Positions 1-64,000 of a stretch of DNA of 64,000 bases are shown in pieces. Made by a program: the position numbers and the translations under genes. The notes under the pieces were generated by a model. The model searched no databases, was not told the DNA's origin, and saw only the letters and a program-made list of their open reading frames with translations. The stretch covers positions 1 to 64,000 of the forward strand of contig NZ_SMKT01000029.1 in NCBI RefSeq assembly GCF_004348735.1. The letters run 5' to 3'. Origin of the DNA: Actinomadura sp. KC06 (GTDB lineage Bacteria; Actinomycetota; Actinomycetes; Streptosporangiales; Streptosporangiaceae). How positions within the stretch are numbered: position 1 is the stretch's first letter; every line of letters begins with the position of its first letter.

Positions 1-292
1 CTCCGGCGGCTCGTAGTTTGCGGCGGCCGGGCTCGGTGATCCAGTCGGTCGTCCAGGGTGGGTCCAGGACGGTGCGGATCTGGACGTCGGCGTATCCGGC
101 CTGGGTGAGGCGGGTGCGGAGGTCGTCGCGCATCGCGTCCAGGGCGGGGCAGCCGGTGTAGGTCGGGGTGATGGTCACCTCGACGCGGCCCGGTCCCTCG
201 CTGACGTCGCGCAGGACGCCGAGTTCGGCGAGGGTGATCATCGGCAGCTCGGGGTCGGTGACCGTTTCGGCGATCGTGCGGGCGGTCACCAT
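1..292 (-). CDS. paaD: 1,2-phenylacetyl-CoA epoxidase subunit PaaD (3' end outside window)
   Basis: Leftward frame starting ATG at 292 (or GTG at 289), with the 3' end beyond the window edge. The translation begins MVTARTIAETVTDPELPM and continues through PTYTGCPALDAM and VLDPPWTTDWI. This is the MIP18/DUF59-like fold of PaaD, whose family role is maturation or Fe-S related support of the PaaABC epoxidase. The start overlaps the paaC stop (ATGGTGA), which fits translational coupling in a paaZABCD operon. Identity is secure from motif and position. The missing C-terminus, where PaaD normally has a cysteine-rich segment, cannot be judged. Confidence 0.9.
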   Translation of the reverse strand, partial: MVTARTIAETVTDPELPMITLAELGVLRDVSEGPGRVEVTITPTYTGCPALDAMRDDLRTRLTQAGYADVQIRTVLDPPWTTDWITEPGRRKLRAAG

Positions 293-1158
293 GTCGCCCC
301 CGGGTGGGCGCGGGCCACGCTCTGCAATTCGGTGAGCAGGTCGGAGAGGGGCGCGGAGTGCTCGCCGTCGCGTCCGGCTCGATACGGCTGGACGGGATCG
401 GGGCGTTGCAGGGTGGCCTTTGCCAGGACCTCGTCCAGGACGGTGTCGAACTCTTCGCGAACGTCGGACGGGTCGACGGCGACGCCTGCTGTGGCCAGGG
501 CGCGCTCGATGTTGTGGGCCGTGAACAGCTCGCCTGTGTGTGGCCATAGCGCGTCCAGCGCCTGTTGGGTGCGGGCATGGGAGAGGTCCGTGCCGTCGCC
601 TAGGCGGATCGTCCAAAGGGCGGCGTAGTCGCGGTGGTAGGCGACCTCCTTGACGCTCTTGGCGGCGATCGCCGCCAGCACCGGGTCGCGGGACGCGGTG
701 AGGCGGTCGAGCAGGGCCAGTCGCCAGGTCGCGAAGAGCAGGAGGCGGACGGTGGAATGTGCGAAGTCGCCGTTCTCGGCCTCGGCCAGCCCCACATTGC
801 GGAATTGCGGGGCGTCGCGGAAATAGGCCAAGGCGTCTTCGTCCCGGCCTTCGTTCTCGGCGGCGCCGGCGCGGGAGAGGAGTAGGCGGGCCTGGCCTAG
901 GAGGTCTAGTGCGATGTTGGCTAGGGCGACCTCCTCCTCCAGTTCCGGTGCGTGGGTGCACCATTCCTGCAAGCGGTGCGACATGATCAGCGCGTCGTCG
1001 CCGAGCATCAGGCAGTAGGACGCCAAGGCGTGCTGGTCGATTCCGTCCGGGACGGACGTGTCGATGCCGGCGAGCGGGTCGTGGAAACCGGTACCGAACG
1101 CCCAGCGGGTCTCGTCGTTGTCCTCGGCTATCGCGCCGAGCGCATTGTCGAACGCCAT
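286..1158 (-). CDS. paaC: 1,2-phenylacetyl-CoA epoxidase structural subunit PaaC
   Basis: 290 aa, the non-catalytic ferritin-like partner that pairs with PaaA in the diiron epoxidase. This enzyme converts phenylacetyl-CoA to ring-1,2-epoxyphenylacetyl-CoA in the cytoplasm. Family signatures include YCLMLGDDALIMSHRLQEW near residues 48-66 and VALANIALDLLGQARLLL around 77-94, followed by KEVAYHRDYAALWTIRLGDG. Length matches the family. It lies between paaB (7-nt gap) and paaD (7-nt overlap) in the usual order. The start is the first ATG and gives the expected N-terminus. Confidence 0.96.
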   Translation of the reverse strand: MAFDNALGAIAEDNDETRWAFGTGFHDPLAGIDTSVPDGIDQHALASYCLMLGDDALIMSHRLQEWCTHAPELEEEVALANIALDLLGQARLLLSRAGAAENEGRDEDALAYFRDAPQFRNVGLAEAENGDFAHSTVRLLLFATWRLALLDRLTASRDPVLAAIAAKSVKEVAYHRDYAALWTIRLGDGTDLSHARTQQALDALWPHTGELFTAHNIERALATAGVAVDPSDVREEFDTVLDEVLAKATLQRPDPVQPYRAGRDGEHSAPLSDLLTELQSVARAHPGATW

Positions 1159-1165
1159 TGCGGCC

Positions 1166-1449
1166 TCACATGTGCGGGACGTTCTCAGGAATGTCGTAGA
1201 ACGTCGGATGCCGGTAGACCTTGTCGCCGCTGGGGGCGAAGAACGGGTCCTTCTCGTCCGGGCTGGAGGCGGTGATGTCGCGCGCCTTCACCACCCAGAT
1301 GCTCACGCCCTCGTTCCGCCGCGTATAGAGGTCGCGGGCGTTGTGGAGGGCCATTGTGTCGTCGGCGGCGCGCAGGGAGCCGACGTGGACGTGGTTCAGG
1401 CCGCGCTTGCCCCGGACGAAAACCTCGTACAGCGGCCAATCCTTCTCCA

Positions 1450-1450
<1 letters not shown>
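1166..1450 (-). CDS. paaB: 1,2-phenylacetyl-CoA epoxidase subunit PaaB
   Basis: 94 aa, the usual size for PaaB, the small subunit that bridges PaaAC heterodimers. The protein starts MEKDWPLYEVFVRGKRGLNH and carries the family stretch HVGSLRAADDTMALHNARD and, near the C-terminus, FFAPSGDKVYRHPTFYD. Its ATG overlaps the paaA stop by one base (TAATG), so the two are likely coupled. The reading frame stays open far upstream, but that extension is antisense-free shadow inside paaA; the ATG at 1450 is the correct start by homology. Confidence 0.96.
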
Positions 1451-2360
<910 letters not shown>

Positions 2361-2364
<4 letters not shown>

Positions 2365-4400
2365 GAGGCCTCCCGCTTGGCGACCAGGGTCAGGACGTCG
2401 TATTTCGCGACGACCGCGCCGTCCTGCCGGATGACCTCGGTGTCCCAGCGGACCTCGCCGTAGGCGGCGTCCTCGCGCGGGGTGAGCTGCTTGGCGGTGA
2501 GCCGCACGGTCAGTTCGTCGCCGGGGAAGGTCGGCGCCAGGAAGCGCAGGTTCTCCAGCCCGTAGTTCGCCAGGACGGGGCCGGGCTCGGGGTCCACGAA
2601 CAGGCCGGCGGCGAAGGAGAGCACCAGGTAGCCGTGCGCGACTCGTCCGCCGAAGAACGGATTCGCTTTGGCGGCTTCCTCGTCCATGTGCGCGTAGAAG
2701 GTGTCGCCGGTGAATTCCGCGAAATGCTCGATGTCGGCGAGCGTGACAGTGCGCGGTCCGGCGACGACCGTGTCGCCCACGCGAAGTTCTTCCAGGTGCT
2801 TGCGGAACGGATGCACGTCATCGGACGGGGTGGGTGCGCCCGGCGTCCAGCGGCCCGTGATGGCGGACAGCATGGACGGCCCGGCCTGGACGGCGGTGCG
2901 CTGCATGTGATGCATGACGCCGCGCATCCCGCCCATCTCCTCGCCGCCGCCCGCGCGCCCGGGGCCGCCGTGGACGAGCGGCGGAAGCGGGGAGCCGTGC
3001 CCCGTGGACTCCGCGGCGTCTTCCTGGTTCAGGACGAGCAGCCGCCCGTGCCACGGCGCGGCGCCCAGCACGACGCGGCGGGCGAACCCGGGGTCGGCGG
3101 TGACGACCGAGCCGACCAGGCTGCCCTGCCCGCGGGCGGCCAGCGCGACCGCCTGCGCAGCGGTGCCGTCGTAGGGCAGCAGGGTGCTGACCGGGCCGAA
3201 CGCCTCGACCTCGTGCGGCTCGGCGCGTCCGGCGCCGTCGGCGCGGAGGAGGACGGGCGACATGAACGCGCCGCGCTCGGCGTCGGCGTCCACGACCTCG
3301 ACGCGCTCCGGGTCGCCGAACACGATGGTGCCCGCGTCCAGCAGCGCCTTCAGGCGGCGGCGCACCTCTTCGCGCTGTTCAAGCCCGGCCAGCGCGCCCA
3401 TCCGGACATCTGGGTTGGACGGGTTTCCGACCGTCACCCGTGCCAGGCGTTCGCGGGCCGCTTCGGTTACGGCGTCCATCAGGGCGTCGGGTACGAATGC
3501 GCGCCGGATCGCGGTGCATTTCTGGCCCGCCTTCACCGTCATCTCGGTGACGAGCTGCTTGACGAAGAGGTCGAATTCCGGCGTGCCGGGTGTCGCGTCC
3601 GGGCCGAGGATCGAGCAGTTGAGTGAGTCGGCCTCCGCGTTGAAGCGGACGGAGCGTCCGACCACCATCGGGTGTGTGCGCAGCTTGTGCGCGGTTGTGG
3701 CGGAGCCGGTGAACGCGACCAGGTCCTGCTCGGTGAGATGGTCGAACAGGTTGCCCGTGCTTCCGCAGACGAGTTGGAGCGTCCCCTCCGGCAGGACGCC
3801 CGCCTCGATGATCAGCTCGACCAGGCGGGCGGTGAGGTACGCGGTCTGGCTCGCGGGCTTGATCAGGGTCGGCATGCCGGCCAGGAACGCGGGCGCGAGC
3901 TTCTCCAGCGGGCCCCACATGGGGAAGTTGAAGGCGTTGATCTGCACCGCGACGCCGTGCAGCGGGGTACAGATGTGCCGTCCGGCGAACGTGCCGCCCT
4001 TGCTCAGCGGCTCCACGTCCCCGTCTACCAGGACGGTGTCGTTCGGCAGCTCGCGTTTGGCCTTGCTCGCGTACGACAGCAGCACGCCGATGCCGCCGTC
4101 CACGTCGATCTTCGAGTCGGCGAGGGTCGCGCCGGTGCGCGCGGACAGCGCGTACAGCTCGTCGCGGTGCTCGCGCAGCCGGAGGCCGAGCTGCTTCAGC
4201 AGCACCGCGCGCTGGTGGAAGGTCAGCTCCCGCAGCGCCGGGCCGCCCACCCGGCGCCCGTGCTCCAGGGCCGCGCCCATGTCGATGCCGGACGAGGAGA
4301 TCCTGCCGATCTCCGCGCCCGTCACCGCGTCTGTGAGCGGGGCGCCCTCGTCCGGCGAAACATGCCAGGCGCCGGACACGTAGCTGGGAAGCGAAGCCAT
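2361..4400 (-). CDS. paaZ: Bifunctional oxepin-CoA hydrolase / 3-oxo-5,6-dehydrosuberyl-CoA semialdehyde dehydrogenase PaaZ
   Basis: 679 aa with two domains. Residues about 1-520 are an aldehyde dehydrogenase with E256 in [12 protein letters not shown] and the nucleophile C295 in [12 protein letters not shown]. Residues about 530-679 are a MaoC-like (R)-hydratase domain with the Asp/His region [18 protein letters not shown] and [12 protein letters not shown]. The fused protein opens the oxepin-CoA ring and oxidises the aldehyde product, the steps after PaaABC. It is the first gene of the leftward paa operon and has a GAGGAGG ribosome-binding site just upstream of its ATG. It ends in a 4-nt overlap with paaA. 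Length matches family PaaZ. Confidence 0.96.
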
Positions 4401-4503
4401 CGGGCCTCCTCGACCTCGTCGGCCGACTCGAATTACCGACCGTCCGTTCAGTCAGGATATTACCCCGGAACCGGTCGCCGGAGAAGGCTCGGGCGCTGCG
4501 ATA
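4401..4503. promoter_or_regulatory. Divergent paaZ/paaR promoter region with candidate TetR operator
   Basis: 103 nt between divergent paaZ and the TetR gene. An imperfect 18-nt dyad, ACCGACCGTCCGTTCAGT, lies at 4435-4452 with 12 of 18 positions symmetric; ACCGACCG-like half-sites are common for TetR-family regulators. Leftward, TAATAT (4462-4457) could be the paaZ -10, placing the dyad at its start site. Rightward, TTACCG (4433-4438) and GATATT (4456-4461) are 17 nt apart. The arrangement fits repression of both directions by the TetR protein. The site is inferred from sequence symmetry only. Confidence 0.5.
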
Positions 4504-5178
4504 ATGACCGCCGTGACCAACGAGCGGGACGGCCGCGACGGAGGCGACCGGCGGGACGGGCGCGCCCAGCGCGATGGGCGGGCGACCCGGCGGGGGCGGC
4601 CCGGCTACGACAAGGAGTCCCTGCTGCGCGTCGCCGTCAAGGTGTTCAACGAGCGCGGCTACGACGGCACCAGCATGGACGAGCTGTCGAAGCGGCTCGG
4701 CATCAGCAAGTCCGCGATCTACTACCACGTCGCGGGCAAGGACGAGCTGCTCCAGCTCGCCGTCGACCGCGCGCTCGACGGGCTCTTCGCCGCCTCCGAC
4801 GAGGCGGCGGCGGTGGAGGGACGCGCGATCGACCGGCTGGAGCGTCTCGTCCGGGCGAGCGTCGCCGTCCTGGTCGCGGAGCAGCCGTTCGTCACGCTGC
4901 TGCTGCGGGTGCGCGGCAACACCGCAGTGGAGAAGCAGGCGCTGGCGCGCCGCCGGGAGTTCGACCGCCTGGTGTCCGGGCTGGTCGCGGAGGCCGAGGC
5001 GGACGGCGACATCCGTCCCGACATCGACCCCGCGATCACGGCCCGGCTGCTGTTCGGCCTGGTCAACTCGCTGATCGAGTGGTACCGGCCCCGGCGCGGC
5101 GGCGCGGGTGCCGACGAGATCGCCGACGCGCTGTGCAAGGTCGCGTTCGACGGCCTCCGCACCCGCCCCGCCGAGTGA
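4504..5178 (+). CDS. paaR: TetR/AcrR family regulator, PaaR-like
   Basis: 224 aa. The N-terminal 35 residues are basic and Arg/Asp/Gly-rich, followed by a TetR helix-turn-helix at about 38-85 (VFNERGYDGTSMDELSKRLG, then ISKSAIYYHVAGKDELL). The C-terminal ligand-binding domain resembles TetR_C of PaaR repressors (LLFGLVNSLIEWYRP). It is divergent from paaZ, so it most likely represses the paa operon and is released by phenylacetyl-CoA. The start may instead be GTG at 4513. The family call is certain; the PaaR assignment rests on the neighbourhood and C-terminal resemblance. Confidence 0.85.
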   Translation: MTAVTNERDGRDGGDRRDGRAQRDGRATRRGRPGYDKESLLRVAVKVFNERGYDGTSMDELSKRLGISKSAIYYHVAGKDELLQLAVDRALDGLFAASDEAAAVEGRAIDRLERLVRASVAVLVAEQPFVTLLLRVRGNTAVEKQALARRREFDRLVSGLVAEAEADGDIRPDIDPAITARLLFGLVNSLIEWYRPRRGGAGADEIADALCKVAFDGLRTRPAE

Positions 5179-5187
5179 GCGGGTGAC

Positions 5188-7047
5188 CTACCCGAGGATC
5201 TCGTCGGAGAGCTGGCAGCAGCATTTGCCGCCGTCCGCGCACGTGTGCCCCTCGGCCGCGGCGGCGCTCGCCAAGGCGGCCGGGGTCGCGGCGGTGGCCG
5301 GACGGGCGCCATTCGGCCGCTCGTAGACGACCCGGCCCCCGACCAGCGTCGTGGTCACGTGCACGTCGTCGAGACCGTGCGGGTCCCGGCCGAGCATGTC
5401 GCCGTCGATGATGCAGACGTCGGCGACCTTCCCGGTTTCGAGGGTGCCCTTCCAGCGTTCCGCGTGGTCCTGCCAAGCACCCAGGCGGGTATAGGTGGCG
5501 AGCGCGTCCGCCAGCCCGATCCGCTCCGCCGTGCCCGCGACGCTGCCGTCCGCCCCCTCGCGGAGCATGGCCGTCATGACGCCGCGCAGCCAGTGCGGCG
5601 GCACCACGGGCGCGTCCGAACCCGACGTCACCTGGACGCCCGCCTGCAACGCGCTGCGGTACGGCCACTGGTACTCCGTCAGCTCGCGCCCGATGATCGG
5701 TTCGAGCACCCGCCCCTGGAGGTAGAGGATCTCCGCGTTCAGGTTCGCGCCGATGTCGTGGCGCGCCATCGTCCGCAGCGTCCGCGCCGACGGGAAGTTG
5801 CAGTGGATCACGTAGTGGCGCAGGTCCGCCCGCCGCCATTGCCGCCCGCCGGCCTTGAGGTATCCGGCGACGACCGCGTCGGTGGTGGCGTCGCCGCACG
5901 AGTGCGTGCCGATCTGCAGGTCGGCGGCCACCGCGATCTCGATCATCTCGTGCAGGTTCGCGAGCTGCTCGTCCGGTGACGCGCCGTCGATGGTGAGGCT
6001 GCCGTTCGCGCCGTTCGGGTACGGCTCGTTCATCCAGGCCGTCCTGAACCTGGGGATGCCGTCCGCGAAGACCTTCACACCGGCGACGCGCAGCGTCCGC
6101 GGGTCGACGTCGCGGAGAGGCTCGTACCCGGCGAGGACGTCGCGCAGCGACTGCGGGCCGCTGCCGCTCCCCAGCAGGGCGGTGAGGCGCAACGGCAGCG
6201 CGCCGGCACGCGCCTTCTCCGCGTAGAGCTCCAGGGTCTCCAGGTTGATGCCCGGCTCGGTGGTGCTGGTGACGCCCATGGTGTGCAGGATCTTCACCCC
6301 GGCGTCGATGCCCTGCGAGCGCTCCTCGCGGGTGAACGGCGGGACGATCCGGTTGATCAGGTTCCGCGCCGTCTCGCGCAGGACGCCGGTGGGCTCGCCG
6401 TTCGCGTCCTTGTCGATGACGCCGCCGGGCGGCGGGACGGTGTCGCGGGTGATCCCGGCCAGCCGGAGCACGATCGAGTTCACGGCCGTCGCGTGCCCGG
6501 AGAAGTCGCCCAGGACAACCGGATGCCCGCCCGAGACCGGGTCGAGATCGGCGGCCACCGGCGGGCGCGGCAGCCGGAGCTCCTGCCATCCCCGGCCGCG
6601 GATCCACGAGTCCGGCGCCGGCGCCTCGCTCGCCGCCGTGCGCACGACCGCGACCAGCTCCTCGATCGTCGCCGTGTCCACGTTGACGTTGAACGGCGGG
6701 ACGTTCAGGCCCTGCGAGGCGAGGTGGACGTGCGAGTCGTTGATGCCCGGGAGCACCGTGCCGCCGCGCGCGTCGAGAAGCTCCGTCCGGCGTCCCTTGT
6801 GGCGCCGCACGTCACGGGCCGACCCGGCGGCCAGGATGCGCCCGTCGCGAATCGCGACCGCCTCCGCCGTGCGGAAACGCCTGTCGAGGACGAGTACGCG
6901 GCCGTTGTGGATGATGAGGTCGGCGTCGCGGTCACGGCCGGGGGCGGCGTGCGCCGCTCCGGCGGGCAGCATTCCCGCGGTCGCGGTCCCGGCGGTCACG
7001 ACCGCGGCTCCGCGCAGCACCCGGCGGCGGTCCATCTCGGGGGTCAT
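5188..7047 (-). CDS. Tat-exported YtcJ-like amidohydrolase (amidohydrolase family 3)
   Basis: 619 aa. The N-terminus MTPEMDRRRVLRGAAVV plus a hydrophobic run ending AGAAHA is a twin-arginine signal with an Ala-X-Ala site near residue 34, so the enzyme is probably exported folded. The body is a metal-dependent TIM-barrel hydrolase of the YtcJ/AepA group: INDSHVHLAS (metal His pair), VKVFADGIPRF, IGTHSCGDATTD and SGSDAPVVPP (catalytic Asp). Substrate is unknown. The C-terminus is unusual, ending CADGGKCCCQLSDEILG with four cysteines in about 17 residues. An AAGGAG ribosome-binding site precedes the ATG. It converges on the TetR gene with a 9-nt gap. Confidence 0.85.
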   Translation of the reverse strand: MTPEMDRRRVLRGAAVVTAGTATAGMLPAGAAHAAPGRDRDADLIIHNGRVLVLDRRFRTAEAVAIRDGRILAAGSARDVRRHKGRRTELLDARGGTVLPGINDSHVHLASQGLNVPPFNVNVDTATIEELVAVVRTAASEAPAPDSWIRGRGWQELRLPRPPVAADLDPVSGGHPVVLGDFSGHATAVNSIVLRLAGITRDTVPPPGGVIDKDANGEPTGVLRETARNLINRIVPPFTREERSQGIDAGVKILHTMGVTSTTEPGINLETLELYAEKARAGALPLRLTALLGSGSGPQSLRDVLAGYEPLRDVDPRTLRVAGVKVFADGIPRFRTAWMNEPYPNGANGSLTIDGASPDEQLANLHEMIEIAVAADLQIGTHSCGDATTDAVVAGYLKAGGRQWRRADLRHYVIHCNFPSARTLRTMARHDIGANLNAEILYLQGRVLEPIIGRELTEYQWPYRSALQAGVQVTSGSDAPVVPPHWLRGVMTAMLREGADGSVAGTAERIGLADALATYTRLGAWQDHAERWKGTLETGKVADVCIIDGDMLGRDPHGLDDVHVTTTLVGGRVVYERPNGARPATAATPAALASAAAAEGHTCADGGKCCCQLSDEILG

Positions 7048-7168
7048 GCGAGCTCCTTGTCCTGGTTTCGGCTTTCACCGGTGGACGCCGCCGCGAGGCA
7101 CGCCGCGACGACCCCCACGGGGGAAGGTCAAGGAATGGAGGGATGTCGAGGCACAGTTTCCGACGCAG

Positions 7169-7187
7169 GTGTTGACAAAGTCAACAC
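7169..7187. promoter_or_regulatory. Perfect 19-nt palindrome, candidate operator copy 1
   Basis: GTGTTGAC-AAA-GTCAACAC, with 8-bp arms and a 3-nt centre, about 120 nt upstream of the amidohydrolase start. A second copy of the same core with one mismatch lies at 7246-7260. The spacing of centres is 75 nt. This looks like a dimeric repressor or activator site. The cognate protein is not identified. Confidence 0.5.
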
Positions 7188-7225
7188 TTAACCGAGGAGA
7201 TGACCCGGAGAAAGGCGAGAGTGAG

Positions 7226-7245
7226 AGGCCGCCTTGCGGCGGCCT
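7226..7245 (-). terminator. GC hairpin downstream of E2 gene
   Basis: AGGCCGCC-TTGC-GGCGGCCT is a perfect 8-bp stem with a 4-nt loop, 32 nt past the E2 stop in the direction of transcription. No U-run follows, as is common for actinomycete terminators. It is a plausible end for the bkd operon transcript. Confidence 0.5.
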
Positions 7246-7260
7246 GTTGACAATCTCAAC
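7246..7260. promoter_or_regulatory. Near-palindrome, candidate operator copy 2
   Basis: GTTGACAATCTCAAC matches the core GTTGAC-N3-GTCAAC of the palindrome at 7171-7185 except for one base in the right arm. It lies next to the hairpin at 7226-7245 and just after the E2 stop codon. Confidence 0.4.
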
Positions 7261-7276
7261 TTGTTGGCGCCTCGCG

Positions 7277-8524
7277 CTACAGGTTGGTGACCAGGGTTTC
7301 GGGGTGCTCCGCGCAGTCGGCGACGAAACGCAGGAAACCGCCGGCCACCGCGCCGTCGCAGACCCGGTGGTCGAAGGTGAACGAGAGCTGCGTGACCTGC
7401 CGCGGACGGACCTTTCCCTTCCGCACCCAAGGCTTCTCGGTGATGCGGCCGATGCCCAGCATCGCGGCCTCGGGGTGGTTGATGATCGGGGTGGATCCGT
7501 CCACACCGAACACGCCGTAGTTGTTGAGCGTGAACGTGCCGCCGGTGAGGTCGTCCGGGGACAGGCGGCCCTCGCGCGCCTCGTCCGTCAGCCGGGCCAG
7601 TTCCGCGCCGAGTTCGGCCAGCGTCAGCCGGTGCGCGTCGCGGACGACCGGCACCACCAGACCCCGGTCGGTCTGCGCCGCGAACCCGAGATGGACATGC
7701 GGCACCTGGACGATCTCATGCCGCTCGACGTCCACATACGCGTTCAGTTCGGGGAAGCGCCTGAGCCCGGCCACGCAGATCCGCGCGAACAGGGCCAGCA
7801 TCCCGACGCGGGCGCCGGGGTCGGCGCGCTGGATGTTCCTCTTGAGTTTGACCAGGCGGGTCGCGTCGGCGTCGACCCAGGTGGTCGCGTCGGGGATCTC
7901 GCGGCGGCTGCGGGACACCCTGTCCGCCATCGTCCGGCGGACGCCCTTGAGCGGGATGCGCACTTCATCCGCCGCGGGCTCCAGTGGACGCGCCGCCGGG
8001 GTCGCCGCGGCGGCGATCGCCTGCTCGACGTCCTTGCGCAGGACGACGCCACCCGGGCCGCTCGGGGTGAGCGCGGCCACGTCGATGCCGTGGTCCTTGG
8101 CCAGGCGGCGCACCACGGGAGAGATGACGCGGGGCGCCTCGTCGCGCGACGGCGCCGCAGGACGAGCCGCGGGACGACGGGAACGGCGGGTCTTGGTCGT
8201 CGTCCCGTAGCCGACGAGGACGTTGCCCGACCCCGCCCGTTCCTCCTCGCGGTACCGCTCGGCCGCCCCGTTCCGGGGTGCCGGTCCGGCGTTCACCGAG
8301 ATGAGAGGGGCGCCCACGGTCACGACGGAGCCCGCCTCGGCGTGCAGGTCCGCGACCGTCCCGGCGATCGGGACGGGGACCTCGACCGCCGCCTTGGCCG
8401 TCTCCACCTCCACGACGACCTGGTCGACCGTCACGACGTCGCCGACCGACACCTTCCATTCCAGGATCTCGGCCTCGGTGAGCCCTTCGCCCAGGTCGGG
8501 CAGCCGGAAGATCGTGTCGCTCAC
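7277..8524 (-). CDS. bkdC: Branched-chain 2-oxoacid dehydrogenase E2, dihydrolipoamide acyltransferase
   Basis: 415 aa from a GTG that overlaps the E1 beta stop (GTGA). Domains in order: a lipoyl domain with acceptor lysine K44 (VEVETAKAAVEVP), an E1/E3-binding peripheral domain near 137-172 (VISPVVRRLAKDHGID), and a catalytic chloramphenicol-acetyltransferase-like domain ending with the FDHRVCDGA active-site motif (His about 386, Asp about 390). It transfers acyl groups from the lipoyl arm to CoA in the cytoplasm. It is the last gene of the three-gene leftward operon. E3 is not in the window. The bkd rather than pdh assignment rests on separate E1 alpha/beta and a divergent Lrp gene. Confidence 0.88.
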   Translation of the reverse strand: MSDTIFRLPDLGEGLTEAEILEWKVSVGDVVTVDQVVVEVETAKAAVEVPVPIAGTVADLHAEAGSVVTVGAPLISVNAGPAPRNGAAERYREEERAGSGNVLVGYGTTTKTRRSRRPAARPAAPSRDEAPRVISPVVRRLAKDHGIDVAALTPSGPGGVVLRKDVEQAIAAAATPAARPLEPAADEVRIPLKGVRRTMADRVSRSRREIPDATTWVDADATRLVKLKRNIQRADPGARVGMLALFARICVAGLRRFPELNAYVDVERHEIVQVPHVHLGFAAQTDRGLVVPVVRDAHRLTLAELGAELARLTDEAREGRLSPDDLTGGTFTLNNYGVFGVDGSTPIINHPEAAMLGIGRITEKPWVRKGKVRPRQVTQLSFTFDHRVCDGAVAGGFLRFVADCAEHPETLVTNL

Positions 8525-9531
8525 GCCGCACCACCCACGTTCAAGTAACGAGTGTCGGGCTGGTCGTCGCGCTGCAGGCGGTCGAGAGCGTCCAGGATCC
8601 GGTCGACGTCCGGGAGGTGGTGCTGCTCCAGCATCGGCGGCGGGTAGGGGATGTCGAATCCGGTCACGCGGAGCACCGGCGCCAGCAGGCTGTGGAAACA
8701 GCGCTCCTGGACGCGCGCCGCGATCTCCGCCCCGACGCCCGCGAAGCCCGCGGCCTCGGCGACCACGACGCAGCGTCCCGTCCGGCGGACGGACGCGGCC
8801 ACGGTCTCGTCGTCGAACGGGACGATCGTGCGCAGGTCGACGACCTCCAGGTCCCAGCCCTCCGCCGCGGCGGCCCCGGCGGCCTCCAGCGCCACCGGGA
8901 CGCCCGGCCCGTAGGCGACGACCGTCGCGTCGGCGCCCGGGCGCCGGACGGCGGCGCGGCCGAACGGCTCCGTCCGGTCCAGGCGCTCGACATCCGACTT
9001 CGACCAGTACAGCTTCTTCGGCTCTAGGAACACGACCGGGTCGGGGTCTTCGATCGCCTCCAGCAGGAGGGAGTAGGCGTCCTCGACCGTCGCGGGCGTG
9101 ACGACCTTCAAGCCCGGCGTGTGCGCGTAATAGGCCTCGCTGGAATCGCAATGGTGTTCTACGCCGCCGATCCCGCCCGCGTACGGGATGCGGATGACCA
9201 GCGGCAGCTCGACGCGTCCGCGGGTGCGGTTGCGCATCTTGGCGACGTGCGAGGCGATCTGCTCGAAGGCCGGGTAGGCGAACGCGTCGAACTGCATCTC
9301 CACGACGGGACGGAATCCGCCCATCGCCATTCCGACGGCGAATCCGACGATGCCCGATTCGGCGAGCGGGGTGTCGAAGCAGCGGTCGTCGCCGAACTTC
9401 GCGGCGAGGCCGTCGGTGATGCGGAAGACGCCGCCGAGCGCGCCGACGTCCTCGCCGAACACCAGGACCCGCTCGTCGCCGTCCAGGGCGTCCTGGAGGG
9501 CCGTGTTGAGCGCCTTGGCCATCGTGATCAT
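8521..9531 (-). CDS. bkdB: Branched-chain 2-oxoacid dehydrogenase E1 component, beta subunit
   Basis: 336 aa, a transketolase-like pyrimidine-binding subunit. Motifs include VFGEDVGALGGVFRITDGL (TPP/K+ region), FDTPLAESGIVGFAVGMAMG and PYAGGIGGVEHHCDSSEAYY, typical of the BCKDH/pyruvate dehydrogenase E1 beta family. The C-terminal transketolase_C domain contains VVDLRTIVPFDDETV. The ATG start overlaps the E1 alpha stop in ATGA, and an open upstream extension is not used. It forms a heterotetramer with E1 alpha to decarboxylate branched-chain 2-oxoacids, feeding branched fatty-acid primers or valine/leucine/isoleucine catabolism. Confidence 0.9.
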   Translation of the reverse strand: MITMAKALNTALQDALDGDERVLVFGEDVGALGGVFRITDGLAAKFGDDRCFDTPLAESGIVGFAVGMAMGGFRPVVEMQFDAFAYPAFEQIASHVAKMRNRTRGRVELPLVIRIPYAGGIGGVEHHCDSSEAYYAHTPGLKVVTPATVEDAYSLLLEAIEDPDPVVFLEPKKLYWSKSDVERLDRTEPFGRAAVRRPGADATVVAYGPGVPVALEAAGAAAAEGWDLEVVDLRTIVPFDDETVAASVRRTGRCVVVAEAAGFAGVGAEIAARVQERCFHSLLAPVLRVTGFDIPYPPPMLEQHHLPDVDRILDALDRLQRDDQPDTRYLNVGGAA

Positions 9532-10625
9532 GACGGCGTCCCCTCGGTGTGGAGTTCGGCGCTGAGCAGTGCCCGCTGCTCGTCCAGCTGGGGCGTCGGG
9601 GTGCCGTAGACGTGGTCGAACAGGCCCAGCGGAGCCAGGTCGGGATCGGCGTTCATCCGCGTCCGGAGGTCTTCGGCGACCTCGTCGGCCTCCGCGGAGA
9701 ACGCCGTGACGTCCGCGTCGGTGAGGTGCCCGTGCCGCCGCAGATGGCTTTCCAGCCGGGCGATGGGATCGCGCCGCCGCCATGCGTCGGCCTCCGCCTC
9801 CGTGCGGTAGCGGGACGCGTCGTCGGCGTTCGTATGCGCTTCGAGCCGGTACGTGTGCGCCTCTACAAGGAACGGGCCGTCGCCCGCCCGGGCGTGCTCG
9901 ACGGCCGCCGAGAGGACGGCCAGCACGGCGACCGGGTCGTTTCCGTCCACCCGCTCTGAACGCACGCCGTAGCCGATTCCCTTATAGGCGAGCGCGGGCG
10001 CTGCGGTCTGCCGCTCCAGCGGCACCGAAATGGCGTACTGGTTGTTCTGGACCAGCACCACCAGGGGCGCCTTGAACACCGCCGCGAAGTTGAGCGCCTC
10101 GTGGAAATCGCCCTCGCTCGTCGCCCCGTCGCCGACGCAGACGAGCGCGACCCGTCCCGTCCCCTTGCGGCGTTCCGCGTACGCGAGGCCCGCCGCGTGG
10201 ACGGCCTGCGTCGCGAGCGGCGTGCACTGCGGCGCCGTGTGATGGCGCCGCGGATCGTATCCGCAGTGCGAGTCGCCCCTGAGCAGGGACAGCACCTCGA
10301 CGGGGTCGATTCCGCGCGTCACGAGCGCGACCGACTCCCGGTAGGTGGGGAACAGCCAGTCGCCGTCGTCCAGGACGAGCGCCGAACCGACCTGGCACGC
10401 CTCCTGCCCGTGGCTGGACGGGTAGACGGCCAGCCGCCCCTGCTTGGTCAGCGCGGTCGCCTGCGCGTCGAACCGCCGTCCGATGACCATCGCCCGGTAC
10501 GCCCGGCGCAGCAGCTCCGTATCGGGCGCCGTGTAGTTCGTCCGCTTCCGTGCCGCCGCACCGCTGTCGGTCAGGAACCGCACGGGCTCCGCCGAGGGAA
10601 GCAGCGCCTCCGCCCGACCCGTCAT
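9528..10625 (-). CDS. bkdA: Branched-chain 2-oxoacid dehydrogenase E1 component, alpha subunit
   Basis: 365 aa from ATG 10625, chosen over an upstream GTG (10634) because GGAGG lies 8 nt before the ATG but almost touches the GTG. The thiamine diphosphate motif runs from GDGATSEGDFHEALNF to VVLVQNN. A phosphorylation-loop-like segment, EAHTYRLEAHTNADDASRY, is also present. These mark the E1 alpha dehydrogenase fold. It heads the leftward operon E1 alpha-E1 beta-E2, all joined by 4-nt overlaps. A good promoter (TTGAGA, 18 nt, CATATT) lies upstream, and the gene is divergent from an Lrp-family regulator. Confidence 0.9.
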   Translation of the reverse strand: MTGRAEALLPSAEPVRFLTDSGAAARKRTNYTAPDTELLRRAYRAMVIGRRFDAQATALTKQGRLAVYPSSHGQEACQVGSALVLDDGDWLFPTYRESVALVTRGIDPVEVLSLLRGDSHCGYDPRRHHTAPQCTPLATQAVHAAGLAYAERRKGTGRVALVCVGDGATSEGDFHEALNFAAVFKAPLVVLVQNNQYAISVPLERQTAAPALAYKGIGYGVRSERVDGNDPVAVLAVLSAAVEHARAGDGPFLVEAHTYRLEAHTNADDASRYRTEAEADAWRRRDPIARLESHLRRHGHLTDADVTAFSAEADEVAEDLRTRMNADPDLAPLGLFDHVYGTPTPQLDEQRALLSAELHTEGTPS

Positions 10626-10733
10626 CGACCCCACCTCCGCACTCCATCGATGCTAAAAATATGAACCGATGGGAACAGAAGTCTCAATACCCTGCCAGAA
10701 GTCGGGACACATGGCCGTTCAACAGGAGGCGTG
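10626..10733. promoter_or_regulatory. Divergent bkd/Lrp promoter region
   Basis: 108 nt, the most AT-rich stretch locally. Leftward, TTGAGA (10687-10682) and CATATT (10663-10658) are separated by 18 nt, a good promoter for the E1 alpha gene. Rightward, AGGAGG at 10724-10729 is the ribosome-binding site of the Lrp gene. Lrp-family proteins usually bind degenerate AT-rich dyads in such regions; no clean palindrome was seen. Confidence 0.5.
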
Positions 10734-11249
10734 ATGGACCAAATGTCTTCCGGAGAGCCGCTGCCGCCCGGCCCCCCTGGACGAACGCCGGCCGCCCTCG
10801 ACGACCTCGACCGCGCGATCCTCCGCGAGCTGGTCGCCGACGGCCGCCTGTCCATGCGCGCCCTCGCCGAGCGCGTCAACGTCTCCCGCTCCAACGCCTA
10901 CACGCGCGTGGAGCGCCTGATCTCCGACGACGTCATCACGGGGTTCACCGCCCGGGTGAACCCCGTCCGCGCGGGTCTCGGCACCGCGGCCTACGTCCTG
11001 GTCAACATCGAGCAGAACTCGTGGCGGAAGGTGTCGGCGCAGCTCCGGGAGGTCCCCGGCATCGAGCATCTGGCCTTCGTCGGCGGCGACGTGGACCTGA
11101 TCATGCTGGTCCGGACGCCCGACAACGCGTCGCTGCGCGACATCGTCCTGTCCCGGATCCATACGGTCGACGGTGTCCGCTCGACCCGCACCTGGCTGAT
11201 CTTCGACGAGACAACGCCGGGCGAGAACGGTCAGGCGGCCACCGCGTAG
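10734..11249 (+). CDS. Lrp/AsnC family transcriptional regulator (BkdR-like)
   Basis: 171 aa from ATG 10734; a GTG at 10731 lies too close to the AGGAGG site. An N-terminal winged helix-turn-helix covers about 24-72 (ILRELVADGRLSMRALAERV, then NVSRSNAYTRVERL), followed by the RAM/AsnC ligand-binding domain (about 85-155, VGGDVDLIMLVRTPDNASL). Its position facing the 2-oxoacid dehydrogenase operon suggests it controls that operon in response to branched-chain amino acids or 2-oxoacids, as BkdR does elsewhere. The final 19 nt overlap the 3' end of the convergent lysE-like gene. Confidence 0.85.
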   Translation: MDQMSSGEPLPPGPPGRTPAALDDLDRAILRELVADGRLSMRALAERVNVSRSNAYTRVERLISDDVITGFTARVNPVRAGLGTAAYVLVNIEQNSWRKVSAQLREVPGIEHLAFVGGDVDLIMLVRTPDNASLRDIVLSRIHTVDGVRSTRTWLIFDETTPGENGQAATA

Positions 11250-11848
11250 GCGGCCAGGGCCAGGTAGATGCCGCCGATGGCGTAGCCATAGCGGTGCGTC
11301 GAGCCGGAGCGGCGGCCGAGCCAGCGCCGGGCCGCGCCGCCCGCGACGGCGTAGCCCGCGTCCAGGACGAGCGCCAGCACGAAGAACACCGCGCCGAGCA
11401 CCATCATCTGCGCCCGCGCCCCGGCCGTCCCGGCGTCGGCGGTGACGAACTGCGGCAGGAACGCCAGGAAGAACAGCGCGACCTTCGGGTTGAGCACGTT
11501 CACCACGACGCCGTCCCGGAACACCCGGCGCAGCGGGAGCGGGCTCGCCCCGCCGCCGAGGTCAAGCTCTGAACGCCGCAGGACGGTGCGGGCGGCGAGG
11601 TACAGCAGGTAGCCGACGCCCGCGAACTTCAGGACGGTGAACGCGACGGGTGAGGCCGCGATCAGCGCGGAGACGCCGAGCACCGCGAACGCGATGTGCA
11701 CCAGCGTCCCCGTCTCGACGCCGAGGGCGGAGACGAGGCCCGCCCGATATCCCTGCGCGGCGCTGCGGGTCATGATGTAGATCCCGTTCGGGCCGGGGAT
11801 CACGATGAGCGCGACGGACGCCGCGGCGAAGGCGAGAAGGGTGTTCAT
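11231..11848 (-). CDS. LysE/RhtB family amino-acid exporter
   Basis: 205 aa integral membrane protein with about six hydrophobic helices. Family motifs: VIPGPNGIYIMTRSAAQGYRAG near residues 17-38, LKFAGVGYLLYLAARTVL around 69-86 and VVNVLNPKVALFFLAFLPQFV around 112-132. These proteins export amino acids or homoserine lactones from the cytoplasm. The ATG at 11848 gives the expected short N-terminus; the open frame further upstream lies in the MocR gene. It is divergent from a MocR-type regulator 57 nt away, a pairing common for amino-acid exporters, and overlaps the Lrp gene tail-to-tail by 19 nt. Confidence 0.9.
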   Translation of the reverse strand: MNTLLAFAAASVALIVIPGPNGIYIMTRSAAQGYRAGLVSALGVETGTLVHIAFAVLGVSALIAASPVAFTVLKFAGVGYLLYLAARTVLRRSELDLGGGASPLPLRRVFRDGVVVNVLNPKVALFFLAFLPQFVTADAGTAGARAQMMVLGAVFFVLALVLDAGYAVAGGAARRWLGRRSGSTHRYGYAIGGIYLALAAYAVAA

Positions 11849-11905
11849 GGCTGTTCCGCTCCCTTGATCGGCCGCCTGCCGCGGCATTACGGCTAGCCTG
11901 ACGCC

Positions 11906-13411
11906 ATGAACGCGGGCGAACCCGTGCCAATCGGACCGCAGGTGGACCGCTTTCGCGACGCGTCCGGCGCGGCCGACCGCCTTCGTGATCCGTCCGAGGT
12001 GGCGGAGATCCTGGGCGACTGGATGAGCGGGCCGGGGCCGCTGTACCGGAAGCTGGCCCACGCCCTCCAGCGGGCCGTGCACGACGGGTCGCTCGAACCC
12101 GGCGAGCGGCTGCCGTCCGAGCGCGCCCTGGCGAAGGCGCTGGTCGTCAGCCGGGCGACGGTGGTGACCGCGTACGACGAGCTGCGCGGGCTCGGGATCG
12201 CCGACAGCAGGCGCGGCAGCGGCACCCGGGTGGTGCGGCAGCCGGGCTCGTCCCGTCCGGGCGCGGACGGCCGGGTCCCTGGCGGACGGGCCGCGGCGAT
12301 CATCCAGCGGCTGATCGACGGCCCGGAAGACGTGATCTCGCTGCGCCACGCCATGGAGGGCGCGGTGCCCGAGCTGGGCGCGGAACTGGCCGCGCTCCTC
12401 GCCGAAGACCTCCCGGACCTGATGCGCGACACCGGCTACCACCCCAACGGGCTGCCCGCGCTACGGCAGGCCGCGGCCGCCCGCCTCACCGCCTGCGGGC
12501 TGCCCACCGCGCCCGAGAACGTGCTGGTCACGACCGGTGTCACCCAGGCCCTCGCGCTCACCGCGCAGATGTACCTGCGGCGGCGGTCGATCGTCGTGGT
12601 GGAGTCCCCCGGCTGGCCCGGCTGTTTCGACGTGTTCCGGGCGGCGGGCGCGCGGCTGGTCGGGGTGCCGCTCGACGACGACGGCATCCGCGTGGACGAA
12701 CTGGCCCGCACGTTCGCCGAACACCGTCCCGACCTGCTGTACGTCATGCCGACCGTGCACAACCCGACCGGCGTCCTCATGTCGGAGGGACGCCGCCGCC
12801 GGGTCGCGGAGCTCGCCGCCGAGCACGGCGTGCCGATCCTGGAGGACAACGCCTACGACATCGGCGGCGCGTCCCGGCCGCCGCCGATCGCCGCGTACGC
12901 GCCGCGCGGCGCCGAGGTCCTGTCCGCGGACTCGCTGGCCAAGTCGGTGTGGGGCGGGCTGCGCACCGGCTGGGTCCGCGCCCCGGCCGGGACGATCGAG
13001 CGGCTCGCCCGGCACAAGGCGCTGGCCGACCTCGGCAGCCCCGTCCTCGACCAGGCGCTCGCCGCCCGGCTGCTGCCCCGCCTCCCGGAGATCGCGGCCG
13101 CGCGCGGCGCCGTCCTCCGCGCCCGCCTCGACCACCTCACCGCCCTCCTGGCCGAGCACCTGCCCGAGTGGCGCTTCCAGCCGCCCGCCGGCGGGTCCGC
13201 CCTCTGGATCGAGCTGCCCGGACGCGACGCGCACGCCTTCGCCCAGGTGGCGCTGAGGTACGGCGTCGAGGTCGTCCCGGGCGCGACCATGGACCCGACC
13301 GGCGCGCACGACAGCTACCTGCGGTTGCCGTACACCTTCCCCGCCGACGTCCTGACCGAGGTCGCCGCCCGCCTGACCGCCGCCTGGACGGACCTGACCG
13401 GCCGTCTCTGA
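11906..13411 (+). CDS. MocR-type GntR/aminotransferase regulator
   Basis: 501 aa. An N-terminal GntR winged helix (about 45-112, SLEPGERLPSERALAKALVV) is followed by a class-I aminotransferase fold. PLP-pocket residues are intact: HNPTG at 285-289, D314 in LEDNAY and the Schiff-base lysine K346 in ADSLAKSVWGG. Such proteins are PLP-sensing transcription factors, not usually enzymes. Its divergence from the LysE exporter suggests it governs that exporter. MocR proteins often act on vitamin B6 or amino-acid genes; no pdxST is nearby. Confidence 0.92.
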   Translation: MNAGEPVPIGPQVDRFRDASGAADRLRDPSEVAEILGDWMSGPGPLYRKLAHALQRAVHDGSLEPGERLPSERALAKALVVSRATVVTAYDELRGLGIADSRRGSGTRVVRQPGSSRPGADGRVPGGRAAAIIQRLIDGPEDVISLRHAMEGAVPELGAELAALLAEDLPDLMRDTGYHPNGLPALRQAAAARLTACGLPTAPENVLVTTGVTQALALTAQMYLRRRSIVVVESPGWPGCFDVFRAAGARLVGVPLDDDGIRVDELARTFAEHRPDLLYVMPTVHNPTGVLMSEGRRRRVAELAAEHGVPILEDNAYDIGGASRPPPIAAYAPRGAEVLSADSLAKSVWGGLRTGWVRAPAGTIERLARHKALADLGSPVLDQALAARLLPRLPEIAAARGAVLRARLDHLTALLAEHLPEWRFQPPAGGSALWIELPGRDAHAFAQVALRYGVEVVPGATMDPTGAHDSYLRLPYTFPADVLTEVAARLTAAWTDLTGRL

Positions 13412-13498
13412 TGCCGCTCAACCCCCGTCCCCAGAAAACGCAAAGAAAAAGTTGCGGAAGATCGATGAGTTCTCGTGGCGGCGCCGGTCTACCCCGGC

Positions 13499-15052
13499 AT
13501 GACGACTACACAGGAACCCCCGACCGGTAAGACCGACGCGCAGGCGGCGACCTCCGAGCGCCGCCGCACCCCCGCCGTGATCCGCTTGCTGGTGCTCGCG
13601 ACGTTCGTGGTCATCCTCAACGAGACGATCATGATCAACGCGATCCCGCGCCTGATGACGGACATGAACATCACCGAGCAGGCGGCGCAATGGCTGTCGA
13701 CGGCCTTCATGCTGACGATGGCGGCGGTGATCCCGGTGACCGGCTGGTTCCTGCAGCGGGTGTCCACCCGCCGCGCGTACGCCACCGCGATGGGCGTTTT
13801 CCTCGCCGGGACGGCCCTCGCCGCGGTCGCGCCGGTCTTCGAGGTGCTGCTGCTCGCGCGGATCGTCCAGGCGACCGGCACCGCGGTGATGATGCCGTTG
13901 CTGATGACGACCTTGATGACCGTCGTCCCGGAGCGGGACCGCGGCCGGGTGATGGGCACCGTGACGATGGCGATCTCCGTCGCGCCGGCGATGGGCCCGG
14001 CCGTCTCGGGGCTGATCCTGCAGCTCGGCTCGTGGCGGCTGCTGTTCGCGGCGGTGCTGCCGATCGCGGCCCTGATCGCCTGGCGCGGGCTGGCGCGGCT
14101 GGAGAACGTCGGAGAACCGCAGCTCAGCACCATCGACTGGTTCAGCGTCGGCGCCGCGGCGCTCGGCTTCGGCTCCTTGGTGTACGGGCTGAGCCGGCTC
14201 GGCGAGGCCGGGAAGCTGGTCCCCGTGTCGATCGTCGTGTTCGGGCTGGCCACCATCGGCGTGTTCGTCGTCCGGCAGCTCCGCCTGCAGCGCCGCGACG
14301 TCCCGCTGCTGGACCTGCGCATCCTCCGCCACCCCACCTACGCGCTCTCCCTGCTCCTCATGTCCCTGGGGTTCATGGCGATGATGGGCTCGATGATCCT
14401 GCTGCCGATCTACCTGCAGAACCTGCGCGGCCTCACGCCGCTGGAGACCGGGCTGCTGGTGATGCCCGGCGGGCTGGCGATGGGCCTGATCGGCCCCAGC
14501 GTGGGACGCCTCTTCGACCGCTTCGGCGGCCGCAAGCTGATCATCCCCGGCTCGGCGGGCATCGTGCTCGCGCTGGCCGGCCTCACCCAGATCTCGACGG
14601 CGATGCCGTTCTGGCAGGTCCTCGGCCTGCACGCGCTGCTCATGGTCTCGCTGGCGGTGGCGTTCACCCCGGTGTTCACGCTCGGCCTCGGCGCCCTCCC
14701 CGCCAACCTGTACTCGCACGGCAGCTCGATGCTGGCCACCCTCCAGCAGGTCGCGGCGGCCCTCGGCACCGCGCTGGTGGTGACCGTGATGGCCGGACGC
14801 GCCGGGTCCCGGATCGCCGAAGGCGCCACCCAGGCCGTCGCCCAGCTCGACGGGATGCGGCTGGCGTTCCTCATCACCGCCGCGCTCTCCGTGGTGATGG
14901 TCGGCATCGCGTTCCTGCTGCCCAAGCACGTCCGACCGGCGGACGAGCCCGAGACGCTCGACGTCGCCCCCACGGCCGACGAGCAGCCGGCAACCGCCGA
15001 GCAGCCGGCGACCGCGGAGCAGGGGACGGTGGCCCTCGAACCGGTCGGCTGA
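13499..15052 (+). CDS. MFS transporter, DHA2 (14-TMS) drug:H+ antiporter family
   Basis: 517 aa from ATG 13499; a GTG at 13475 adds eight residues and neither start has a strong ribosome-binding site. About fourteen hydrophobic segments are visible, with the motif-C region of antiporters near SVAPAMGPAVSGLILQ and a motif-A-like stretch VSTRRAYATAMGVFLAGT. The LNETIMINAIPRLMTDM opening is typical of EmrB/QacA-like exporters. It is probably a proton-driven exporter at the plasma membrane with unknown substrate. The C-terminal cytoplasmic tail contains a repeat, EQPATAEQPATAEQ, of no known role. Confidence 0.9.
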   Translation: MTTTQEPPTGKTDAQAATSERRRTPAVIRLLVLATFVVILNETIMINAIPRLMTDMNITEQAAQWLSTAFMLTMAAVIPVTGWFLQRVSTRRAYATAMGVFLAGTALAAVAPVFEVLLLARIVQATGTAVMMPLLMTTLMTVVPERDRGRVMGTVTMAISVAPAMGPAVSGLILQLGSWRLLFAAVLPIAALIAWRGLARLENVGEPQLSTIDWFSVGAAALGFGSLVYGLSRLGEAGKLVPVSIVVFGLATIGVFVVRQLRLQRRDVPLLDLRILRHPTYALSLLLMSLGFMAMMGSMILLPIYLQNLRGLTPLETGLLVMPGGLAMGLIGPSVGRLFDRFGGRKLIIPGSAGIVLALAGLTQISTAMPFWQVLGLHALLMVSLAVAFTPVFTLGLGALPANLYSHGSSMLATLQQVAAALGTALVVTVMAGRAGSRIAEGATQAVAQLDGMRLAFLITAALSVVMVGIAFLLPKHVRPADEPETLDVAPTADEQPATAEQPATAEQGTVALEPVG

Positions 15053-15121
15053 GAACCGGTCGCGCCAGACAGCAGAGCAATGAAGACCAGGCCGCGGGGC
15101 CCGGTCGTCCGGCCGAAAGGC

Positions 15122-15141
15122 GCGGCGGCCGGGCCCGCCGC
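15122..15141. terminator. Short GC hairpin between convergent genes
   Basis: GCGGCGG-CCGGGC-CCGCCGC, a 7-bp stem in the 93-nt gap between the convergent MFS and XRE genes. It could serve either direction. No U-run follows. Confidence 0.35.
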
Positions 15142-15145
15142 CGTG

Positions 15146-16021
15146 CTAGGTCTCCTTGAGGATCGTGTGGAGCAGCTCCAGGCTCCCGGCCGACTCCGTG
15201 GCCGTGATCCCCAGCTGGTTCATGACGTGCCGGTAGTAGTCGACCTCGCCCTGCTTGTTCAGGTACTGCGCGTTGGTGAGCTGCTCCAGATACACCACGT
15301 CGAGAAGATCCCGCTCGGGCAGGCGCACGACGGAGAACGGGCCGCCGGCCGCCGCGTGCCCGCCGACGCGGAACGGCAGCACCTGGACGGTGACGCCGGG
15401 CCGTCCGGAGACCTCGACGAGGTGCCGGAGCTGGGCCCGCATGACCTCGGCGCCGCCGATCGGACGGCGCAGCGCCGCCTCGTCCACGATGGCCCACAGC
15501 TTGCAGGGGTCCGGCCGGGTGAGGATCTGCTGGCGCCGCATGCGCAGCTCCACGCGGCGGCAGAGCTCTTCGACCGAGGGCCGGTGGCCGAGCCGGATCA
15601 CGGCGCGGGCGTAGTCGCCGGTCTGCAGCAGCCCCGGGACGAACTGGACCTCATAGGTGCGAATGACGTCCGCGGCCTGCTCCAGCCCGATGTAGCCCTG
15701 CGCCCAGTCGGGGATCAGGTCGCAGTACGGCTGCCACCAGCCGGGTGTGTTGGCCTGCCTGGCCAGGGCCAGCAGGGTGTCGCGCTCGGCCTCGTCGTCG
15801 ACCCCGTAGAGGGTGAGCAGATCATCGACGTCCCGCAGCTTGAAACCGGTCCGCCCCAGCTCCAACCGGCTGATCTTCGAGTGGGACGCGCGGATCGCGT
15901 CGCCCGCCTGCTCGCGGGTGACGAGGCAGGACTCCCGCAGCCGGCGCAGCCGCGCTCCCAGCACCATCCGGGGCACCGCCGGCCCCGGATGCACGTCTTC
16001 GCGGACCCGGCCTTCGCTCAC
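15146..16021 (-). CDS. XRE-family regulator with DUF5753 (Scr1-type) domain
   Basis: 291 aa from a GTG that overlaps the methyltransferase stop (GTGA). The open frame extends further upstream, but coupling to the preceding gene favours this start. An N-terminal helix-turn-helix covers about 20-75 (RESCLVTREQAGDAIRASHS, then KISRLELGR), and the rest is DUF5753 (IRTYEVQFVPGLLQTGDYAR; EAALRRPIGGAEVMRAQL; QVLPFRVGGHAAAGGPFSV). These proteins are abundant actinomycete regulators, often paired with DUF397 or ATPase genes. Here the partner is a SAM-dependent methyltransferase gene in the same transcript. Its target is unknown. Confidence 0.88.
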   Translation of the reverse strand: MSEGRVREDVHPGPAVPRMVLGARLRRLRESCLVTREQAGDAIRASHSKISRLELGRTGFKLRDVDDLLTLYGVDDEAERDTLLALARQANTPGWWQPYCDLIPDWAQGYIGLEQAADVIRTYEVQFVPGLLQTGDYARAVIRLGHRPSVEELCRRVELRMRRQQILTRPDPCKLWAIVDEAALRRPIGGAEVMRAQLRHLVEVSGRPGVTVQVLPFRVGGHAAAGGPFSVVRLPERDLLDVVYLEQLTNAQYLNKQGEVDYYRHVMNQLGITATESAGSLELLHTILKET

Positions 16022-16839
16022 TTGCGCCCGATGCCCCCGAACGAATTCACCTCGAAAGTGGTCTCGATATGGGCCACCTCGGGCCGCCACCACTGCAGCG
16101 GGACCACGCCGGGCTCCAGCAATTCCAGGCCGTCGAAGAAATGCGCGACCTGTTCCGGGGAACGGAGCCGGTACGGGACGGCGCCGCTGTCGTTGTAGCC
16201 TTCCAGCGCTTTGGCATTCGCCTCACTCGCGCTGGTGCTGTCGTAAAGGACCAGGTAGCTGCCGGGGGCAAGGCCGCCCATCAGCCGGTCGATTATCGCC
16301 TTCGGCTGCTCCTCGTCGGGGAGGTGCCCGAGGATTCCCATCAGCATGAGCGCGACGGGCCGGGTGAAGTCGAGTTTCTCGGCGGCGGCCGCGAGGATCC
16401 TGTCCGGGTCGCGCAGGTCGGCGTCGATGTAGTCGGTCATGCCCTCGGGCGTGCTGGTCAGCAGGGCCCGCGCGTGCGACAGGACGAGCGGATCGTTGTC
16501 CACGTAGACGATCCGGCTCTCCGGGGCCGCCCGCTGCGCCACCTCATGGGTGTTGTCGACCGTGGGCAGCCCGGTGCCGATGTCGAGGAATTGCCGGACG
16601 CCCTCCTCCGCGGCGAGATACCGCACGGCCCGCGCGAGAAAGTACCTGGCGACCCGCGCGACATCGACGATCCCGGGGTAGACCTCGCAGAACTGATCGC
16701 CCGCCTCGCGGTCGACGGGGTAGTTGTCCTGGCCTCCCAGCCAGTAGTTCCATACCCGCGCCGAGTGCGGCACGGTGGTGTCGATCTGGGGCGACGGCTG
16801 GATTTCGGGAACGGACGAGCCGGCCGGTTCATCGGTCAC
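16018..16839 (-). CDS. SAM-dependent methyltransferase, Methyltransf_19 (DUF574) family
   Basis: 273 aa from GTG 16839, chosen because GGAG lies 11 nt upstream; an ATG at 16887 would add 16 residues. The family signature SARVWNYWLGGQDNYPVDRE is at the N-terminus. The SAM-binding glycine motif is FLDIGTGLPT, with the acidic VYVDNDPLVL after it and ALMLMGILGHLPD as the post-I region. Members of this actinomycete-specific family have mostly unknown substrates. It is coupled to the downstream XRE-DUF5753 gene by a 4-nt overlap, a pairing repeated in many actinomycetes. Confidence 0.9.
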   Translation of the reverse strand: MTDEPAGSSVPEIQPSPQIDTTVPHSARVWNYWLGGQDNYPVDREAGDQFCEVYPGIVDVARVARYFLARAVRYLAAEEGVRQFLDIGTGLPTVDNTHEVAQRAAPESRIVYVDNDPLVLSHARALLTSTPEGMTDYIDADLRDPDRILAAAAEKLDFTRPVALMLMGILGHLPDEEQPKAIIDRLMGGLAPGSYLVLYDSTSASEANAKALEGYNDSGAVPYRLRSPEQVAHFFDGLELLEPGVVPLQWWRPEVAHIETTFEVNSFGGIGRK

Positions 16840-17310
16840 GAAGATCACATCTCCTACCGCGCGGGCAATGCCGGGATCGCCCCACAATCTAACCCCTTTC
16901 CGGCCTCATTGACATCGAGTCCGCGATGCCCACGGGGCCTTCTTCGGGGCTTCTCGCCGCCCGGGTCGTAGCGCGTCCGGGGGCTGTGCCGCGTCGGTCT
17001 CGCACGGGGCGTGCCGCACCGGTCGGGCGCGGGGGCGGACCCCTACCGGACGGGTGCGAACGTACCTTGACTGGCAAGCATACGTATGTTCTCATTCATC
17101 AGACAAAGTACGAACTGGCAGTACGGACCTACCCAGGCAGCCCCGCGCAGGAACCCTGCGACCACCGACTCCGGGCCCGTCCCCTCCGAACGCAGCGAAC
17201 CCTGCGAGCGATCGGGCCCGCCTTTTCCGGACGTCCACCCACTGCTTCACCGGAGGGCGAGGACAAAGCCCGTCTCACCAACACCACATTCTGGCTCGGA
17301 GGACCCCCAG
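16840..17310. other. 471-nt divergent control region of methyltransferase and dpp-type operon
   Basis: No convincing gene. The frame of the downstream lipoprotein is open back to an ATG at 17086, but using it would bury the signal peptide, so this is probably leader RNA. A possible -35 TTGACT lies at 17067-17072, and the perfect 10-nt palindrome CATACGTATG is at 17079-17088. TCATCAGACAA at 17096-17106 resembles a GntR/FCD half-site and is shared with the gntR promoter at 22977-22987. The predicted leader is about 200 nt. Two CGGGCCCG blocks in it could pair. No known riboswitch was recognised. Confidence 0.5.
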
Positions 17311-18894
17311 ATGCGGAAACAGCTCTTCGTTGCGGCTGCCGCAACATTCCTGATGATCGCGAGCGCGTGCAGCGCCGACAACGATGATCCGAGCGGCGGC
17401 GGCGGGGGTGCGGCCAAACCGAAGCAGAATGTCGCGTGCCCGCCCGTCGACGAGGCCGCGATCGACAAGAGCGCGACGTTCACCTGGATGTACAGCGTCG
17501 CCAACACGAGCTTCGACCCGGACAAGATCACCACCAGCAACAGCTGGATGTACCTGTATCCGGTCTACGACACGCTGATCCGCATCGACGCCAACGGCGA
17601 GCCGACGCCGATGCTGGCGAAGAAATGGGAGGTCGGCGACGGCGGCAAGAGCCTGACGCTGAATCTCATCGAGAACTGGAAATACCACGACGGGACCGCG
17701 TTCGACGCCGAGTCCGTCAAGGCGAACATCGACCGGCACCGGAGCGGCAAGAGCTTCAACAAGCAGGCGCTGAACGACGTCACGGGGGTCGACGTCGTCG
17801 ACGCGTCCACGGTGAAGGTGAAGACGAAGAGCGGCGCGGCGCCGCTCATCGGCATCCTCTCCAGCTCGGCCGGCATGATGATGAGCCCGAAGGTGTTCGA
17901 CGACCCGGGCCAGGCGAGCAAGCCCACCGGCGGGTCGGGCGCCTTCAAGGTCACCGCCTACGAGCCCAACACCAAGGTCGAGTACACGCCGGTCCCCGGA
18001 TACTGGGACCCCAAGGCGGTCAACGTCGCCAAAATGGTGTTCCTGATCTCCAGCAATGACAACGCGCGGCTGAACGCGACCATTACCGGAACGGCGGACA
18101 CGACCTTCCTGCGGTCCAGCATGTACCAGCCGGCCAAGGACGCGAATCTCGTCGTGTGCCAGAAGCCGAGCCTGGCGAGCTTCACGATCGCGGTGAACAC
18201 CGCGAAGCCTCCGTTCGACAAGAAGGAGGTCCGCCAGGCGCTGAACTACGCGATCAACCGGGACGCGATCAACGAGCTGCAGGGCGGTTTCTGCCAGCCC
18301 GGAGTGCAGATGTTCCCGTCCTCCTACTACGCGTCCGATCCGTCGCTGACTCCGGACGCCTACAAGCACGACCCCGGAAAGGCGAAGGAACTGCTCGCCA
18401 AGGCGGGCGTGAAGGACCTCTCGTTCACGCTTGAGACGGACAACCTCGACGCCTACCAGCGGGTCGCGGAGCTGATCCAGGCGAACCTCCAGGAGGTCGG
18501 CGTCAAGATGACGATCCGTCCGGTCGAGCTGCCCAAGCTGATGGAGGGCTTCTCGGTGAACAAGAACGTCGACGCGATCATGGTGCAGCAGAAGGCCGAC
18601 GCCGACCCGAGCATCCAGGTCGCCTCGTACTACATGCCCGACGGGTTCAGCAACCCGGGCGGCTACTCCAACCCGGCGATCACCGACCTGGCGACCAAGG
18701 CCAAGGGCGCGAAGGACCGGAACGCCGCCAAGAGCATCTACCAGCAGCTGTTCAAGGCGGCCCACGACGACGCGGCCCAGCCGATCACGCTGTGCCACCT
18801 CAACACGCCGCTGGCCATGAACAAGAAGATCATGGGCGTGGAGGTCTACGTGGACGGGTCCCGCCAGTTCCGGGGCGTCGCGGTCAAGAAGTGA
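17311..18894 (+). CDS. ABC transporter substrate-binding lipoprotein (SBP_bac_5, Dpp/Opp type)
   Basis: 527 aa. A short basic N-terminus and hydrophobic stretch lead to the lipobox IASAC (Cys about 20), followed by an acidic/Gly linker, so the protein is a membrane-anchored receptor on the outer face. Family-5 features: YPVYDTLIRIDANGEPTPML, WKYHDGTAFDAESVKANIDR and VRQALNYAINRDAI. Four further cysteines (ACPP, VCQK, FCQP, LCHL) could form two disulfides. CGGAGGA precedes the ATG. It opens a five-gene importer operon. Such receptors bind peptides, but also nickel, opines and other solutes; the adjacent catabolic genes suggest a non-peptide organic acid or amide. Confidence 0.9.
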   Translation: MRKQLFVAAAATFLMIASACSADNDDPSGGGGGAAKPKQNVACPPVDEAAIDKSATFTWMYSVANTSFDPDKITTSNSWMYLYPVYDTLIRIDANGEPTPMLAKKWEVGDGGKSLTLNLIENWKYHDGTAFDAESVKANIDRHRSGKSFNKQALNDVTGVDVVDASTVKVKTKSGAAPLIGILSSSAGMMMSPKVFDDPGQASKPTGGSGAFKVTAYEPNTKVEYTPVPGYWDPKAVNVAKMVFLISSNDNARLNATITGTADTTFLRSSMYQPAKDANLVVCQKPSLASFTIAVNTAKPPFDKKEVRQALNYAINRDAINELQGGFCQPGVQMFPSSYYASDPSLTPDAYKHDPGKAKELLAKAGVKDLSFTLETDNLDAYQRVAELIQANLQEVGVKMTIRPVELPKLMEGFSVNKNVDAIMVQQKADADPSIQVASYYMPDGFSNPGGYSNPAITDLATKAKGAKDRNAAKSIYQQLFKAAHDDAAQPITLCHLNTPLAMNKKIMGVEVYVDGSRQFRGVAVKK

Positions 18895-18911
18895 CGGCCC
18901 GCCGATAGCGG

Positions 18912-18952
18912 AGCGGGTTCCAGCCGGAGCACGGGGCCGGCTGGGACCCGCT
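18912..18952 (+). terminator. Large hairpin between substrate-binding and permease genes
   Basis: A 16-bp stem (15 of 16 paired), 18912-18927 with 18937-18952, and a 9-nt loop, in the 80-nt gap. No U-run follows. In ABC operons such a hairpin usually lowers read-through or protects the receptor mRNA end, giving more binding protein than permease. Confidence 0.65.
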
Positions 18953-18974
18953 CAGCCAGAAAGGAGGGATCGGC

Positions 18975-19919
18975 GTGCTGCGGTTGCTGTGCGTGCGACT
19001 CCTGGCGATGATCCCGTTGCTGGTCATCGTCAGCTTCCTGATCTACAGCCTCATCGCGTTGGTGCCGGGCGGCCCCGAGGTGGCGCTGGCCGGGAGCAAC
19101 CCGACGCCCGAGCGGATCCAGGCGATCCGCGAGGAGCTCGGCCTGGACGAGCCGTTCCTGATCCAGTACTGGAACTGGCTGACGGACGTCCTGCACGGAG
19201 ACCTGGGCAACTCGTTCGTCGACGACCAGAGCGTCTGGTCGGCGGTCGCGGCCGGGTTCCCGGTGACGCTCTCGCTGGTCGTCCTCACGCTGGTCATCGC
19301 GGCGGTCGTGGGGCTGGCCCTCGGGCTGGCCGCCGGGCTGCGGCCGGGCAGCTGGGTGGACCGGGTGTCGACCGTCACCGCGAGCGCGTTCATGGCGCTG
19401 CCGTACTTCTGGGTCGGCATGATGCTCGTGCTGATCTTCGCCATCCAGATGCGGACGCTCCCGGCCGTCGGCTACGTGCCGTTCTCCGAGAGCCCGCTGG
19501 ACTGGTTCAGCCACCTGCTTCTACCGGCCGTGTCGCTGGCGACCGTCCCGACGGCCGTCGTCGCGCGGCAGACCCGCGCGGCGGTGACCTCGGTGATGCA
19601 GGAGGACTACATCCGGACGGCCAAGGCGAAAGGGCTCCACCCGAGGCGGGTGGCGTTCAAGCACGTGATGAAGAACGCCGCCGTCCCCGTCGTCACGGCG
19701 TTCGGCGTCGAGGCGAACCGGCTGATCGGGGCGACCGTCGTCATCGAGCAGCTGTTCGCGCTGCCCGGCGTCGGGAAGCTGGCCTACTTCTCGGTGTTCT
19801 CCCGGGACTTCCCGATGGTGCAGGGCATCCTGCTGATCACCGCCGTGCTGATCATGCTCGTGAACCTGGCGGTCGACCTGTCGTACGGCTACTTCAATCC
19901 GAAGGTCAAAGTGTCATGA
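18975..19919 (+). CDS. ABC transporter permease, DppB type
   Basis: 314 aa from GTG 18975, preceded by AAAGGAGGG. Six predicted membrane helices; the BPD_transp_1 EAA-like loop is near DYIRTAKAKGLHPRRVAFKH, where the ATPase docks. The N-terminal region, with FLIYSLIALVPGGP and GLDEPFLIQYWNWLTDVLHG, is typical for DppB/OppB. It forms the membrane channel with the next permease. The stop overlaps the dppC-like start (ATGA). Confidence 0.92.
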   Translation: MLRLLCVRLLAMIPLLVIVSFLIYSLIALVPGGPEVALAGSNPTPERIQAIREELGLDEPFLIQYWNWLTDVLHGDLGNSFVDDQSVWSAVAAGFPVTLSLVVLTLVIAAVVGLALGLAAGLRPGSWVDRVSTVTASAFMALPYFWVGMMLVLIFAIQMRTLPAVGYVPFSESPLDWFSHLLLPAVSLATVPTAVVARQTRAAVTSVMQEDYIRTAKAKGLHPRRVAFKHVMKNAAVPVVTAFGVEANRLIGATVVIEQLFALPGVGKLAYFSVFSRDFPMVQGILLITAVLIMLVNLAVDLSYGYFNPKVKVS

Positions 19920-20836
19920 CTCGAAGTGAGAGCGTGGACGTCCGCAAGGCGGTCACCGCGCCGGTCGAGGACGGCGCCGACCTCGGCGGGCACGTCTCCC
20001 GCGGGCGCGCCACCCTCCGCCGGTTCCGGGCCAACAGGTCGGCCGTCGTCGGCTGCGCGCTGCTGCTCCTGATCATCATCGTGACCGCGGCGGCGCCGCT
20101 CATCGCCCCGTACGGGCCGGCGGAGGTCGACATCAGCGACCGGCTGTCCGGCCCGACCCCGGAGCACTGGCTCGGCACCGACACGCTGGGACGCGACACG
20201 CTGACCCGCCTCATGCACGGCGGACGGGTGTCGCTCGCGGCGGCCGGGCTCGCCGTCCTGATCGCGACGCTCATCGGCCTGCCGCTCGGGCTCGCCGGCG
20301 GCTACTTCGGCGGGATCGTCGACTGGCTGCTGGACCGGGCCGCGGACGTGCTGATGTCGTTCCCCGCGATCGTCCTGACCATCGCGATCATCGCGGCGGT
20401 CGGGCCGGGGCTCACGACGGCGATGGTGTCCCTCGGCATCGTGTACGCGCCGCGCATGTACCGGGTCGTCCGCGGCAGCACCATCGAGGTCCGCCGCGAG
20501 GTCTACATCGAGGCGTCGACCAGCATCGGGACGCCGCACCTGATGATCCTGCGGAGACGGGTGCTGCCGAACATCCTGCCGGCGGCGCTCGTCCAGCTGT
20601 CGTTCCTGCTCGCGTCCGCGCTGCTGGCCGAGGTGACGATCAGCCTGCTGGGCCTCGGCGCCCTGCCGCCGACGGCGAGCTGGGGGAGCATGCTCGGGCA
20701 GGCGTTCCAGGAGATGCGCAGCCAGCCGTCGCTCGCCGTCTATCCCGGGATCGCGATCGCGATCGCGACGCTGTGCTTCAACCTTGTCGGCGACGGCCTC
20801 CGGGACGCCTTCGGCCGGGAAACGAGGAAGGCCTGA
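19916..20836 (+). CDS. ABC transporter permease, DppC type
   Basis: 306 aa with the OppC_N domain (RFRANRSAVVGCALLLLIII) and the hallmark HWLGTDTLGRDTLTRLMHGG followed by six membrane segments. The coupling loop is YIEASTSIGTPHLMILRRRV, slightly divergent from the usual EAARALG pattern. It pairs with the DppB-type permease. It overlaps both neighbours by 4 nt and 1 nt, so the operon is tightly coupled. Confidence 0.92.
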   Translation: MTRSESVDVRKAVTAPVEDGADLGGHVSRGRATLRRFRANRSAVVGCALLLLIIIVTAAAPLIAPYGPAEVDISDRLSGPTPEHWLGTDTLGRDTLTRLMHGGRVSLAAAGLAVLIATLIGLPLGLAGGYFGGIVDWLLDRAADVLMSFPAIVLTIAIIAAVGPGLTTAMVSLGIVYAPRMYRVVRGSTIEVRREVYIEASTSIGTPHLMILRRRVLPNILPAALVQLSFLLASALLAEVTISLLGLGALPPTASWGSMLGQAFQEMRSQPSLAVYPGIAIAIATLCFNLVGDGLRDAFGRETRKA

Positions 20837-21843
20837 TGACGGAGAAGTACGACGGCGACACGCTGTTGCAGATCGAGGACCTCCACGTCGACTTCCTGAC
20901 CGACCGCGGGTGGACGAACGTCGTCGCGGGCGTGTCGTTCGACGTCGGGCCCGGCGAGATCGTGGGCCTGGTCGGCGAGTCCGGCTCGGGCAAGAGCGTC
21001 ACGAGCCTGTCGGTGCTGCGGCTGCTCCCGGACGCCTATGCGCGCACCCCGTCCGGCCGGGTGCTCTACCGGGGCCGCGACCTGATCGGCATGCCCGCGC
21101 GGGCGCTGCGCGACATCCGCGGCAACGAGATCTCGATGATCTTCCAGGAGCCGATGACGAGCCTGAACCCTGCGTTCACCATCGGCGACCAGATCGCCGA
21201 GGTCTACCGGCGCCACAAGGGCGGCTCGCGGCGCGCCGCGTTCGCCCGCGCGGCGGAGATGCTCGACCTCGTCGGGATCCCGGACGCGGGCAGCCGCGTC
21301 AAGGACTACCCGCACGAGTTCTCCGGCGGGATGCGGCAGCGGGCCATGATCGCGATGGCGCTGGCGTGCGAGCCGAAGCTGCTCATCGCGGACGAGCCGG
21401 CCACCGCCCTCGACGTGACCGTCCAGGCGCAGATCGTCGCGTTGCTCTCACGGCTCCGCGATGAGACGGGCTGCGGCATCCTCTTCATCACCCATGACCT
21501 CGGGCTTGTCGTCGAGCTGGCCGACCGGGTCGTCGTGATGTACGCGGGCGAAGTGGTGGAGACCGCGTCCGCGCTCGACCTGTACAACGCGCCGAAACAT
21601 CCGTATACGGCGGGGCTGCTGAGCGCCATGCCGCATCTGGGGGTTCGCGGGAAGGAGCTGCCGACGATCCCCGGCCGCACCCCGGAGCCCTGGCGGATGC
21701 CGGAGGGCTGCAGGTTCAGCCCCCGGTGCGGATACACGAGCGACGAGTGCGTGGCCGCCCCGCCCGCGCTCCGGATCGTCGAGGCAGGCCGCAGCGCCCG
21801 CTGCTGCCGAACCGAGCAGTTGCGTTTGGTGGGTTCCCCATGA
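20836..21843 (+). CDS. ABC transporter ATP-binding protein, DppD type
   Basis: 335 aa. Walker A GESGSGKS near residue 50, Q-loop IFQEPMTSLNP, signature FSGGMRQRAMIAMAL, Walker B LLIADEPATALD and H-loop ITHDLG are all intact. The C-terminal oligopeptide-transporter extension has CRFSPRCGYTSDEC cysteines, which in DppD proteins often bind an Fe-S cluster or form a structural site. It powers import with the next ATPase. The start overlaps the permease stop by one base (TGATG). Confidence 0.93.
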   Translation: MTEKYDGDTLLQIEDLHVDFLTDRGWTNVVAGVSFDVGPGEIVGLVGESGSGKSVTSLSVLRLLPDAYARTPSGRVLYRGRDLIGMPARALRDIRGNEISMIFQEPMTSLNPAFTIGDQIAEVYRRHKGGSRRAAFARAAEMLDLVGIPDAGSRVKDYPHEFSGGMRQRAMIAMALACEPKLLIADEPATALDVTVQAQIVALLSRLRDETGCGILFITHDLGLVVELADRVVVMYAGEVVETASALDLYNAPKHPYTAGLLSAMPHLGVRGKELPTIPGRTPEPWRMPEGCRFSPRCGYTSDECVAAPPALRIVEAGRSARCCRTEQLRLVGSP

Positions 21844-22913
21844 GCATCAAGAAGACCGGCCCCTCGGAAACGGAACCGGGGCCGGTGCCGGAGAGCGGGC
21901 CGCTCGTCGACGTGCGCGACGTCAGCGTGGTGTTCCGGAAGAGGCGGACGCTGGCGGCGGCGCGGCAGGTGCGCGCGGTCAACGACGTCACCTTCCACAT
22001 CGACCAGGGCGAGACGTTCGGGCTGGTCGGTGAGTCGGGGTCGGGCAAGTCGACGACCGGGCGGGCGCTGCTGAAGCTGGTGCCGACGGTGAGCGGATCC
22101 ATCAGGGTGGCCGGGCATGATGTCACGGCCCTGCACGGCGGCGCCTTGCGCAAGGCGCGGCGCAGCATGCAGATGGTGTTCCAGGATCCGTACTCGTCGC
22201 TGGATCCGTCGTCCACGGTGGCGGCGAGCATCGCGGAACCGCTCGTCGTCCACGAGAAGCTCTCGGCGCGGGCGGCGCGCACCCGCGTGCACGAGCTGAT
22301 CGAGATGGTCGGGCTCCGGGCGAGCTACGCCGACCGGTATCCGTACGAGTTCTCCGGCGGGCAGCGGCAGCGGCTGGCCATCGCGCGGGCGATCGCGCTG
22401 AACCCGCGGTTCGTCGTCTGCGACGAGGCCGTGTCCGCGCTGGACGTGTCCACCCAGAACCAGGTGATCAACCTGCTGGAGCGGCTGCGGGCGGAGTTCA
22501 AGCTGACGTACCTTTTCATCGCGCACGACCTGGCGATCGTCCGGCACATCTCGCACCGGGTCGGGGTCATGTACCTCGGCCGGATCGTGGAGACCGGCCC
22601 GGCGGAGCGGGTCTACAGCGCGCCGGCGCACCCGTACACCCAGGCGCTGCTGTCGGCGATCCCCGACCCGCGCCGGGAGTCGGAGCGGATCGTCCTGGAG
22701 GGGGACCTCCCCGACCCGGCCAAGCCGCCGGTGGGATGCCCCTTCCAGACGCGGTGCAGGTTCGTCATGGACGTCTGCAAGCAGCAGGTGCCCGAGCACA
22801 CCGCCGTGGAGGGCGGTGGGGAGGTCGCGTGCCATCTGCAGACGAGCGGTCCCACGCTGGCGGGCTCGCCGCTGAACGATCTCGAGCCGAACCGTGTCGC
22901 GGCGGCGCCGTGA
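21840..22913 (+). CDS. ABC transporter ATP-binding protein, DppF type
   Basis: 357 aa. Walker A GESGSGKSTT, Q-loop VFQDPYSSLDP, signature FSGGQRQRLAIARAI, Walker B FVVCDEAVSALD and H-loop IAHDLA. The C-terminal oligo_HPY extension contains CPFQTRCRFVMDVC. It is the last gene of the importer operon, with an ATGA overlap to the DppD gene and an 89-nt gap before the GntR regulator. Walker B has DEA instead of the common DEP, as in several DppF proteins. Confidence 0.93.
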   Translation: MSIKKTGPSETEPGPVPESGPLVDVRDVSVVFRKRRTLAAARQVRAVNDVTFHIDQGETFGLVGESGSGKSTTGRALLKLVPTVSGSIRVAGHDVTALHGGALRKARRSMQMVFQDPYSSLDPSSTVAASIAEPLVVHEKLSARAARTRVHELIEMVGLRASYADRYPYEFSGGQRQRLAIARAIALNPRFVVCDEAVSALDVSTQNQVINLLERLRAEFKLTYLFIAHDLAIVRHISHRVGVMYLGRIVETGPAERVYSAPAHPYTQALLSAIPDPRRESERIVLEGDLPDPAKPPVGCPFQTRCRFVMDVCKQQVPEHTAVEGGGEVACHLQTSGPTLAGSPLNDLEPNRVAAAP

Positions 22914-22941
22914 GAAAGCTTTTCCCGTGACCTGACCCACG

Positions 22942-22987
22942 TTGACCGACGAACACTGGCAGACGTAATCTGTAGTACGTCAGACAA
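22942..22987 (+). promoter_or_regulatory. Promoter and candidate autoregulatory site of the GntR gene
   Basis: TTGACC (22942-22947), 18 nt, TAATCT (22966-22971) forms a reasonable promoter. The dyad CTGTAGTACGTCAG at 22970-22983 (symmetric as CTG-N2-GTAC-N2-CAG) sits on the expected start site. Read leftward, 22987-22977 is TTGTCTGACGT, one mismatch from the FadR/FCD consensus TNGTNNNACNA. This fits autoregulation by the gene downstream. Confidence 0.5.
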
Positions 22988-23002
22988 AAGTAAAGGACTG
23001 CC

Positions 23003-23683
23003 GTGACCGACCCGAAGCTCGACCTGACGATCGACCGGCCCGCCGAATCCGTCCCGGAGATGGTCGTGCGGCGAATACGCGACGCGATCGCCGCGGGGCT
23101 GCTCCCGCCCGGCCGTCAGCTCACCGAGCGCGAACTCGTCGAGCTGACCGGTGTGAGCCGGACGTCCGTGCGGGAGGCTATGCGGCACCTGCAGACCCTG
23201 GGGCTCGTGGAGCCGTCGCCGAGCCGCGGCGTCCGCGTGGCCCGGCTCGGCAGCGACGAGGTCCGGGAGATCTACGAGGTGCGCGACGCGCTGGAGCCCG
23301 CCGCGGCGGAGCTGTTCGTCCTGCGCGCGACGGACGAGGAGGTCGCCGCGCTCGTGGAGAAGGTCCAGCCGCGCGAGACCGGCGACCAGCGGCTCCAGGC
23401 CATATACGAATTCGACGAGCTGCTCCTCGCGGGGGCCCGCAACTCGCTGCTGAAATCCATGCTGGAGCCCCTGCACACGCGGATCCACGCGCTGCGCAGC
23501 CTTTCGGTGACCATTCCCGGCCGGCACGAGGCGTCCGCGAAGGAATACCTCGAAATCGCCGAGGCGATCGCCGCCCGCTCGCCCGAGCGCGCGGCCGAGG
23601 CAGCGCATCGCCATGTCCGGGCGGCCGCGAAGGCGGCCCTTGAAGCTGTGGAAATCCTCGAGAAAAAACACCCGAAGTCATAG
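23003..23683 (+). CDS. GntR family regulator, FadR subfamily with FCD domain
   Basis: 226 aa from GTG 23003, with AAAGGA 5 nt upstream. A winged helix at about 15-78 (LPPGRQLTERELVELTGVSR) is followed by an all-helical FCD domain. The metal-ligand positions look degraded: the usual D-x3-H is FDELLLAGARN and the usual E-H is KEYLEIAEAI; only the HRHV histidines remain. So ligand binding may not use a metal ion. It separates the importer operon from the catabolic genes and likely controls both. Effector unknown. Confidence 0.88.
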   Translation: MTDPKLDLTIDRPAESVPEMVVRRIRDAIAAGLLPPGRQLTERELVELTGVSRTSVREAMRHLQTLGLVEPSPSRGVRVARLGSDEVREIYEVRDALEPAAAELFVLRATDEEVAALVEKVQPRETGDQRLQAIYEFDELLLAGARNSLLKSMLEPLHTRIHALRSLSVTIPGRHEASAKEYLEIAEAIAARSPERAAEAAHRHVRAAAKAALEAVEILEKKHPKS

Positions 23684-23737
23684 CGCAACTCCGGTGGCCC
23701 AGAGCCACGTCGGCACGAGCACAAGGGTGATATCGCC

Positions 23738-24868
23738 ATGGCCATGAAGGATGTGGCAATCGTCGGCGTCGGGTCGTCGGACTTCCGGCGGCTGTACGCG
23801 GACAAGAGCCAGCCGAACGATGTGTACCAACTCGCCGCGGAGGCGTTCAGGGACGCCCTGGACGACTGCGGCGCCACCCAGCAGGACATCGACGGACTGA
23901 TCTGCACCAATATCAAGTACGGCCAGTTCGGAGAGACGGTCGGGCTCACCGCGCCGGGATTCGTCCATGACCTTGAGGGCACCGGCCGGATGGCCGGCGT
24001 CTCCTTGCAGGAGGCGTGCGCGCTCATCCGCTCGGGCATGGCGGACATGGTCGCCTGCGTGTACGGGACGAACGGCAGGACGGCGGGCACGAAGTACGGC
24101 GGCGGGGACGCCGACCCGGCCGGTGCTTACGACGCGATGTACGGAATGACGTCCACGGGCGCCTACGTGTCGATGATGTACCAGCGGTACCAGGCCATGT
24201 ACGGAGCCCCGGAGGACGCGCTCGCGCCGCTCGCCATCAACAATCGCGCGAACGGGGCCCGCAATCCGATCGCGGTGTTCCAGAAGGAGATCGACCTCGA
24301 CGATTACCTGTCGTCGCGGTTCATCGCCGAGCCGCTGCGCTTGCTGGACTACTGCATCATCAACGACGGCGCCGTCGCGTTCATCGTGACGTCGCTCGAC
24401 CGTGCCCGCGACATGCGGAAGAAGCCCGTACGGGTCTTGGCCACGGCGGGCCGGGCCGAGCTGAGCCGCAGCTACATCAGTCCCGACTTCTACTTCGAGA
24501 CCAGCAAGGCCGTGGCCGACCAGCTCTACCGGAGCGCGGGAATCGGCCCGGACCAGATCGACTGCATGCAGGTGTACGACAACTTCCTCCCGACGATCCT
24601 CTTCACCCTGGAGGGCTTCGGCCACGCGCCTCGCGGCCATTCCTGGGAATGGATCCGGGACGGCCGGATCGAGCTCGGCGGGAAACGTCCGCTGAACACT
24701 TCGGGCGGCCACACGAGCGAGAGCTACATGCAGGGTTTCGCATTCCATGTGGAAGCGGTGCGGCAGGTGCGCGGCGAGGCCGGCGACCGGCAGGTCGAGA
24801 ACTGCAACACCGTGCAGTACATGTGCGTCTCTCCCATCGTGACTTCGCACATCTTCGTGGCCGACTAG
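23738..24868 (+). CDS. Thiolase-superfamily protein lacking the catalytic cysteine (lipid-transfer/Ltp2-like), copy 1
   Basis: 376 aa with the SCP2-thiolase fold (MAMKDVAIVGVGSSDFRRLY start; NTSGGHTSESYMQGF near the C-terminus). At the position of the thiolase nucleophile the sequence is MAGVSLQEACALIRSG, so the normal reactive cysteine in an N-C-S/G context is absent. Cys-less members paired with a DUF35 protein, as Ltp2 with ChsH2, act as retro-aldolases on beta-hydroxyacyl-CoA. The DUF35 gene follows 14 nt later. AAGGGTGA precedes the ATG. Annotation as acetyl-CoA acetyltransferase would be misleading. Aldolase activity is inferred from the family. Confidence 0.82.
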   Translation: MAMKDVAIVGVGSSDFRRLYADKSQPNDVYQLAAEAFRDALDDCGATQQDIDGLICTNIKYGQFGETVGLTAPGFVHDLEGTGRMAGVSLQEACALIRSGMADMVACVYGTNGRTAGTKYGGGDADPAGAYDAMYGMTSTGAYVSMMYQRYQAMYGAPEDALAPLAINNRANGARNPIAVFQKEIDLDDYLSSRFIAEPLRLLDYCIINDGAVAFIVTSLDRARDMRKKPVRVLATAGRAELSRSYISPDFYFETSKAVADQLYRSAGIGPDQIDCMQVYDNFLPTILFTLEGFGHAPRGHSWEWIRDGRIELGGKRPLNTSGGHTSESYMQGFAFHVEAVRQVRGEAGDRQVENCNTVQYMCVSPIVTSHIFVAD

Positions 24869-24882
24869 AAGGGGGCTAGCCG

Positions 24883-25311
24883 ATGGACGTCGCGGCCTAC
24901 GCGAAACTCTTGCCGGACATCACCCCGCGCAACAAGCCGTTCTGGGACGGCTGCGCCGCCGGCGAGCTCCGCCTCCAGAAATGCACGGAATGCGGGCGGT
25001 ACCGCTTCCCGGACGGGCCGCTCTGCCCGGAGTGCCTTTCCAGCTCGGCCTCCTGGGAGGCGGTGAGCGGCACCGGGACCATCTGGTCGTGGTGCACGAT
25101 GCACCAGAAGTACTTCGCCGCCTTCGCCGACGAGGTCCCCTACCGGCTCGTCTATGTGCGGCTGACCGAGGGCCCGCTCGTGATCAGCACGCTGGCCGAC
25201 GAACCGTCCGAGGAATTGCGCCTCGACCAGCCGGTGCACGCGGTGTTCCGGCCGAGTCCCGGCGGACGGGTCATTCCACAGTTCAACACCGGCGCAGCCG
25301 CAGGCATGTGA
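24883..25311 (+). CDS. Zn-ribbon OB-fold protein (DUF35), partner of thiolase-like copy 1
   Basis: 142 aa. An N-terminal helix (NKPFWDGCAAGELRLQKC) leads into a rubredoxin-like zinc ribbon with CTEC and CPEC pairs (about residues 34-50), then an OB-fold (GTIWSWCTMHQKYF; PYRLVYVRLTEGPLVIS). DUF35 proteins bind acyl-CoA and form complexes with thiolase-like partners. Its location directly after the Cys-less thiolase gene supports a two-protein aldolase or acyltransferase. AAGGGGG ribosome-binding site. Confidence 0.88.
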   Translation: MDVAAYAKLLPDITPRNKPFWDGCAAGELRLQKCTECGRYRFPDGPLCPECLSSSASWEAVSGTGTIWSWCTMHQKYFAAFADEVPYRLVYVRLTEGPLVISTLADEPSEELRLDQPVHAVFRPSPGGRVIPQFNTGAAAGM

Positions 25312-25323
25312 GGTTGAATTCAA

Positions 25324-26130
25324 ATGGATCCGATCGCTGACCATGATCTCGTCCGGTACGAGGACCTGTCCGACGGCGTCGCCCGCATCACCCTGAACCG
25401 GCCCGAGAAGCGGAACGCGATGAGCCGGGCCGCCAGAGCGGCACTGCTGGACGTGCTGGACCGCTGCGACGGGCACGTCCGGGTGATCGTCCTCACCGGC
25501 GCGGGCCCGGCCTTCTGCGCGGGCGTCGACCTCAAGGAGTCCGCCGAGGAGGACATCGACAGCGACCGCCGCGGCGCGGGACGCCGGACGAGCTGGCTCA
25601 CCGTCCAGGAGCGCATCCGGCAGCACTCGGCGATCGTCATCGCGGCCGTCAACGGATTCGCGCTCGGCGGCGGGCTGACCCTCATCAATTCGAGCGACCT
25701 CGCCGTCGCCGCCGACGACGCGCCGATCGGGATGCCCGAGGTCGGCTTCGGCCTGTACCCGGGGCTCGCGGGCCCGTCCACGCAACTGCGGCTCGGGGCG
25801 AAGCGCGCCGCGTGGATGGTGCTGACCGCCGACCGGATCACGGGCGCGACGGCGGCGGAATGGGGGCTGGTGAACCTCGCCGTCCCGGCCGCCGAGCTCC
25901 AGTCCGCCGCGCTCGACCTCGCCCGGCGCGTCGCCCGGCACAACGCGGTGACGCTGTCGTGGGCGAAGCGCGCCCTCCACGAGATCCCCATGTACATCTC
26001 GGACTGGACGAAGGCCCTCGAATACGGCGAGGACGTGCGGCACCAGATCGCGGCGCGCACGGACGTGCTGGACGATCCGCACGCGACGCACCGGATGGCG
26101 GTCGGCCGGACCGGCGACGGCGCGCGATGA
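25324..26130 (+). CDS. Enoyl-CoA hydratase/isomerase family protein
   Basis: 268 aa crotonase fold. The oxyanion-hole segments are AFCAGVDLKES and ALGGGLTL. The catalytic glutamate equivalent to rat E164 is present in GMPEVGFGL, but the E144 position is not glutamate (GGGLTLINSSDL). So a pure hydratase mechanism is uncertain; isomerase or hydrolase chemistry is possible. In this cluster it would supply the beta-hydroxyacyl-CoA for the thiolase-like/DUF35 complexes. It overlaps the next gene by ATGA. Confidence 0.85.
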   Translation: MDPIADHDLVRYEDLSDGVARITLNRPEKRNAMSRAARAALLDVLDRCDGHVRVIVLTGAGPAFCAGVDLKESAEEDIDSDRRGAGRRTSWLTVQERIRQHSAIVIAAVNGFALGGGLTLINSSDLAVAADDAPIGMPEVGFGLYPGLAGPSTQLRLGAKRAAWMVLTADRITGATAAEWGLVNLAVPAAELQSAALDLARRVARHNAVTLSWAKRALHEIPMYISDWTKALEYGEDVRHQIAARTDVLDDPHATHRMAVGRTGDGAR

Positions 26131-28463
26131 ACCGTCCAGACGGCGCCGGGGGAGGCACCGCGACCGGCAGGGTTCTCCGGGTGGTCGAGCTCGCCGACGG
26201 CGTGGCCGGCCAGGTCTGCGGGCGGCTGCTCGCCGGCCTCGGCCACACCGTGACCAAGTGCGAACCGCCCGGCGGCGATCCGCTGCGCACGCGCGAGCCG
26301 GTCGACGCCAATGGCCTGAGCTACACGTTCGCCGCGCTGAACGCCGACAAGCGGAGCGTCCGGCTCGACCCGGGCGCCCCGGAAGGCCGCGCCCGCATGG
26401 CGGAGCTGCTCGCGGCGGCCGACGTCCTGATCATCGATGCCGGTCCGCGCAGGGCGGCGGAGCTCGATCTGTCACCGGCCCGCCTGCGCGCCGCGCACCC
26501 GCGGCTGGTCGTCGTCACGATCACGCCCTACGGCGCGACCGACCCGCGCTCCGACGCCTACGGCGACAGCCTGCTCGCCGAGTGCTACGGCGGCCTGGCC
26601 GCGATGGTCGGCGAGCCGGACCGGCGGCCGCTGAGCCTCGGCGGCGAGCAGACGGCGCACGCCGCCGCGTTCGTGGCCTTCTACGGGGCGATGCTCGCGC
26701 TGCGGCGTCCGGACGGCGACGTCGTGGACGTCGCGCTCTGCGACGTGGCCGCGTACATCGACTGGAAGAGCGACATCGTCTACACCGAGACCGGCCAGAT
26801 CCCCGTCCGGACGGGCACGAGCATCGGGCGCTGGCGGACGGTCGAGGCCGCCGACGGCTGGGTCGGGTTCATCTTCCAGCCGGAGCAGTGGGACAGCGTC
26901 GTCACGCTCGTCGGCGATCCGGCGCTCGAAGACCCCAGGCTGCGCGGCGACAAGGCGCGCTTCGAGCTCGTCGACCTCTGGTGGCCGGCCGTCGAGCGGT
27001 GGGCCGCGCAGCGCAGCAAGCGGGAGATCTACCACGCCGCGCAGCGCCTCGGCCTGCCGTTCGGCTATTGCGCCGACCTGGCCGACCTCGCCGCCGACCC
27101 CCAGTACCAGGCGAGGTCGTTCTGCTCGGACGGCGGCGGAAGCCTGGCGCCCGTCGTCGGCCTGCCGTGGCGCTTCGGCCCCCCGCCGGGCCTGGCCGAC
27201 GACGCCGGAACCGGCGCCGCACGTCCCGTCCCGCGCACGATGGACGGTACGTCGAACGGCCGCGAGAAGGCCCCGCTCGCCGGGCTCGTCGTCCTGGACC
27301 TCGGCACCATCACGGCGGGCGCCGCCACCGGCCGGCTGCTCGCCGACTACGGCGCCACCGTCATCAAGATCGAGGCGATGGAGCGGCCGGACGCGTTCCG
27401 CGTGTGGCCGGTGCCCGGCGCGGGCGACGCCGAGGTCATGGAGGAGTCGCCGCTCTTCGAGTCGAACAACGCCGGCAAGCTCGGCATCACGCTCGATCTG
27501 AAGACCGAGGCCGGGCGGGCGGAGATCCGGCGGCTCGCCGCGCGGTCCGACGCGCTGATCGAGAACTTCACCGTCGGCGTCACGCGCCGCCTCGGCATCG
27601 ACTTCCCGACGCTGATCGAGGTCAACCCGCGGCTGATCTACCTGTCGCTGTCCAGCCAGGGGCAGTCGGGCCCCGAGTCGGGCACCCGGTCCTACGGCTC
27701 CAGCCTCGACCTGCTGTCCGGCCTCGCGTCGGTCACGGGCTACGCGGGGGAGCGCCCGATGTGGTCGTCGGCCGACATCAACTATCCCGACCAGATCGTC
27801 TCCCTGTTCGGCGCCGGGCTGATCGCCTACTGCGCGGCCCAGGACCTGCGCGGGACCTACCTCGACGTGTCGCAGCGGGAGCTGGTGAGCTGGACGCTCG
27901 CCGACCGCATCATCGAGCATCTCGACACCGGGACCGTTCCGGGGCCGTCCGGCAACCGGCGTCCCGGCAGCACGCCGCACGACGTGTACCGGTGCGACGG
28001 CGACGACCAGTGGATCGCCGTCGCCTGCCGGACGGACACCGAACGCGCCGCACTCGCGGCCCTCATCGGCGCAGACCACATGGTGGGCGAACCGGCCTCC
28101 CGGTGGGAGGAGAACCACCGGGAGGTCGACGCCGCGATCAGTGCCTGGACCCGGCGGCGCTCGAAGGAAGAGTGCGTCCGCGAGCTGACCCGGGCCGGCG
28201 TACCGTCCGCGCCGGTCCAGTCCGCCCGCGAACGCGCCGAGGATCCGCATTTTCGGCGCCGCCGGGTCTTCCTCAACGAACCACGCCGCCAGAAGGGGTT
28301 CCCGCTGCGGCTGTTCGGCTACGAGCCGCCGCAGCCCAGCCCGGCCCCGCGCCTCGGCCAGCACGACGCCGAAATACGCAATGGCCGTGTGCCGGGCACC
28401 GCAGACGTGCCCGCCCCACGAGCCGCCGAATTCCCGTCCCCGCGTCCGGGAGGATCCACATGA
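26127..28463 (+). CDS. Tandem (fused) CaiB/BaiF family III CoA-transferase
   Basis: 778 aa made of two family III CoA-transferase domains. Domain 1 (about 15-355) keeps the catalytic aspartate at D206 (VVDVALCDVAAYI). Domain 2 (about 384-745) has DLGTITAGAATGRLLADYGA at its start, but glutamate E585 where the Asp is expected (YLDVSQRELVSW). Family III enzymes form interlocked dimers; a fused tandem could be a self-contained pseudo-dimer with one catalytic site. It would activate or swap CoA on the pathway acid. It overlaps both neighbours by 4 nt. Confidence 0.87.
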   Translation: MNRPDGAGGGTATGRVLRVVELADGVAGQVCGRLLAGLGHTVTKCEPPGGDPLRTREPVDANGLSYTFAALNADKRSVRLDPGAPEGRARMAELLAAADVLIIDAGPRRAAELDLSPARLRAAHPRLVVVTITPYGATDPRSDAYGDSLLAECYGGLAAMVGEPDRRPLSLGGEQTAHAAAFVAFYGAMLALRRPDGDVVDVALCDVAAYIDWKSDIVYTETGQIPVRTGTSIGRWRTVEAADGWVGFIFQPEQWDSVVTLVGDPALEDPRLRGDKARFELVDLWWPAVERWAAQRSKREIYHAAQRLGLPFGYCADLADLAADPQYQARSFCSDGGGSLAPVVGLPWRFGPPPGLADDAGTGAARPVPRTMDGTSNGREKAPLAGLVVLDLGTITAGAATGRLLADYGATVIKIEAMERPDAFRVWPVPGAGDAEVMEESPLFESNNAGKLGITLDLKTEAGRAEIRRLAARSDALIENFTVGVTRRLGIDFPTLIEVNPRLIYLSLSSQGQSGPESGTRSYGSSLDLLSGLASVTGYAGERPMWSSADINYPDQIVSLFGAGLIAYCAAQDLRGTYLDVSQRELVSWTLADRIIEHLDTGTVPGPSGNRRPGSTPHDVYRCDGDDQWIAVACRTDTERAALAALIGADHMVGEPASRWEENHREVDAAISAWTRRRSKEECVRELTRAGVPSAPVQSARERAEDPHFRRRRVFLNEPRRQKGFPLRLFGYEPPQPSPAPRLGQHDAEIRNGRVPGTADVPAPRAAEFPSPRPGGST

Positions 28464-29632
28464 ATGCCAACGATGCCGCCGTCATCATCGGAGCCTACGA
28501 ACATCCGGGCCGCGAGCTGCCGGACAAGTCGCTGGCGCAGATCCACGCCGAGGTGGCGATCGGGGCGCTCGCCGACGCCGGGCTGACGCTGGACGACGTC
28601 GACGGCTACTTCTGCGGGCACGACGCGCCGGGCTACGGCGGCGGCTGGGTCACGATGGCCGAGTACCTCGGCCTGCGCGACCTCACCTACATGGACTCGA
28701 CGGAGAGCGGCGGCGCCTCGCCGATCTACCACGTGTCGCACGCGGCGGCGGCGATCGCGGCCGGCAAGTGCAGCGTCGCGCTGATCACGCTCGCGGGCAA
28801 GCCGCGGACGGGCATCCAGCCGGGCGGCGGCGGTCCGGCCTCCCCGCAGGACGACTTCGAGATGGCGATGTTCACCGGCGCCGGGCTGGTCAGCACCTAC
28901 GCGCTGGCGGCCCGCCGGCACATGTACGAGTTCGGCACGACGAGCGAGCAGCTCGCCGAGATCAAGGTCGCGGCGACGAAGCACGCGTCCCACAACCCGA
29001 ACGCCTTCCTGCAGAAGGTGATGACGGTCGAGGACGTCGTCAACTCGCCGATGGTCGCCGACCCGCTGCACCGCGCCGACTGCTGCGTGGTGACGGACGG
29101 CGGCGGCGCCGTGGTCGTGGTCAGCCGCGAGGTCGCGCGCAGCCTGGACCGGCAGCCGGTGAGGATCATGGGCCAGGGCGAGTCGGCGAAGCTGACCAAC
29201 GGCGGCAAGCTCGACCTGACGTACACGAGCGCGGTGTGGTCCGGGCCGCGGGCGTTCGAGCAAGCCGGGGTCACGCCACAGGACGTCGACTACGTGTCGA
29301 TCTACGACAGCTTCACGATCACCGTCCTGGAGATCCTGGAGGACCTCGGCTTCTGCGCGAAGGGCGAGGGCGGCCGCTTCGTCATGGACGGGACGCTCGT
29401 CGCCCCACACGGGAAGCTCCCGTTCAACACCGACGGCGGCGGGCTGAGCAACAACCATCCGGGGCACCGCGGCGGGATCACCAAGACCATCGAGGCGGTG
29501 CGGCAGCTCCGCGGCGAGGCGAACCAGGGCGTGCAGATCCCCGACTGCGAGATCGCCCTGGTGCACGGCAACGGCGGCGACCTGGGCACCCGGATGCGCA
29601 GCGCCACGATGATCTTGGGAAGGGACGCATGA
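28460..29632 (+). CDS. Thiolase-superfamily protein lacking the catalytic cysteine (lipid-transfer/Ltp2-like), copy 2
   Basis: 390 aa, SCP2-thiolase fold, distinct from copy 1. At the nucleophile position it reads MDSTESGGASPIYH: serine/threonine/glutamate replace the catalytic cysteine. The C-terminal histidine region is LSNNHPGHRGG and the last Cys loop is LVHGNGGDLGT. It is directly followed (ATGA) by a second DUF35 gene, so the cluster holds two independent Ltp/DUF35 pairs. A retro-aldol or related C-C cleavage step is inferred. The conserved NHPGH may retain CoA-thioester chemistry. Confidence 0.82.
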   Translation: MNANDAAVIIGAYEHPGRELPDKSLAQIHAEVAIGALADAGLTLDDVDGYFCGHDAPGYGGGWVTMAEYLGLRDLTYMDSTESGGASPIYHVSHAAAAIAAGKCSVALITLAGKPRTGIQPGGGGPASPQDDFEMAMFTGAGLVSTYALAARRHMYEFGTTSEQLAEIKVAATKHASHNPNAFLQKVMTVEDVVNSPMVADPLHRADCCVVTDGGGAVVVVSREVARSLDRQPVRIMGQGESAKLTNGGKLDLTYTSAVWSGPRAFEQAGVTPQDVDYVSIYDSFTITVLEILEDLGFCAKGEGGRFVMDGTLVAPHGKLPFNTDGGGLSNNHPGHRGGITKTIEAVRQLRGEANQGVQIPDCEIALVHGNGGDLGTRMRSATMILGRDA

Positions 29633-30075
29633 GCGAGGTACGGAGCCCGGTGCTGCCCGCGCCGGCGCCGGTGGTCAACCCGGACACCGCGGAGTTCTGG
29701 AAGGCGACCACCGAGGGGACGTTCCTCGGCCGCCGCTGCGACGGCTGCGGGTCGGCGATCTGGTACCCGCGGCCGATCTGCCCGTTCTGCCACAGCACGA
29801 ACACGCGGTGGGAGGAGTTCAGCGGGCGGGGCGCCGTCTACTCCTACAGCGTCGTCCACCGGGCAGGCGGCGAGTGGAAGGGCGTCACGCCGTACGTCCT
29901 CGCCTACGTGGAGCTGGAGGAAGGGCCCCGCGTGATGACCAACATCGTCGACTGCGACGTCGAGAAGGTCGCCATCGGAGACGCGGTGGAAGTGGTGTTC
30001 GAGGACACCGGGAACGGCAGCGCGCTGCCGCGCTTCCGTCCGGTGCAGAGCGCAAACGAAAAGGGACAGTCATGA
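29629..30075 (+). CDS. Zn-ribbon OB-fold protein (DUF35), partner of thiolase-like copy 2
   Basis: 148 aa. Proline-rich N-terminus, then the helix TAEFWKATTEGTFLGRRC, a zinc ribbon with CDGC and CPFC pairs and an OB-fold (GAVYSYSVVHRAGGEWKG; YVLAYVELEEGPRVMTNI). Paralogous to, but clearly diverged from, the protein at 24883-25311. Tight 4-nt overlaps on both sides place it in one translation unit with the thiolase-like protein and the CoA-transferase. Confidence 0.88.
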   Translation: MSEVRSPVLPAPAPVVNPDTAEFWKATTEGTFLGRRCDGCGSAIWYPRPICPFCHSTNTRWEEFSGRGAVYSYSVVHRAGGEWKGVTPYVLAYVELEEGPRVMTNIVDCDVEKVAIGDAVEVVFEDTGNGSALPRFRPVQSANEKGQS

Positions 30076-31463
30076 CCATCAACAAGGTGTACGAGTCTCC
30101 GCTGGCGGCCGTCGCCGACGTCCCGGACGGCGCGTCGGTGTCGATCGCCGGGTTCGGCAAGACCCACAGTTTCCCGACGAGCCTGACCGTCGCCCTCCGG
30201 GAGCAGGGCGCCCGGCAGCTGTGCCTGGTGGCCAACTCGCTCGGCGAAGGACCCTACCGTTCGATCACTCTCGTTGAGAACCGCCAGGTCAACCGGTTGA
30301 TCGTGTCGTTCTCGGCGCGGGCGGGGGAGGCGACGTCGGCGGCCGAGAAGCAGATCGCCGCGGGCGAGATCGAGGTTGAGCTGGTGCCGCAGGGCACGCT
30401 GGTGGAGCGGCTGCGCGCGGGCGGCGCCGGGATCGGCGCGTTCTTCACCCGCACCGCCGTCGGCACCGCCGTGGCGGACGGCAAGGAGACCCGCGTGATC
30501 AACGGGGTCGAGCACGTCCTGGAGATGGGGCTGAAGGTCGACTACGCGCTGATCCGCGCCGCCCGCGCCGACCGTTTCGGGAACCTGGAGTTCGACGGCG
30601 TCGGACGCAATTTCATGCCCGCCTTCGCCAAGGGCGCCGAGATCACGATCGCCGAGGTGGACGAGATCGTCGACGGCGAACTGCACCCGGAGCGGATCGG
30701 TCTGCCGGGCATTTTCGTGAGCCGGGTCGTCCGCAAGACGGTCGACGTCGAGCACGACTTCCCGGTGGTGCGGGAGGGGCGCGGCGGCGACAGTGCCCGC
30801 ACGGTCAACGGCAAGAAGGCGCTGACCCGCAAGCAGATGGCGGAGGTCGCGGCCGGGCTCGTGCCCAACGGCAGCTACATGAACCTTGGTCTCGGAATCC
30901 CGACGCTCATCTCGGACTACATTTCCGGGCGCGACATCGTCCTGCATTCGGAGAACGGCGTGCTCGGCTACGGGACGATCGCGTCGCGCGATGACTACGA
31001 CCCCGAGATCTACAACGCGGGCGGCCAGTACGTGCATCTGGAGAAGGGCGCGTCGTTCTTCGAGAGCGTGACGTCCTTCGAGATGGTGCGCGGCGGCAAG
31101 GTCGACTTCGTCGCGCTCGGGGCGTTCCAGGTGGACGCCGACGCCAACCTCGCCAACTGGAGCACCCCGAACATGGTGGGCGGCGGCATCGGCGGCGCGA
31201 TGGACCTGGTCGCGGGCGACGTCAACGTGATGGTGCTGATGATGCACTCCGACTCCAAGGGGAACCCGAAGCTCGTCAACTCGTGCGAATACCCGCTGAC
31301 CGGGCTCAACTGCGTCAACATCGTCGTCACCGATCTGTGCGTGCTGCGCCGCGTCGGCGACGCGTTCAAGCTCGAATACGTGGCGCCGGGATTCACCGCG
31401 GACGAGGTCGCCGCGCTGACCGAGTTCGACATCGACGTCTCGGACTTCGAGTCGGCGGCGTAG
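30072..31463 (+). CDS. Family I CoA-transferase with fused alpha and beta subunits (SCOT-like)
   Basis: 463 aa. The alpha half (about 1-230) starts MTINKVYESPLAAVADVPDG and has GIGAFFTRTAVGT. The beta half (about 250-460) carries MNLGLGIPTLISDYI and the SENG motif with the catalytic glutamate E294 (LHSENGVLGYG). Family I enzymes move CoA between succinyl-CoA or acetyl-CoA and 3-oxoacids via a glutamyl-CoA thioester. The glycine loop is IAGFGKTHSFPTSL rather than the usual GGFGLCG form, hinting at an unusual acyl substrate. Bacterial versions are normally two genes; here they are one. Confidence 0.85.
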   Translation: MTINKVYESPLAAVADVPDGASVSIAGFGKTHSFPTSLTVALREQGARQLCLVANSLGEGPYRSITLVENRQVNRLIVSFSARAGEATSAAEKQIAAGEIEVELVPQGTLVERLRAGGAGIGAFFTRTAVGTAVADGKETRVINGVEHVLEMGLKVDYALIRAARADRFGNLEFDGVGRNFMPAFAKGAEITIAEVDEIVDGELHPERIGLPGIFVSRVVRKTVDVEHDFPVVREGRGGDSARTVNGKKALTRKQMAEVAAGLVPNGSYMNLGLGIPTLISDYISGRDIVLHSENGVLGYGTIASRDDYDPEIYNAGGQYVHLEKGASFFESVTSFEMVRGGKVDFVALGAFQVDADANLANWSTPNMVGGGIGGAMDLVAGDVNVMVLMMHSDSKGNPKLVNSCEYPLTGLNCVNIVVTDLCVLRRVGDAFKLEYVAPGFTADEVAALTEFDIDVSDFESAA

Positions 31464-31471
31464 AGGCCGCC

Positions 31472-32869
31472 GTGTCGGATCTCGCTGGAATGACCGCTCT
31501 GGCCGGCATGACCGCCGCGGAGCTGGCCGGTGCGTACGCGCGGCGCGAGACGTCGCCGGTGGAGGCGACCCGCGCCGCGCTGGCCGCGATCGAGGAGCGG
31601 GACGCCGAGCTGAACGCGTTCGTCCTGGTCGACGCCGACGCCGCGCTGAAGGCGGCGGCCGAGTCGGAGGCGCGCTGGTCGGCCGGCACGCAGCGCGGCC
31701 GCGCCGACGGCGTCCCCACGTCCGTCAAGGACCTCGAACGGACCCGCGGGTGGCCGACGCTGCGCGGCACCTGGCTGGCGGACGACGCGGGCCCGTGGCC
31801 GGAGGACTCGCCGAGCGTGGCCAGGCTCCGCGAGGCGGGCGCCGTCCTCATCGGCAAGACGACGACGCCGGAGTTCGGGTGGAAGGGCGTCACCGACTCG
31901 CCCCGGTTCGGGATCACCAGGAACCCGCTGGACCCCGCGCTGACGCCCGGCGGTTCCAGCGGCGGCTCGGCGGCGGCGGTCGCGGCGGGGATGGGCACGT
32001 GGTCGGTCGGCACGGACGGCGGCGGGTCAGTCCGGGTGCCGGCGTCCTTCACCGGGACGGTCGGCTTCAAGCCGACCGGCGACCTGATCGCGTCGTACCC
32101 GCCGGGCAGCAACGGCCTGCTGTCGCATCGCGGGCCGATCACCCTGTCGGTGCTGGACGCCGCCATCATGCTCGACGTGATCGGCCGTCCCGACCACCGC
32201 GACTGGGCGGCGCTGCCCGCCAAGGACGGCTCGTTCACGGACGGCATCGAAGCGGGCATCGAGGGCCTGACCATCGGCTACTCGCCCGATCTCGGCTACG
32301 GCCGCAACGACCCGGAAGTCGCGTCTCTCGTGGCCGACGCGGTCGGCGTCCTGGCCGGTCTGGGCGCGCACGTGTCGGAGATCGAGCCGCTGTTCGACGA
32401 TCCCGTCGATGCGTTCCAGACGCTGTGGTGCGCCGGAGTCGCGCGGACGCTCAACCCCTACGGCCCGGACGACCTCGCCCGCGTCGACCCGGCGCTGCTG
32501 GAGTACGCGGAGCGGGGCCGCGGCATCACCGCCGTGGAGTACCTGGACGCGATGGCCGTCTGCGCCGATCTCGGCCTCCGGATGGCGCGGTTCCACGAGT
32601 CGTACGACGTGCTGGTCACGCCGACCGTCCCGGGCGTCGCGTTCCCGGCGGGCCAGAACGGACCCACCCCGGAGCAGTCACAGGTCTGGGCGTCGTGGAC
32701 GCCCTACACCTACCCGTTCAACATGACCAGGCAACCGGCGCTGAGCGTGCCGTGCGGCCGCACGCGTTCCGGACTGCCGGTCGGACTCCAGCTGGTGGGC
32801 CCCCGCCACCAGGACGCCCGCGTGCTCAGGGCGGGACGCGCCTACGAGACGAGAGGACAGCAGTCATGA
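31472..32869 (+). CDS. Amidase (amidase signature family)
   Basis: 465 aa from GTG 31472, preceded by GAGG. The Ser-cisSer-Lys triad is visible: K86 in VPTSVKDLERT, S162/S163 in GGSSGGSAAAV and S186 in GTDGGGSVRVPAS. It hydrolyses a carboxamide to acid plus amine or ammonia in the cytoplasm; no signal peptide is seen. Family members act on many amides (aryl, indoleacetamide, pantothenate, lactam oligomers), so the substrate is open. It is the first of four downstream enzymes linked by short gaps or overlaps, suggesting entry of an amide substrate into the cluster. Confidence 0.9.
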   Translation: MSDLAGMTALAGMTAAELAGAYARRETSPVEATRAALAAIEERDAELNAFVLVDADAALKAAAESEARWSAGTQRGRADGVPTSVKDLERTRGWPTLRGTWLADDAGPWPEDSPSVARLREAGAVLIGKTTTPEFGWKGVTDSPRFGITRNPLDPALTPGGSSGGSAAAVAAGMGTWSVGTDGGGSVRVPASFTGTVGFKPTGDLIASYPPGSNGLLSHRGPITLSVLDAAIMLDVIGRPDHRDWAALPAKDGSFTDGIEAGIEGLTIGYSPDLGYGRNDPEVASLVADAVGVLAGLGAHVSEIEPLFDDPVDAFQTLWCAGVARTLNPYGPDDLARVDPALLEYAERGRGITAVEYLDAMAVCADLGLRMARFHESYDVLVTPTVPGVAFPAGQNGPTPEQSQVWASWTPYTYPFNMTRQPALSVPCGRTRSGLPVGLQLVGPRHQDARVLRAGRAYETRGQQS

Positions 32870-34305
32870 CGGAGCTACCCACGGTCGAGAACCTGATCAA
32901 CGGGGAGTGGCTGCGCAGCGACCATGAACGCACGGTGCACCACAAGTTCACCGGCGCGCCGCTCGCGACCTCGTACGACGCGACGCCCGGCATGGTGGCC
33001 GACGCCGTGACCGTCGCGCGGGAGGCGAGCCGCACCCCGCTGAACCCGCTGCAGCGCTTCGAGATCCTGCGGGCGGTCGCCGACCAGATAGCGGCGAATC
33101 GGGAGCAGCTCGCGCTGGACGTGGCGCGCGAGTCCGGGTTCAGCATCAAGGACTGCCTGGGCGACACCGACCGGGCGGTGCAGACGATGCTGACGTCCGC
33201 CGAGGAGGCGAAGCGGATCGACGGCGAGGTCGTCCCGATCCAGGCCGCGCCCGGGTTCGCGCACCGGCTCGCCTTCACGATCCGCACGCCGGTCGGCGTG
33301 GTAGGCGCGATCACGCCGTTCAACTCGCCGCTGAACACCGTCGCCCACAAGATCGGGCCGGCGCTGGCCGCCGGGAACGCGGCGATCGTCAAGCCGTCGC
33401 CGTTCACGCCGATCGCCGCGGCGGCGCTGTGCCGGATGCTGCTGGACGCGGGCCTGCCGCCCGGCCTGATCGGGCTGGTGCTCGGCCCCGGCGACCCGGT
33501 CGGGCAGGCCCTGGTGGACGACGAGCGCGTCGACTTCATCACCTTCACCGGCAGCACCGCCGCCGGGAAGGCCATCTCCGCGCGGCTCGGCATGCGCCGG
33601 GCGACGATGGAGTGCGGCAACGTGTCCGCGACCATCGTGTGCCGGGACGCCGACGTCCTGTCCGCCGCGCAGCAGTGCGCCCGCGGCGCGTTCCGCAAGT
33701 CGGGCCAGGTGTGCACGTCGGTGCAGCGGCTCTACGTGCACACGTCCGTCCTGGACGAATTCCTCGGCGAACTGTCCGCCGCTGCGTCGAAGCTCGTCCT
33801 CGGGGACCCGGAGGACCAGGCGACCGACATCGGCCCGATGATCAGCGAGGCCGCGGCGAAGCGCGCCGAGGAATGGGTGAACGCCGCCGTCGACCAGGGC
33901 GCCCGGATCGTGACCGGCGGCGGGCGGACGGGCCCGGTGATGAACCCGACGATCCTGGTGGACGTCGCGCCGGAGTCGCGGCTGCTCTGCGAGGAGGCGT
34001 TCGCGCCCGTCGTGTCGGTCGTCCCGTTCGACGACCTCGACACCGTGATCGACAAGGTGAACGACACCCCGTACGGGCTGCAGGCGGGCATCTTCACCCG
34101 GGACCTCGACACCGCGCTCACCGCCGCCAAGACCCTCCGGATGGGCGGCGTGGTGATCAACTCGACGTCGAGCACGCGCGCCGACCTGATGCCGTATGGC
34201 GGCGTCAAGGACAGCGGCTACGGGGTCGAAGGCCCCCGCTACGCCATCCGGGACATGACGGAGGAACGGCTGATCCTGATGGAGCCCGCCGGCGGGGCGA
34301 AGTAG
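32866..34305 (+). CDS. Aldehyde dehydrogenase (NAD(P)+-dependent)
   Basis: 479 aa. Catalytic cysteine C283 (SGQVCTSVQRLY), general base E249 (ATMECGNVSATIV, in place of the usual LELGG), and the cofactor segment VKPSPFTPIAAAAL followed by FTGSTAAGKAI. The ECGN form suggests a member close to the glyceraldehyde-3-phosphate/lactaldehyde-type branch. In this cluster it could oxidise the aldehyde released by a retro-aldol step. The ATG overlaps the amidase stop (ATGA). Confidence 0.92.
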   Translation: MTELPTVENLINGEWLRSDHERTVHHKFTGAPLATSYDATPGMVADAVTVAREASRTPLNPLQRFEILRAVADQIAANREQLALDVARESGFSIKDCLGDTDRAVQTMLTSAEEAKRIDGEVVPIQAAPGFAHRLAFTIRTPVGVVGAITPFNSPLNTVAHKIGPALAAGNAAIVKPSPFTPIAAAALCRMLLDAGLPPGLIGLVLGPGDPVGQALVDDERVDFITFTGSTAAGKAISARLGMRRATMECGNVSATIVCRDADVLSAAQQCARGAFRKSGQVCTSVQRLYVHTSVLDEFLGELSAAASKLVLGDPEDQATDIGPMISEAAAKRAEEWVNAAVDQGARIVTGGGRTGPVMNPTILVDVAPESRLLCEEAFAPVVSVVPFDDLDTVIDKVNDTPYGLQAGIFTRDLDTALTAAKTLRMGGVVINSTSSTRADLMPYGGVKDSGYGVEGPRYAIRDMTEERLILMEPAGGAK

Positions 34306-34315
34306 GGCCGGAGCG

Positions 34316-35365
34316 ATGTCTTCCGTCCGGATTTCCCCCGGCGAGCTGCGGGACGCCGCCACGCGGATCTTCACCGCGTGCGGCGTGCCGCCGGACGACG
34401 CGCTGCTCGTCGCGGACAGCCTCGTCCAGGCCGACCTGTGGGGACACCAGTCGCACGGCGTGCTGCGCGTCGGCTGGTACGTCGACCGCATCCGGTCGGG
34501 CGTCATGTCCGGCGAGACCAAGGCCGAGCTGGTCGCCGACCATGGCGCCGTCGCGACCCTCGACGGCCACGACGGCATCGGCCAGGTCATCACGGCCCGC
34601 GCCGCCGAAGAGGCCATCGGCCGTGCCGAGCGGCACGGCATCGGCGCCGTCTCAGTGCGGAATTCAAACCATTTCGGGACCGCCGCCTACTTCACCAGGA
34701 TGGCGCCGCCGCGCGGTTGCATCGGCATCCTGACGACGAATTCGAGCCCGGCGATGGCACCTTGGTCCGGACGCGGGAAACTCGTCGGCAGCAACCCGTG
34801 GTCGATAGCGGCCCCGGTGGACCGCGACAACCAGATGGTGCTCGATATCGCCAACACGGCTGTCGCCCGAGGAAAGATCTACCTGGCCCGGAACAGAGGC
34901 GAGGAGATCCCGGACGGATGGGCCGTAAGCGCGGAAGGCGCGCCGACCCGGAACCCCGAGCAGGCCCTTCTCGGCACTGTCCTGCCGATGGCGGCCCACA
35001 AGGGATACGGCATCTCGGTGATGATGGACGTCCTGTCCGGGGTGCTCAGCGGAAGCGGTTTCGGCTCGGGTGTCAGCGGGCCCTACCAATCCGAGCTGCC
35101 GGGCAAGTCAGGCCACCTGTATCTGGCCCTTAACATTGCCTCGTTCAGCCCGGTGCAGGAATTCGAGGAGCGCATGCAGGCCCTGGTCGCGGAACTGAAA
35201 TCCGGTTCGCGGGAGGGGACGGAAGAGGTGCGCTACCCCGGCGAACTCGAAAGCCTCGCCGAAACGCGGAACGCGCGAGAAGGGCTGGCGCTGCCCGCAC
35301 GGACCATCGCCGACCTGCGCCAGGTCGCCCATGACCTGGGCGTGGACGTGCTGGAGGAACGATGA
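34316..35365 (+). CDS. Ldh family oxidoreductase (type 2 malate/L-lactate dehydrogenase, YlbC/ComC fold)
   Basis: 349 aa. Family marks: ADLWGHQSHGVLRVGWYV (catalytic His), VRNSNHFGTAAYFT, and GRGKLVGSNPWSIAAPV for NAD binding. Members oxidise 2-hydroxy acids such as malate, lactate, ureidoglycolate or 2,3-diketogulonate-type substrates. Here a hydroxy acid made by lactone opening or hydration could be its substrate. It lies 10 nt after the ALDH gene and overlaps the MBL gene by ATGA. Confidence 0.88.
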   Translation: MSSVRISPGELRDAATRIFTACGVPPDDALLVADSLVQADLWGHQSHGVLRVGWYVDRIRSGVMSGETKAELVADHGAVATLDGHDGIGQVITARAAEEAIGRAERHGIGAVSVRNSNHFGTAAYFTRMAPPRGCIGILTTNSSPAMAPWSGRGKLVGSNPWSIAAPVDRDNQMVLDIANTAVARGKIYLARNRGEEIPDGWAVSAEGAPTRNPEQALLGTVLPMAAHKGYGISVMMDVLSGVLSGSGFGSGVSGPYQSELPGKSGHLYLALNIASFSPVQEFEERMQALVAELKSGSREGTEEVRYPGELESLAETRNAREGLALPARTIADLRQVAHDLGVDVLEER

Positions 35366-36129
35366 GCGTCACCGTCACCCCGATCCGCGTCGGACGGTCG
35401 GAGAACGTCCCGTTCGCCGCCGCCGTCTATGGTTCCGCTCGCGACACGACCATCGACATCCACATGTTCATGTTCGTGATCGAGGCCGGTGGGACGCGCG
35501 TCGTCGTCGACACCGGGACGCTGGATCCCGAATACGTGCGGCGGCATCACCCGTACGCCTTCGTGCGCACCCCCGAGGAATTGCCGGAGACGGCGCTGCG
35601 TGAATGCGGGTTCGACCCCGATGACATCGACTATGTCGTCAACACGCATCTGCATTGGGATCACTGCTCGAACAACAACCTGTTCCAGAACGCCCAGATC
35701 CTGGTGCACCGGCGGGAACTCGAATACGCGATGAACCCGTTGCCGCTGCACGAGCGCGCGTACGAGAAACTGCCGGGGCTCCAGGCGCCGTGGATGTCGG
35801 CCTGGGACCGCATCGAGGCGATATCGCGGGAGCAGCAGATCTGCCCGGGCGTCACCGTCGTCCCGTTGCCGGGGCACACGCCCGGCTCCCAAGGCGTGCT
35901 CGTCGAAGCGGAGACCGGACGCTACCTGCTGGCAGGCGACGCCATGGGCGTCTATGAGAACTGGAACCCGGAAGACTGGCGAAAGAGCGTCCCGCCGACC
36001 ATTCACACCAATCTCTTCGAGTGCTACGAGACCTTCGAGTTCGTCAGCGGCCTCGACTGCGAAGTGGTCCCGAGCCACGACCACCGCCTCCTGGAAAGCA
36101 CCCTGTTCCGCCATTCCGTAACGACCTGA
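35362..36129 (+). CDS. Metallo-beta-lactamase fold hydrolase, N-acyl-homoserine-lactonase-like
   Basis: 255 aa. Metal site: NTHLHWDHCSNN (H96, H98, D100, H101), PLPGHTPGSQGVL (third His) and LLAGDAMG (bridging Asp), with PSHD near the C-terminus. The general organisation matches AHL-lactonase (AttM/AiiA-like) enzymes, which open lactone rings. As the last gene of the cluster, it may open a lactone intermediate or quench quorum signals. The C-terminus stops abruptly at a point where a gene remnant follows, so some truncation by rearrangement is possible. Confidence 0.85.
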   Translation: MSVTVTPIRVGRSENVPFAAAVYGSARDTTIDIHMFMFVIEAGGTRVVVDTGTLDPEYVRRHHPYAFVRTPEELPETALRECGFDPDDIDYVVNTHLHWDHCSNNNLFQNAQILVHRRELEYAMNPLPLHERAYEKLPGLQAPWMSAWDRIEAISREQQICPGVTVVPLPGHTPGSQGVLVEAETGRYLLAGDAMGVYENWNPEDWRKSVPPTIHTNLFECYETFEFVSGLDCEVVPSHDHRLLESTLFRHSVTT

Positions 36130-36200
36130 AACGCGTCCTCGGGCTGCGGGCCACCGACCTGGAACGCTCGCTCGCCTTCTACACCGCGCTCGGGTACGTT
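36129..36200 (+). pseudogene. Remnant of a glyoxalase/VOC-family gene (N-terminal fragment)
   Basis: Directly after the MBL stop, the frame reads KRVLGLRATDLERSLAFYTA followed by LGYV. This is the characteristic beta-alpha start of a VOC (glyoxalase/bleomycin resistance) domain. Similarity ends after about 24 residues and no start codon or continuation exists. I read it as the broken 5' part of a former gene at the left edge of a lower-GC segment. Confidence 0.55.
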
Positions 36201-36517
36201 TCGCCTGGCCATCACTCCCGTGCGTCTTCCGATTACCGCGAAGGTACGCCAATGACCGGCGGCCGTCGAACCCAATCATGATCAACTCCGGTTCGGGTCG
36301 GGCAAGAGGACCGGGCCCGCCGCTCCGCAACCGTTCGTCGAACGTCGAGTTCGCCGGCGTTTGCGGTGGATCCCGCCCGAACATGCTCCTGACGTTGCGT
36401 TGGTCCGCACCTGTTACCGTCGGCCGTGGACGGCACTAAACGGTGACAATACAGCCGCCATGGCTCTCGTAGATGATCAGGGGTTGTGCGGCGAGAGGAT
36501 TCTGCGAGACTGGGCAG
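36201..36517. other. Non-coding stretch of lower GC
   Basis: About 317 nt with no gene I can support. It has no clear promoter, no strong dyad and mixed base composition. It probably contains the promoter of the small lipoprotein gene downstream and debris of an old rearrangement. Confidence 0.4.
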
Positions 36518-36970
36518 GTGGAGATTGAACCGGACGTCAACACCCGAAATCGCCTTTTCGGATGGTCGTGGGCGGTGACGTTGCCGATTGCAGCGGCAAC
36601 ACTGGTCACCGGCTGCTCGGATTCCGTGAAGTCTGATACGCCGACTTCAGCGACCACTGTTCCCACGTCGGCTTCGCCAACCCCGAAGGCGCACACGCTG
36701 AATTTCGCGATCATTGGTGAGGGGCGCCTCCGCGTGACCTACGTCGTCAATGGGAAGGAGACGACGGAGAAGGCGGTCGAGCTGCCCTGGCGCAAGACCA
36801 TCCACTTGCCGGCGAAGCCCGGCCTGGACACCTGGCAGCTGAGGACGCAGGCCAGTTCCAAGGCCAAGGTCGAAACAGTGGTGAAAGTCGACGGCCGCGT
36901 CGCCTCCGGCGGCGGCTACTGCGAGGCAAAGGGCTGCACCAGTGATGATTCCGGCTCGATCAGCGACTGA
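36518..36970 (+). CDS. MmpS-like small lipoprotein
   Basis: 150 aa from GTG 36518 (an ATG at 36473 adds 15 residues). A hydrophobic stretch ends in the lipobox TLVTGC (Cys about 33), followed by a Ser/Thr/Pro linker. The domain HTLNFAIIGEGRLRVTYVVN, then VELPWRKTIHLPA and VVKVDGRVASGGGYCEAKGC resembles MmpS transport-accessory proteins. MmpS partners assist MmpL exporters, but no MmpL gene is nearby. Its GC content is visibly lower than that of the flanking clusters. The role is uncertain. Confidence 0.6.
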   Translation: MEIEPDVNTRNRLFGWSWAVTLPIAAATLVTGCSDSVKSDTPTSATTVPTSASPTPKAHTLNFAIIGEGRLRVTYVVNGKETTEKAVELPWRKTIHLPAKPGLDTWQLRTQASSKAKVETVVKVDGRVASGGGYCEAKGCTSDDSGSISD

Positions 36971-36986
36971 GCCACCGCCGCCATCG

Positions 36987-37829
36987 CTATCTGCTGATCA
37001 CCGTCCATGGGGTTCCCTCTGCCAACCATGGTTGGATCACGTCCTCTTGATCGGCGATGAGGTTCCCCGCACTGTCGACATCGGCGGCGTGTTCGAGTGG
37101 CTCCCGGCTCGTGACGGCTCCAACGAGGAAACGCTCGTCCCCATCCCGGAGCCCATCGTCCGTGCGGGCACGCAGGGTGTCCCGAACATAATCGATCTTC
37201 AGCGGGTCCGCGGACCGGATGGCGATGCAGTAGAGCCTGGCGGTTCCGTTGAGGGTCGCATAGGTTTCCCCATCGTGGAAGGAACAATCCCTCAGCTGTT
37301 CCGGATCCAGGCTGGCGAAAAGGATCTTGTACGCTTTGCGTCCATAGGCGCCGCCGCCCAGCGCGTCGATGTCGAACAGAATGCCGATTTCGTGCCTGCC
37401 TTTACGCCAATTACGTGGCGCGGTGTGGTGTGCGTCGACGAAACGGAACCATTCACGGCTTCTTGGCCGGTATTGCAAGATCAGTGCCGGAACGATGAGC
37501 AGGGCGTTCCAGATGCCGATCAGCAGCAGGCATCCCATGACCGTCACCGTGAACCGGGCGCGGTCGCTGCCGCGCAGCATGCGCCCGGCGCTGATGACCA
37601 TGGTCACCCCATAGCCGAACAGGATGATCCGGGTGGGAATCTCGTAGACCAGGAACGTGGTCCTGGGGAGGGCGAGCACACCGAGCACCAAAGTCATCCC
37701 AAGGATCATCCACAACGCCGCCGCGACCGTCACCGACGATGGCCGAGGAGGCAATGGCATGTCGCCACGGCCCGGCGGGATGAACGGCTGGTCTTTGCCC
37801 AACGGTGCGGACTCGTGATCGTTCGTCAT
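36987..37829 (-). CDS. Unknown membrane protein with three predicted helices
   Basis: 280 aa from ATG 37829. The N-terminal half holds three hydrophobic segments (about 37-58, 62-86 and 97-121; for example VTVAAALWMILGMTLVLGVL). The C-terminal half is soluble (GILFDIDALGGGAYGRKAYK; DPEQLRDCSFHDGETYATL). I do not recognise the family. It converges on the MmpS-like gene with a 16-nt gap. It lies in the lower-GC accessory segment. Confidence 0.6.
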   Translation of the reverse strand: MTNDHESAPLGKDQPFIPPGRGDMPLPPRPSSVTVAAALWMILGMTLVLGVLALPRTTFLVYEIPTRIILFGYGVTMVISAGRMLRGSDRARFTVTVMGCLLLIGIWNALLIVPALILQYRPRSREWFRFVDAHHTAPRNWRKGRHEIGILFDIDALGGGAYGRKAYKILFASLDPEQLRDCSFHDGETYATLNGTARLYCIAIRSADPLKIDYVRDTLRARTDDGLRDGDERFLVGAVTSREPLEHAADVDSAGNLIADQEDVIQPWLAEGTPWTVISR

Positions 37830-38219
37830 GGTCAACAACGTTTCACACGGTCGCCGGGACCCTTCTCGCCTTGTCCGTTTCCGGCCCCGCCTTCCGATTG
37901 CCCGCCTGCGTACGGAGGAAGGCCATGCGGATCGTCGTATCCGGCCCCGACATTCTGTGACATGAATTCGATCCCGAAAACGCCTGGCAGAAGCGCTCGA
38001 TCACCGTCAGCGGGCGAGGCATAAGCGTGGACAGATTGAAGTCGTCGAAGCCCATCAGCGCGGAGACCGGCCGGACGAGCAGGACGCCCAGACCGGCGGA
38101 TGGGACGCCAGGCGGTGGCTGGCGGTTCAGCAGGCTCGGCAGGTGGGAGAGCAGGCGTCGGCGGGGTGAGTCGGCCTCTCCGGTCTGGCGGACGGAACTG
38201 GCGGGACGGAGTTGAGTGG
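37830..38219. other. 390-nt gap with a possible regulator remnant
   Basis: No intact gene. The minus strand carries a short stretch resembling a LacI-type regulator (listed separately, 37990-38067). The rest has no open frame with a recognisable product, and no clear promoter signal was found. Confidence 0.45.
37990..38067 (-). pseudogene. Possible LacI-family regulator fragment
   Basis: Reading leftward, the frame gives VSALMGFDDFNLSTLMPRPL then TVIERF. GFDD followed by a PLTV-like segment about 12 residues later is a hallmark of the LacI/PurR effector-binding domain. Only about 26 residues match and no helix-turn-helix is near. It is probably debris; a chance match cannot be excluded. Confidence 0.35.
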
Positions 38220-38414
38220 TCAGCGGGCGGGGTCCTGCTTGATCTGCTCCAGCAGCCCGGCGAACTGGGAGACGGTCAGGGTGAGGTGGCTCCCGTCCGG
38301 GTCCTTCGAGTCCCGCACTCCGATGCCGACCTGCGGCGCAAGGCGTCCCAGTTCAACACACGCGTCGTCGTTCGCCGCGCCACTGTACGAACTCTTGCGC
38401 CATTGCACGGGCAT
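38220..38414 (-). CDS. DUF397 domain protein, copy 2
   Basis: 64 aa. Signature WRKSSYSGAANDDACVELGR, then VGIGVRDSKDPDGSHLTLT and SQFAGLLEQI. DUF397 proteins are small and typically encoded with XRE-DUF5753 regulators, in whiJ/abaA-like and toxin-antitoxin-like arrangements. It is a tandem paralogue of the gene at 38417-38599 with a 2-nt gap, and both are downstream of the XRE gene in one leftward operon. Confidence 0.9.
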   Translation of the reverse strand: MPVQWRKSSYSGAANDDACVELGRLAPQVGIGVRDSKDPDGSHLTLTVSQFAGLLEQIKQDPAR

Positions 38415-38416
38415 GG

Positions 38417-38599
38417 CTACTGCTCCCGCTTGAGCTGACTGATCAGCCCTGCGAACTGGGCGAGGGTCAAGGTGAGGTGGCCCGTGTCCGGGGCCTTCGA
38501 GTCTCGAATTCCGACGCCGGGGGCAAGACGTCCAAGCTCAACGCAGTGCTCGTCGTTGACGCCGCTGCTGTGCGTGCTCTTCCGCCATTGGACGTTCAT
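38417..38599 (-). CDS. DUF397 domain protein, copy 1
   Basis: 60 aa. MNVQWRKSTHSSGVNDEHCV start and VGIRDSKAPDTGHLTLTLAQ core; clearly homologous to the next gene but diverged. Its ATG overlaps the XRE-DUF5753 stop (ATGA), indicating translational coupling and a likely physical or regulatory partnership with that protein. Confidence 0.9.
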   Translation of the reverse strand: MNVQWRKSTHSSGVNDEHCVELGRLAPGVGIRDSKAPDTGHLTLTLAQFAGLISQLKREQ

Positions 38600-39411
38600 G
38601 TGTACTTCTCCAAGTACTGATCGACGAGGGCGCGCGAGGCATGTTCCGGGAGGGCTTTCGCGCTGATGCGATCAAACATAGCCCACAGCTCCCTTACCTC
38701 GCCCGGGCCCTCGACCAGCCTCCCGCCGTACTGAGCACCCGCATACGCAACATCACGCTCTCCGAGGCTGATGATCTGGAAGGGTCCGTCATACCCTTCG
38801 TGAGCACCCGCCGAAGGCTGGATGAAACGGATGATGACGTTCGGAAGATCCATCATCTTTCGGAGGTGTGCGAGCTGCGCCTTCATCACCAGGGGCCCAC
38901 CGACGCAGGCGGAGAGCACCTCCTCGTCCAAGACGACGTAGAAGAACGGTGGCTTCTCACGGTCAAGCAGTACCTGCTGACGGCTGAGGCGCTTGGCCAC
39001 GATGTCGCCCACGTCTCTGGATGTCCCTGCCGCCGCGAGGGCACGCATGTACTCCTCGGTCTGGAAGGGTCTGGGGATCGTTTTGCCGTGGTAGAGCCTG
39101 ATCGCGTCTGCTTGCTCCTCATACCTGACGAGCTGGCGTCCCCAGTCGGGATCATGAGCATTTCGGGCATACCAATGCAAAAGCTGCAATAGGGTGCCGG
39201 TGCCGTATTTCCGGTCAAGCTTTACGAGTTGGTCCACCTGCGGTCGCTGTCGACCAGCCTCGATATTCGAAACAGTCGATCGCGCGACGCCAATGATCTT
39301 TCCGCACTGAGTCAGCGAGAGGCCCGCGTCTTCGCGGAGAAACCGCAGGTAGAAGGCCAGAAGATGCCATAGGGAGATCTTGGGTTCGAGGGGGTCGCGA
39401 ACGATGGGCAT
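38596..39411 (-). CDS. XRE-family regulator with DUF5753 domain (WhiJ-like)
   Basis: 271 aa. Helix-turn-helix at about 20-70 (DAGLSLTQCGKIIGVARSTV, then SNIEAGRQRP) and DUF5753 (KTIPRPFQTEEYMRALAAAG; DEEVLSACVGGPLVMKAQL; QPSAGAHEGYDGPFQIISL). Together with two DUF397 genes downstream and a divergent HATPase gene it forms a locus of the Streptomyces whiJ/abaA type, linked elsewhere to developmental control. GC is lower than in neighbouring catabolic genes. Confidence 0.88.
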   Translation of the reverse strand: MPIVRDPLEPKISLWHLLAFYLRFLREDAGLSLTQCGKIIGVARSTVSNIEAGRQRPQVDQLVKLDRKYGTGTLLQLLHWYARNAHDPDWGRQLVRYEEQADAIRLYHGKTIPRPFQTEEYMRALAAAGTSRDVGDIVAKRLSRQQVLLDREKPPFFYVVLDEEVLSACVGGPLVMKAQLAHLRKMMDLPNVIIRFIQPSAGAHEGYDGPFQIISLGERDVAYAGAQYGGRLVEGPGEVRELWAMFDRISAKALPEHASRALVDQYLEKYT

Positions 39412-39510
39412 CGGACACTCCTGTTTGGTCTATTTTCCCTAACAAGTAAACCGTAGAACCCAGCGGTGATCCTTGTCACAGGAATTCGGAATCCCGGGCA
39501 AGGGGGAACG
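39412..39510. promoter_or_regulatory. Divergent promoter region of the whiJ-like locus
   Basis: 99 nt, AT-rich around 39425-39455 (TTTGGTCTATTTTCCCTAAC). It separates the XRE gene from the HATPase gene. AGGAG precedes the XRE start and GGGGGAACG precedes the HATPase start. The XRE protein probably acts here; no clear dyad was seen. Confidence 0.4.
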
Positions 39511-39939
39511 ATGGTGATGACGGCGGCGGGGGAAATGATCGTTCCCCTTATGGGAACGCCTGCCTCGGTGGGGCTTGCGAGGACGCTTGCGGCCTCGCGG
39601 CTGTACAATTGGGACTATTCCCACATTCTCGACGACGCACTTCTCGTCATTTCGGAGCTCGTCACCAACGCGGTGCGGCAGACGCCGAACGAGGAGATCC
39701 GGGTTCAGGTCAGCCGGGACGGCGACGGCCTCATCATCGCCGTCTGGGACGGCGACCCCCATTACCCGCGGCCCAAGCCGCGCACCACGCTCACCCTCGA
39801 AGACCTCGACATCTCTGAGGAGGCGTTCGACGACAACGGCGGTCGCGGCCTGCACATCGTCCAGGCCGTGTGCGTCCGATGCGGCGCCACGCGTGACCCG
39901 GCCGGGGGGAAATGGGTCTGGGCCAGGATGCGCCCGTAA
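39511..39939 (+). CDS. HATPase_c anti-sigma-like ATP-binding protein (RsbW/AbaA-OrfA-like)
   Basis: 142 aa from ATG 39511, chosen because GGGGGAACG lies just upstream; an upstream frame start at 39466 lacks one. The N-box is LLVISELVTNAVRQT, and the G-boxes are IIAVWDGD and FDDNGGRGLHIVQAV. This is a GHKL ATPase domain without kinase dimerisation segment, like small anti-sigma or regulatory ATPases that partner DUF5753/DUF397 genes in actinomycetes. Target sigma factor or partner is unknown. Confidence 0.85.
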   Translation: MVMTAAGEMIVPLMGTPASVGLARTLAASRLYNWDYSHILDDALLVISELVTNAVRQTPNEEIRVQVSRDGDGLIIAVWDGDPHYPRPKPRTTLTLEDLDISEEAFDDNGGRGLHIVQAVCVRCGATRDPAGGKWVWARMRP

Positions 39940-40002
39940 TCGGCTCCACGTGGCGTGCCGGCGTCATGCGGAGGGGACCTGACGGCGGCGCGCCGGAAAA
40001 GC

Positions 40003-40046
40003 GACGGGCCCCCGGGCCGCCGAGTTCGGCGGTCCGGGGGCCCGTC
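40003..40046. terminator. Bidirectional GC-rich terminator hairpin
   Basis: Arms 40003-40021 and 40028-40046 pair over 18 of 19 positions around the loop GAGTTC. It lies between the rightward HATPase gene and the leftward LVIVD gene, so it can end transcripts from both sides. Confidence 0.8.
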
Positions 40047-40059
40047 AGGGCGAATCAGG

Positions 40060-41487
40060 TCAGTCGAAGTAGTTCGGCTGGGACTGGGCGTTGAGAACGT
40101 CCAGCCTGACGCGCTTGGCCGGGTCGGTCCGGCGGTCCCGGAGGTCGATGACGTCCAGGCCCCGCTGGATCTCGTTGGAGTAGAGGTAGCCGTTGTAGTA
40201 GTACGTCGACCACGTACCGGCCAGGTACTGCAGGTTGTTCGCCCACTCGCCGCGGTCGAGCCAGGCGATCTCCTTCGGGTTCCGCGAGTCGGTGAAGTCC
40301 ATCACCGAGATGCCGCCCTGGTACCAGGACTGCACCATGATGTCCTTGCCCTTCACCGGGATCAGCGAGCCGTTGTGGGCCACGCAGTTCTCGTTGACGC
40401 TGTTGTGCCGCGGGATCTTGTAGTAGCTGCGGAACTTCAGCTTGCGGTGCTTGCCCTTCCCGACGATGTCGTAGATGGCGTTGGCGCCCTTCTCCGGCCC
40501 GATCTCCGGGTTGCAGGTCGCCGCCGAGCCGCCGCCCAGCTCATCGGTGAAGACGATCTTCGTGGCGCTGTTGTTGAACGTCGCCGAGTGCCAGAACGCG
40601 AAGTTCTCGTCGTCGCGCACGGTGGTGATGGTGCGCGGCTTCAGCGGGTCGGAGATGTCGAACAGCACGCCGTCGCCCATGCAGGCCCCGGCCATCAGGT
40701 CACGGTCGGGGTAGGCGGTCAGGTCGTGGCAGCCCGAGGTGGCGCGGGTCTGGTTCGGCCACTGCGTGTCCGGCGGGTCGCCGGGGTTGCCGCCGTCCGG
40801 GAACAGCACCGGCTCGGCCGCCACGCTCGCCGCCTCCGGGTGCCGCAGCGGGACCTTCACGATCGAGATCAGGTCGTGCGGGGTCTTGCAGTCCGGGTAG
40901 GTGTCGTTCGGCGAGTACGAGGACACGTAGATGTAGGCGTTGCGCTTGCTCGGGACGAGCGTGTTGGTGTGCGAGCCGCACTTGGTCTCGACGGCCTTGA
41001 CGTACCGCGGGTTGCGGACGTCGCTGATGTCGAAGATCTTGATGCCCTCCCACGCCGACTTCTCGGTCGCGGGCTTCGGCACGGACTGGCACGAGTCGTC
41101 GCTCCGCGAGCTGTCCGTCGACAGGAACAGCAGGTCCCCGGCGATCGACACGTCGTTCTGGGAGCCGGGGCAGTGCACGACGGTGACGACCTTCGGCTGC
41201 GCCGGCCGGCTGATGTCGTAGACGGTGAAGCCCTCGTAGTTGCCGCCGAAGGCGTACCGGCCCTTGAAGGCCCAGTCCGAGCCGTACGCGGCGGGGGCGG
41301 CGAGCGGCCCCTGCTTGGGGATGTTCGCCAGATGGTGCATGTTCGGGGTCTTGGTGATCTCGTCCCCCGCCGGGACGCGGTCGGCCGACGCCCCCGGGAC
41401 GAGGACGGTGGACATCACCAGGACGATGCCGGTGAGGGTACCCAAGATGGTCCTGCGTCCGGTTCTTCGCTTAGGAGCTCTCGTCAC
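40060..41487 (-). CDS. Secreted LVIVD-repeat (beta-propeller-like) protein
   Basis: 475 aa from GTG 41487 with AAAGGAG upstream. N-terminal Sec signal: basic MTRAPKRRTGRRT, a hydrophobic core, then GASA near residue 35. The mature part contains LVIVD-type repeats: VYDISRPAQPKVV, IFDISDVRNPRYV, LFDISDPLKPRTI and VMDFTDSRNPKEI. Such repeats build extracellular beta-propellers of unknown function. It also holds conserved Cys (HCPGSQ, DSCQS, SGCHDL, NENCVAH) that may form disulfides. It is divergent from a DUF305 lipoprotein gene. Confidence 0.85.
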   Translation of the reverse strand: MTRAPKRRTGRRTILGTLTGIVLVMSTVLVPGASADRVPAGDEITKTPNMHHLANIPKQGPLAAPAAYGSDWAFKGRYAFGGNYEGFTVYDISRPAQPKVVTVVHCPGSQNDVSIAGDLLFLSTDSSRSDDSCQSVPKPATEKSAWEGIKIFDISDVRNPRYVKAVETKCGSHTNTLVPSKRNAYIYVSSYSPNDTYPDCKTPHDLISIVKVPLRHPEAASVAAEPVLFPDGGNPGDPPDTQWPNQTRATSGCHDLTAYPDRDLMAGACMGDGVLFDISDPLKPRTITTVRDDENFAFWHSATFNNSATKIVFTDELGGGSAATCNPEIGPEKGANAIYDIVGKGKHRKLKFRSYYKIPRHNSVNENCVAHNGSLIPVKGKDIMVQSWYQGGISVMDFTDSRNPKEIAWLDRGEWANNLQYLAGTWSTYYYNGYLYSNEIQRGLDVIDLRDRRTDPAKRVRLDVLNAQSQPNYFD

Positions 41488-41668
41488 CCCTGACTCCTTT
41501 GTCTGCGCGGCTCCATGAATGGATCCTGATCTCCCGGAGTATGGAGTGTTTTGGGTTCAATGTATAGGTCTGAACATGTCTGTATGTGACTTGGTACTTA
41601 AGACCCTTTTGTTTAACCCTGCTCTACGGATACCGTCCGTGTGCCGGCTGGGACGTTCGGGAGGTTCG
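41488..41668. promoter_or_regulatory. Divergent promoter region of LVIVD and DUF305 genes
   Basis: 181 nt, clearly AT-rich. An inverted repeat GTTCA (41555-41559) and TGAAC (41571-41575) with an 11-nt spacer flanks TGTATAGG, which could serve as a -10. A further AT-rich run with TTAAGACCCTTTTGTTTAA follows. Shared control of two exported proteins is likely. The regulator is unknown. Confidence 0.4.
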
Positions 41669-42310
41669 ATGAGGCACCGGATCGCGGTGGCGGGCGCGGC
41701 GGTCGCGATGGCCGCGGGCGCCCTGACGGGGTGCGGCGGCGACGGCGACGGCGAGCCCGAGGCGGCCCCGTCGCGGACCGTGGTGGTCCCCGGACGTCCG
41801 GGCGAGGCCAACAAGACCCAGGTCGCGGGCCCGCGCACGGCCGCGCCGCCCACCGCCGCCGAGGTCAGGTTCGTGCAGATGATGATCCCGCACCACGCCC
41901 AGGCGCTGGAGATGTCGGCGCTGGCCCCGGGCCGGGCGTCCGACAAGCGGGTGCGGTCGCTGGCGTCCCGCATCGATACGGCGCAGAAGGTCGAGATCTC
42001 GGCGATGCGGTCGTGGCTCGAACAGAACGCGGAGGCCGTGCTGAAGGCGTCCGGCCGCAACCACGGCGGGCACGCCGGCATGCCGGGGATGGCGACGCCG
42101 GACCAGCTCAAGCAGCTCAAGGCCGCGAACGGCGCGGCGTTCGACAAGCTCTACCTGACGTTGATGATCACGCATCACCAGGGCGCGCTCACCATGGCGA
42201 AGGACGTCCTGGACAAGGGCACCGACGTCACCGTCCAGGAGCTGGCGCGCGACGTCCAGTCCACGCAGATGGCCGAGATCGGCCGCATGCAGGGACTGCT
42301 GAGAGGCTGA
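41669..42310 (+). CDS. DUF305 lipoprotein (His/Met-rich, possible metal binding)
   Basis: 213 aa from ATG 41669, with GGGAGG upstream. Lipobox ALTGC (Cys about 22), then a long linker. Two DUF305 repeats share the pattern MMIPHHAQALEMSALA and LMITHHQGALTMAKDVL. Between them is GRNHGGHAGMPGM, rich in His and Met. DUF305 proteins adopt a ferritin-like four-helix fold and several are linked to copper handling. The arsR-acr3 operon starts 28 nt downstream. Confidence 0.87.
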   Translation: MRHRIAVAGAAVAMAAGALTGCGGDGDGEPEAAPSRTVVVPGRPGEANKTQVAGPRTAAPPTAAEVRFVQMMIPHHAQALEMSALAPGRASDKRVRSLASRIDTAQKVEISAMRSWLEQNAEAVLKASGRNHGGHAGMPGMATPDQLKQLKAANGAAFDKLYLTLMITHHQGALTMAKDVLDKGTDVTVQELARDVQSTQMAEIGRMQGLLRG

Positions 42311-42341
42311 TCCTCGGCTGCTGTCGTATCATTCGACGGTG

Positions 42342-42650
42342 ATGTCAGTCGAGACTGATGTGTTGAGGGTGCTGGCGGACCCGCTCCGCGCCCGCATCGT
42401 GACCCTGCTCGCCGGCGAGGCGCTGTGCACCTGCCACCTGGTCGAGGAGACCGGCGCCAAGCAGACCAACGTCTCCAACCACCTGCGCGTCCTGCGCGAC
42501 GCGGGCCTGGTGGACACCGAGCCGTGCGGCCGGTTCACCTACTACCGGCTCCGCCCCGAGGCGCTGGACGGTCTCGCCGCGCAGCTCGGCGACCTGGCCG
42601 ACGCCGCCCGCGCCGCCCACGCCGAAGGACGGAAGAGGCCCTGCCCGTGA
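42342..42650 (+). CDS. arsR: ArsR-family arsenite-responsive repressor
   Basis: 102 aa from ATG 42342; GTG 42339 is possible. Winged helix with the alpha-3 metalloid motif ALCTCHLVEETGAKQTNVSN, where the two cysteines correspond to the ELCVCDL As(III) site. GRFTYYRLRPEAL forms the wing. It represses the downstream acr3 gene until As(III) binds. A perfect 14-nt dyad, TCAGTC-GA-GACTGA at 42345-42358, overlaps codons 2-6 and may be the autoregulatory operator. The stop overlaps acr3 (GTGA). Confidence 0.9.
   Translation: MSVETDVLRVLADPLRARIVTLLAGEALCTCHLVEETGAKQTNVSNHLRVLRDAGLVDTEPCGRFTYYRLRPEALDGLAAQLGDLADAARAAHAEGRKRPCP
42345..42358. promoter_or_regulatory. Dyad inside the arsR start region, candidate ArsR operator
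   Basis: TCAGTC-GA-GACTGA, perfect 6-bp arms. It lies within the first codons if ATG 42342 is used, or just upstream of the start if GTG 42360 is used. ArsR proteins commonly bind dyads next to their own promoter. Confidence 0.4.
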
Positions 42651-43735
42651 CCACCACCGAACCCACCGCCTCGCACGCCCAGACGGACGCGTCCGGCCTG
42701 GTCGGCAGGCTGTCCACGCTGGACCGGTTCCTGCCCGTGTGGATCATCGCCGCGATGGCGGCCGGGCTCGGGCTCGGCCGCGCGGTGCCCGGCCTGGACG
42801 ACGCCCTGGCCAAGGTCGAGATCGGCGGCATCTCGCTGCCGATCGGGCTCGGACTGCTGGTCATGATGTACCCGGTGCTGGCCAAGGTCCGCTACGACCG
42901 GCTCGACACCGTCACCGGCGACCGCCGCCTCATGGTCTCCTCGCTGGTGCTGAACTGGCTGATCGGTCCTGCGGTGATGTTCGCCCTGGCCTGGATCTTC
43001 CTGCCCGACCTGCCCGAATACCGCACCGGCCTGATCATCGTGGGGCTGGCCCGCTGCATCGCGATGGTCATCATCTGGAACGACCTGGCCTGCGGCGACC
43101 GCGAGGCCGCCGCCGTCCTGGTCGCGCTGAACTCGGTCTTCCAGGTCATCGCGTTCGGCGCGCTCGGCTGGTTCTACCTCAAGGTGCTGCCCGGCTGGCT
43201 CGGCCTGGCCACCGACGACCTGCACTTCTCCACCGGCGAGATCGTGGTGAACGTGCTGGTGTTCCTCGGCGTCCCGCTGCTGGCCGGGTACCTCACCCGC
43301 CGCACCGGCGAGAAGGCCCGCGGACGCGACTGGTACGAGACCCGGTTCCTGCCGCGCATCGGCCCCGTCGCCCTCTACGGGCTGCTGTTCACCATCGTCA
43401 TCCTGTTCGCCCTCCAAGGCGACACGATCACCGGGCGGCCCGCCGACGTGGCGCGCATCGCCGTCCCGCTGCTGGTGTACTTCGCGCTGATGTGGGGCGG
43501 CGCGTTCGCACTCGGACGCGCCGTCCGCCTGCCCTATCCCCGCACCGCGACGCTGGCGTTCACCGCCGCCGGGAACAACTTCGAGCTCGCCATCGCCGTC
43601 GCCATCGGCACCTTCGGCGTCACCTCCGGCCAGGCGCTGTCCGGCGTCGTCGGCCCGCTCATCGAAGTGCCCGTCCTGGTTGCCCTGGTCTACGTGTCCC
43701 TGTGGCTGCGCCGCCGCATGCCCGAACGGAGCTGA
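42647..43735 (+). CDS. acr3: Arsenite efflux permease, ACR3 family
   Basis: 362 aa from GTG 42647 overlapping the arsR stop. Ten hydrophobic segments. Family marks: LGLLVMMYPVLAKVRYDRL, WNDLACGDREAAAVLVALNS with the conserved cysteine needed for As(III) transport, and FTAAGNNFELAIAVAIGTFG. It expels arsenite across the plasma membrane. No arsenate reductase gene is adjacent. It converges on the two-component operon with a 7-nt gap and no terminator. Confidence 0.94.
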   Translation: MTTTEPTASHAQTDASGLVGRLSTLDRFLPVWIIAAMAAGLGLGRAVPGLDDALAKVEIGGISLPIGLGLLVMMYPVLAKVRYDRLDTVTGDRRLMVSSLVLNWLIGPAVMFALAWIFLPDLPEYRTGLIIVGLARCIAMVIIWNDLACGDREAAAVLVALNSVFQVIAFGALGWFYLKVLPGWLGLATDDLHFSTGEIVVNVLVFLGVPLLAGYLTRRTGEKARGRDWYETRFLPRIGPVALYGLLFTIVILFALQGDTITGRPADVARIAVPLLVYFALMWGGAFALGRAVRLPYPRTATLAFTAAGNNFELAIAVAIGTFGVTSGQALSGVVGPLIEVPVLVALVYVSLWLRRRMPERS

Positions 43736-43742
43736 GCCCCGG

Positions 43743-44345
43743 TCAGATCCAGCCCTCTTCCCAGGCGCGGTGCGCGGCGGCGTGCCGGGAACTCGCGCCC
43801 AGCTTCGCCATCGCGGACGACAGGTAGTTGCGGACCGTCCCGGGCGCGAGGTGCACCTCGGCGGCGATCTCGTTGACGGACGCGCCCGTCCGCGACGCGC
43901 GGAGCACCTCCAGCTCCCGGCCGGTGAGCGGGCAGTCGTTCTCGGTCAGCGCGGACGCGGCGATGTCGGGATCGACGTAGCGGCGCCCCGCCGCGACGTC
44001 CCGGACGATCTCGGCCAGCCGGGTCGCGGGCGTCGTCTTCGGCACGAACCCCCGCACCCCGGCGGCCAGCGCCCGCCGCAGCACCCCCGGACGCGCGTGC
44101 CGGGTGACGAGGATGATCTGGGTCGGCAGCTCGGCGCGGATCTGCTCCGCGGCGTGCAGCCCGTCCGCGGGCGGCATCTCCAGATCGAGCACCGCGATGT
44201 CGGGACGGTGCTCGCGGGCCAGCCGGACGGCGTCGGTGCTGGTCGCGGCCTCGGCGGCGACGGTCAGATCGTCCTCCAGCTCCAGCAGGGCGGCCAGGGC
44301 GCCGCGGAGCAGGTCCTCGTCGTCGGCGATCAGCAGCCGGATCAT
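43743..44345 (-). CDS. Response regulator, NarL/LuxR family (DesR-like)
   Basis: 200 aa. Receiver domain with acidic pocket IADDED, phospho-acceptor D54 (IAVLDLEMPPADG) and conserved lysine region GFVPKTTPATRL. C-terminal LuxR helix-turn-helix (LTGRELEVLRASRTGASVNE, then IAAEVHLAPGTVRNYLSSAM). Start ATG 44345 overlaps the kinase stop. It forms a two-component system with the upstream kinase. Likely targets are the adjacent membrane-protein genes divergent from the kinase. Confidence 0.93.
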   Translation of the reverse strand: MIRLLIADDEDLLRGALAALLELEDDLTVAAEAATSTDAVRLAREHRPDIAVLDLEMPPADGLHAAEQIRAELPTQIILVTRHARPGVLRRALAAGVRGFVPKTTPATRLAEIVRDVAAGRRYVDPDIAASALTENDCPLTGRELEVLRASRTGASVNEIAAEVHLAPGTVRNYLSSAMAKLGASSRHAAAHRAWEEGWI

Positions 44346-45562
44346 CGGGCGCCCGCCCCGGCGGGCAGCGGCAGCGACCCGGTCAGCTCGAACCAGCCGC
44401 CGTCGTGCCGCCACGTCAGCGTGCCTCCCGCCTGTTCCAGCCGCTCCGCCAGGCCGCGCAGCCCGGTGCCCGAGCCGCGGGGCTCGGCCGCGCCGTCGTT
44501 GCGGACGCGCACGCGGGCCGAGCCGTCCGCCACCCGGTAGCCGATCGTGGCGTGTTCCGCCCGGCTGTGCCGCAGCATGTTCGTGGTCGCCTCGCGCATC
44601 ACCAGTCCGAGGAGGTGGCGGGCGGTGTCCGGCAGGTCGTCCGGGCTCGTTTCCTGCTCGACGCGGGCGTCGATTCCGGCGGCGGACAGCACCTTGGCGG
44701 CGTTGGCGAGTTCCGCGTCCAGCGTGGTGCGCCGGTAGCCCTGCACGACCGCTCGGGTGTCGCGCAGCGCGTCGGCCGCCAGCCGCTGGACTTCCGTCAT
44801 CTGCGCGGCGGCCCGCGCCGGGTCGGCGTCGGCCAGCCGCGCCGCCAGCTCGCTCTTGAGCGCGATGACCTGCAGATGGTGGCCCTGGATGTCGTGCAGG
44901 TCGGCGGCGAAGCGCAGCCGCTCGTCCTTGACCGCCAGCTCGGCCGCCATCCCGCGGGCCCGGTTGAGCCGGTCGGCGACGTCCCAGGCCCAGAGCATCC
45001 CGAGCATCATCCACGCGGTGAAGGCGACCAGCCCGGCGGGGAACGCGGTCGCGAGCCGCCAGCCGTCGCCCGTGGCCGCGCCCGCCGTCCCGCCGATCAG
45101 CCCGGCGGCGACGATCGCGGCGGCGAGGAGCACCCGGCGCCGCTCCGGCGGGAGGAACGTCGCGGTGACCGACACCATCACCGCGGGCGCGAGCGCCCAG
45201 AGCCGCTGGCCGGGCAGCGTCAGCGGGACCACCCCGAGCACGGCCGCGGCCGCCCCTCCGGCCGCCAGCCACGCCACCGGCGGACGGCCCGCGACCGCTC
45301 CGGCGGACGGCATCCGCCGCCCGGTCAGCACCACCAGCGCCGCGGTCATGACGAGCAGCGCGCCGGCGGCGACGGCACGGGCCCAGCCCGCCAGCTCGGG
45401 AAGCGCGATCCAGTCCTTGGCGAACAGGGCCAGGAAGAGGACGAACGTGCCGGTCAGCGTCCACCGGGTGTGGTGGCGGAACCGGTCCAGGCCCGCCTCG
45501 CGACCGAGCGGAAGGCGGAGCCCGGCGCCGGAGGGCGCATGACAGATGTCATCGGATCCCAT
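44342..45562 (-). CDS. Sensor histidine kinase, DesK/NarX-like (HisKA_3)
   Basis: 406 aa from ATG 45562 (GGGAG upstream); the frame is open further upstream. About five to six membrane helices in residues 33-195, then HisKA_3 with H223 in ADLHDIQGHHLQVIAL and a HATPase_c domain (MREATTNMLRHSRA N-box; GSGTGLRGLAERL G-box). DesK-type kinases sense membrane state; the signal here is unknown. It is coupled to the response regulator and divergent from the Glu/Met-rich membrane protein gene. Confidence 0.92.
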   Translation of the reverse strand: MGSDDICHAPSGAGLRLPLGREAGLDRFRHHTRWTLTGTFVLFLALFAKDWIALPELAGWARAVAAGALLVMTAALVVLTGRRMPSAGAVAGRPPVAWLAAGGAAAAVLGVVPLTLPGQRLWALAPAVMVSVTATFLPPERRRVLLAAAIVAAGLIGGTAGAATGDGWRLATAFPAGLVAFTAWMMLGMLWAWDVADRLNRARGMAAELAVKDERLRFAADLHDIQGHHLQVIALKSELAARLADADPARAAAQMTEVQRLAADALRDTRAVVQGYRRTTLDAELANAAKVLSAAGIDARVEQETSPDDLPDTARHLLGLVMREATTNMLRHSRAEHATIGYRVADGSARVRVRNDGAAEPRGSGTGLRGLAERLEQAGGTLTWRHDGGWFELTGSLPLPAGAGAR

Positions 45563-45668
45563 GACGACTCCCTGCTCTTCGGTGCGGTTCCGGCACTGCC
45601 GGACGTTCCCGGCGTCCAGCACCGTAGAACGCGAAGATACCCCACCCCCGTACCGAAGGGACACCGTC

Positions 45669-46088
45669 ATGACGACACGAACCGACCGGCCCCGCACGAT
45701 CGCCTGGCGGCATTTCCTGCGCCACTACCTGGAGATGGTCGCGGCGATGTTCGTCGGGATGGCCGTGTTCGGCATCGCCGTCCACGGCCTGCTCGCCCTC
45801 GCGGGGCTGGAGCCCCCGGGGAGCGTCGAGTGGGACTCCCTGGAGATGGCCGCCGAGATGTCGGCCGGGATGGTCATCTGGATGCGCTACCGGGGGCACG
45901 GCTGGGCCAGTTCTCTGGAGATGACGGGCGCGATGTTCGCGCCGCTGGCCGTCCTGTTCCCGCTGCTGTGGCTGGGGGCCGTCTCGGACGATTCCCTGAT
46001 GCTCCTTGAGCATCTCGTGATGCTGCCGGCGATGTTCCTGCTCATGCTCCGCCGCCGCACCGAGTACGGGAGCGTGTCCCATGTCTGA
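45669..46088 (+). CDS. Small Met/Glu-rich four-helix membrane protein
   Basis: 139 aa from ATG 45669, with AAGGGA upstream. Fourteen methionines. The helices share a repeat: YLEMVAAMFVGM (20-31), SLEMAAEMSAGM (57-68), SLEMTGAMFAPL (82-93), and a looser LEHLVMLPAMFLLM (113-126). Each places Glu and Met on one helix face. Some databases label relatives as flagellar proteins, which does not fit. The repeats could line a metal- or cation-binding path. It overlaps the next gene by 8 nt and faces the kinase gene. Confidence 0.7.
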   Translation: MTTRTDRPRTIAWRHFLRHYLEMVAAMFVGMAVFGIAVHGLLALAGLEPPGSVEWDSLEMAAEMSAGMVIWMRYRGHGWASSLEMTGAMFAPLAVLFPLLWLGAVSDDSLMLLEHLVMLPAMFLLMLRRRTEYGSVSHV

Positions 46089-46656
46089 CACCGCGTCCGG
46101 CGGCACCGTGTCCGGCACCGTCGCCACCATCGCCCGGCGCTTCTGGCCCGCCGCCCTCGCGGTCGCGATGGCCGGAACGACCATGGGCGGGGGAGGGCCG
46201 GAGCAGGTCACCGCCCTGGCCCAGGCGCTCTCGCTGCTGCCCCTGCTGTACCTGCTGGTCGAGACGTTCCGTTGGCGCCGGTGGTCGTGGGCGGTGCTCG
46301 CCGCCCTGCTCGCGTCCTTCACCGTCGTGGAAGCGGTGGACGTGGTCGACCCGGCGGCGGTCGTGGCCGGCGTCGCGCTGGCCGTCCTGGTGTGGGGCGG
46401 CGTCCGGGGACGCCTGTTCCGGTCGAGAGATCTCCAGATCCAGGCGCTGGGCATGATCGGGTTCGGGGCGGTGGCGCTGACCGGCCTGATCATCGATCCG
46501 GACGCGGGACGCTACATCGTGGCGGCCGGCTGGCTGGTGCACGGCCTGTGGGACCTCGTCTACATCAAGCTCGACAAGGTCGTCCTCCGCTCGTACGCCC
46601 AGTGGTGCTTCGTGGTGGACGTCCTCATCGCCGCCAGCCTGGTCATCGTCCTTTGA
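46081..46656 (+). CDS. Integral membrane protein, six helices, unknown function
   Basis: 191 aa. Hydrophobic segments cover nearly the whole length (for example ALSLLPLLYLLVETFRW, WSWAVLAALLASFTVVEAV, YAQWCFVVDVLIAASLVIVL). A His-Gly-Leu-Trp-Asp motif (WLVHGLWDLVYIKLDK) near residue 155 may be functional. No family was recognised with certainty. Its start overlaps the previous gene by 8 nt, so the two are probably co-translated and may form a complex. Confidence 0.65.
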   Translation: MSDTASGGTVSGTVATIARRFWPAALAVAMAGTTMGGGGPEQVTALAQALSLLPLLYLLVETFRWRRWSWAVLAALLASFTVVEAVDVVDPAAVVAGVALAVLVWGGVRGRLFRSRDLQIQALGMIGFGAVALTGLIIDPDAGRYIVAAGWLVHGLWDLVYIKLDKVVLRSYAQWCFVVDVLIAASLVIVL

Positions 46657-46665
46657 CCGCTTGCA

Positions 46666-46705
46666 CCGCGCCGATCACGCCAGGGCCTGGACGTGATCGG
46701 CGCGG
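46666..46705. terminator. Bidirectional terminator hairpin
   Basis: CCGCGCCGATCACG and CGTGATCGGCGCGG form a perfect 14-bp stem with a 12-nt loop (46680-46691). It is centred in the gap between the rightward membrane-protein gene and the leftward aminotransferase gene. Confidence 0.8.
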
Positions 46706-46717
46706 CCGTACGCAGGG

Positions 46718-48058
<1,341 letters not shown>

Positions 48059-48098
48059 TCTGGGAGCCCCCAAGTGCTGTTGCTTACGGTTGGGCGGA

Positions 48099-48127
48099 AT
48101 AGTTCATGGAAAGGCGTTCCATGTCAA
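48099..48127 (-). promoter_or_regulatory. Aminotransferase promoter with IclR-type operator in the spacer
   Basis: Reading leftward, -35 TTGACA (48127-48122), exactly 17 nt, then -10 AACTAT (48104-48099). The spacer and part of the -35 are filled by the perfect palindrome CATGGAA-AGGCG-TTCCATG (48105-48123). TGGAA-N-TTCCA is the classical IclR-family half-site pattern. Binding here would block RNA polymerase. The IclR gene of this cluster (58676-59542) is the obvious candidate. Confidence 0.65.
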
Positions 48128-48189
48128 TACCCCGGCTTGAAGATCCCTGTGCTGAGCTGGGGTGTTTCAAGATTTTGCGTGGCAACCAC

Positions 48190-48219
48190 TTGACACGCGA
48201 TTGGGGTGAGGATCAGGAT
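48190..48219 (+). promoter_or_regulatory. Candidate promoter of the rightward operon, possibly leaderless
   Basis: TTGACA (48190-48195) and CAGGAT (48214-48219), spaced by 18 nt. Transcription would begin about 48226-48228, at or just before the ATG of the first Gfo/Idh gene, and no ribosome-binding site precedes that ATG. Leaderless mRNAs are common in actinomycetes. Confidence 0.5.
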
Positions 48220-48227
48220 CCCTCGAC

Positions 48228-49238
48228 ATGGAATCCCATTCCGTGCTGGTCGTCGGCACCGGGTTCATCGCCGCGCAGCACGCCGCCGCGATCCATGCCG
48301 AGCCGCGGCTGGAGCTCGCCGGCGTGGTCGACGTCGACCCGGCCCGGGCCGCCGCCGCGTCCCGCGCCAACGGCGGCGTGCCCGCGTTCACCGACCTCGC
48401 CGAGGCGCTCGCCGCGACCGGCGCCGAGGGCTGCGTCGTGTGCACGCCGAACGACACGCACGCCGGCATCGCCGTCCAGATCGCCGAGGCGGGCGCCCAT
48501 CTGCTGATCGAGAAGCCGCTCGCCACCGACGTGGCCGGGGCGCGGCGGGCGGTGGAGGCCTTCGCGGCGGCCGGACGGGTGCTGATGCCCGCGCACAGCC
48601 ACCGCTACTACGACTACGCGCGGACGGTCCAAAACGTTCTGCGCTCCGGCGAGCTGGGGAAAGTCGACCTCGTCCGGCTGTCCATCCTCGGCGGCTGGAT
48701 CTGGCCGGACTGGCGCGGCTGGATGCTCGACCCCGCCCGCTCCGGCGGGCACGCCCTGCACAACGGCGTCCACCTGCTGGACCTCGTCACCTGGTGGACC
48801 GCCGACACCCCCGAGACCGTCTACGCGCGCGGCCGCCGCCAGACCGCCGCCGAGCTGGGCATCTACGACTACCTGGAGATGACGGTCGGGTTCGCGGGCG
48901 GCGCGACGGCGGTGTGCGAGATGAGCCGCGGGCACCGTCCGGCGTCGTTCGCGCGCCGGGACGTGATGGTCGCGGGCACCGGCGGGATCCTCACACTCCC
49001 CTGGGACGCCGAGGCGGGCACCGTCACCGACGAGGCGGGCACCGCGCTGCTCCCGCCCGGCGGCTCGGACGGGTTCGCCGCCCAGATCTCCGCCTGGGCC
49101 GACGCCGTCGGCGGGGGCCGTCCCGCCGTGACGGGCGCGGACGGGCTGCTCGCCGTGGCGATGGGCGTCGCCGCCGAACGATCGATCGCGACCGGCGAGC
49201 CCGTCCGGGTGGCCGACGTTCTGAAGGAGACGTCGTGA
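48228..49238 (+). CDS. Gfo/Idh/MocA family oxidoreductase, copy 1
   Basis: 336 aa. Rossmann NAD(P) motif VLVVGTGFIAAQHAAAIHA and the diagnostic LLIEKPLATDVAGARRAV (EKP); the C-terminal dimer domain contains HALHNGVHLLDLVTWWT with the likely catalytic His. Such enzymes oxidise sugars, inositols or other polyols, or act on imino/hydroxy acids. It is the first gene of a 13-kb operon and overlaps the second Gfo/Idh gene by one base, so the two may act together. Confidence 0.88.
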   Translation: MESHSVLVVGTGFIAAQHAAAIHAEPRLELAGVVDVDPARAAAASRANGGVPAFTDLAEALAATGAEGCVVCTPNDTHAGIAVQIAEAGAHLLIEKPLATDVAGARRAVEAFAAAGRVLMPAHSHRYYDYARTVQNVLRSGELGKVDLVRLSILGGWIWPDWRGWMLDPARSGGHALHNGVHLLDLVTWWTADTPETVYARGRRQTAAELGIYDYLEMTVGFAGGATAVCEMSRGHRPASFARRDVMVAGTGGILTLPWDAEAGTVTDEAGTALLPPGGSDGFAAQISAWADAVGGGRPAVTGADGLLAVAMGVAAERSIATGEPVRVADVLKETS

Positions 49239-50215
49239 TGAGCGGAGCGAACCGGGGGGTGTGGGAGGTCGCCCCCCCACAGGGAAGCGCGCTGCGCGCG
49301 CTGAAGGTGCTGCCCTGGGGCTCGGGCGGGTTCGGGACCCAAGATCACCAGCACGACATGTACGTCCCCGCGTTCCAGGAGCACGCCGGGTTCACGGTCG
49401 TGGAGAGCGGGCTTCCCAACCTCACGGACGCTGTGCGCGAGACGGGCGCCGAGGTCGTGTGCGTGTGCGCGCCGCCCGCCGAGCGCGGCGCCACCGTCAT
49501 CGAGGCGTTGCGCGCCGGATGCCACGTCCTCGCCGACAAGCCCCTCGCCCTGGACGCGGCGGACGTCGAGGCCATCGCCGACGTCGCGGCCGAGACGGGT
49601 CTCGTCTGCATGCCCGCGCACCACCACCGGTTCGGAGCCGCCGTCCAGGCAGCCAAGGGCGCGCTCGCCTCGGGACGGATCGGCCTGCCCTGGAACGTCC
49701 AAGCCGACTTCCTCGTCGACGGCGGCGACCCGTGCCCGGACGGCGAGCTCGTCAACTTCGGCCTCTACCCGGTGGACGTCGTCCGGGCCCTCACCGGGCA
49801 GGCCGTCCGCCGCGTGCACGCCCTGCCGGGACGCGAGCAGGGCCGGCTGACCGTCCTGCTGCTCGACCACGACCACGGCCTGACCAGCACGATCACCGTC
49901 GGCCGCCTCCGCGGCACCGCGGACGCGCCCGGCATGGCGCTGCACCGGTACCGGATCAGCGGCTCAAGCGGGGTCATGGACGTCGACGCCGCCAAGCCGG
50001 GCGCGTCCGTCCGGACCGTGACGGGCGACCGCACCGCCTGGCACGGACCCGGCACGGTCACCCGGATGCTCACCGCCCTGCACACCGCCGTCGTCACCGG
50101 ACGCCCGCCCGAGACCGGCCCGGCCGACGCCCTCGCCGCGCTGCGCGTCACCGACGCCGCCGCCCGCTCCCTCGCCCTCGGCACCCCCGTGCCGATCGAC
50201 TCCCCGGAGGTCTGA
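49238..50215 (+). CDS. Gfo/Idh/MocA family oxidoreductase, copy 2 (divergent)
   Basis: 325 aa from ATG 49238, with GAAGGAGA upstream. The nucleotide-binding loop is altered (LKVLPWGSGGFGTQDHQHD, in place of the clean G-x-G-x-x-G). EKP is replaced by DKPLALDAADVEAIADVA, and the catalytic-domain segment is VNFGLYPVDVVRALTG. It may use a different cofactor geometry, or form a non-equivalent partner of copy 1. Function is unknown; it is 3 nt upstream of the FAH-family gene. Confidence 0.82.
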   Translation: MSGANRGVWEVAPPQGSALRALKVLPWGSGGFGTQDHQHDMYVPAFQEHAGFTVVESGLPNLTDAVRETGAEVVCVCAPPAERGATVIEALRAGCHVLADKPLALDAADVEAIADVAAETGLVCMPAHHHRFGAAVQAAKGALASGRIGLPWNVQADFLVDGGDPCPDGELVNFGLYPVDVVRALTGQAVRRVHALPGREQGRLTVLLLDHDHGLTSTITVGRLRGTADAPGMALHRYRISGSSGVMDVDAAKPGASVRTVTGDRTAWHGPGTVTRMLTALHTAVVTGRPPETGPADALAALRVTDAAARSLALGTPVPIDSPEV

Positions 50216-50218
50216 TCC

Positions 50219-51067
50219 ATGAAGCTCGCGACGTACCGCCTGCCGGACGGGCGGGTCCGCCACGGCGAGATCGTCCGCGGCCGCGTCACCGACCTCGGCC
50301 CCGGCGACCTCTCGGCCGTGATCGGCGCGCTCGGCGAGGTGCCGTCCGGCGAGGCGGCCCACGCGCTGGACGATGTGACGCTGCTGGCGCCGCTGCTCCG
50401 TCCGGGCAAGGTCCTCGCAGTTGCCGCGAACTACCAGGAGCACGTGACCGAGACGGGCGGGGAGCCGATCGACAAGTCGCGGATCTCGCCGCGGCTGTTC
50501 ATCAAGCCCGCCACGTCCGTCAGCGGGCCGGGCGAGGAGATCGCGCTGCCGTCCGTCAGCCCCAGCGTCGACTGGGAGGCCGAGCTGGTCGCGGTGATCG
50601 GGCGCGGCGGCAAGGACATCCCGGTCGAGGACGCCCTGGACCACGTCGGCGGCTACACGATCGGCAACGACGTGTCGGCCCGGAAGATGGACTACGGCCA
50701 CGAGCGCGACACCGAGGACTCCGCGGTCGCGTTCTTCGACTGGCTGAACGGCAAATGGCTCGACGGGTTCGCCGCGCTCGGCCCGTACCTCGTCACCGCG
50801 GACGAGGTCCCCGACCCGCAGAAGCTGGACGTGGTCCTCGACGTCAACGGGCGGGTCCGGCAGCGCGGCGACACCGGTCAGATGATCTTCGACGTCGCGG
50901 AGCTGGTGGCGTTCGCGTCCCGGCTGATGACGCTGGAGCCCGGCGACGTGATCTACACGGGCACGCCGTCCGGGGTGGGGGTGGCATCGGGGGAGTTCCT
51001 GTCCGCAGGCGACGAGATGACGGTCCGCGTGACCGGCCTCGGAAGCCTGGTGAACCGCGTCCGCTGA
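50219..51067 (+). CDS. Fumarylacetoacetate hydrolase (FAH) family protein
   Basis: 282 aa. The C-terminal FAH domain starts near RPGKVLAVAANYQEHVTETG. Metal ligands are recognisable in SPSVDWEAELVAVIG (E-x-E) and further D residues in GGYTIGNDVSARKMD. C-terminal TGTPSGVGVASGEFLSAGDE is typical. Family members hydrolyse or decarboxylate/hydrate 2-oxo or acylpyruvate compounds. In this operon it may process the oxoacid left after amine removal. The start is close to the family N-terminus. Confidence 0.87.
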   Translation: MKLATYRLPDGRVRHGEIVRGRVTDLGPGDLSAVIGALGEVPSGEAAHALDDVTLLAPLLRPGKVLAVAANYQEHVTETGGEPIDKSRISPRLFIKPATSVSGPGEEIALPSVSPSVDWEAELVAVIGRGGKDIPVEDALDHVGGYTIGNDVSARKMDYGHERDTEDSAVAFFDWLNGKWLDGFAALGPYLVTADEVPDPQKLDVVLDVNGRVRQRGDTGQMIFDVAELVAFASRLMTLEPGDVIYTGTPSGVGVASGEFLSAGDEMTVRVTGLGSLVNRVR

Positions 51068-51125
51068 GCGGGCGGACACGTGGCCGGGCGGAACGCCCGG
51101 TCACCGCCGAGAAGAGGGCAAGTCA

Positions 51126-52742
51126 ATGACCATTCGTACCGGCAGACGGGGCGTCGCGGTGGCGCTGGGCGGGGTGCTCGCGGCCGGCGCGCTCGCCGCA
51201 TGCAGCTCCGACCCCACGCAGAAGGACTCCGGCGGGGACTCCGGCGTCCTGAACATGTACCTCTACCAGAAGCCGAAGACGTTCAGCCCGCTCGCGCCGA
51301 ACAACGGGCCCGACCAGCTCGTCATGTCGTTCGTCTTCGACTCGCTGTACGGGTCGGACGCGTCCTACGCGCTGAAGCCGCACCTGGCCGCCGCCGCGCC
51401 CGAGGTGTCGGACGACGCCAAGACGATCACGCTCAAGCTGAAGCCCGGCCTGAAGTGGAGCGACGGTCAGCCGCTCACCGCCAAGGACGTGGTGTACACC
51501 TACACCGCCCTCGCCAACCCGGCGACGGGCAGCGCCCAGGCGGGCAAGTTCGCGGCGGTGACCGGCGCGAAGGCCCTCGCGGACGGCAAGGCCGACTCGC
51601 TCGCGGGCCTGACCGCGCCCGACCCGAACACCGTGAAGATCACGACGTCGCGTCCGGCGGCGGGGCTGCCGGGGCTGATCGGCAACACGCCGATCCTGCC
51701 CGAGCACGTCCTCGGCAAGGTCCCGGCGAAGGGACTCGGCGACAACGGCTTCTTCACCAAGCCGACCGTCGGCTCGGGCGCGTTCGCGTTCGTCGACTAC
51801 AAGACCGACCAGTACGTGGAGCTGAAGGCCAACCCGCACTTCCGCGAGCCCGTGTCGATCAAGAAGGTGTACCTGAAGCCGGTCACCTCCGACGTCGCGA
51901 CCGCGCAGCTCCGCACCGGCGAGATGGACCTCACCCAGGTCTCGCCGACCGACCTGCCGACCGTGAAGGGGATGGACGGCGTCAAGGTCGTCTCCGCGGA
52001 GAGCCCCGGCTACACGCGCATCGCCGTCAACCAGTCGCAGAGCCGGTTCAAGGACGCGCGCGTCCGGCAGGCGCTGCTCACCGCCATCGACCGGAAGGGC
52101 CTGGTCGACAAGGTCCTCGGCGGCGCCGGGAAGGTCGTGAACACCAGCTTCTACGGTGACGCCGCCACGTCCGCCGCCAACCCCTACGCCTACGACCCGG
52201 CCAAGGCGAAGAGCCTGCTCGCGGCGGCGGGCTGGGACGCGTCCAAGCCCGTCACGCTGTCGTGGATCCCCGGGCAGCGCGACCGCGACACCGCCGTGAC
52301 GGTGATCCAGAGCCAGCTCAAGGCCGTCGGCGTGAACGTGCGGCTGAAGCAGGTCCAGGCGGACGAGCTGCTGTCGTCCTACGAGGACAAGTCGTACGAC
52401 CTGGCGCTGTTCGGCGGCGGCAACTACGCCACCGAGCCGTCCACCGTCGCGACCATCGACGCCTGCGACCAGGCGTACCCGGCGGGCGGCAACATCAGCC
52501 GGTTCTGCGACCCGAAGCTGGACGAGCTGCTGGCCAAGGCCGACGCCGTCGCCGACCCGGCGCAGCGCAAGAGCCTGTTCCAGCAGGCCGCGAAGATCGA
52601 GAACGCGCAGGTCCCGTACCTGTGGCTCTACAACCCCGACGCGGTCTGGGCGCACCGGACGGGCCTGTCCGGCTTCGAGCCGTCGGGCCTCCCGACGAAC
52701 GAGGTCGGGACCTGGGACTTCGCGAAGTGGAAGCTGAGCTGA
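51126..52742 (+). CDS. ABC transporter substrate-binding lipoprotein (SBP_bac_5), second system
   Basis: 538 aa. Lipoprotein signal: basic MTIRTGRRG, hydrophobic core, lipobox LAAC (Cys about 26). Mature family-5 motifs: FVFDSLYGSDASYALKPHLA, GLKWSDGQPLTAKDVVYTYT, and VRQALLTAIDRKGLVDKVLG. It anchors outside the membrane and delivers substrate to the permeases. Sequence differs clearly from the receptor at 17311, so the ligand differs. Adjacent N-acyl-D-amino-acid deacylase suggests D-amino-acid peptides or N-acyl amino acids. Confidence 0.92.
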   Translation: MTIRTGRRGVAVALGGVLAAGALAACSSDPTQKDSGGDSGVLNMYLYQKPKTFSPLAPNNGPDQLVMSFVFDSLYGSDASYALKPHLAAAAPEVSDDAKTITLKLKPGLKWSDGQPLTAKDVVYTYTALANPATGSAQAGKFAAVTGAKALADGKADSLAGLTAPDPNTVKITTSRPAAGLPGLIGNTPILPEHVLGKVPAKGLGDNGFFTKPTVGSGAFAFVDYKTDQYVELKANPHFREPVSIKKVYLKPVTSDVATAQLRTGEMDLTQVSPTDLPTVKGMDGVKVVSAESPGYTRIAVNQSQSRFKDARVRQALLTAIDRKGLVDKVLGGAGKVVNTSFYGDAATSAANPYAYDPAKAKSLLAAAGWDASKPVTLSWIPGQRDRDTAVTVIQSQLKAVGVNVRLKQVQADELLSSYEDKSYDLALFGGGNYATEPSTVATIDACDQAYPAGGNISRFCDPKLDELLAKADAVADPAQRKSLFQQAAKIENAQVPYLWLYNPDAVWAHRTGLSGFEPSGLPTNEVGTWDFAKWKLS

Positions 52743-52744
52743 CC

Positions 52745-52787
52745 GGCCGCGCCGGGCCGGGGACCGCTGCCCCGGCCCGGCGCGGCC
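52745..52787 (+). terminator. Very stable hairpin between substrate-binding and permease genes
   Basis: A perfect 18-bp GC stem (52745-52762 with 52770-52787) and a 7-nt loop ACCGCTG. It occupies most of the 74-nt gap after the receptor gene, ahead of a near-perfect AGGAGGTGA ribosome-binding site. It mirrors the hairpin of the first ABC operon and probably sets receptor:permease ratio. Confidence 0.7.
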
Positions 52788-52816
52788 CGGCCCGTGGCGA
52801 CGAGAGGAGGTGAGGC

Positions 52817-53776
52817 GTGGCGGCCTACGTCATCCGGCGGCTGCTGGTGAACGCCCTGGTGTTCCTGCTGATCAGCGTCGGGATCTTCGTGCTGGTGCGG
52901 GTCGCGCCCGGCGACCCGGTCCGCATGATGGTCGACCCCGAGCAGATGCGCGGCGGCGGCGCGGCGTTCATCGAGGCCAAGCGGCATGAGCTGGGGCTCG
53001 ACCGGTCGATCGTCGTCCAGTACTGGAACTGGCTGGCGGGCGCGCTGCACGGCGACTTCGGCTACTCCTACGTCGGGCACCGTCCCGTGTCGGCGGTGCT
53101 CGGCGAGCGGGTCGGGCCGACGCTGCAGCTCATGGGCGCCGCGCTGATCGTCGCGCTGGTCGTGTCGATCGCGCTCGGCGTGGCCGCCGCGGTGCGCCGC
53201 AACAGCGCGGTCGACTACGGCGCGACCGTCCTCGGCCTGGCCGCGGTGTCGGTGCCGCCGTTCTTCCTCGGCATCGTCGGGATCTACTTGTTCTCGCTGA
53301 AGTGGGGCGTGCTGCCGTCCGCCGGGATGACGACGCCGGGCGGCGGCGGGCCCGCCGACCAGCTCAAGCACCTGGTCCTGCCAGGGCTGATCCTGGCGTT
53401 CGTGACCGCCGGGCCTTTCACCCGCTACGTGCGCGGCGGCCTGGTGGACGAGCTCGGCGCCGACTACGTCCGGACGGCGGAGGCGAAGGGCGCGTCCCCG
53501 TCCCGCGTCGTCCTGCGGCACGCGCTGCGCAACTCGCTGATCCCGCTGATCACGGTGGTGATGTACCAGATCCCGCAGATGCTGGCGGGCGCGGTGGTGA
53601 TCGAGCAGGTCTTCGCCTGGCCCGGGATGGGGCAGCTCGCGGTCAGCTCGATCGGCCAGCACGACTACCCGGTCATCGTCGGGTTCGCGCTGTACGTGGC
53701 GATCCTGGTGCTGCTCTGCAACCTGATCGCGGACGTCCTGTACGCCGTCGTCGACCCGAGAGTGAGCCTGCGATGA
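52817..53776 (+). CDS. ABC transporter permease, DppB type, second system
   Basis: 319 aa from GTG 52817, after AGGAGGTGA. Six membrane segments; the docking loop is DYVRTAEAKGASPSRVVLRH. N-terminal FVLVRVAPGDPVRMMVDPEQ and SIVVQYWNWLAGALHGDFGY are DppB hallmarks. The stop overlaps the next permease (ATGA). Confidence 0.93.
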   Translation: MAAYVIRRLLVNALVFLLISVGIFVLVRVAPGDPVRMMVDPEQMRGGGAAFIEAKRHELGLDRSIVVQYWNWLAGALHGDFGYSYVGHRPVSAVLGERVGPTLQLMGAALIVALVVSIALGVAAAVRRNSAVDYGATVLGLAAVSVPPFFLGIVGIYLFSLKWGVLPSAGMTTPGGGGPADQLKHLVLPGLILAFVTAGPFTRYVRGGLVDELGADYVRTAEAKGASPSRVVLRHALRNSLIPLITVVMYQIPQMLAGAVVIEQVFAWPGMGQLAVSSIGQHDYPVIVGFALYVAILVLLCNLIADVLYAVVDPRVSLR

Positions 53777-54654
53777 CCGCGACGACCATGGTGAAAGGGC
53801 CGGGCGCGTCGGCGTCGCCGCGGGCGCGGGCGGTGCGGCGGTTCCGGCGGAACCGGCTCGCCGTCGCCGGGGCCGTCGTGCTCGGCGTGGTGGTGCTGGT
53901 GTCGCTGCTGGCGCCGCTGTTCGCCGGGCAGCCGAACGCCGTGGACCTGGACGCCGTCCGGCAGGGGCCGTCCGGAGCGCACTGGTTCGGCACCGACACG
54001 TCCGGGCGTGACGTGTTCGCCCGCACCCTGCACGCGGGCCGGGTGTCGCTGCTGGTCGGGCTCACCGCCGCGCTCGGCGCCGTGATCGTCGGGACGCTGT
54101 TCGGCGCGGTCGCCGGGCTGTTCGGCGGCGTCGTCGACAACGTGATCATGCGGATCGCCGACATCGTGATGTCGTTCCCGACCGTCGTGGTGATCCTGGT
54201 GCTCGCCGGGATCGTCGGGCCGAGCGTGACCGTGCTGATCGTCGCGATCGGGTTGACGCAGTGGCCGGTCGCGGGACGGGTGGTGCGCGGCGTGACGCTG
54301 TCGCTGCGCGACCGCGAGTACATCCAGGCCGCGGAGGCGTCCGGGGCGAACGCGTGGTGGCTGATCCGCAAGCACATCGTCCCGGCGGCGCTGGCGCCGG
54401 TCACGGTGACCGGCACCCTCGCCGTGGCGCAGGCGATCATGCTGGAGACCACCGCCTCGTTCCTCGGGCTCGGTGTCCGGCCGCCGCAGGCGAGCTGGGG
54501 GAACATGCTGAACGACGCGCAGAACCTGACGCTGATCCAGACGATGCCGTGGCTGTGGCTGCCGCCGGGCATCGCGATCGCGGTGACGGTCCTCGCCGTC
54601 AACTTCGTCGGCGACGGCCTCCGCGACGCCGTCACCCCGGGAGGACGCACATGA
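53773..54654 (+). CDS. ABC transporter permease, DppC type, second system
   Basis: 293 aa. OppC_N stretch RFRRNRLAVAGAVVLGVVVL, hallmark HWFGTDTSGRDVFARTLHAG and coupling loop YIQAAEASGANAWWLIRKHI. Six helices expected. Partner of the DppB-type permease. ATGA overlaps at both ends. Confidence 0.93.
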   Translation: MTATTMVKGPGASASPRARAVRRFRRNRLAVAGAVVLGVVVLVSLLAPLFAGQPNAVDLDAVRQGPSGAHWFGTDTSGRDVFARTLHAGRVSLLVGLTAALGAVIVGTLFGAVAGLFGGVVDNVIMRIADIVMSFPTVVVILVLAGIVGPSVTVLIVAIGLTQWPVAGRVVRGVTLSLRDREYIQAAEASGANAWWLIRKHIVPAALAPVTVTGTLAVAQAIMLETTASFLGLGVRPPQASWGNMLNDAQNLTLIQTMPWLWLPPGIAIAVTVLAVNFVGDGLRDAVTPGGRT

Positions 54655-55655
54655 CCGGGCCGCTGCTGGAGATCGAGGATCTGGTCGTCGAGTTCGCGGG
54701 CGACGAGGAGACCGTCCGGGCTGTGGACGGCGCCGGATACACCGTCGCGCCCGGCGAGACGCTGGGTGTCGTGGGCGAGTCGGGGTCGGGCAAGAGCGTG
54801 ACCGCGATGTCCGCGCTCGGGCTGATCAAGCCGCCCGGCCGGGTCGTGTCGGGACGGGTCGTGTTCGACGGCGCCGACCTGCGCGCGATGCCCCCGCGCG
54901 AGCTGCGCAGGCTGCGCGGGGGCCGGATCGCGATGATCTTCCAGGATCCGATGACCGCGCTGAACCCGGTCATGACGGTCGGCGCGCAGATCGGCGAGGC
55001 GCTGCGGCTGCACTCGTCCGGCATGTCGCGGGCGAAGGCGCGGGCGCGGGCCGCCGAGCTGCTGACGCTCGTCGGGGTGCCGGGCGCGGAGCGGCGGCTG
55101 AAGCAGTACCCGCACGAGTTCTCCGGCGGGATGCGGCAGCGCGCGATGATCGCGATGGCCATCGCCAACGACCCTGACCTGCTGATCGCGGACGAGCCGA
55201 CGACCGCGCTGGACGTGACCGTCCAGGCCCAGGTGCTGGACCTGCTCCGGCTGACCCGGCGGGAGACCGGCGCCGCCACCGTGCTGATCACCCACGATCT
55301 CGGCGTGATCGCGGAGCTGGCCGACCGGGTCGTGGTGATGTACGCCGGACGGGTCGTCGAGCACGGCACCGTCGACGCGATCTTCGACTCGCCCCGGCAC
55401 CCGTACACGCGCGGCCTGCTCGACAGCCTGCCCGCGCTGGAGGGCGAGGCCGGCGAGCTGACCCCGATCCCCGGCTCCCCGCCCACGCCGGGCGAGGTCG
55501 CGGAGGGCTGCGCGTTCGCGCCGCGCTGCCCGATGGCGCGGGACCGCTGCCGGGTGGAGCGTCCCGAACTGACCCAGTCGGGGCAGGGACGGGCGAGCGC
55601 CTGCCATTTCCACGACGAGATGGCCGAGGAGGGGGAGATCGATGTCCGAGCCTGA
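54651..55655 (+). CDS. ABC transporter ATP-binding protein, DppD type, second system
   Basis: 334 aa. Walker A GESGSGKS, Q-loop IFQDPMTALNP, signature FSGGMRQRAMIAMAI, Walker B LLIADEPTTALD, H-loop ITHDLG. C-terminal cysteines CAFAPRCPMARDRC. Its end overlaps the next gene by 14 nt, the longest overlap in this operon. Confidence 0.94.
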   Translation: MTGPLLEIEDLVVEFAGDEETVRAVDGAGYTVAPGETLGVVGESGSGKSVTAMSALGLIKPPGRVVSGRVVFDGADLRAMPPRELRRLRGGRIAMIFQDPMTALNPVMTVGAQIGEALRLHSSGMSRAKARARAAELLTLVGVPGAERRLKQYPHEFSGGMRQRAMIAMAIANDPDLLIADEPTTALDVTVQAQVLDLLRLTRRETGAATVLITHDLGVIAELADRVVVMYAGRVVEHGTVDAIFDSPRHPYTRGLLDSLPALEGEAGELTPIPGSPPTPGEVAEGCAFAPRCPMARDRCRVERPELTQSGQGRASACHFHDEMAEEGEIDVRA

Positions 55656-56640
55656 CGAGGTCCTGAGCGTCACGGGCCTGGCCAAGCACTTCCCGGTGCG
55701 GTCGGGGCCGCTGCGCCTGCGGACCGGCAGCGTCCACGCGGTCGACGGCGTCGACTTCTCCCTGCGCGCCGGGCGGACGCTCGGCCTGGTCGGCGAATCG
55801 GGCTGCGGCAAGACGACCACCGGACGGATGGTCGTCCGGCTGCTGCAGCCCACCGCCGGGCAGATCGCCGTGGCCGGAAAGGACGTCACCCACGCGCGCG
55901 GCGCCGAACTCCGCGCCCTGCGCCGCGACCTGCAACTGGTGTTCCAGGACCCGTACGCGTCGCTGTCGCCGCGGATGACCGTCCACGACATCATCGCGGA
56001 GCCGCTGCGCGTCCAGGGCCGCTACGACGACGGCGGCCCGGAGCGGGTCGCCGAACTGCTCGACATGGTGCGGCTCGCGCCCGCGCACGCCCGCCGCTAC
56101 GCGCACGAGTTCTCCGGCGGGCAGCGGCAGCGGATCGGGATCGCCCGCGCGCTCGCCCTCGGCCCGAAGGTCCTCGTCCTGGACGAGCCCGTCAGCGCCC
56201 TGGACGTGTCGATCCAGGCACAGATCGTGAACACCCTGCGGGAACTGCAGCGCGAGCTGGGCGTGGCGTACCTGTTCATCTCGCATGACCTGTCGGTGGT
56301 GCGGCACGTCTCGCACGAGATCGCCGTGATGTACCTCGGCACGATCGTGGAGCAGGGCACCCGGGACGAGATCTTCCGCAGCCCGGCGCACCCGTACACG
56401 CAGGCGCTGCTGTCGGCCGTCCCGCGCACGCGCGGCCGCGCCGGACGCGAGCGGATCATGCTCACCGGGGACGTGCCGAGCCCGATCGACCCGCCGTCCG
56501 GCTGCCGCTTCCGCACCCGCTGCTGGAAGGCGCAGGACATCTGCGCGACCGAGACGCCGCCGCTCATCGAGCGCGACGGCGTCGGCCACCCGGCCGCCTG
56601 CCATTTCGCCGAGCCCGCCGACGTGCTCGCCACCGCCTAA
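55642..56640 (+). CDS. ABC transporter ATP-binding protein, DppF type, second system
   Basis: 332 aa. Walker A GESGCGKTTT (serine replaced by cysteine relative to the paralogue), Q-loop VFQDPYASLSP, signature FSGGQRQRIGIARAL, Walker B VLVLDEPVSALD, H-loop ISHDLS. C-terminal CRFRTRCWKAQDIC. It completes the second importer. The RidA gene follows after 9 nt. Confidence 0.94.
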   Translation: MSEPDEVLSVTGLAKHFPVRSGPLRLRTGSVHAVDGVDFSLRAGRTLGLVGESGCGKTTTGRMVVRLLQPTAGQIAVAGKDVTHARGAELRALRRDLQLVFQDPYASLSPRMTVHDIIAEPLRVQGRYDDGGPERVAELLDMVRLAPAHARRYAHEFSGGQRQRIGIARALALGPKVLVLDEPVSALDVSIQAQIVNTLRELQRELGVAYLFISHDLSVVRHVSHEIAVMYLGTIVEQGTRDEIFRSPAHPYTQALLSAVPRTRGRAGRERIMLTGDVPSPIDPPSGCRFRTRCWKAQDICATETPPLIERDGVGHPAACHFAEPADVLATA

Positions 56641-56649
56641 GGAGAGACC

Positions 56650-57123
56650 TTGAACGACGCAGACCAGCGACTCGCCGCCGCCGTCCTCGACCCCGGGCCG
56701 GCGGGGGAGCGCCCCTCCGTCGCCGCGGCGCGCCGCTCCGGCGCCGTGCTGATCGCGTCCGGCCAGGTCGCCGCCCGCGACGGGAAGCTCCTCGCCGAGG
56801 GCCGCGTCGGCGACGACGTCTCGCTCGACACGGCCCGCGCGTGTGCGCGGCAGTGTGCCCGGAACGTCATCGCCGCCGTCCAGAACGAGCTGGGCGGGCT
56901 CGGCGCGATCGAGCAGGTCGAGACGGTGTCGGTGTGGGTCGCGTCCGCGCCCGGATTCACCGATCAGCATCTGGTGGCCGACGCCGCGACGGACCTGTTC
57001 ACCGAGGTGTTCGGCGACGGCGCCGGACGGCACGCGCGGGTCGCGCTGGGCGTCGCCGCGCTCCCCACCGGCAGCCCCGTCGAGGCGCAGGCGACGTTCA
57101 GGCTGCGTCCGGAGTCCCCGTGA
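56650..57123 (+). CDS. RidA/YjgF/UK114 family enamine/imine deaminase
   Basis: 157 aa from TTG 56650, supported by GGAGAG at 56641-56646. A divergent RidA fold: the SGQVAARDGK start, VETVSVWVASAPGFTDQHLV, and HARVALGVAALPTGSPVEAQ, which has the substrate-binding arginine and C-terminal glutamate. RidA proteins hydrolyse 2-aminoacrylate and related enamines/imines that PLP dehydratases and amino-acid oxidases release. A PLP enzyme of the D-serine dehydratase/D-threonine aldolase fold is in the same operon, so protection from an imine intermediate is likely. It overlaps the deacylase start. Confidence 0.88.
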   Translation: MNDADQRLAAAVLDPGPAGERPSVAAARRSGAVLIASGQVAARDGKLLAEGRVGDDVSLDTARACARQCARNVIAAVQNELGGLGAIEQVETVSVWVASAPGFTDQHLVADAATDLFTEVFGDGAGRHARVALGVAALPTGSPVEAQATFRLRPESP

Positions 57124-58658
57124 CCGACCTGCTCATCACCGGCGGCACGCTCGTCGACGGCACCGGCACGGCCCCGCGCCGCGCCGATGTCGCGGTCCAG
57201 GACGGGCGTGTCGAAGCGGTCGGTGACCTGGCCGGACGTCCCGCCGCGCGGACGGTGGACGCGTCCGGCCACATCGTCGCGCCGGGGTTCGTGGACGTCC
57301 ACACCCACTCCGACCTGACGCTCCTGTCGAACCCCGACGCGCACAGCGCCGTCCGGCAGGGGATCACGACCGTCGTCGTCGGCAACTGCGGCCTCGGCGT
57401 GACGCCCGTCGCCGCCGCCCCGGACGCACTCCGCGCCGCGGCCGCCTATCTCGACCTGGACCCGTCCGTCCCCTGGAACTGGGCTGACCTGCCCGGATAC
57501 TTCACCGCGCTCGACACCGCACGGCCCGCCGTGAACGTGGCCGCGCTCGTCGCGCACACGCCGCTGCGCGCCGCCGCGGTCGGGTTCGGGGACCGTCCGG
57601 CCGACGCCGCCGCGCTCGACCGGATGCGGGGCCTGCTCGGCGACGCGCTCGCGGCAGGCGCCGCCGGAGTGTCGACGGGCCTGGTCTACGCGCCGGTCTG
57701 CTACGCCCGCGAGGACGAGCTGGAGGCGCTCGGCCGCACCGCCGCCGCGTACGGGCGGCTGTTCGCCTGGCACGTCCGCGACTACGCCGACGGGCTGCTC
57801 GACTCCGTCCGGCAGGCGCTGCGGGTGGCGGCGGCGACCGGCTGCCGCACCCAGATCTCGCATCTGGTCGCGGTCGGGCGGCGCAACCACGGCTCGGTCG
57901 CGCGGGCGCTGGAGCTGATCGACGCCGCCCGCGCCGCCGGGCTGGACGTCGCCTTCGACGTCTACCCGTACCTGGCCGGGAACGCGCCGCTGTCGCAGCT
58001 CCTGCCCGCCTGGGCGCAGGACGGCGGCGACGGCCCGATGCGGGCGCGGCTCACTGAGCCCGCCGTCCGCGCCCGCGTCCGGGACGAATGGCGCGACCTC
58101 CCGAACTCGTGGGACGACATCACCGTCAACGGTCAGACCGTGACAGCCCTGGCAGCCGGAGCCGACCCGCAGGACGTCGCGCTCGACCTCCTCGCCGAGT
58201 ACGGCAACGGCGTCCAGATGGTGGCGTACGGGCGCAGCGAACGCGACCTCCTCGACGCGCTCACGCACCCCGCCGCCGTGATCGGCTCGGACGGCCAGGC
58301 CCTCGACCCCGCCGGCCCCACCGGAAACGGCACCCCGCACCCCCGCTCCTACGGCTGCTACCCGCGCCTGTTCGCCGAGTACGTCCGGACGGGGCGGCTC
58401 GGGCTAGCCGACGCCGTCCGCGCCTGCACCTCCGCCGCCGCCGAACGGGCCGGGCTCGCGGGACGCGGAGTGCTCCGCGCCGGGTCGGCCGCGGACATCG
58501 TGGTCTTCGACCCCGCGCGCATCGCCGATCGGGCTACGTTCGCAGCACCCCAGCGCTACCCGGACGGGATCCGCTCGGTCGTCGTCAACGGCCGTCCCGT
58601 GATCGAGGACGGCACGCACACCGGCACCCGGCCAGGCGAGATCCTGCGCACCCCCTGA
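57120..58658 (+). CDS. N-acyl-D-amino-acid deacylase (D-aminoacylase family)
   Basis: 512 aa from GTG 57120 in a GTGA overlap with ridA. Metal-binding VDVHTHSDL (H61, H63), the family-specific cysteine ligand C90 in VVVGNCGLGV, IGSDGQALDP (catalytic Asp) and RSYGCYPRLFAEYVR near the end. These zinc enzymes release free D-amino acids from N-acyl forms or from dihydro-D-hydroxyphenyl-type substrates. It is the clearest substrate clue for this operon. No signal peptide, so it acts after import. Confidence 0.9.
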   Translation: MTDLLITGGTLVDGTGTAPRRADVAVQDGRVEAVGDLAGRPAARTVDASGHIVAPGFVDVHTHSDLTLLSNPDAHSAVRQGITTVVVGNCGLGVTPVAAAPDALRAAAAYLDLDPSVPWNWADLPGYFTALDTARPAVNVAALVAHTPLRAAAVGFGDRPADAAALDRMRGLLGDALAAGAAGVSTGLVYAPVCYAREDELEALGRTAAAYGRLFAWHVRDYADGLLDSVRQALRVAAATGCRTQISHLVAVGRRNHGSVARALELIDAARAAGLDVAFDVYPYLAGNAPLSQLLPAWAQDGGDGPMRARLTEPAVRARVRDEWRDLPNSWDDITVNGQTVTALAAGADPQDVALDLLAEYGNGVQMVAYGRSERDLLDALTHPAAVIGSDGQALDPAGPTGNGTPHPRSYGCYPRLFAEYVRTGRLGLADAVRACTSAAAERAGLAGRGVLRAGSAADIVVFDPARIADRATFAAPQRYPDGIRSVVVNGRPVIEDGTHTGTRPGEILRTP

Positions 58659-58675
58659 ACGGAGACGAGGCACCG

Positions 58676-59542
58676 ATGCAGAGAGCCAGAGGGACGAACG
58701 TGGACGACGACCGCCCGGCGGCGGCGAACTACCACGCCAACGCGCTGGCACGCGGCCTGGCGCTGCTGGAACGTCTCGCCGCGCAGGGCGGCACGCTCAC
58801 CCTGAACGACTTCTCGACCGGGACCGGCCTGCCGAAGAGCACGCTCGTCCGGCTCCTCGGCGTGCTGGAGGAGATGGGCTATGTCGTCCGTGCCGACGAG
58901 CGTCCCGCGTACCGGCTCGGGCACAAGACGCTGACGCTGTCCGCCGCGTACCTGACCGGGCTCGACCTGTCGCAGGTGGCGGGCGAGCATCTCGCGAGGG
59001 TCGCCGACACCACCGGCCAGACCGCCAACCTCGGTGTGCTGGACGGACGCGAGGTCCTGCACGTCTGCGTCCGCGAGCCCGACCGGCCGATCCGGTTCCA
59101 CACCACGCCCGGCACCCGCGACGCCGCGTACTGCACCGGGCTCGGCAAGATGCTGCTCGCCCGGCTGGACCCGTCCGACCTCGGCGCGCACCTGCCGCCC
59201 GAGCCGTTCCCGGCCCGCACCGAGCACACCCTCACCACGGCCCCCGCCCTCGCCGCTGAGCTGAAGGTCACCGCCGAGCGCGGCCACGCCCTGGACGACA
59301 ACGAGGGCAGCGTCGGCCTCCGCTGCGTCGCCGCCCCCGTCGAGGTGGACGGGTCGTGCGTCGCCGCCGTGAGCGTGTCCGGGCCGTCCGCCGAGTTCGA
59401 CGACGACCGGCGAGCCCGCTACCTGGACAGCCTGCGCGCCGCCGCGGCGGGCCTCGCGGCCGACGCCGACGTCGTCGCGGCCCTGGAGTACCTGCATTCG
59501 TCTCTGCGCTCCGGCGCGCCACGCAATCGGGAGGACGGTTGA
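58676..59542 (+). CDS. IclR family transcriptional regulator
   Basis: 288 aa. The N-terminal winged helix is at about 22-80 (LALLERLAAQGGTLTLNDFS, then TGTGLPKSTLVRLLGVLEEM), and a GAF-like effector domain fills the rest (YCTGLGKMLLARLDPSDLG; EGSVGLRCVAAPVEVDG). It sits inside the operon it probably controls. The matching operator is the CATGGAA/TTCCATG palindrome at 48105-48123. Its end overlaps the next gene by TTGA. Confidence 0.92.
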   Translation: MQRARGTNVDDDRPAAANYHANALARGLALLERLAAQGGTLTLNDFSTGTGLPKSTLVRLLGVLEEMGYVVRADERPAYRLGHKTLTLSAAYLTGLDLSQVAGEHLARVADTTGQTANLGVLDGREVLHVCVREPDRPIRFHTTPGTRDAAYCTGLGKMLLARLDPSDLGAHLPPEPFPARTEHTLTTAPALAAELKVTAERGHALDDNEGSVGLRCVAAPVEVDGSCVAAVSVSGPSAEFDDDRRARYLDSLRAAAAGLAADADVVAALEYLHSSLRSGAPRNREDG

Positions 59543-60372
59543 TCGACTTTCACACCCACTGCCAGCGGCCCGACCACTGGGGCCACGAGTGGGACGACCA
59601 CTGGAAGCCCGTCTACGGGCGGGGCGCCCACGAGTTCACCCCCGCCGACTACGACGAGGCCATGGCGGGCGCGAACGTGACCGCCGCCTGCGTGTTCGGC
59701 ATCCGCGCCACCGCCGCCGGGGTCCTCACCCCGAACGACTACACCGAGAAGTTCTGCGCGGAGACCGCCACCGACACGATCGGCTTCATGGCGCTCGACC
59801 CGACCGACCCCGACGTCCTCGACCAGCTCGCGGACGGCGTCGCGCGCGGCCTGCGCGGCATCAAGCTGTACCCGGTGCTGGCGCTGTTCGACCCGCGCGA
59901 CACCGCCTACGACCCCTTCTACCGGGCCGCCGTCGACGCGGGACTGGTCGTGCTGTGGCACATGGGCGCGACCCCGAGCCCCGCCGGCGACCTGTCGGTC
60001 AGCAACCCGCTGGTCGTGGACGACGTCGCCCGCCGCCACCCCGATCTCGTCCAGATCATCGCGCACCTCGGGCACCCGTGGCAGCGCGAGACGATCGTGA
60101 CGCTGCGCAAGAACCGCCGCGTGTACTCGGACGTGTCGGCGTGCTGGGCCCGTCCGATGGACGGCTACCTCGCGCTCGCCCGCGCCCAGGAGTGGGACGT
60201 GGTCGACCGGCTCGTCTTCGGCTCCGACTTCCCGCTCTGGACGCCCGCCGAGGCCGTCGCCGGGATCCGCGAGATGGCCGGGCAGCGCCCGTCCGGCTTC
60301 CCCGAGATCAGGAAGGAGACCGTCGAGTGGCTGCTGAACGGCGACCCCCGACCGTCGATGGGCCTCACATGA
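59539..60372 (+). CDS. Amidohydrolase family 2 metal-dependent hydrolase
   Basis: 277 aa from TTG 59539. The protein starts right at the metal motif (LIDFHTHCQRPDHWG), so the start must be this TTG, in a TTGA overlap with the iclR stop. Other marks: GLRGIKLYPVLALFD (carboxylate region), LVVLWHMGATPSP, VQIIAHLGHPW and LVFGSDFPLW (catalytic Asp). It is related to gamma-resorcylate/ACMS decarboxylase-type hydrolases that act on ring or enol substrates. It adjoins the PLP enzyme gene. Confidence 0.87.
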   Translation: MIDFHTHCQRPDHWGHEWDDHWKPVYGRGAHEFTPADYDEAMAGANVTAACVFGIRATAAGVLTPNDYTEKFCAETATDTIGFMALDPTDPDVLDQLADGVARGLRGIKLYPVLALFDPRDTAYDPFYRAAVDAGLVVLWHMGATPSPAGDLSVSNPLVVDDVARRHPDLVQIIAHLGHPWQRETIVTLRKNRRVYSDVSACWARPMDGYLALARAQEWDVVDRLVFGSDFPLWTPAEAVAGIREMAGQRPSGFPEIRKETVEWLLNGDPRPSMGLT

Positions 60373-61481
60373 CCGCCGCCCCGCCCGTCCCGCTGGACGA
60401 GCTGCCGACGCCCGCGCTGCTGATCGACCGCCCGCGGATGGAGGCGAACCTGACCGCGATGGCCGCGTCGATCGGCGCCGCCGGGGTCGCGCTGCGCCCG
60501 CATTTCAAGACGTCGAAATGCGTCGCGGTCGCGCGCCGCCAGCTCGCCCACGGCGCGATCGGCTTCACCTGCGCCACCCCGGCCGAGGTCGCGCTGCTCC
60601 AGGACGCGGCCGTCGAGGACGTCCTGTGGGCGCACCAGCCGGTCGGCCCCGCCAAGGTCGCCTTCGCCGTCCAGGCCCTGTCCAGAGGCGGTCTGACCAT
60701 CGCGCTCGACTCCCTGGAAGTCGCGGAACCCCTCTCCGCCGCAGCCGCCGCCGGAGTCGAAGTGCCTTTCGTCCTGGAAGTCGACACCGGCCTGCACCGG
60801 GCGGGCGTGGACCCGGACCGGGCGGTCAAGACCGCCGCCGAACTCACCGCGCTGCCCGCGCTGGAACTGCGGGGCGTCCTCACTCACGAGGGCCACCTCG
60901 CCGCGCACGGCACCGACCGCGCGGGCCTGGAGGCCGCAGGCGACCTTGCCGGACGCACGCTCGTGCAGGTCGCCGAGGCGCTCCGCGCCGAGGGCCACGC
61001 ATGCCCGCTGGTCTCGGTCGGGTCGACGCCCGGCGCCACGTCCGCGCCGTTCGCCGAAGGGGTCACCGAGGCCCGCCCCGGCACCTACGTCTACTTCGAC
61101 GCCAACCAGGTCGGGCTGGGCAGCGCCCAGACCGGCCAGTGCGCGCAGACGGTCCTGACCCGGGTCACCAGCACCCAGCGTCCGGGAACCGCCATCGTGG
61201 ACGCCGGAATCAAGGCGATGAGCTCCGACTCCATCGCGACCGCCGGAATCCTGGGCATCGTCTGCGACGCGGCAGGAACTCCTCTCCCCGGACTGGAGTT
61301 CACCAACGCCAACGAAGAACACGGCTACCTGACCGGCCCCGGCACCGCAGACCTCCGCGTAGGCGACCTACTCCGGATCATCCCCAACCACGCCTGCGGC
61401 ACCACCAACATGTGGAGCACCCTGTACTTCGTGGACGGCGACCAGGCCACAGACCGCCACCCAATAGAAGCCCGTTACTAA
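60369..61481 (+). CDS. D-threonine aldolase / D-serine dehydratase-like PLP enzyme (fold III)
   Basis: 370 aa alanine-racemase-like barrel. PLP lysine K47 in LRPHFKTSKCVAVARRQ; PLP phosphate loop GSTPGATSA; and the zinc-type motif IPNHACGTTN near the C-terminus, shared with D-threonine aldolase, D-serine dehydratase and D-threo-3-hydroxyaspartate dehydratase. It would deaminate or cleave a D-3-hydroxy amino acid produced by the deacylase. Dehydratase action makes 2-aminoacrylate-type imines, which fits the presence of RidA. It is the last gene of the operon and overlaps its convergent neighbour by 4 nt. Confidence 0.9.
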   Translation: MTAAPPVPLDELPTPALLIDRPRMEANLTAMAASIGAAGVALRPHFKTSKCVAVARRQLAHGAIGFTCATPAEVALLQDAAVEDVLWAHQPVGPAKVAFAVQALSRGGLTIALDSLEVAEPLSAAAAAGVEVPFVLEVDTGLHRAGVDPDRAVKTAAELTALPALELRGVLTHEGHLAAHGTDRAGLEAAGDLAGRTLVQVAEALRAEGHACPLVSVGSTPGATSAPFAEGVTEARPGTYVYFDANQVGLGSAQTGQCAQTVLTRVTSTQRPGTAIVDAGIKAMSSDSIATAGILGIVCDAAGTPLPGLEFTNANEEHGYLTGPGTADLRVGDLLRIIPNHACGTTNMWSTLYFVDGDQATDRHPIEARY

Positions 61482-62332
61482 ATCCGGCCCTGAATGGTTG
61501 GACGCGGCAGGCCGATCGGATTCGGGAACGGCATGTCGCCGTGCTCCGCCACGGCACGGGCGAGCGGGGCGAGCATCCGGTAGAGGCTTTCGGGGTCGTC
61601 CAATGCTTGGTAAGGCGGGGCGGCCAGGGTGTCTGTCCGGCTTTCGATGTCCGCTCTCAAGGCCCGGCCCGCTTCGGTCGCGCCGTTCTCGTCCATGAGC
61701 CCGCGGCCGGAGAGGACGGCGGTCGCCTCGTCCCAGTCTTCCTGCGACCATCCGCGGCTCCGCAACAACAGGTTCGCGGGGACGTCGCTCACGGCGGAGG
61801 CCAGAACGTTGGCTTCCAGCCCGTTCAGGCCCTCGGACGTCAGGACGGCGACATGCCCGTCACCGCGATGTTCCCGCAGCGTGGTCGCCAGTTGCCAGAG
61901 CGCCGCGACCGGGTCGTCCGGGAGCAGCAGGTCGCGGTTGGCCGCGAACAGCGCTCGTCCGGCTGCGTCCCCCGCCTCGGCCGCCGGGCGCAGCCGGGGC
62001 ACCGCTTCGGCCGCCACATCGTCGATTTCCGGTGCCACTCGCCTGAGCGCCTTCGCCGCGGCCGCTTCCCTCATTCGCAGGATGCTTTCGGGCGAGGCGA
62101 ACGTCCAGGCGTCGGGCACCGCACGCCGCACCCGCGCCGGATGGAAACCGTAGAAGGCCGCCTCGATCACACCGGCGGGGACGGGCCCGAGCGGAGCGCC
62201 CCGGCTCCCGAAGTAGCCCATCCAGAATCCTTTGAGGCCGACGTCCTTGTTCCCGTCGATGCACTCCGGCGAGAAGTACGTCACCGAGTGAAGCGGTTCG
62301 AGGACCGTCCAGAAAACCCGCGCTATTGGCAC
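61478..62332 (-). CDS. SCO6745-family protein, unknown function
   Basis: 284 aa. Sequence marks: MPIARVFWTVLEPLHSVTYF, MGYFGSRGAPLGPVPAGVIE and YGFHPARVRRAVPDAW, and a C-terminal winged-helix-like part (GWSQEDWDEATAVLSGRGLM followed by DENGATEAGRAL). This pattern is found in many actinomycete proteins named after Streptomyces SCO6745, of unknown function, with a possible DNA-binding tail. It is convergent with the PLP enzyme gene (4-nt overlap). Confidence 0.75.
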   Translation of the reverse strand: MPIARVFWTVLEPLHSVTYFSPECIDGNKDVGLKGFWMGYFGSRGAPLGPVPAGVIEAAFYGFHPARVRRAVPDAWTFASPESILRMREAAAAKALRRVAPEIDDVAAEAVPRLRPAAEAGDAAGRALFAANRDLLLPDDPVAALWQLATTLREHRGDGHVAVLTSEGLNGLEANVLASAVSDVPANLLLRSRGWSQEDWDEATAVLSGRGLMDENGATEAGRALRADIESRTDTLAAPPYQALDDPESLYRMLAPLARAVAEHGDMPFPNPIGLPRPTIQGRI

Positions 62333-62366
62333 GTTCCTCCTGATTCCCAGTCCCGATGTGGATCAA

Positions 62367-62403
62367 CCCGGCACCGCGGCCCCCCGGTCGCCGCGGTGCC
62401 GGG
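62367..62403 (-). terminator. Terminator hairpin of the LLM oxidoreductase gene
   Basis: CCCGGCACCGCGG and CCGCGGTGCCGGG form a perfect 13-bp stem around an 11-nt loop, starting 7 nt after the stop codon of the leftward LLM gene. Confidence 0.8.
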
Positions 62404-62409
62404 CGCGCC

Positions 62410-63459
62410 TCACTTGAACGCGGGCATCAGGTGTTCGTGGATCAGGCGGAGCTGGCCGTCCACGCCGGGGACGCCGGCGAGGTCCCGCCCGGTGAACGAC
62501 TTCACCAGCGCCGGATCCGTGATGGCGCAGATCATGTGGTTGACGCCGGTCGGGGCGATATCGCTCTCGATCTTGGCGCGGACCTCGTCCGGGGTGCCCG
62601 CCAGGGACAGCCGCTCGGTGATCTCCGGGGAGGTCTTCTCGATGGCCCCGGCCAGGTCGCCCGCGCCGATCGCCTCGATGATCGGGACCATGTCCGCCGG
62701 GTCGACGCCGTTGCGCTCCAACTGCTCGGCCGGCATCGCCGACGCGTACAGCCCGACCATGCTGCGCGCCGCCTCCTTCGCCGCGGCCGAGTCGGGACCG
62801 ACCGCGCACACGACCCAGGCGCCGATGTCGAGCGTCCGCCAGTCCTTGCCCGCGCGCTCGGCGCCTGCCTTGACGTGCTCGACCGCGTACTCGTACGCGC
62901 GGCGCGAGTAGCTCAGCGCGTGGTGCACGCCGTCCGACAGCTCACCGGCCGCCTCGAACGACTTCGGCCCGCGCATCGCGCCGATCTTGACCGGCACGTG
63001 CTCCTGGACGGGACGCGCGAACGTGAACAGCCCGTCGTAGGAGTAGAACTCGCCGTCGCGGGTGATGGCGCCCTCGTCCAGCAGGGTCCGGACGACCGCG
63101 ACGGCCTCCTTCACCCGGGTGAGCGGCTTGGTCGTCGTCCAGTCGATCTTGTACTGGGCGAGCACGCCGAAGTTGCCGCTGCCGAGGACGACCTCGGCCC
63201 GGCCGCCGGTCAGCTCGTCCAGCGTCGCCGCGGCCTGTGCGATCAGCGACGGCTCGCGCAGCGTCACCGCCGACACCGACGGGCCGAGGCGGATCTGCGA
63301 GGTGTCCGCGGCGGCCGCCGCGAACAGCAGCCAGAGGTCCTTGTGCCACGGCTCGTCGGCCGCGTAGACGGCGTGGAAGCCGAGTTCGTCGGCGAGCCTG
63401 ATGGAGGCCAGCGACTCCGAGAGGGGGTAGTCGGGGAGCATGGCGTAGCTGAACTTCAC
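62410..63459 (-). CDS. LLM-class flavin/F420-dependent oxidoreductase
   Basis: 349 aa from GTG 63459, with AAAGGAG about 10 nt upstream. Luciferase-like TIM barrel: DELGFHAVYAADEPWHKDLW, IRLGPSVSAVTLREPSLIAQ, RAEVVLGSGNFG and VKIGAMRGPKSFEAAGEL. It resembles methylene-tetrahydromethanopterin reductase-type F420 enzymes. The substrate is unknown. A 12-nt palindrome, GGAGACGTCTCC (63462-63473), overlaps the ribosome-binding site and might modulate translation or bind a regulator. Confidence 0.85.
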   Translation of the reverse strand: MKFSYAMLPDYPLSESLASIRLADELGFHAVYAADEPWHKDLWLLFAAAAADTSQIRLGPSVSAVTLREPSLIAQAAATLDELTGGRAEVVLGSGNFGVLAQYKIDWTTTKPLTRVKEAVAVVRTLLDEGAITRDGEFYSYDGLFTFARPVQEHVPVKIGAMRGPKSFEAAGELSDGVHHALSYSRRAYEYAVEHVKAGAERAGKDWRTLDIGAWVVCAVGPDSAAAKEAARSMVGLYASAMPAEQLERNGVDPADMVPIIEAIGAGDLAGAIEKTSPEITERLSLAGTPDEVRAKIESDIAPTGVNHMICAITDPALVKSFTGRDLAGVPGVDGQLRLIHEHLMPAFK

Positions 63460-63545
63460 GGGGAGACGTCTCCTTTGCGGTGCGCGCCTTCGCGCACGCT
63501 TCGGCGGCTGGGGGAGATCGTAGGTGCTCCGCTGTGTCCAGAGGC

Positions 63546-64000
63546 TTACTTTTCGTACACCTTGTCCGACCCCTCGGCGGGGTCAGGGGAGCCGTTCGCG
63601 CGGAGTTCGGCGGCCCGGGCCTCTCCTAGGGCGGCGATGGCCTCGGCTAGGAGCGCCATCTGGTCGGTGAGGCCGCGGTCGGGTTCGGCCTGCAGGGCGA
63701 CGAAGGCACCGTCGAATCCGGCGATGCCGAAGTAGTCGAGCTCGTCGGCGACGGCCTGGGCGATCTCCTCGCCCTCCGGGGCGAAGGACGCCGCGATCAT
63801 CGTGTTCATGTGCGCGCGGCCGTCCCGGCGCACCTGCTCGATCATGGCGTCCACCTCGGCTTCGGCGGCCTCGGCGCTCATGACCAGGAGCAGGTGCAGG
63901 CGCAGGAAGTCCGGACGCGCCATGAAGACCTCGCCGGTGCGCTGGAGGTACCAGGTGAGCCGCTCGTGGGGCGTGCCGCCGTCCGGCCCGCCCGCCTGCG
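63546..64000 (-). CDS. TetR-family regulator, C-terminal part (5' end outside window)
   Basis: The frame is open from the window edge to the stop at 63546 and gives about 151 residues, including PHERLTWYLQRTGEVFMARP and HLLLVMSAEAAEAEVDAMI. This is a TetR C-terminal ligand-binding domain of helices; the DNA-binding part lies beyond 64000. An internal ATG at 63923 is not the true start. Ligand and target are unknown; the LLM gene downstream in the same orientation may be under its control. Confidence 0.75.
   Translation of the reverse strand, partial: QAGGPDGGTPHERLTWYLQRTGEVFMARPDFLRLHLLLVMSAEAAEAEVDAMIEQVRRDGRAHMNTMIAASFAPEGEEIAQAVADELDYFGIAGFDGAFVALQAEPDRGLTDQMALLAEAIAALGEARAAELRANGSPDPAEGSDKVYEK

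Follow-up and report, generated by a model that had tools for sequence, protein, structure and literature searches.

A conserved Actinomadura gene cluster with two cysteine-less thiolase-like/DUF35 pairs and a possible ligase-free route of acid shortening

What does a bacterium degrade with two thiolase-like proteins that lack the thiolase cysteine, two CoA-transferases and no ligase? The question is raised by a cluster in Actinomadura sp. KC06, within a 64,000-nt stretch of contig NZ_SMKT01000029.1 (hereafter, the window). A preliminary description proposed that an amide or lactone is imported, hydrolyzed, loaded with CoA by transfer, hydrated and cut by retro-aldol reaction. Gene models bear out its layout: 11 enzyme genes, all on the + strand, lie exactly within 23738-36129, with 4-nt overlaps at six of the ten junctions and gaps of 14, 12, 8 to 44, and 10 nt at the others. 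The range of 8 to 44 nt reflects an uncertain amidase start. Families were checked with Pfam for all 11 proteins and with NCBIfam for ten, the metallo-beta-lactamase (MBL) protein being left out of the latter. The families named earlier were all recovered, namely two thiolase-like proteins and two DUF35 proteins with zf-ChsH2/OB_ChsH2_C, a crotonase, a CoA_transf_3 protein, a family I CoA_trans protein, and Amidase, Aldedh, Ldh_2 and metallo-beta-lactamase. Acyl-CoA dehydrogenase, AMP-ligase and Cys-bearing thiolase were absent among the 11 proteins by Pfam and NCBIfam, and alignment found both thiolase-like proteins to be Cys-less, each followed by its own DUF35 gene. Of the 12 PF01796 (DUF35) matches across the 9.4-Mb genome, two fall within the stretch. 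Given these few matches and the conservation of the gene set in other genera, the cluster is not a chance assembly.

The natural unit is larger than 23738-36129 and starts upstream with an importer (17311) and a GntR gene (23003). As a whole it comprises 17 genes, in which a five-gene Opp-type importer and an FCD-type GntR regulator (17311-23683) precede the 11 enzymes. The earlier proposal of import is thus matched by solute importer genes that adjoin the enzyme cluster, all on the + strand: an SBP_bac_5 solute-binding lipoprotein (17311..18894; Pfam PF00496), Opp/Dpp-type permeases 1 (18975..19919; PF00528/PF19300) and 2 (19916..20836; PF00528/PF12911), and oligo_HPY ABC ATPases 1 (20833..21843) and 2 (21840..22913), both with PF00005/PF08352. 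The open reading frame of the binding protein begins at 17086, and Met at 17311, with a lipobox-like ASAC after it, is the likelier start. Its gene was found in 16 of the 29 named loci. The best PDB match is 5u4o, then YliB, AapF and dipeptide-binding proteins; as a guide to the substrate these nearest structures, peptide and nickel binders, are too broad to decide.

The GntR/FCD regulator (23003..23683, +; PF00392/PF07729) has a homologue of at least 40% identity in 21 of the 29 named loci, those of Cupriavidus, Sphingomonas and Rhizobium included (44-53%). A predicted operator, GACGTA-N8-TACGTC, lies upstream of its gene (22962..22981) and is the sole perfect match in the window; with up to two mismatches the window holds two matches, against 1.84 expected by chance. 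Of the loci scanned, 13 of 16 from actinomycetes and none of three from proteobacteria carry ACGTA-N8-TACGT upstream of GntR. A palindrome, ATACGTAT, upstream of the binding-protein gene is not claimed as an operator, as only some relatives have it. Judged from its sequence, the unit is probably an inducible uptake-and-catabolism operon with its own GntR regulator.

Scattering of the gene set in relatives, named in the preliminary description as evidence against it, is not what we found: the set stays together in other genera. Pseudonocardia eucalypti keeps 17 of 17 genes at 61-81% identity, with the importer relocated between the amidase and the aldehyde dehydrogenase (ALDH). A four-gene core encoding a thiolase-like protein (Ltp1), its DUF35 partner, the crotonase and a fused CoA-transferase (CaiB2) recurs in Cupriavidus, Sphingomonas and Rhizobium, where it adjoins genes for a CYP125-like P450, a ferredoxin, an SDR and an ALDH. 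Three metagenome contigs (L053, L055, L060) carry the core with two separate CaiB genes; NCBI places L055 in Thermomicrobiota. Counting against the reading favored below, no CaiB2 gene follows Ltp1 in five of 29 loci (L054, L057, L058, L059, L061). The core transferase occurs together with the second thiolase-like protein (window Ltp2), its partner DUF35-b and the SCOT-type transferase in 15 of the 29 named loci, and L048-L053, L055 and L060 have the core but no tail. In flanks of up to 10 kb in L048-L055 and L057-L061, the Ldh and MBL proteins have no match above 60 bits and ALDH matches are at 33-37%, a further point against the favored reading. In L068, a second-type Actinomadura cluster, a SCOT-type transferase accompanies homologues of window Ltp2 and DUF35-b; this cluster showed no amidase, Ldh or MBL match and includes an amidohydrolase-2 gene.

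The module is rare, and its distribution is patchy. At E 1e-100 or better, the class, the Cupriavidus family and the Sphingomonas order yielded the seed genomes only, and two of 62 genomes in the genus of P. eucalypti had a match, both already in the sample. A plasmid search for Ltp1 relatives returned 41 records, every match below 60% identity; for CaiB2, a cut-off of E 1e-60 left no plasmid match. Acyl-CoA dehydrogenase genes are near these distant Ltp1 relatives in all three annotated records of four examined, the fourth carrying no annotation. This counts against the reading favored below, and the annotated records name no substrate. Two Rhodococcus plasmid records have thiolase, OB-fold and acyl-CoA dehydrogenase genes with no crotonase annotated beside them; a Chelativorans record has thiolase, OB-fold, crotonase and acyl-CoA dehydrogenase genes and, on the other strand, four CoA-transferase genes.

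Ltp1 (23738..24868, +) is a candidate retro-aldolase with the motif YDNF and Tyr330. According to PMC12329534, the base in TcLtp2 is Tyr294 of YDHF and the acid is Tyr344, and CtSal uses Tyr302/Cys304, its product being assayed via aldehyde dehydrogenase. Ltp1 has both catalytic tyrosines of the steroid aldolase Ltp2; the nucleophile Cys is absent, and YDNF and the Tyr344 equivalent are invariant in two alignments (17/17 and 18/18 rows). The base Tyr of YDHF is kept in Ltp1, but its His is Asn in all of these rows, and the oxyanion His is therefore Asn, which counts against an aldolase. In the tree, Ltp1 forms its own clade (100/100) inside a 23-row group (89/90) that also holds TcLtp2 and whose internal branching order is not resolved; two long branches, BbsB and an archaeal thiolase, were included, and their join may be false. 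A model of Ltp1 (mean pLDDT 81) retrieved the Ltp2-ChsH2(DUF35) aldolase as top fold match (TM 0.86), although by sequence TcLtp2 (170 bits) and 4u4e (163 bits) are nearly equal. Its partner DUF35-a (24883..25311, +; PF12172/PF01796) has the Cys pattern of a Cys4 zinc ribbon with an OB fold; that the Cupriavidus, Sphingomonas and Rhizobium loci have lost these zinc cysteines also counts against the aldolase reading. The retro-aldol activity once suggested for both pairs thus remains plausible for Ltp1, as a Cys-less protein with both Ltp2 tyrosines, and is more tentative for the second pair, which has His for the second Tyr.

The crotonase/enoyl-CoA hydratase-like protein (25324..26130, +) has a single catalytic Glu, with Thr or Ala at the second Glu position of hydratases in 26 of 26 rows from 24 distinct loci. 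A single catalytic Glu is a feature of the p-hydroxycinnamoyl-CoA hydratase/lyase family, which is its best family and PDB match; at 174.3 bits against an NCBIfam cut-off of 276, it is not a member. As the proposed hydratase it is a plausible candidate by sequence, weakened because one of the usual pair of catalytic glutamates is missing. The crotonase appears to be needed, because four Actinomadura clusters that lack it each belong to a genome encoding a 70-72% identical copy elsewhere.

CaiB2 (26127..28463, +; PF02515) is a fused two-domain family III CoA-transferase of 778 aa, with CoA_transf_3 in two stretches of one chain. The conserved Asp555 is in the second half only and is present in 29 of 29 rows from 27 distinct loci. 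The second half best matches 9fn0_B of BbsEF (169 bits versus 161 for 4ed9), the first half ties between 9fn0_A (69.0 bits) and Rv3272 5yiy_A (69.5 bits), and a fold search with the model ranked the BbsEF chains first. CaiB2 resembles BbsEF, the succinyl-CoA:(R)-benzylsuccinate CoA-transferase (PDB 9FN0, 9FOL), in having two unequal family III parts, but these are fused in one 778-aa chain and identity is 25-33% (Foldseek rows). With two transferases and no ligase in the cluster, the suggested CoA loading by transfer is consistent with the gene content.

Window Ltp2 (28460..29632, +) carries YDSF and His333 and belongs to the widespread PRK08142 subfamily (604.5 bits, NCBIfam cut-off 462); the second catalytic Tyr is replaced by His, and the thiolase His is kept. 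It is followed by DUF35-b (29629..30075, +; PF12172/PF01796) and a fused SCOT-type (3-oxoacid) family I CoA-transferase (30072..31463, +), in which the A half exceeds its cut-off (TIGR02429, 218.3 versus 128.5 bits) and the B half is just under (TIGR02428, 225.9 versus 243.55). Its best PDB matches are SCOT structures. This transferase points to a 3-oxoacid, which is absent from the scheme proposed earlier. None of five PRK08142 plasmid relatives has the window's same-strand order of thiolase-like, DUF35 and SCOT genes. In one of them, family I transferase genes lie on the opposite strand, about 3 kb off, and another has an acetyl-CoA hydrolase/transferase gene.

The tail encodes, all on the + strand, an amidase-signature hydrolase (31508..32869, start 31472 or 31490 possible; PRK06169, 670 bits, NCBIfam cut-off 506), an ALDH (32866..34305; PF00171) below cut-off for every NCBIfam model among the 25 listed, an Ldh_2-family dehydrogenase (34316..35365; PF02615) below cut-off for five of five NCBIfam models, and an AHL-lactonase-like MBL-fold hydrolase (35362..36129; PF00753). 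The best PDB matches of the last are AHL lactonases (70 bits), too broad to decide the substrate.

Gene content and its conservation, the active-site residues, and similarity in clade and fold lead us to favor, at slightly better than even confidence, a reading in which CoA is loaded without a ligase and Ltp1 then performs an aldolytic cleavage. The importer would bring the solute in, and the amidase, the lactonase-like MBL protein and the Ldh-type dehydrogenase may trim it. The BbsEF-like fused transferase would then move CoA from a presumed donor onto a carboxylic acid, probably unsaturated and possibly alpha-branched; the crotonase would hydrate this to a beta-hydroxyacyl-CoA, and Ltp1 with DUF35-a, to judge from active-site residues, clade and fold, would cut it to release a short acyl-CoA together with an aldehyde or ketone. 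The ALDH could oxidize a released aldehyde, and the SCOT-type transferase with window Ltp2/DUF35-b may form a second load-and-cleave pair acting on the remaining acid. A more specific version, which we regard as doubtful, would make this a widespread but rare ligase-free module that shortens alpha-methyl, isoprenoid-type unsaturated acids by CoA transfer, double-bond hydration and aldolytic release of propionyl-CoA, without acyl-CoA dehydrogenase or thiolase and with two Ltp/DUF35 machines in series. The acid would be made from a terminal methyl group by a CYP125-like P450 in some Proteobacteria, and imported ready-made, masked as amide or lactone, in actinomycetes.

Of the other explanations, a thiolytic variant of beta-oxidation draws on the second pair. 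Here the SCOT-type enzyme would give a 3-oxoacyl-CoA that the Ltp proteins split like thiolases without the usual cysteine. Consistent with this, the SCOT-type gene comes directly after window Ltp2/DUF35-b and accompanies the pair in L068, window Ltp2 retains the thiolase His, and the five PRK08142 plasmid relatives have a hydratase gene nearby in all five, SDR in four and acyl-CoA dehydrogenases in three. However, both Ltp proteins lack the nucleophile Cys of BbsB and the archaeal thiolase and have YDxF where those have HDAF, and we consider the variant unlikely; an ordinary thiolase is disfavored by the missing Cys. The likeness of CaiB2 to BbsEF, the best match of its second half and of its fold and a tied match of its first half, would fit instead the degradation of a substituted dicarboxylate by an aerobic route of benzylsuccinate type. 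BbsH is a hydratase and BbsAB a DUF35/thiolase-like pair, and the cluster has genes resembling both. Other family III enzymes nevertheless score close to BbsEF in each half, neither Ltp protein has the BbsB cysteine, and the 11 proteins include no acyl-CoA dehydrogenase or 3-hydroxyacyl-CoA dehydrogenase, which leaves this route distinctly improbable.

If the operon served steroid or bile-acid side chains and Ltp1 were an ordinary Ltp2, it would fit that an Ltp2 structure is the best PDB match of Ltp1 by sequence and fold and that the P450 near the Cupriavidus core has CYP125 proteins as its nearest relatives. This alternative is disfavored because the same genome has a separate, true-looking Ltp2 (C367), which has the exact Ltp2 motifs and groups with TcLtp2 (100/100); moreover, Ltp1 is in a distinct clade and the 11 proteins include no MaoC-DUF35 fusion or acyl-CoA dehydrogenase. 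We hold it to be very unlikely. Least probable is that several unrelated acids are served, with only regulation and import shared: the tailless cores and the different hydrolase content of L068 would fit, but the linkage of core transferase and second pair in 15 loci and the survival of the full set through rearrangement in P. eucalypti speak against it.

The favored ligase-free aldolytic reading sets the cluster beside two known systems, Ltp2-ChsH2(DUF35) (PDB 6OK1) and Sal-Shy(DUF35) (PDB 9MYR). Shared with them are the thiolase fold, the DUF35 partner, the missing nucleophile Cys and a YDx(F/Y) base, to which Ltp1 adds the second Tyr of Ltp2, and hydratase and ALDH genes are present in the cluster. 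In contrast, Ltp1 has YDNF rather than YDHF/YDCY and its own clade, the DUF35 proteins stand alone rather than being fused to a MaoC hydratase domain, a crotonase takes the place of MaoC, and CoA would come from a transferase. The benzoylsuccinyl-CoA thiolase BbsAB (PDB 7PXP) likewise pairs a thiolase-fold with a DUF35-type protein, but the nucleophile Cys and HDAF of BbsB are both lacking here. No system of such make-up was described in the titles and abstract starts of open-license PMC articles among the matches listed. The four-gene core is small enough for in vitro rebuilding, and the substrate might come to light through the compound that frees the GntR protein from the predicted operator. 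If the favored reading is right, Ltp/DUF35 retro-aldolases would be part of a general ligase-free shortening of acids beyond steroids, and there would be a testable reaction for many genes annotated as 'lipid-transfer protein' or 'thiolase family protein'.

Eleven enzyme genes lie contiguously on the + strand (23738-36129), and the gene models place 4-nt overlaps at six of the ten junctions, in agreement with the preliminary description of mostly overlapping genes in one direction. Pfam assigns two upstream features on the same strand, an Opp/Dpp-type importer (17311-22913) and a GntR/FCD regulator (23003-23683). Domain searches (Pfam, NCBIfam) and alignment revealed no acyl-CoA dehydrogenase, AMP-forming ligase or Cys-bearing thiolase among the eleven enzyme proteins, and the absence claimed earlier stands for these. 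Our best reading of the whole scheme, which we judge slightly more probable than not, is that Ltp1 and DUF35-a would form a retro-aldolase supplied by a CoA-transferase and the crotonase. The window of this 9.4-Mb genome also holds minus-strand E1_dh and transketolase-domain genes resembling the two E1 subunits of a 2-oxoacid dehydrogenase (8521-10634), a minus-strand pair encoding an S-adenosyl methyltransferase (Methyltransf_19) and an HTH/DUF5753 protein (15146-16887), an SBF (sodium/bile-acid symporter family) gene 6 kb downstream of the cluster that adjoins a DUF305 gene (42425-43735), and another SBP_bac_5 binding protein with a permease that begins a further importer (51126-53776).

Alignment with five solved structures showed that the nucleophile Cys and HDAF motif, present in the benzylsuccinate-route enzyme BbsB and in an archaeal thiolase, are both absent from the two thiolase-like proteins, Ltp1 (23738-24868) and Ltp2 (28460-29632). 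All 18 Ltp1-family rows of this alignment carry the motif YDNF and, aligned with Tyr344 of the characterised aldolase TcLtp2, a second Tyr; in the window's Ltp2 the motif reads YDSF, and a His occupies the second catalytic place. PMC12329534 gives Tyr294 (of YDHF) and Tyr344 as the catalytic residues of TcLtp2, and Tyr302 and Cys304 as those of the aldolase CtSal. Ltp1 shares the second Tyr with TcLtp2 and has YDNF in place of YDHF. In a separate family alignment, C363 near the Ltp1 C-terminus is invariant (17/17 rows). Phylogenetically, the Ltp1 family is a single clade (support 100/100) within a 23-row group (89/90) that also holds TcLtp2 and other proteins and whose inner order is not settled, and single-sequence searches place Ltp1 nearly equally close to TcLtp2 (170 bits) and 4u4e (163 bits). 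Ltp2 of the window joins relatives of the thiolase-domain subfamily PRK08142 (100/100), adjoining 4u4e (87/87), and C367, another protein of the same genome with the motifs of the steroid aldolase Ltp2, joins TcLtp2 at 100/100. An AlphaFold2 model of Ltp1 has a mean pLDDT of 81, with low values at residues 115-138, 195-207 and 323-328; a fold search with it returned the Ltp2-ChsH2(DUF35) aldolase at the top (TM 0.86), the other matches listed all being thiolase-fold proteins (0.74-0.85).

CaiB2 (26127-28463) is a 778-aa protein with two CaiB domains. For the second half, the top match is chain B of benzylsuccinate CoA-transferase (169 bits, against 161 for the next match); for the first half, chain A of that enzyme and Rv3272 score about equally (69.0 vs 69.5 bits). 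With the CaiB2 model (mean pLDDT 78), the BbsEF chains headed the fold search, other family III enzymes following closely. The Asp of N-Y/F-P-D-Q in the second half, which we take to be the catalytic position by comparison with formyl-CoA transferase, occurs in 29/29 rows (27 distinct loci); the same position of the first half has E, D or N, then Q (26 readable rows). Six genomes (G384, G385, G386, G389, G391 and G392) carry further fused two-domain CaiB proteins outside the cluster, 32-34% identical over near full length, and fused transferases of this kind form a broader family. Three distant genera encode, close to the core, a family III CoA-transferase whose N-terminus carries a long extension (L050, 16439-17911; L051, 16394-17956; L052, 14656-16149). 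The SCOT-like protein (30072-31463) is likewise a fusion of two halves, the A half above the curated NCBIfam cut-off and the B half just under it.

The crotonase best matches hydroxycinnamoyl-CoA hydratase/lyases, with a score under the family cut-off. Of the two usual catalytic Glu residues, one is kept and the other is replaced by Thr (25) or Ala (1) in 26 rows from 24 distinct loci. Four Actinomadura clusters (L037, L038, L046 and L056) lack the gene, and all four genomes carry a 70-72% identical crotonase elsewhere, which by coordinates adjoins a second-type Ltp1 in L037 and L056; the step therefore seems to be needed and common to two clusters. No crotonase was detected in Novosphingobium (L054) at E 1e-60. 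All four zinc cysteines are missing from DUF35-a in L048, L049, L051 and L052 despite a conserved Ltp1 partner, and one is kept in L060.

The preliminary description had proposed looking for conserved synteny of the paired genes, and the set is indeed kept together across genera. An Ltp1 scan with one genome per species yielded 29 named loci (Ltp1 identity 96% to 41%), for which gene counts are bounded by contig ends and 10-kb flanks. DUF35-a follows Ltp1 in 28, the remaining locus (L061) being cut off. A CaiB2 match follows Ltp1 in 24, as a fused gene in 21 and as two genes in three (L053, L055, L060), and is absent within these bounds from L054, L057, L058, L059 and L061. The crotonase gene follows in 21/29, a GntR homologue (at least 40%) occurs in 21/29, a solute-binding protein in 16/29, and the Ltp2, DUF35-b and SCOT trio in 15/29, actinomycetes only (L044 is cut off before the trio). 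The MBL gene is present in all four loci extended that far (L072, L073, L091, L096); the P. acaciae extension (L092) ended before it. In Pseudonocardia eucalypti (L047 with extension L096), 17/17 genes are found at 61-81% identity with the importer relocated between amidase and ALDH, and it is this arrangement, complete although the order has changed, that points most strongly to importer, core and tail forming a single unit. A second core copy in that species (L050) is without tail and importer.

The motif ACGTA-N8-TACGT immediately precedes the GntR gene in 13/16 of the actinomycete loci scanned, among them Pseudonocardia, where the spacer differs, and in 0/3 proteobacterial loci scanned; we read it as the predicted operator of the regulator. 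Of 96 loci, 22 contain it, with one copy each, and several of these overlap so that they share sites. The full 20-nt form has a single perfect occurrence in the window, the count with two mismatches allowed being that of chance.

The core loci of Cupriavidus (two), Sphingomonas and Rhizobium also contain genes for P450, SDR, ferredoxin and ALDH proteins, with identities to the Cupriavidus numazuensis proteins of 54%, 55%, 52% and 71% in Sphingomonas and 48%, 52%, 51% and 57% in Rhizobium, respectively; a ferredoxin reductase match occurs in the Cupriavidus and Rhizobium loci. The nearest relatives of this P450 are CYP125 proteins, and such a set beside the core suggests a hydrophobic substrate that is oxidised to an acid upstream of the core's action. 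Relatives of the P450 were not found in proteobacterial L054, L057 and L060, nor in L050, L053 and L055. Differing hydrolases beside the same core, an amidohydrolase-2 in L068 and an MBL gene after the core in L055, hint at a masked acid as substrate. Evidence against a dehydrogenase-free route in general comes from plasmids: in all three annotated loci that carry a more distant relative of Ltp1, a gene for an acyl-CoA dehydrogenase lies close by.

Ltp1 of at least 64% identity occurs in 7/35 same-genus genomes, five with the window type (at least 84%) and the other two with the second type only (65%). At E 1e-100 or better, it was found in 1/345 genomes of the class, 1/249 Cupriavidus-family genomes and 1/246 Sphingomonas-order genomes, in each case the seed genome itself, and in 2/62 genomes of the P. 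eucalypti genus, both of them already known. Actinomadura L066, L067, L068 and L069 hold a second core version, 64-65% identical, which comes with a separate GntR gene and a divergent importer of the Opp type; L068 has its own Ltp2/DUF35-b/SCOT with the amidohydrolase-2 gene inside the set, and no crotonase was seen in L067. Among the matches listed in open-licence PMC literature, we found no description of the gene combination. The enzyme kinds are already known; what is new is their combination, the transferase fusion and the non-steroid Ltp clade. With this patchy distribution the module is an accessory one, as would fit horizontal spread.
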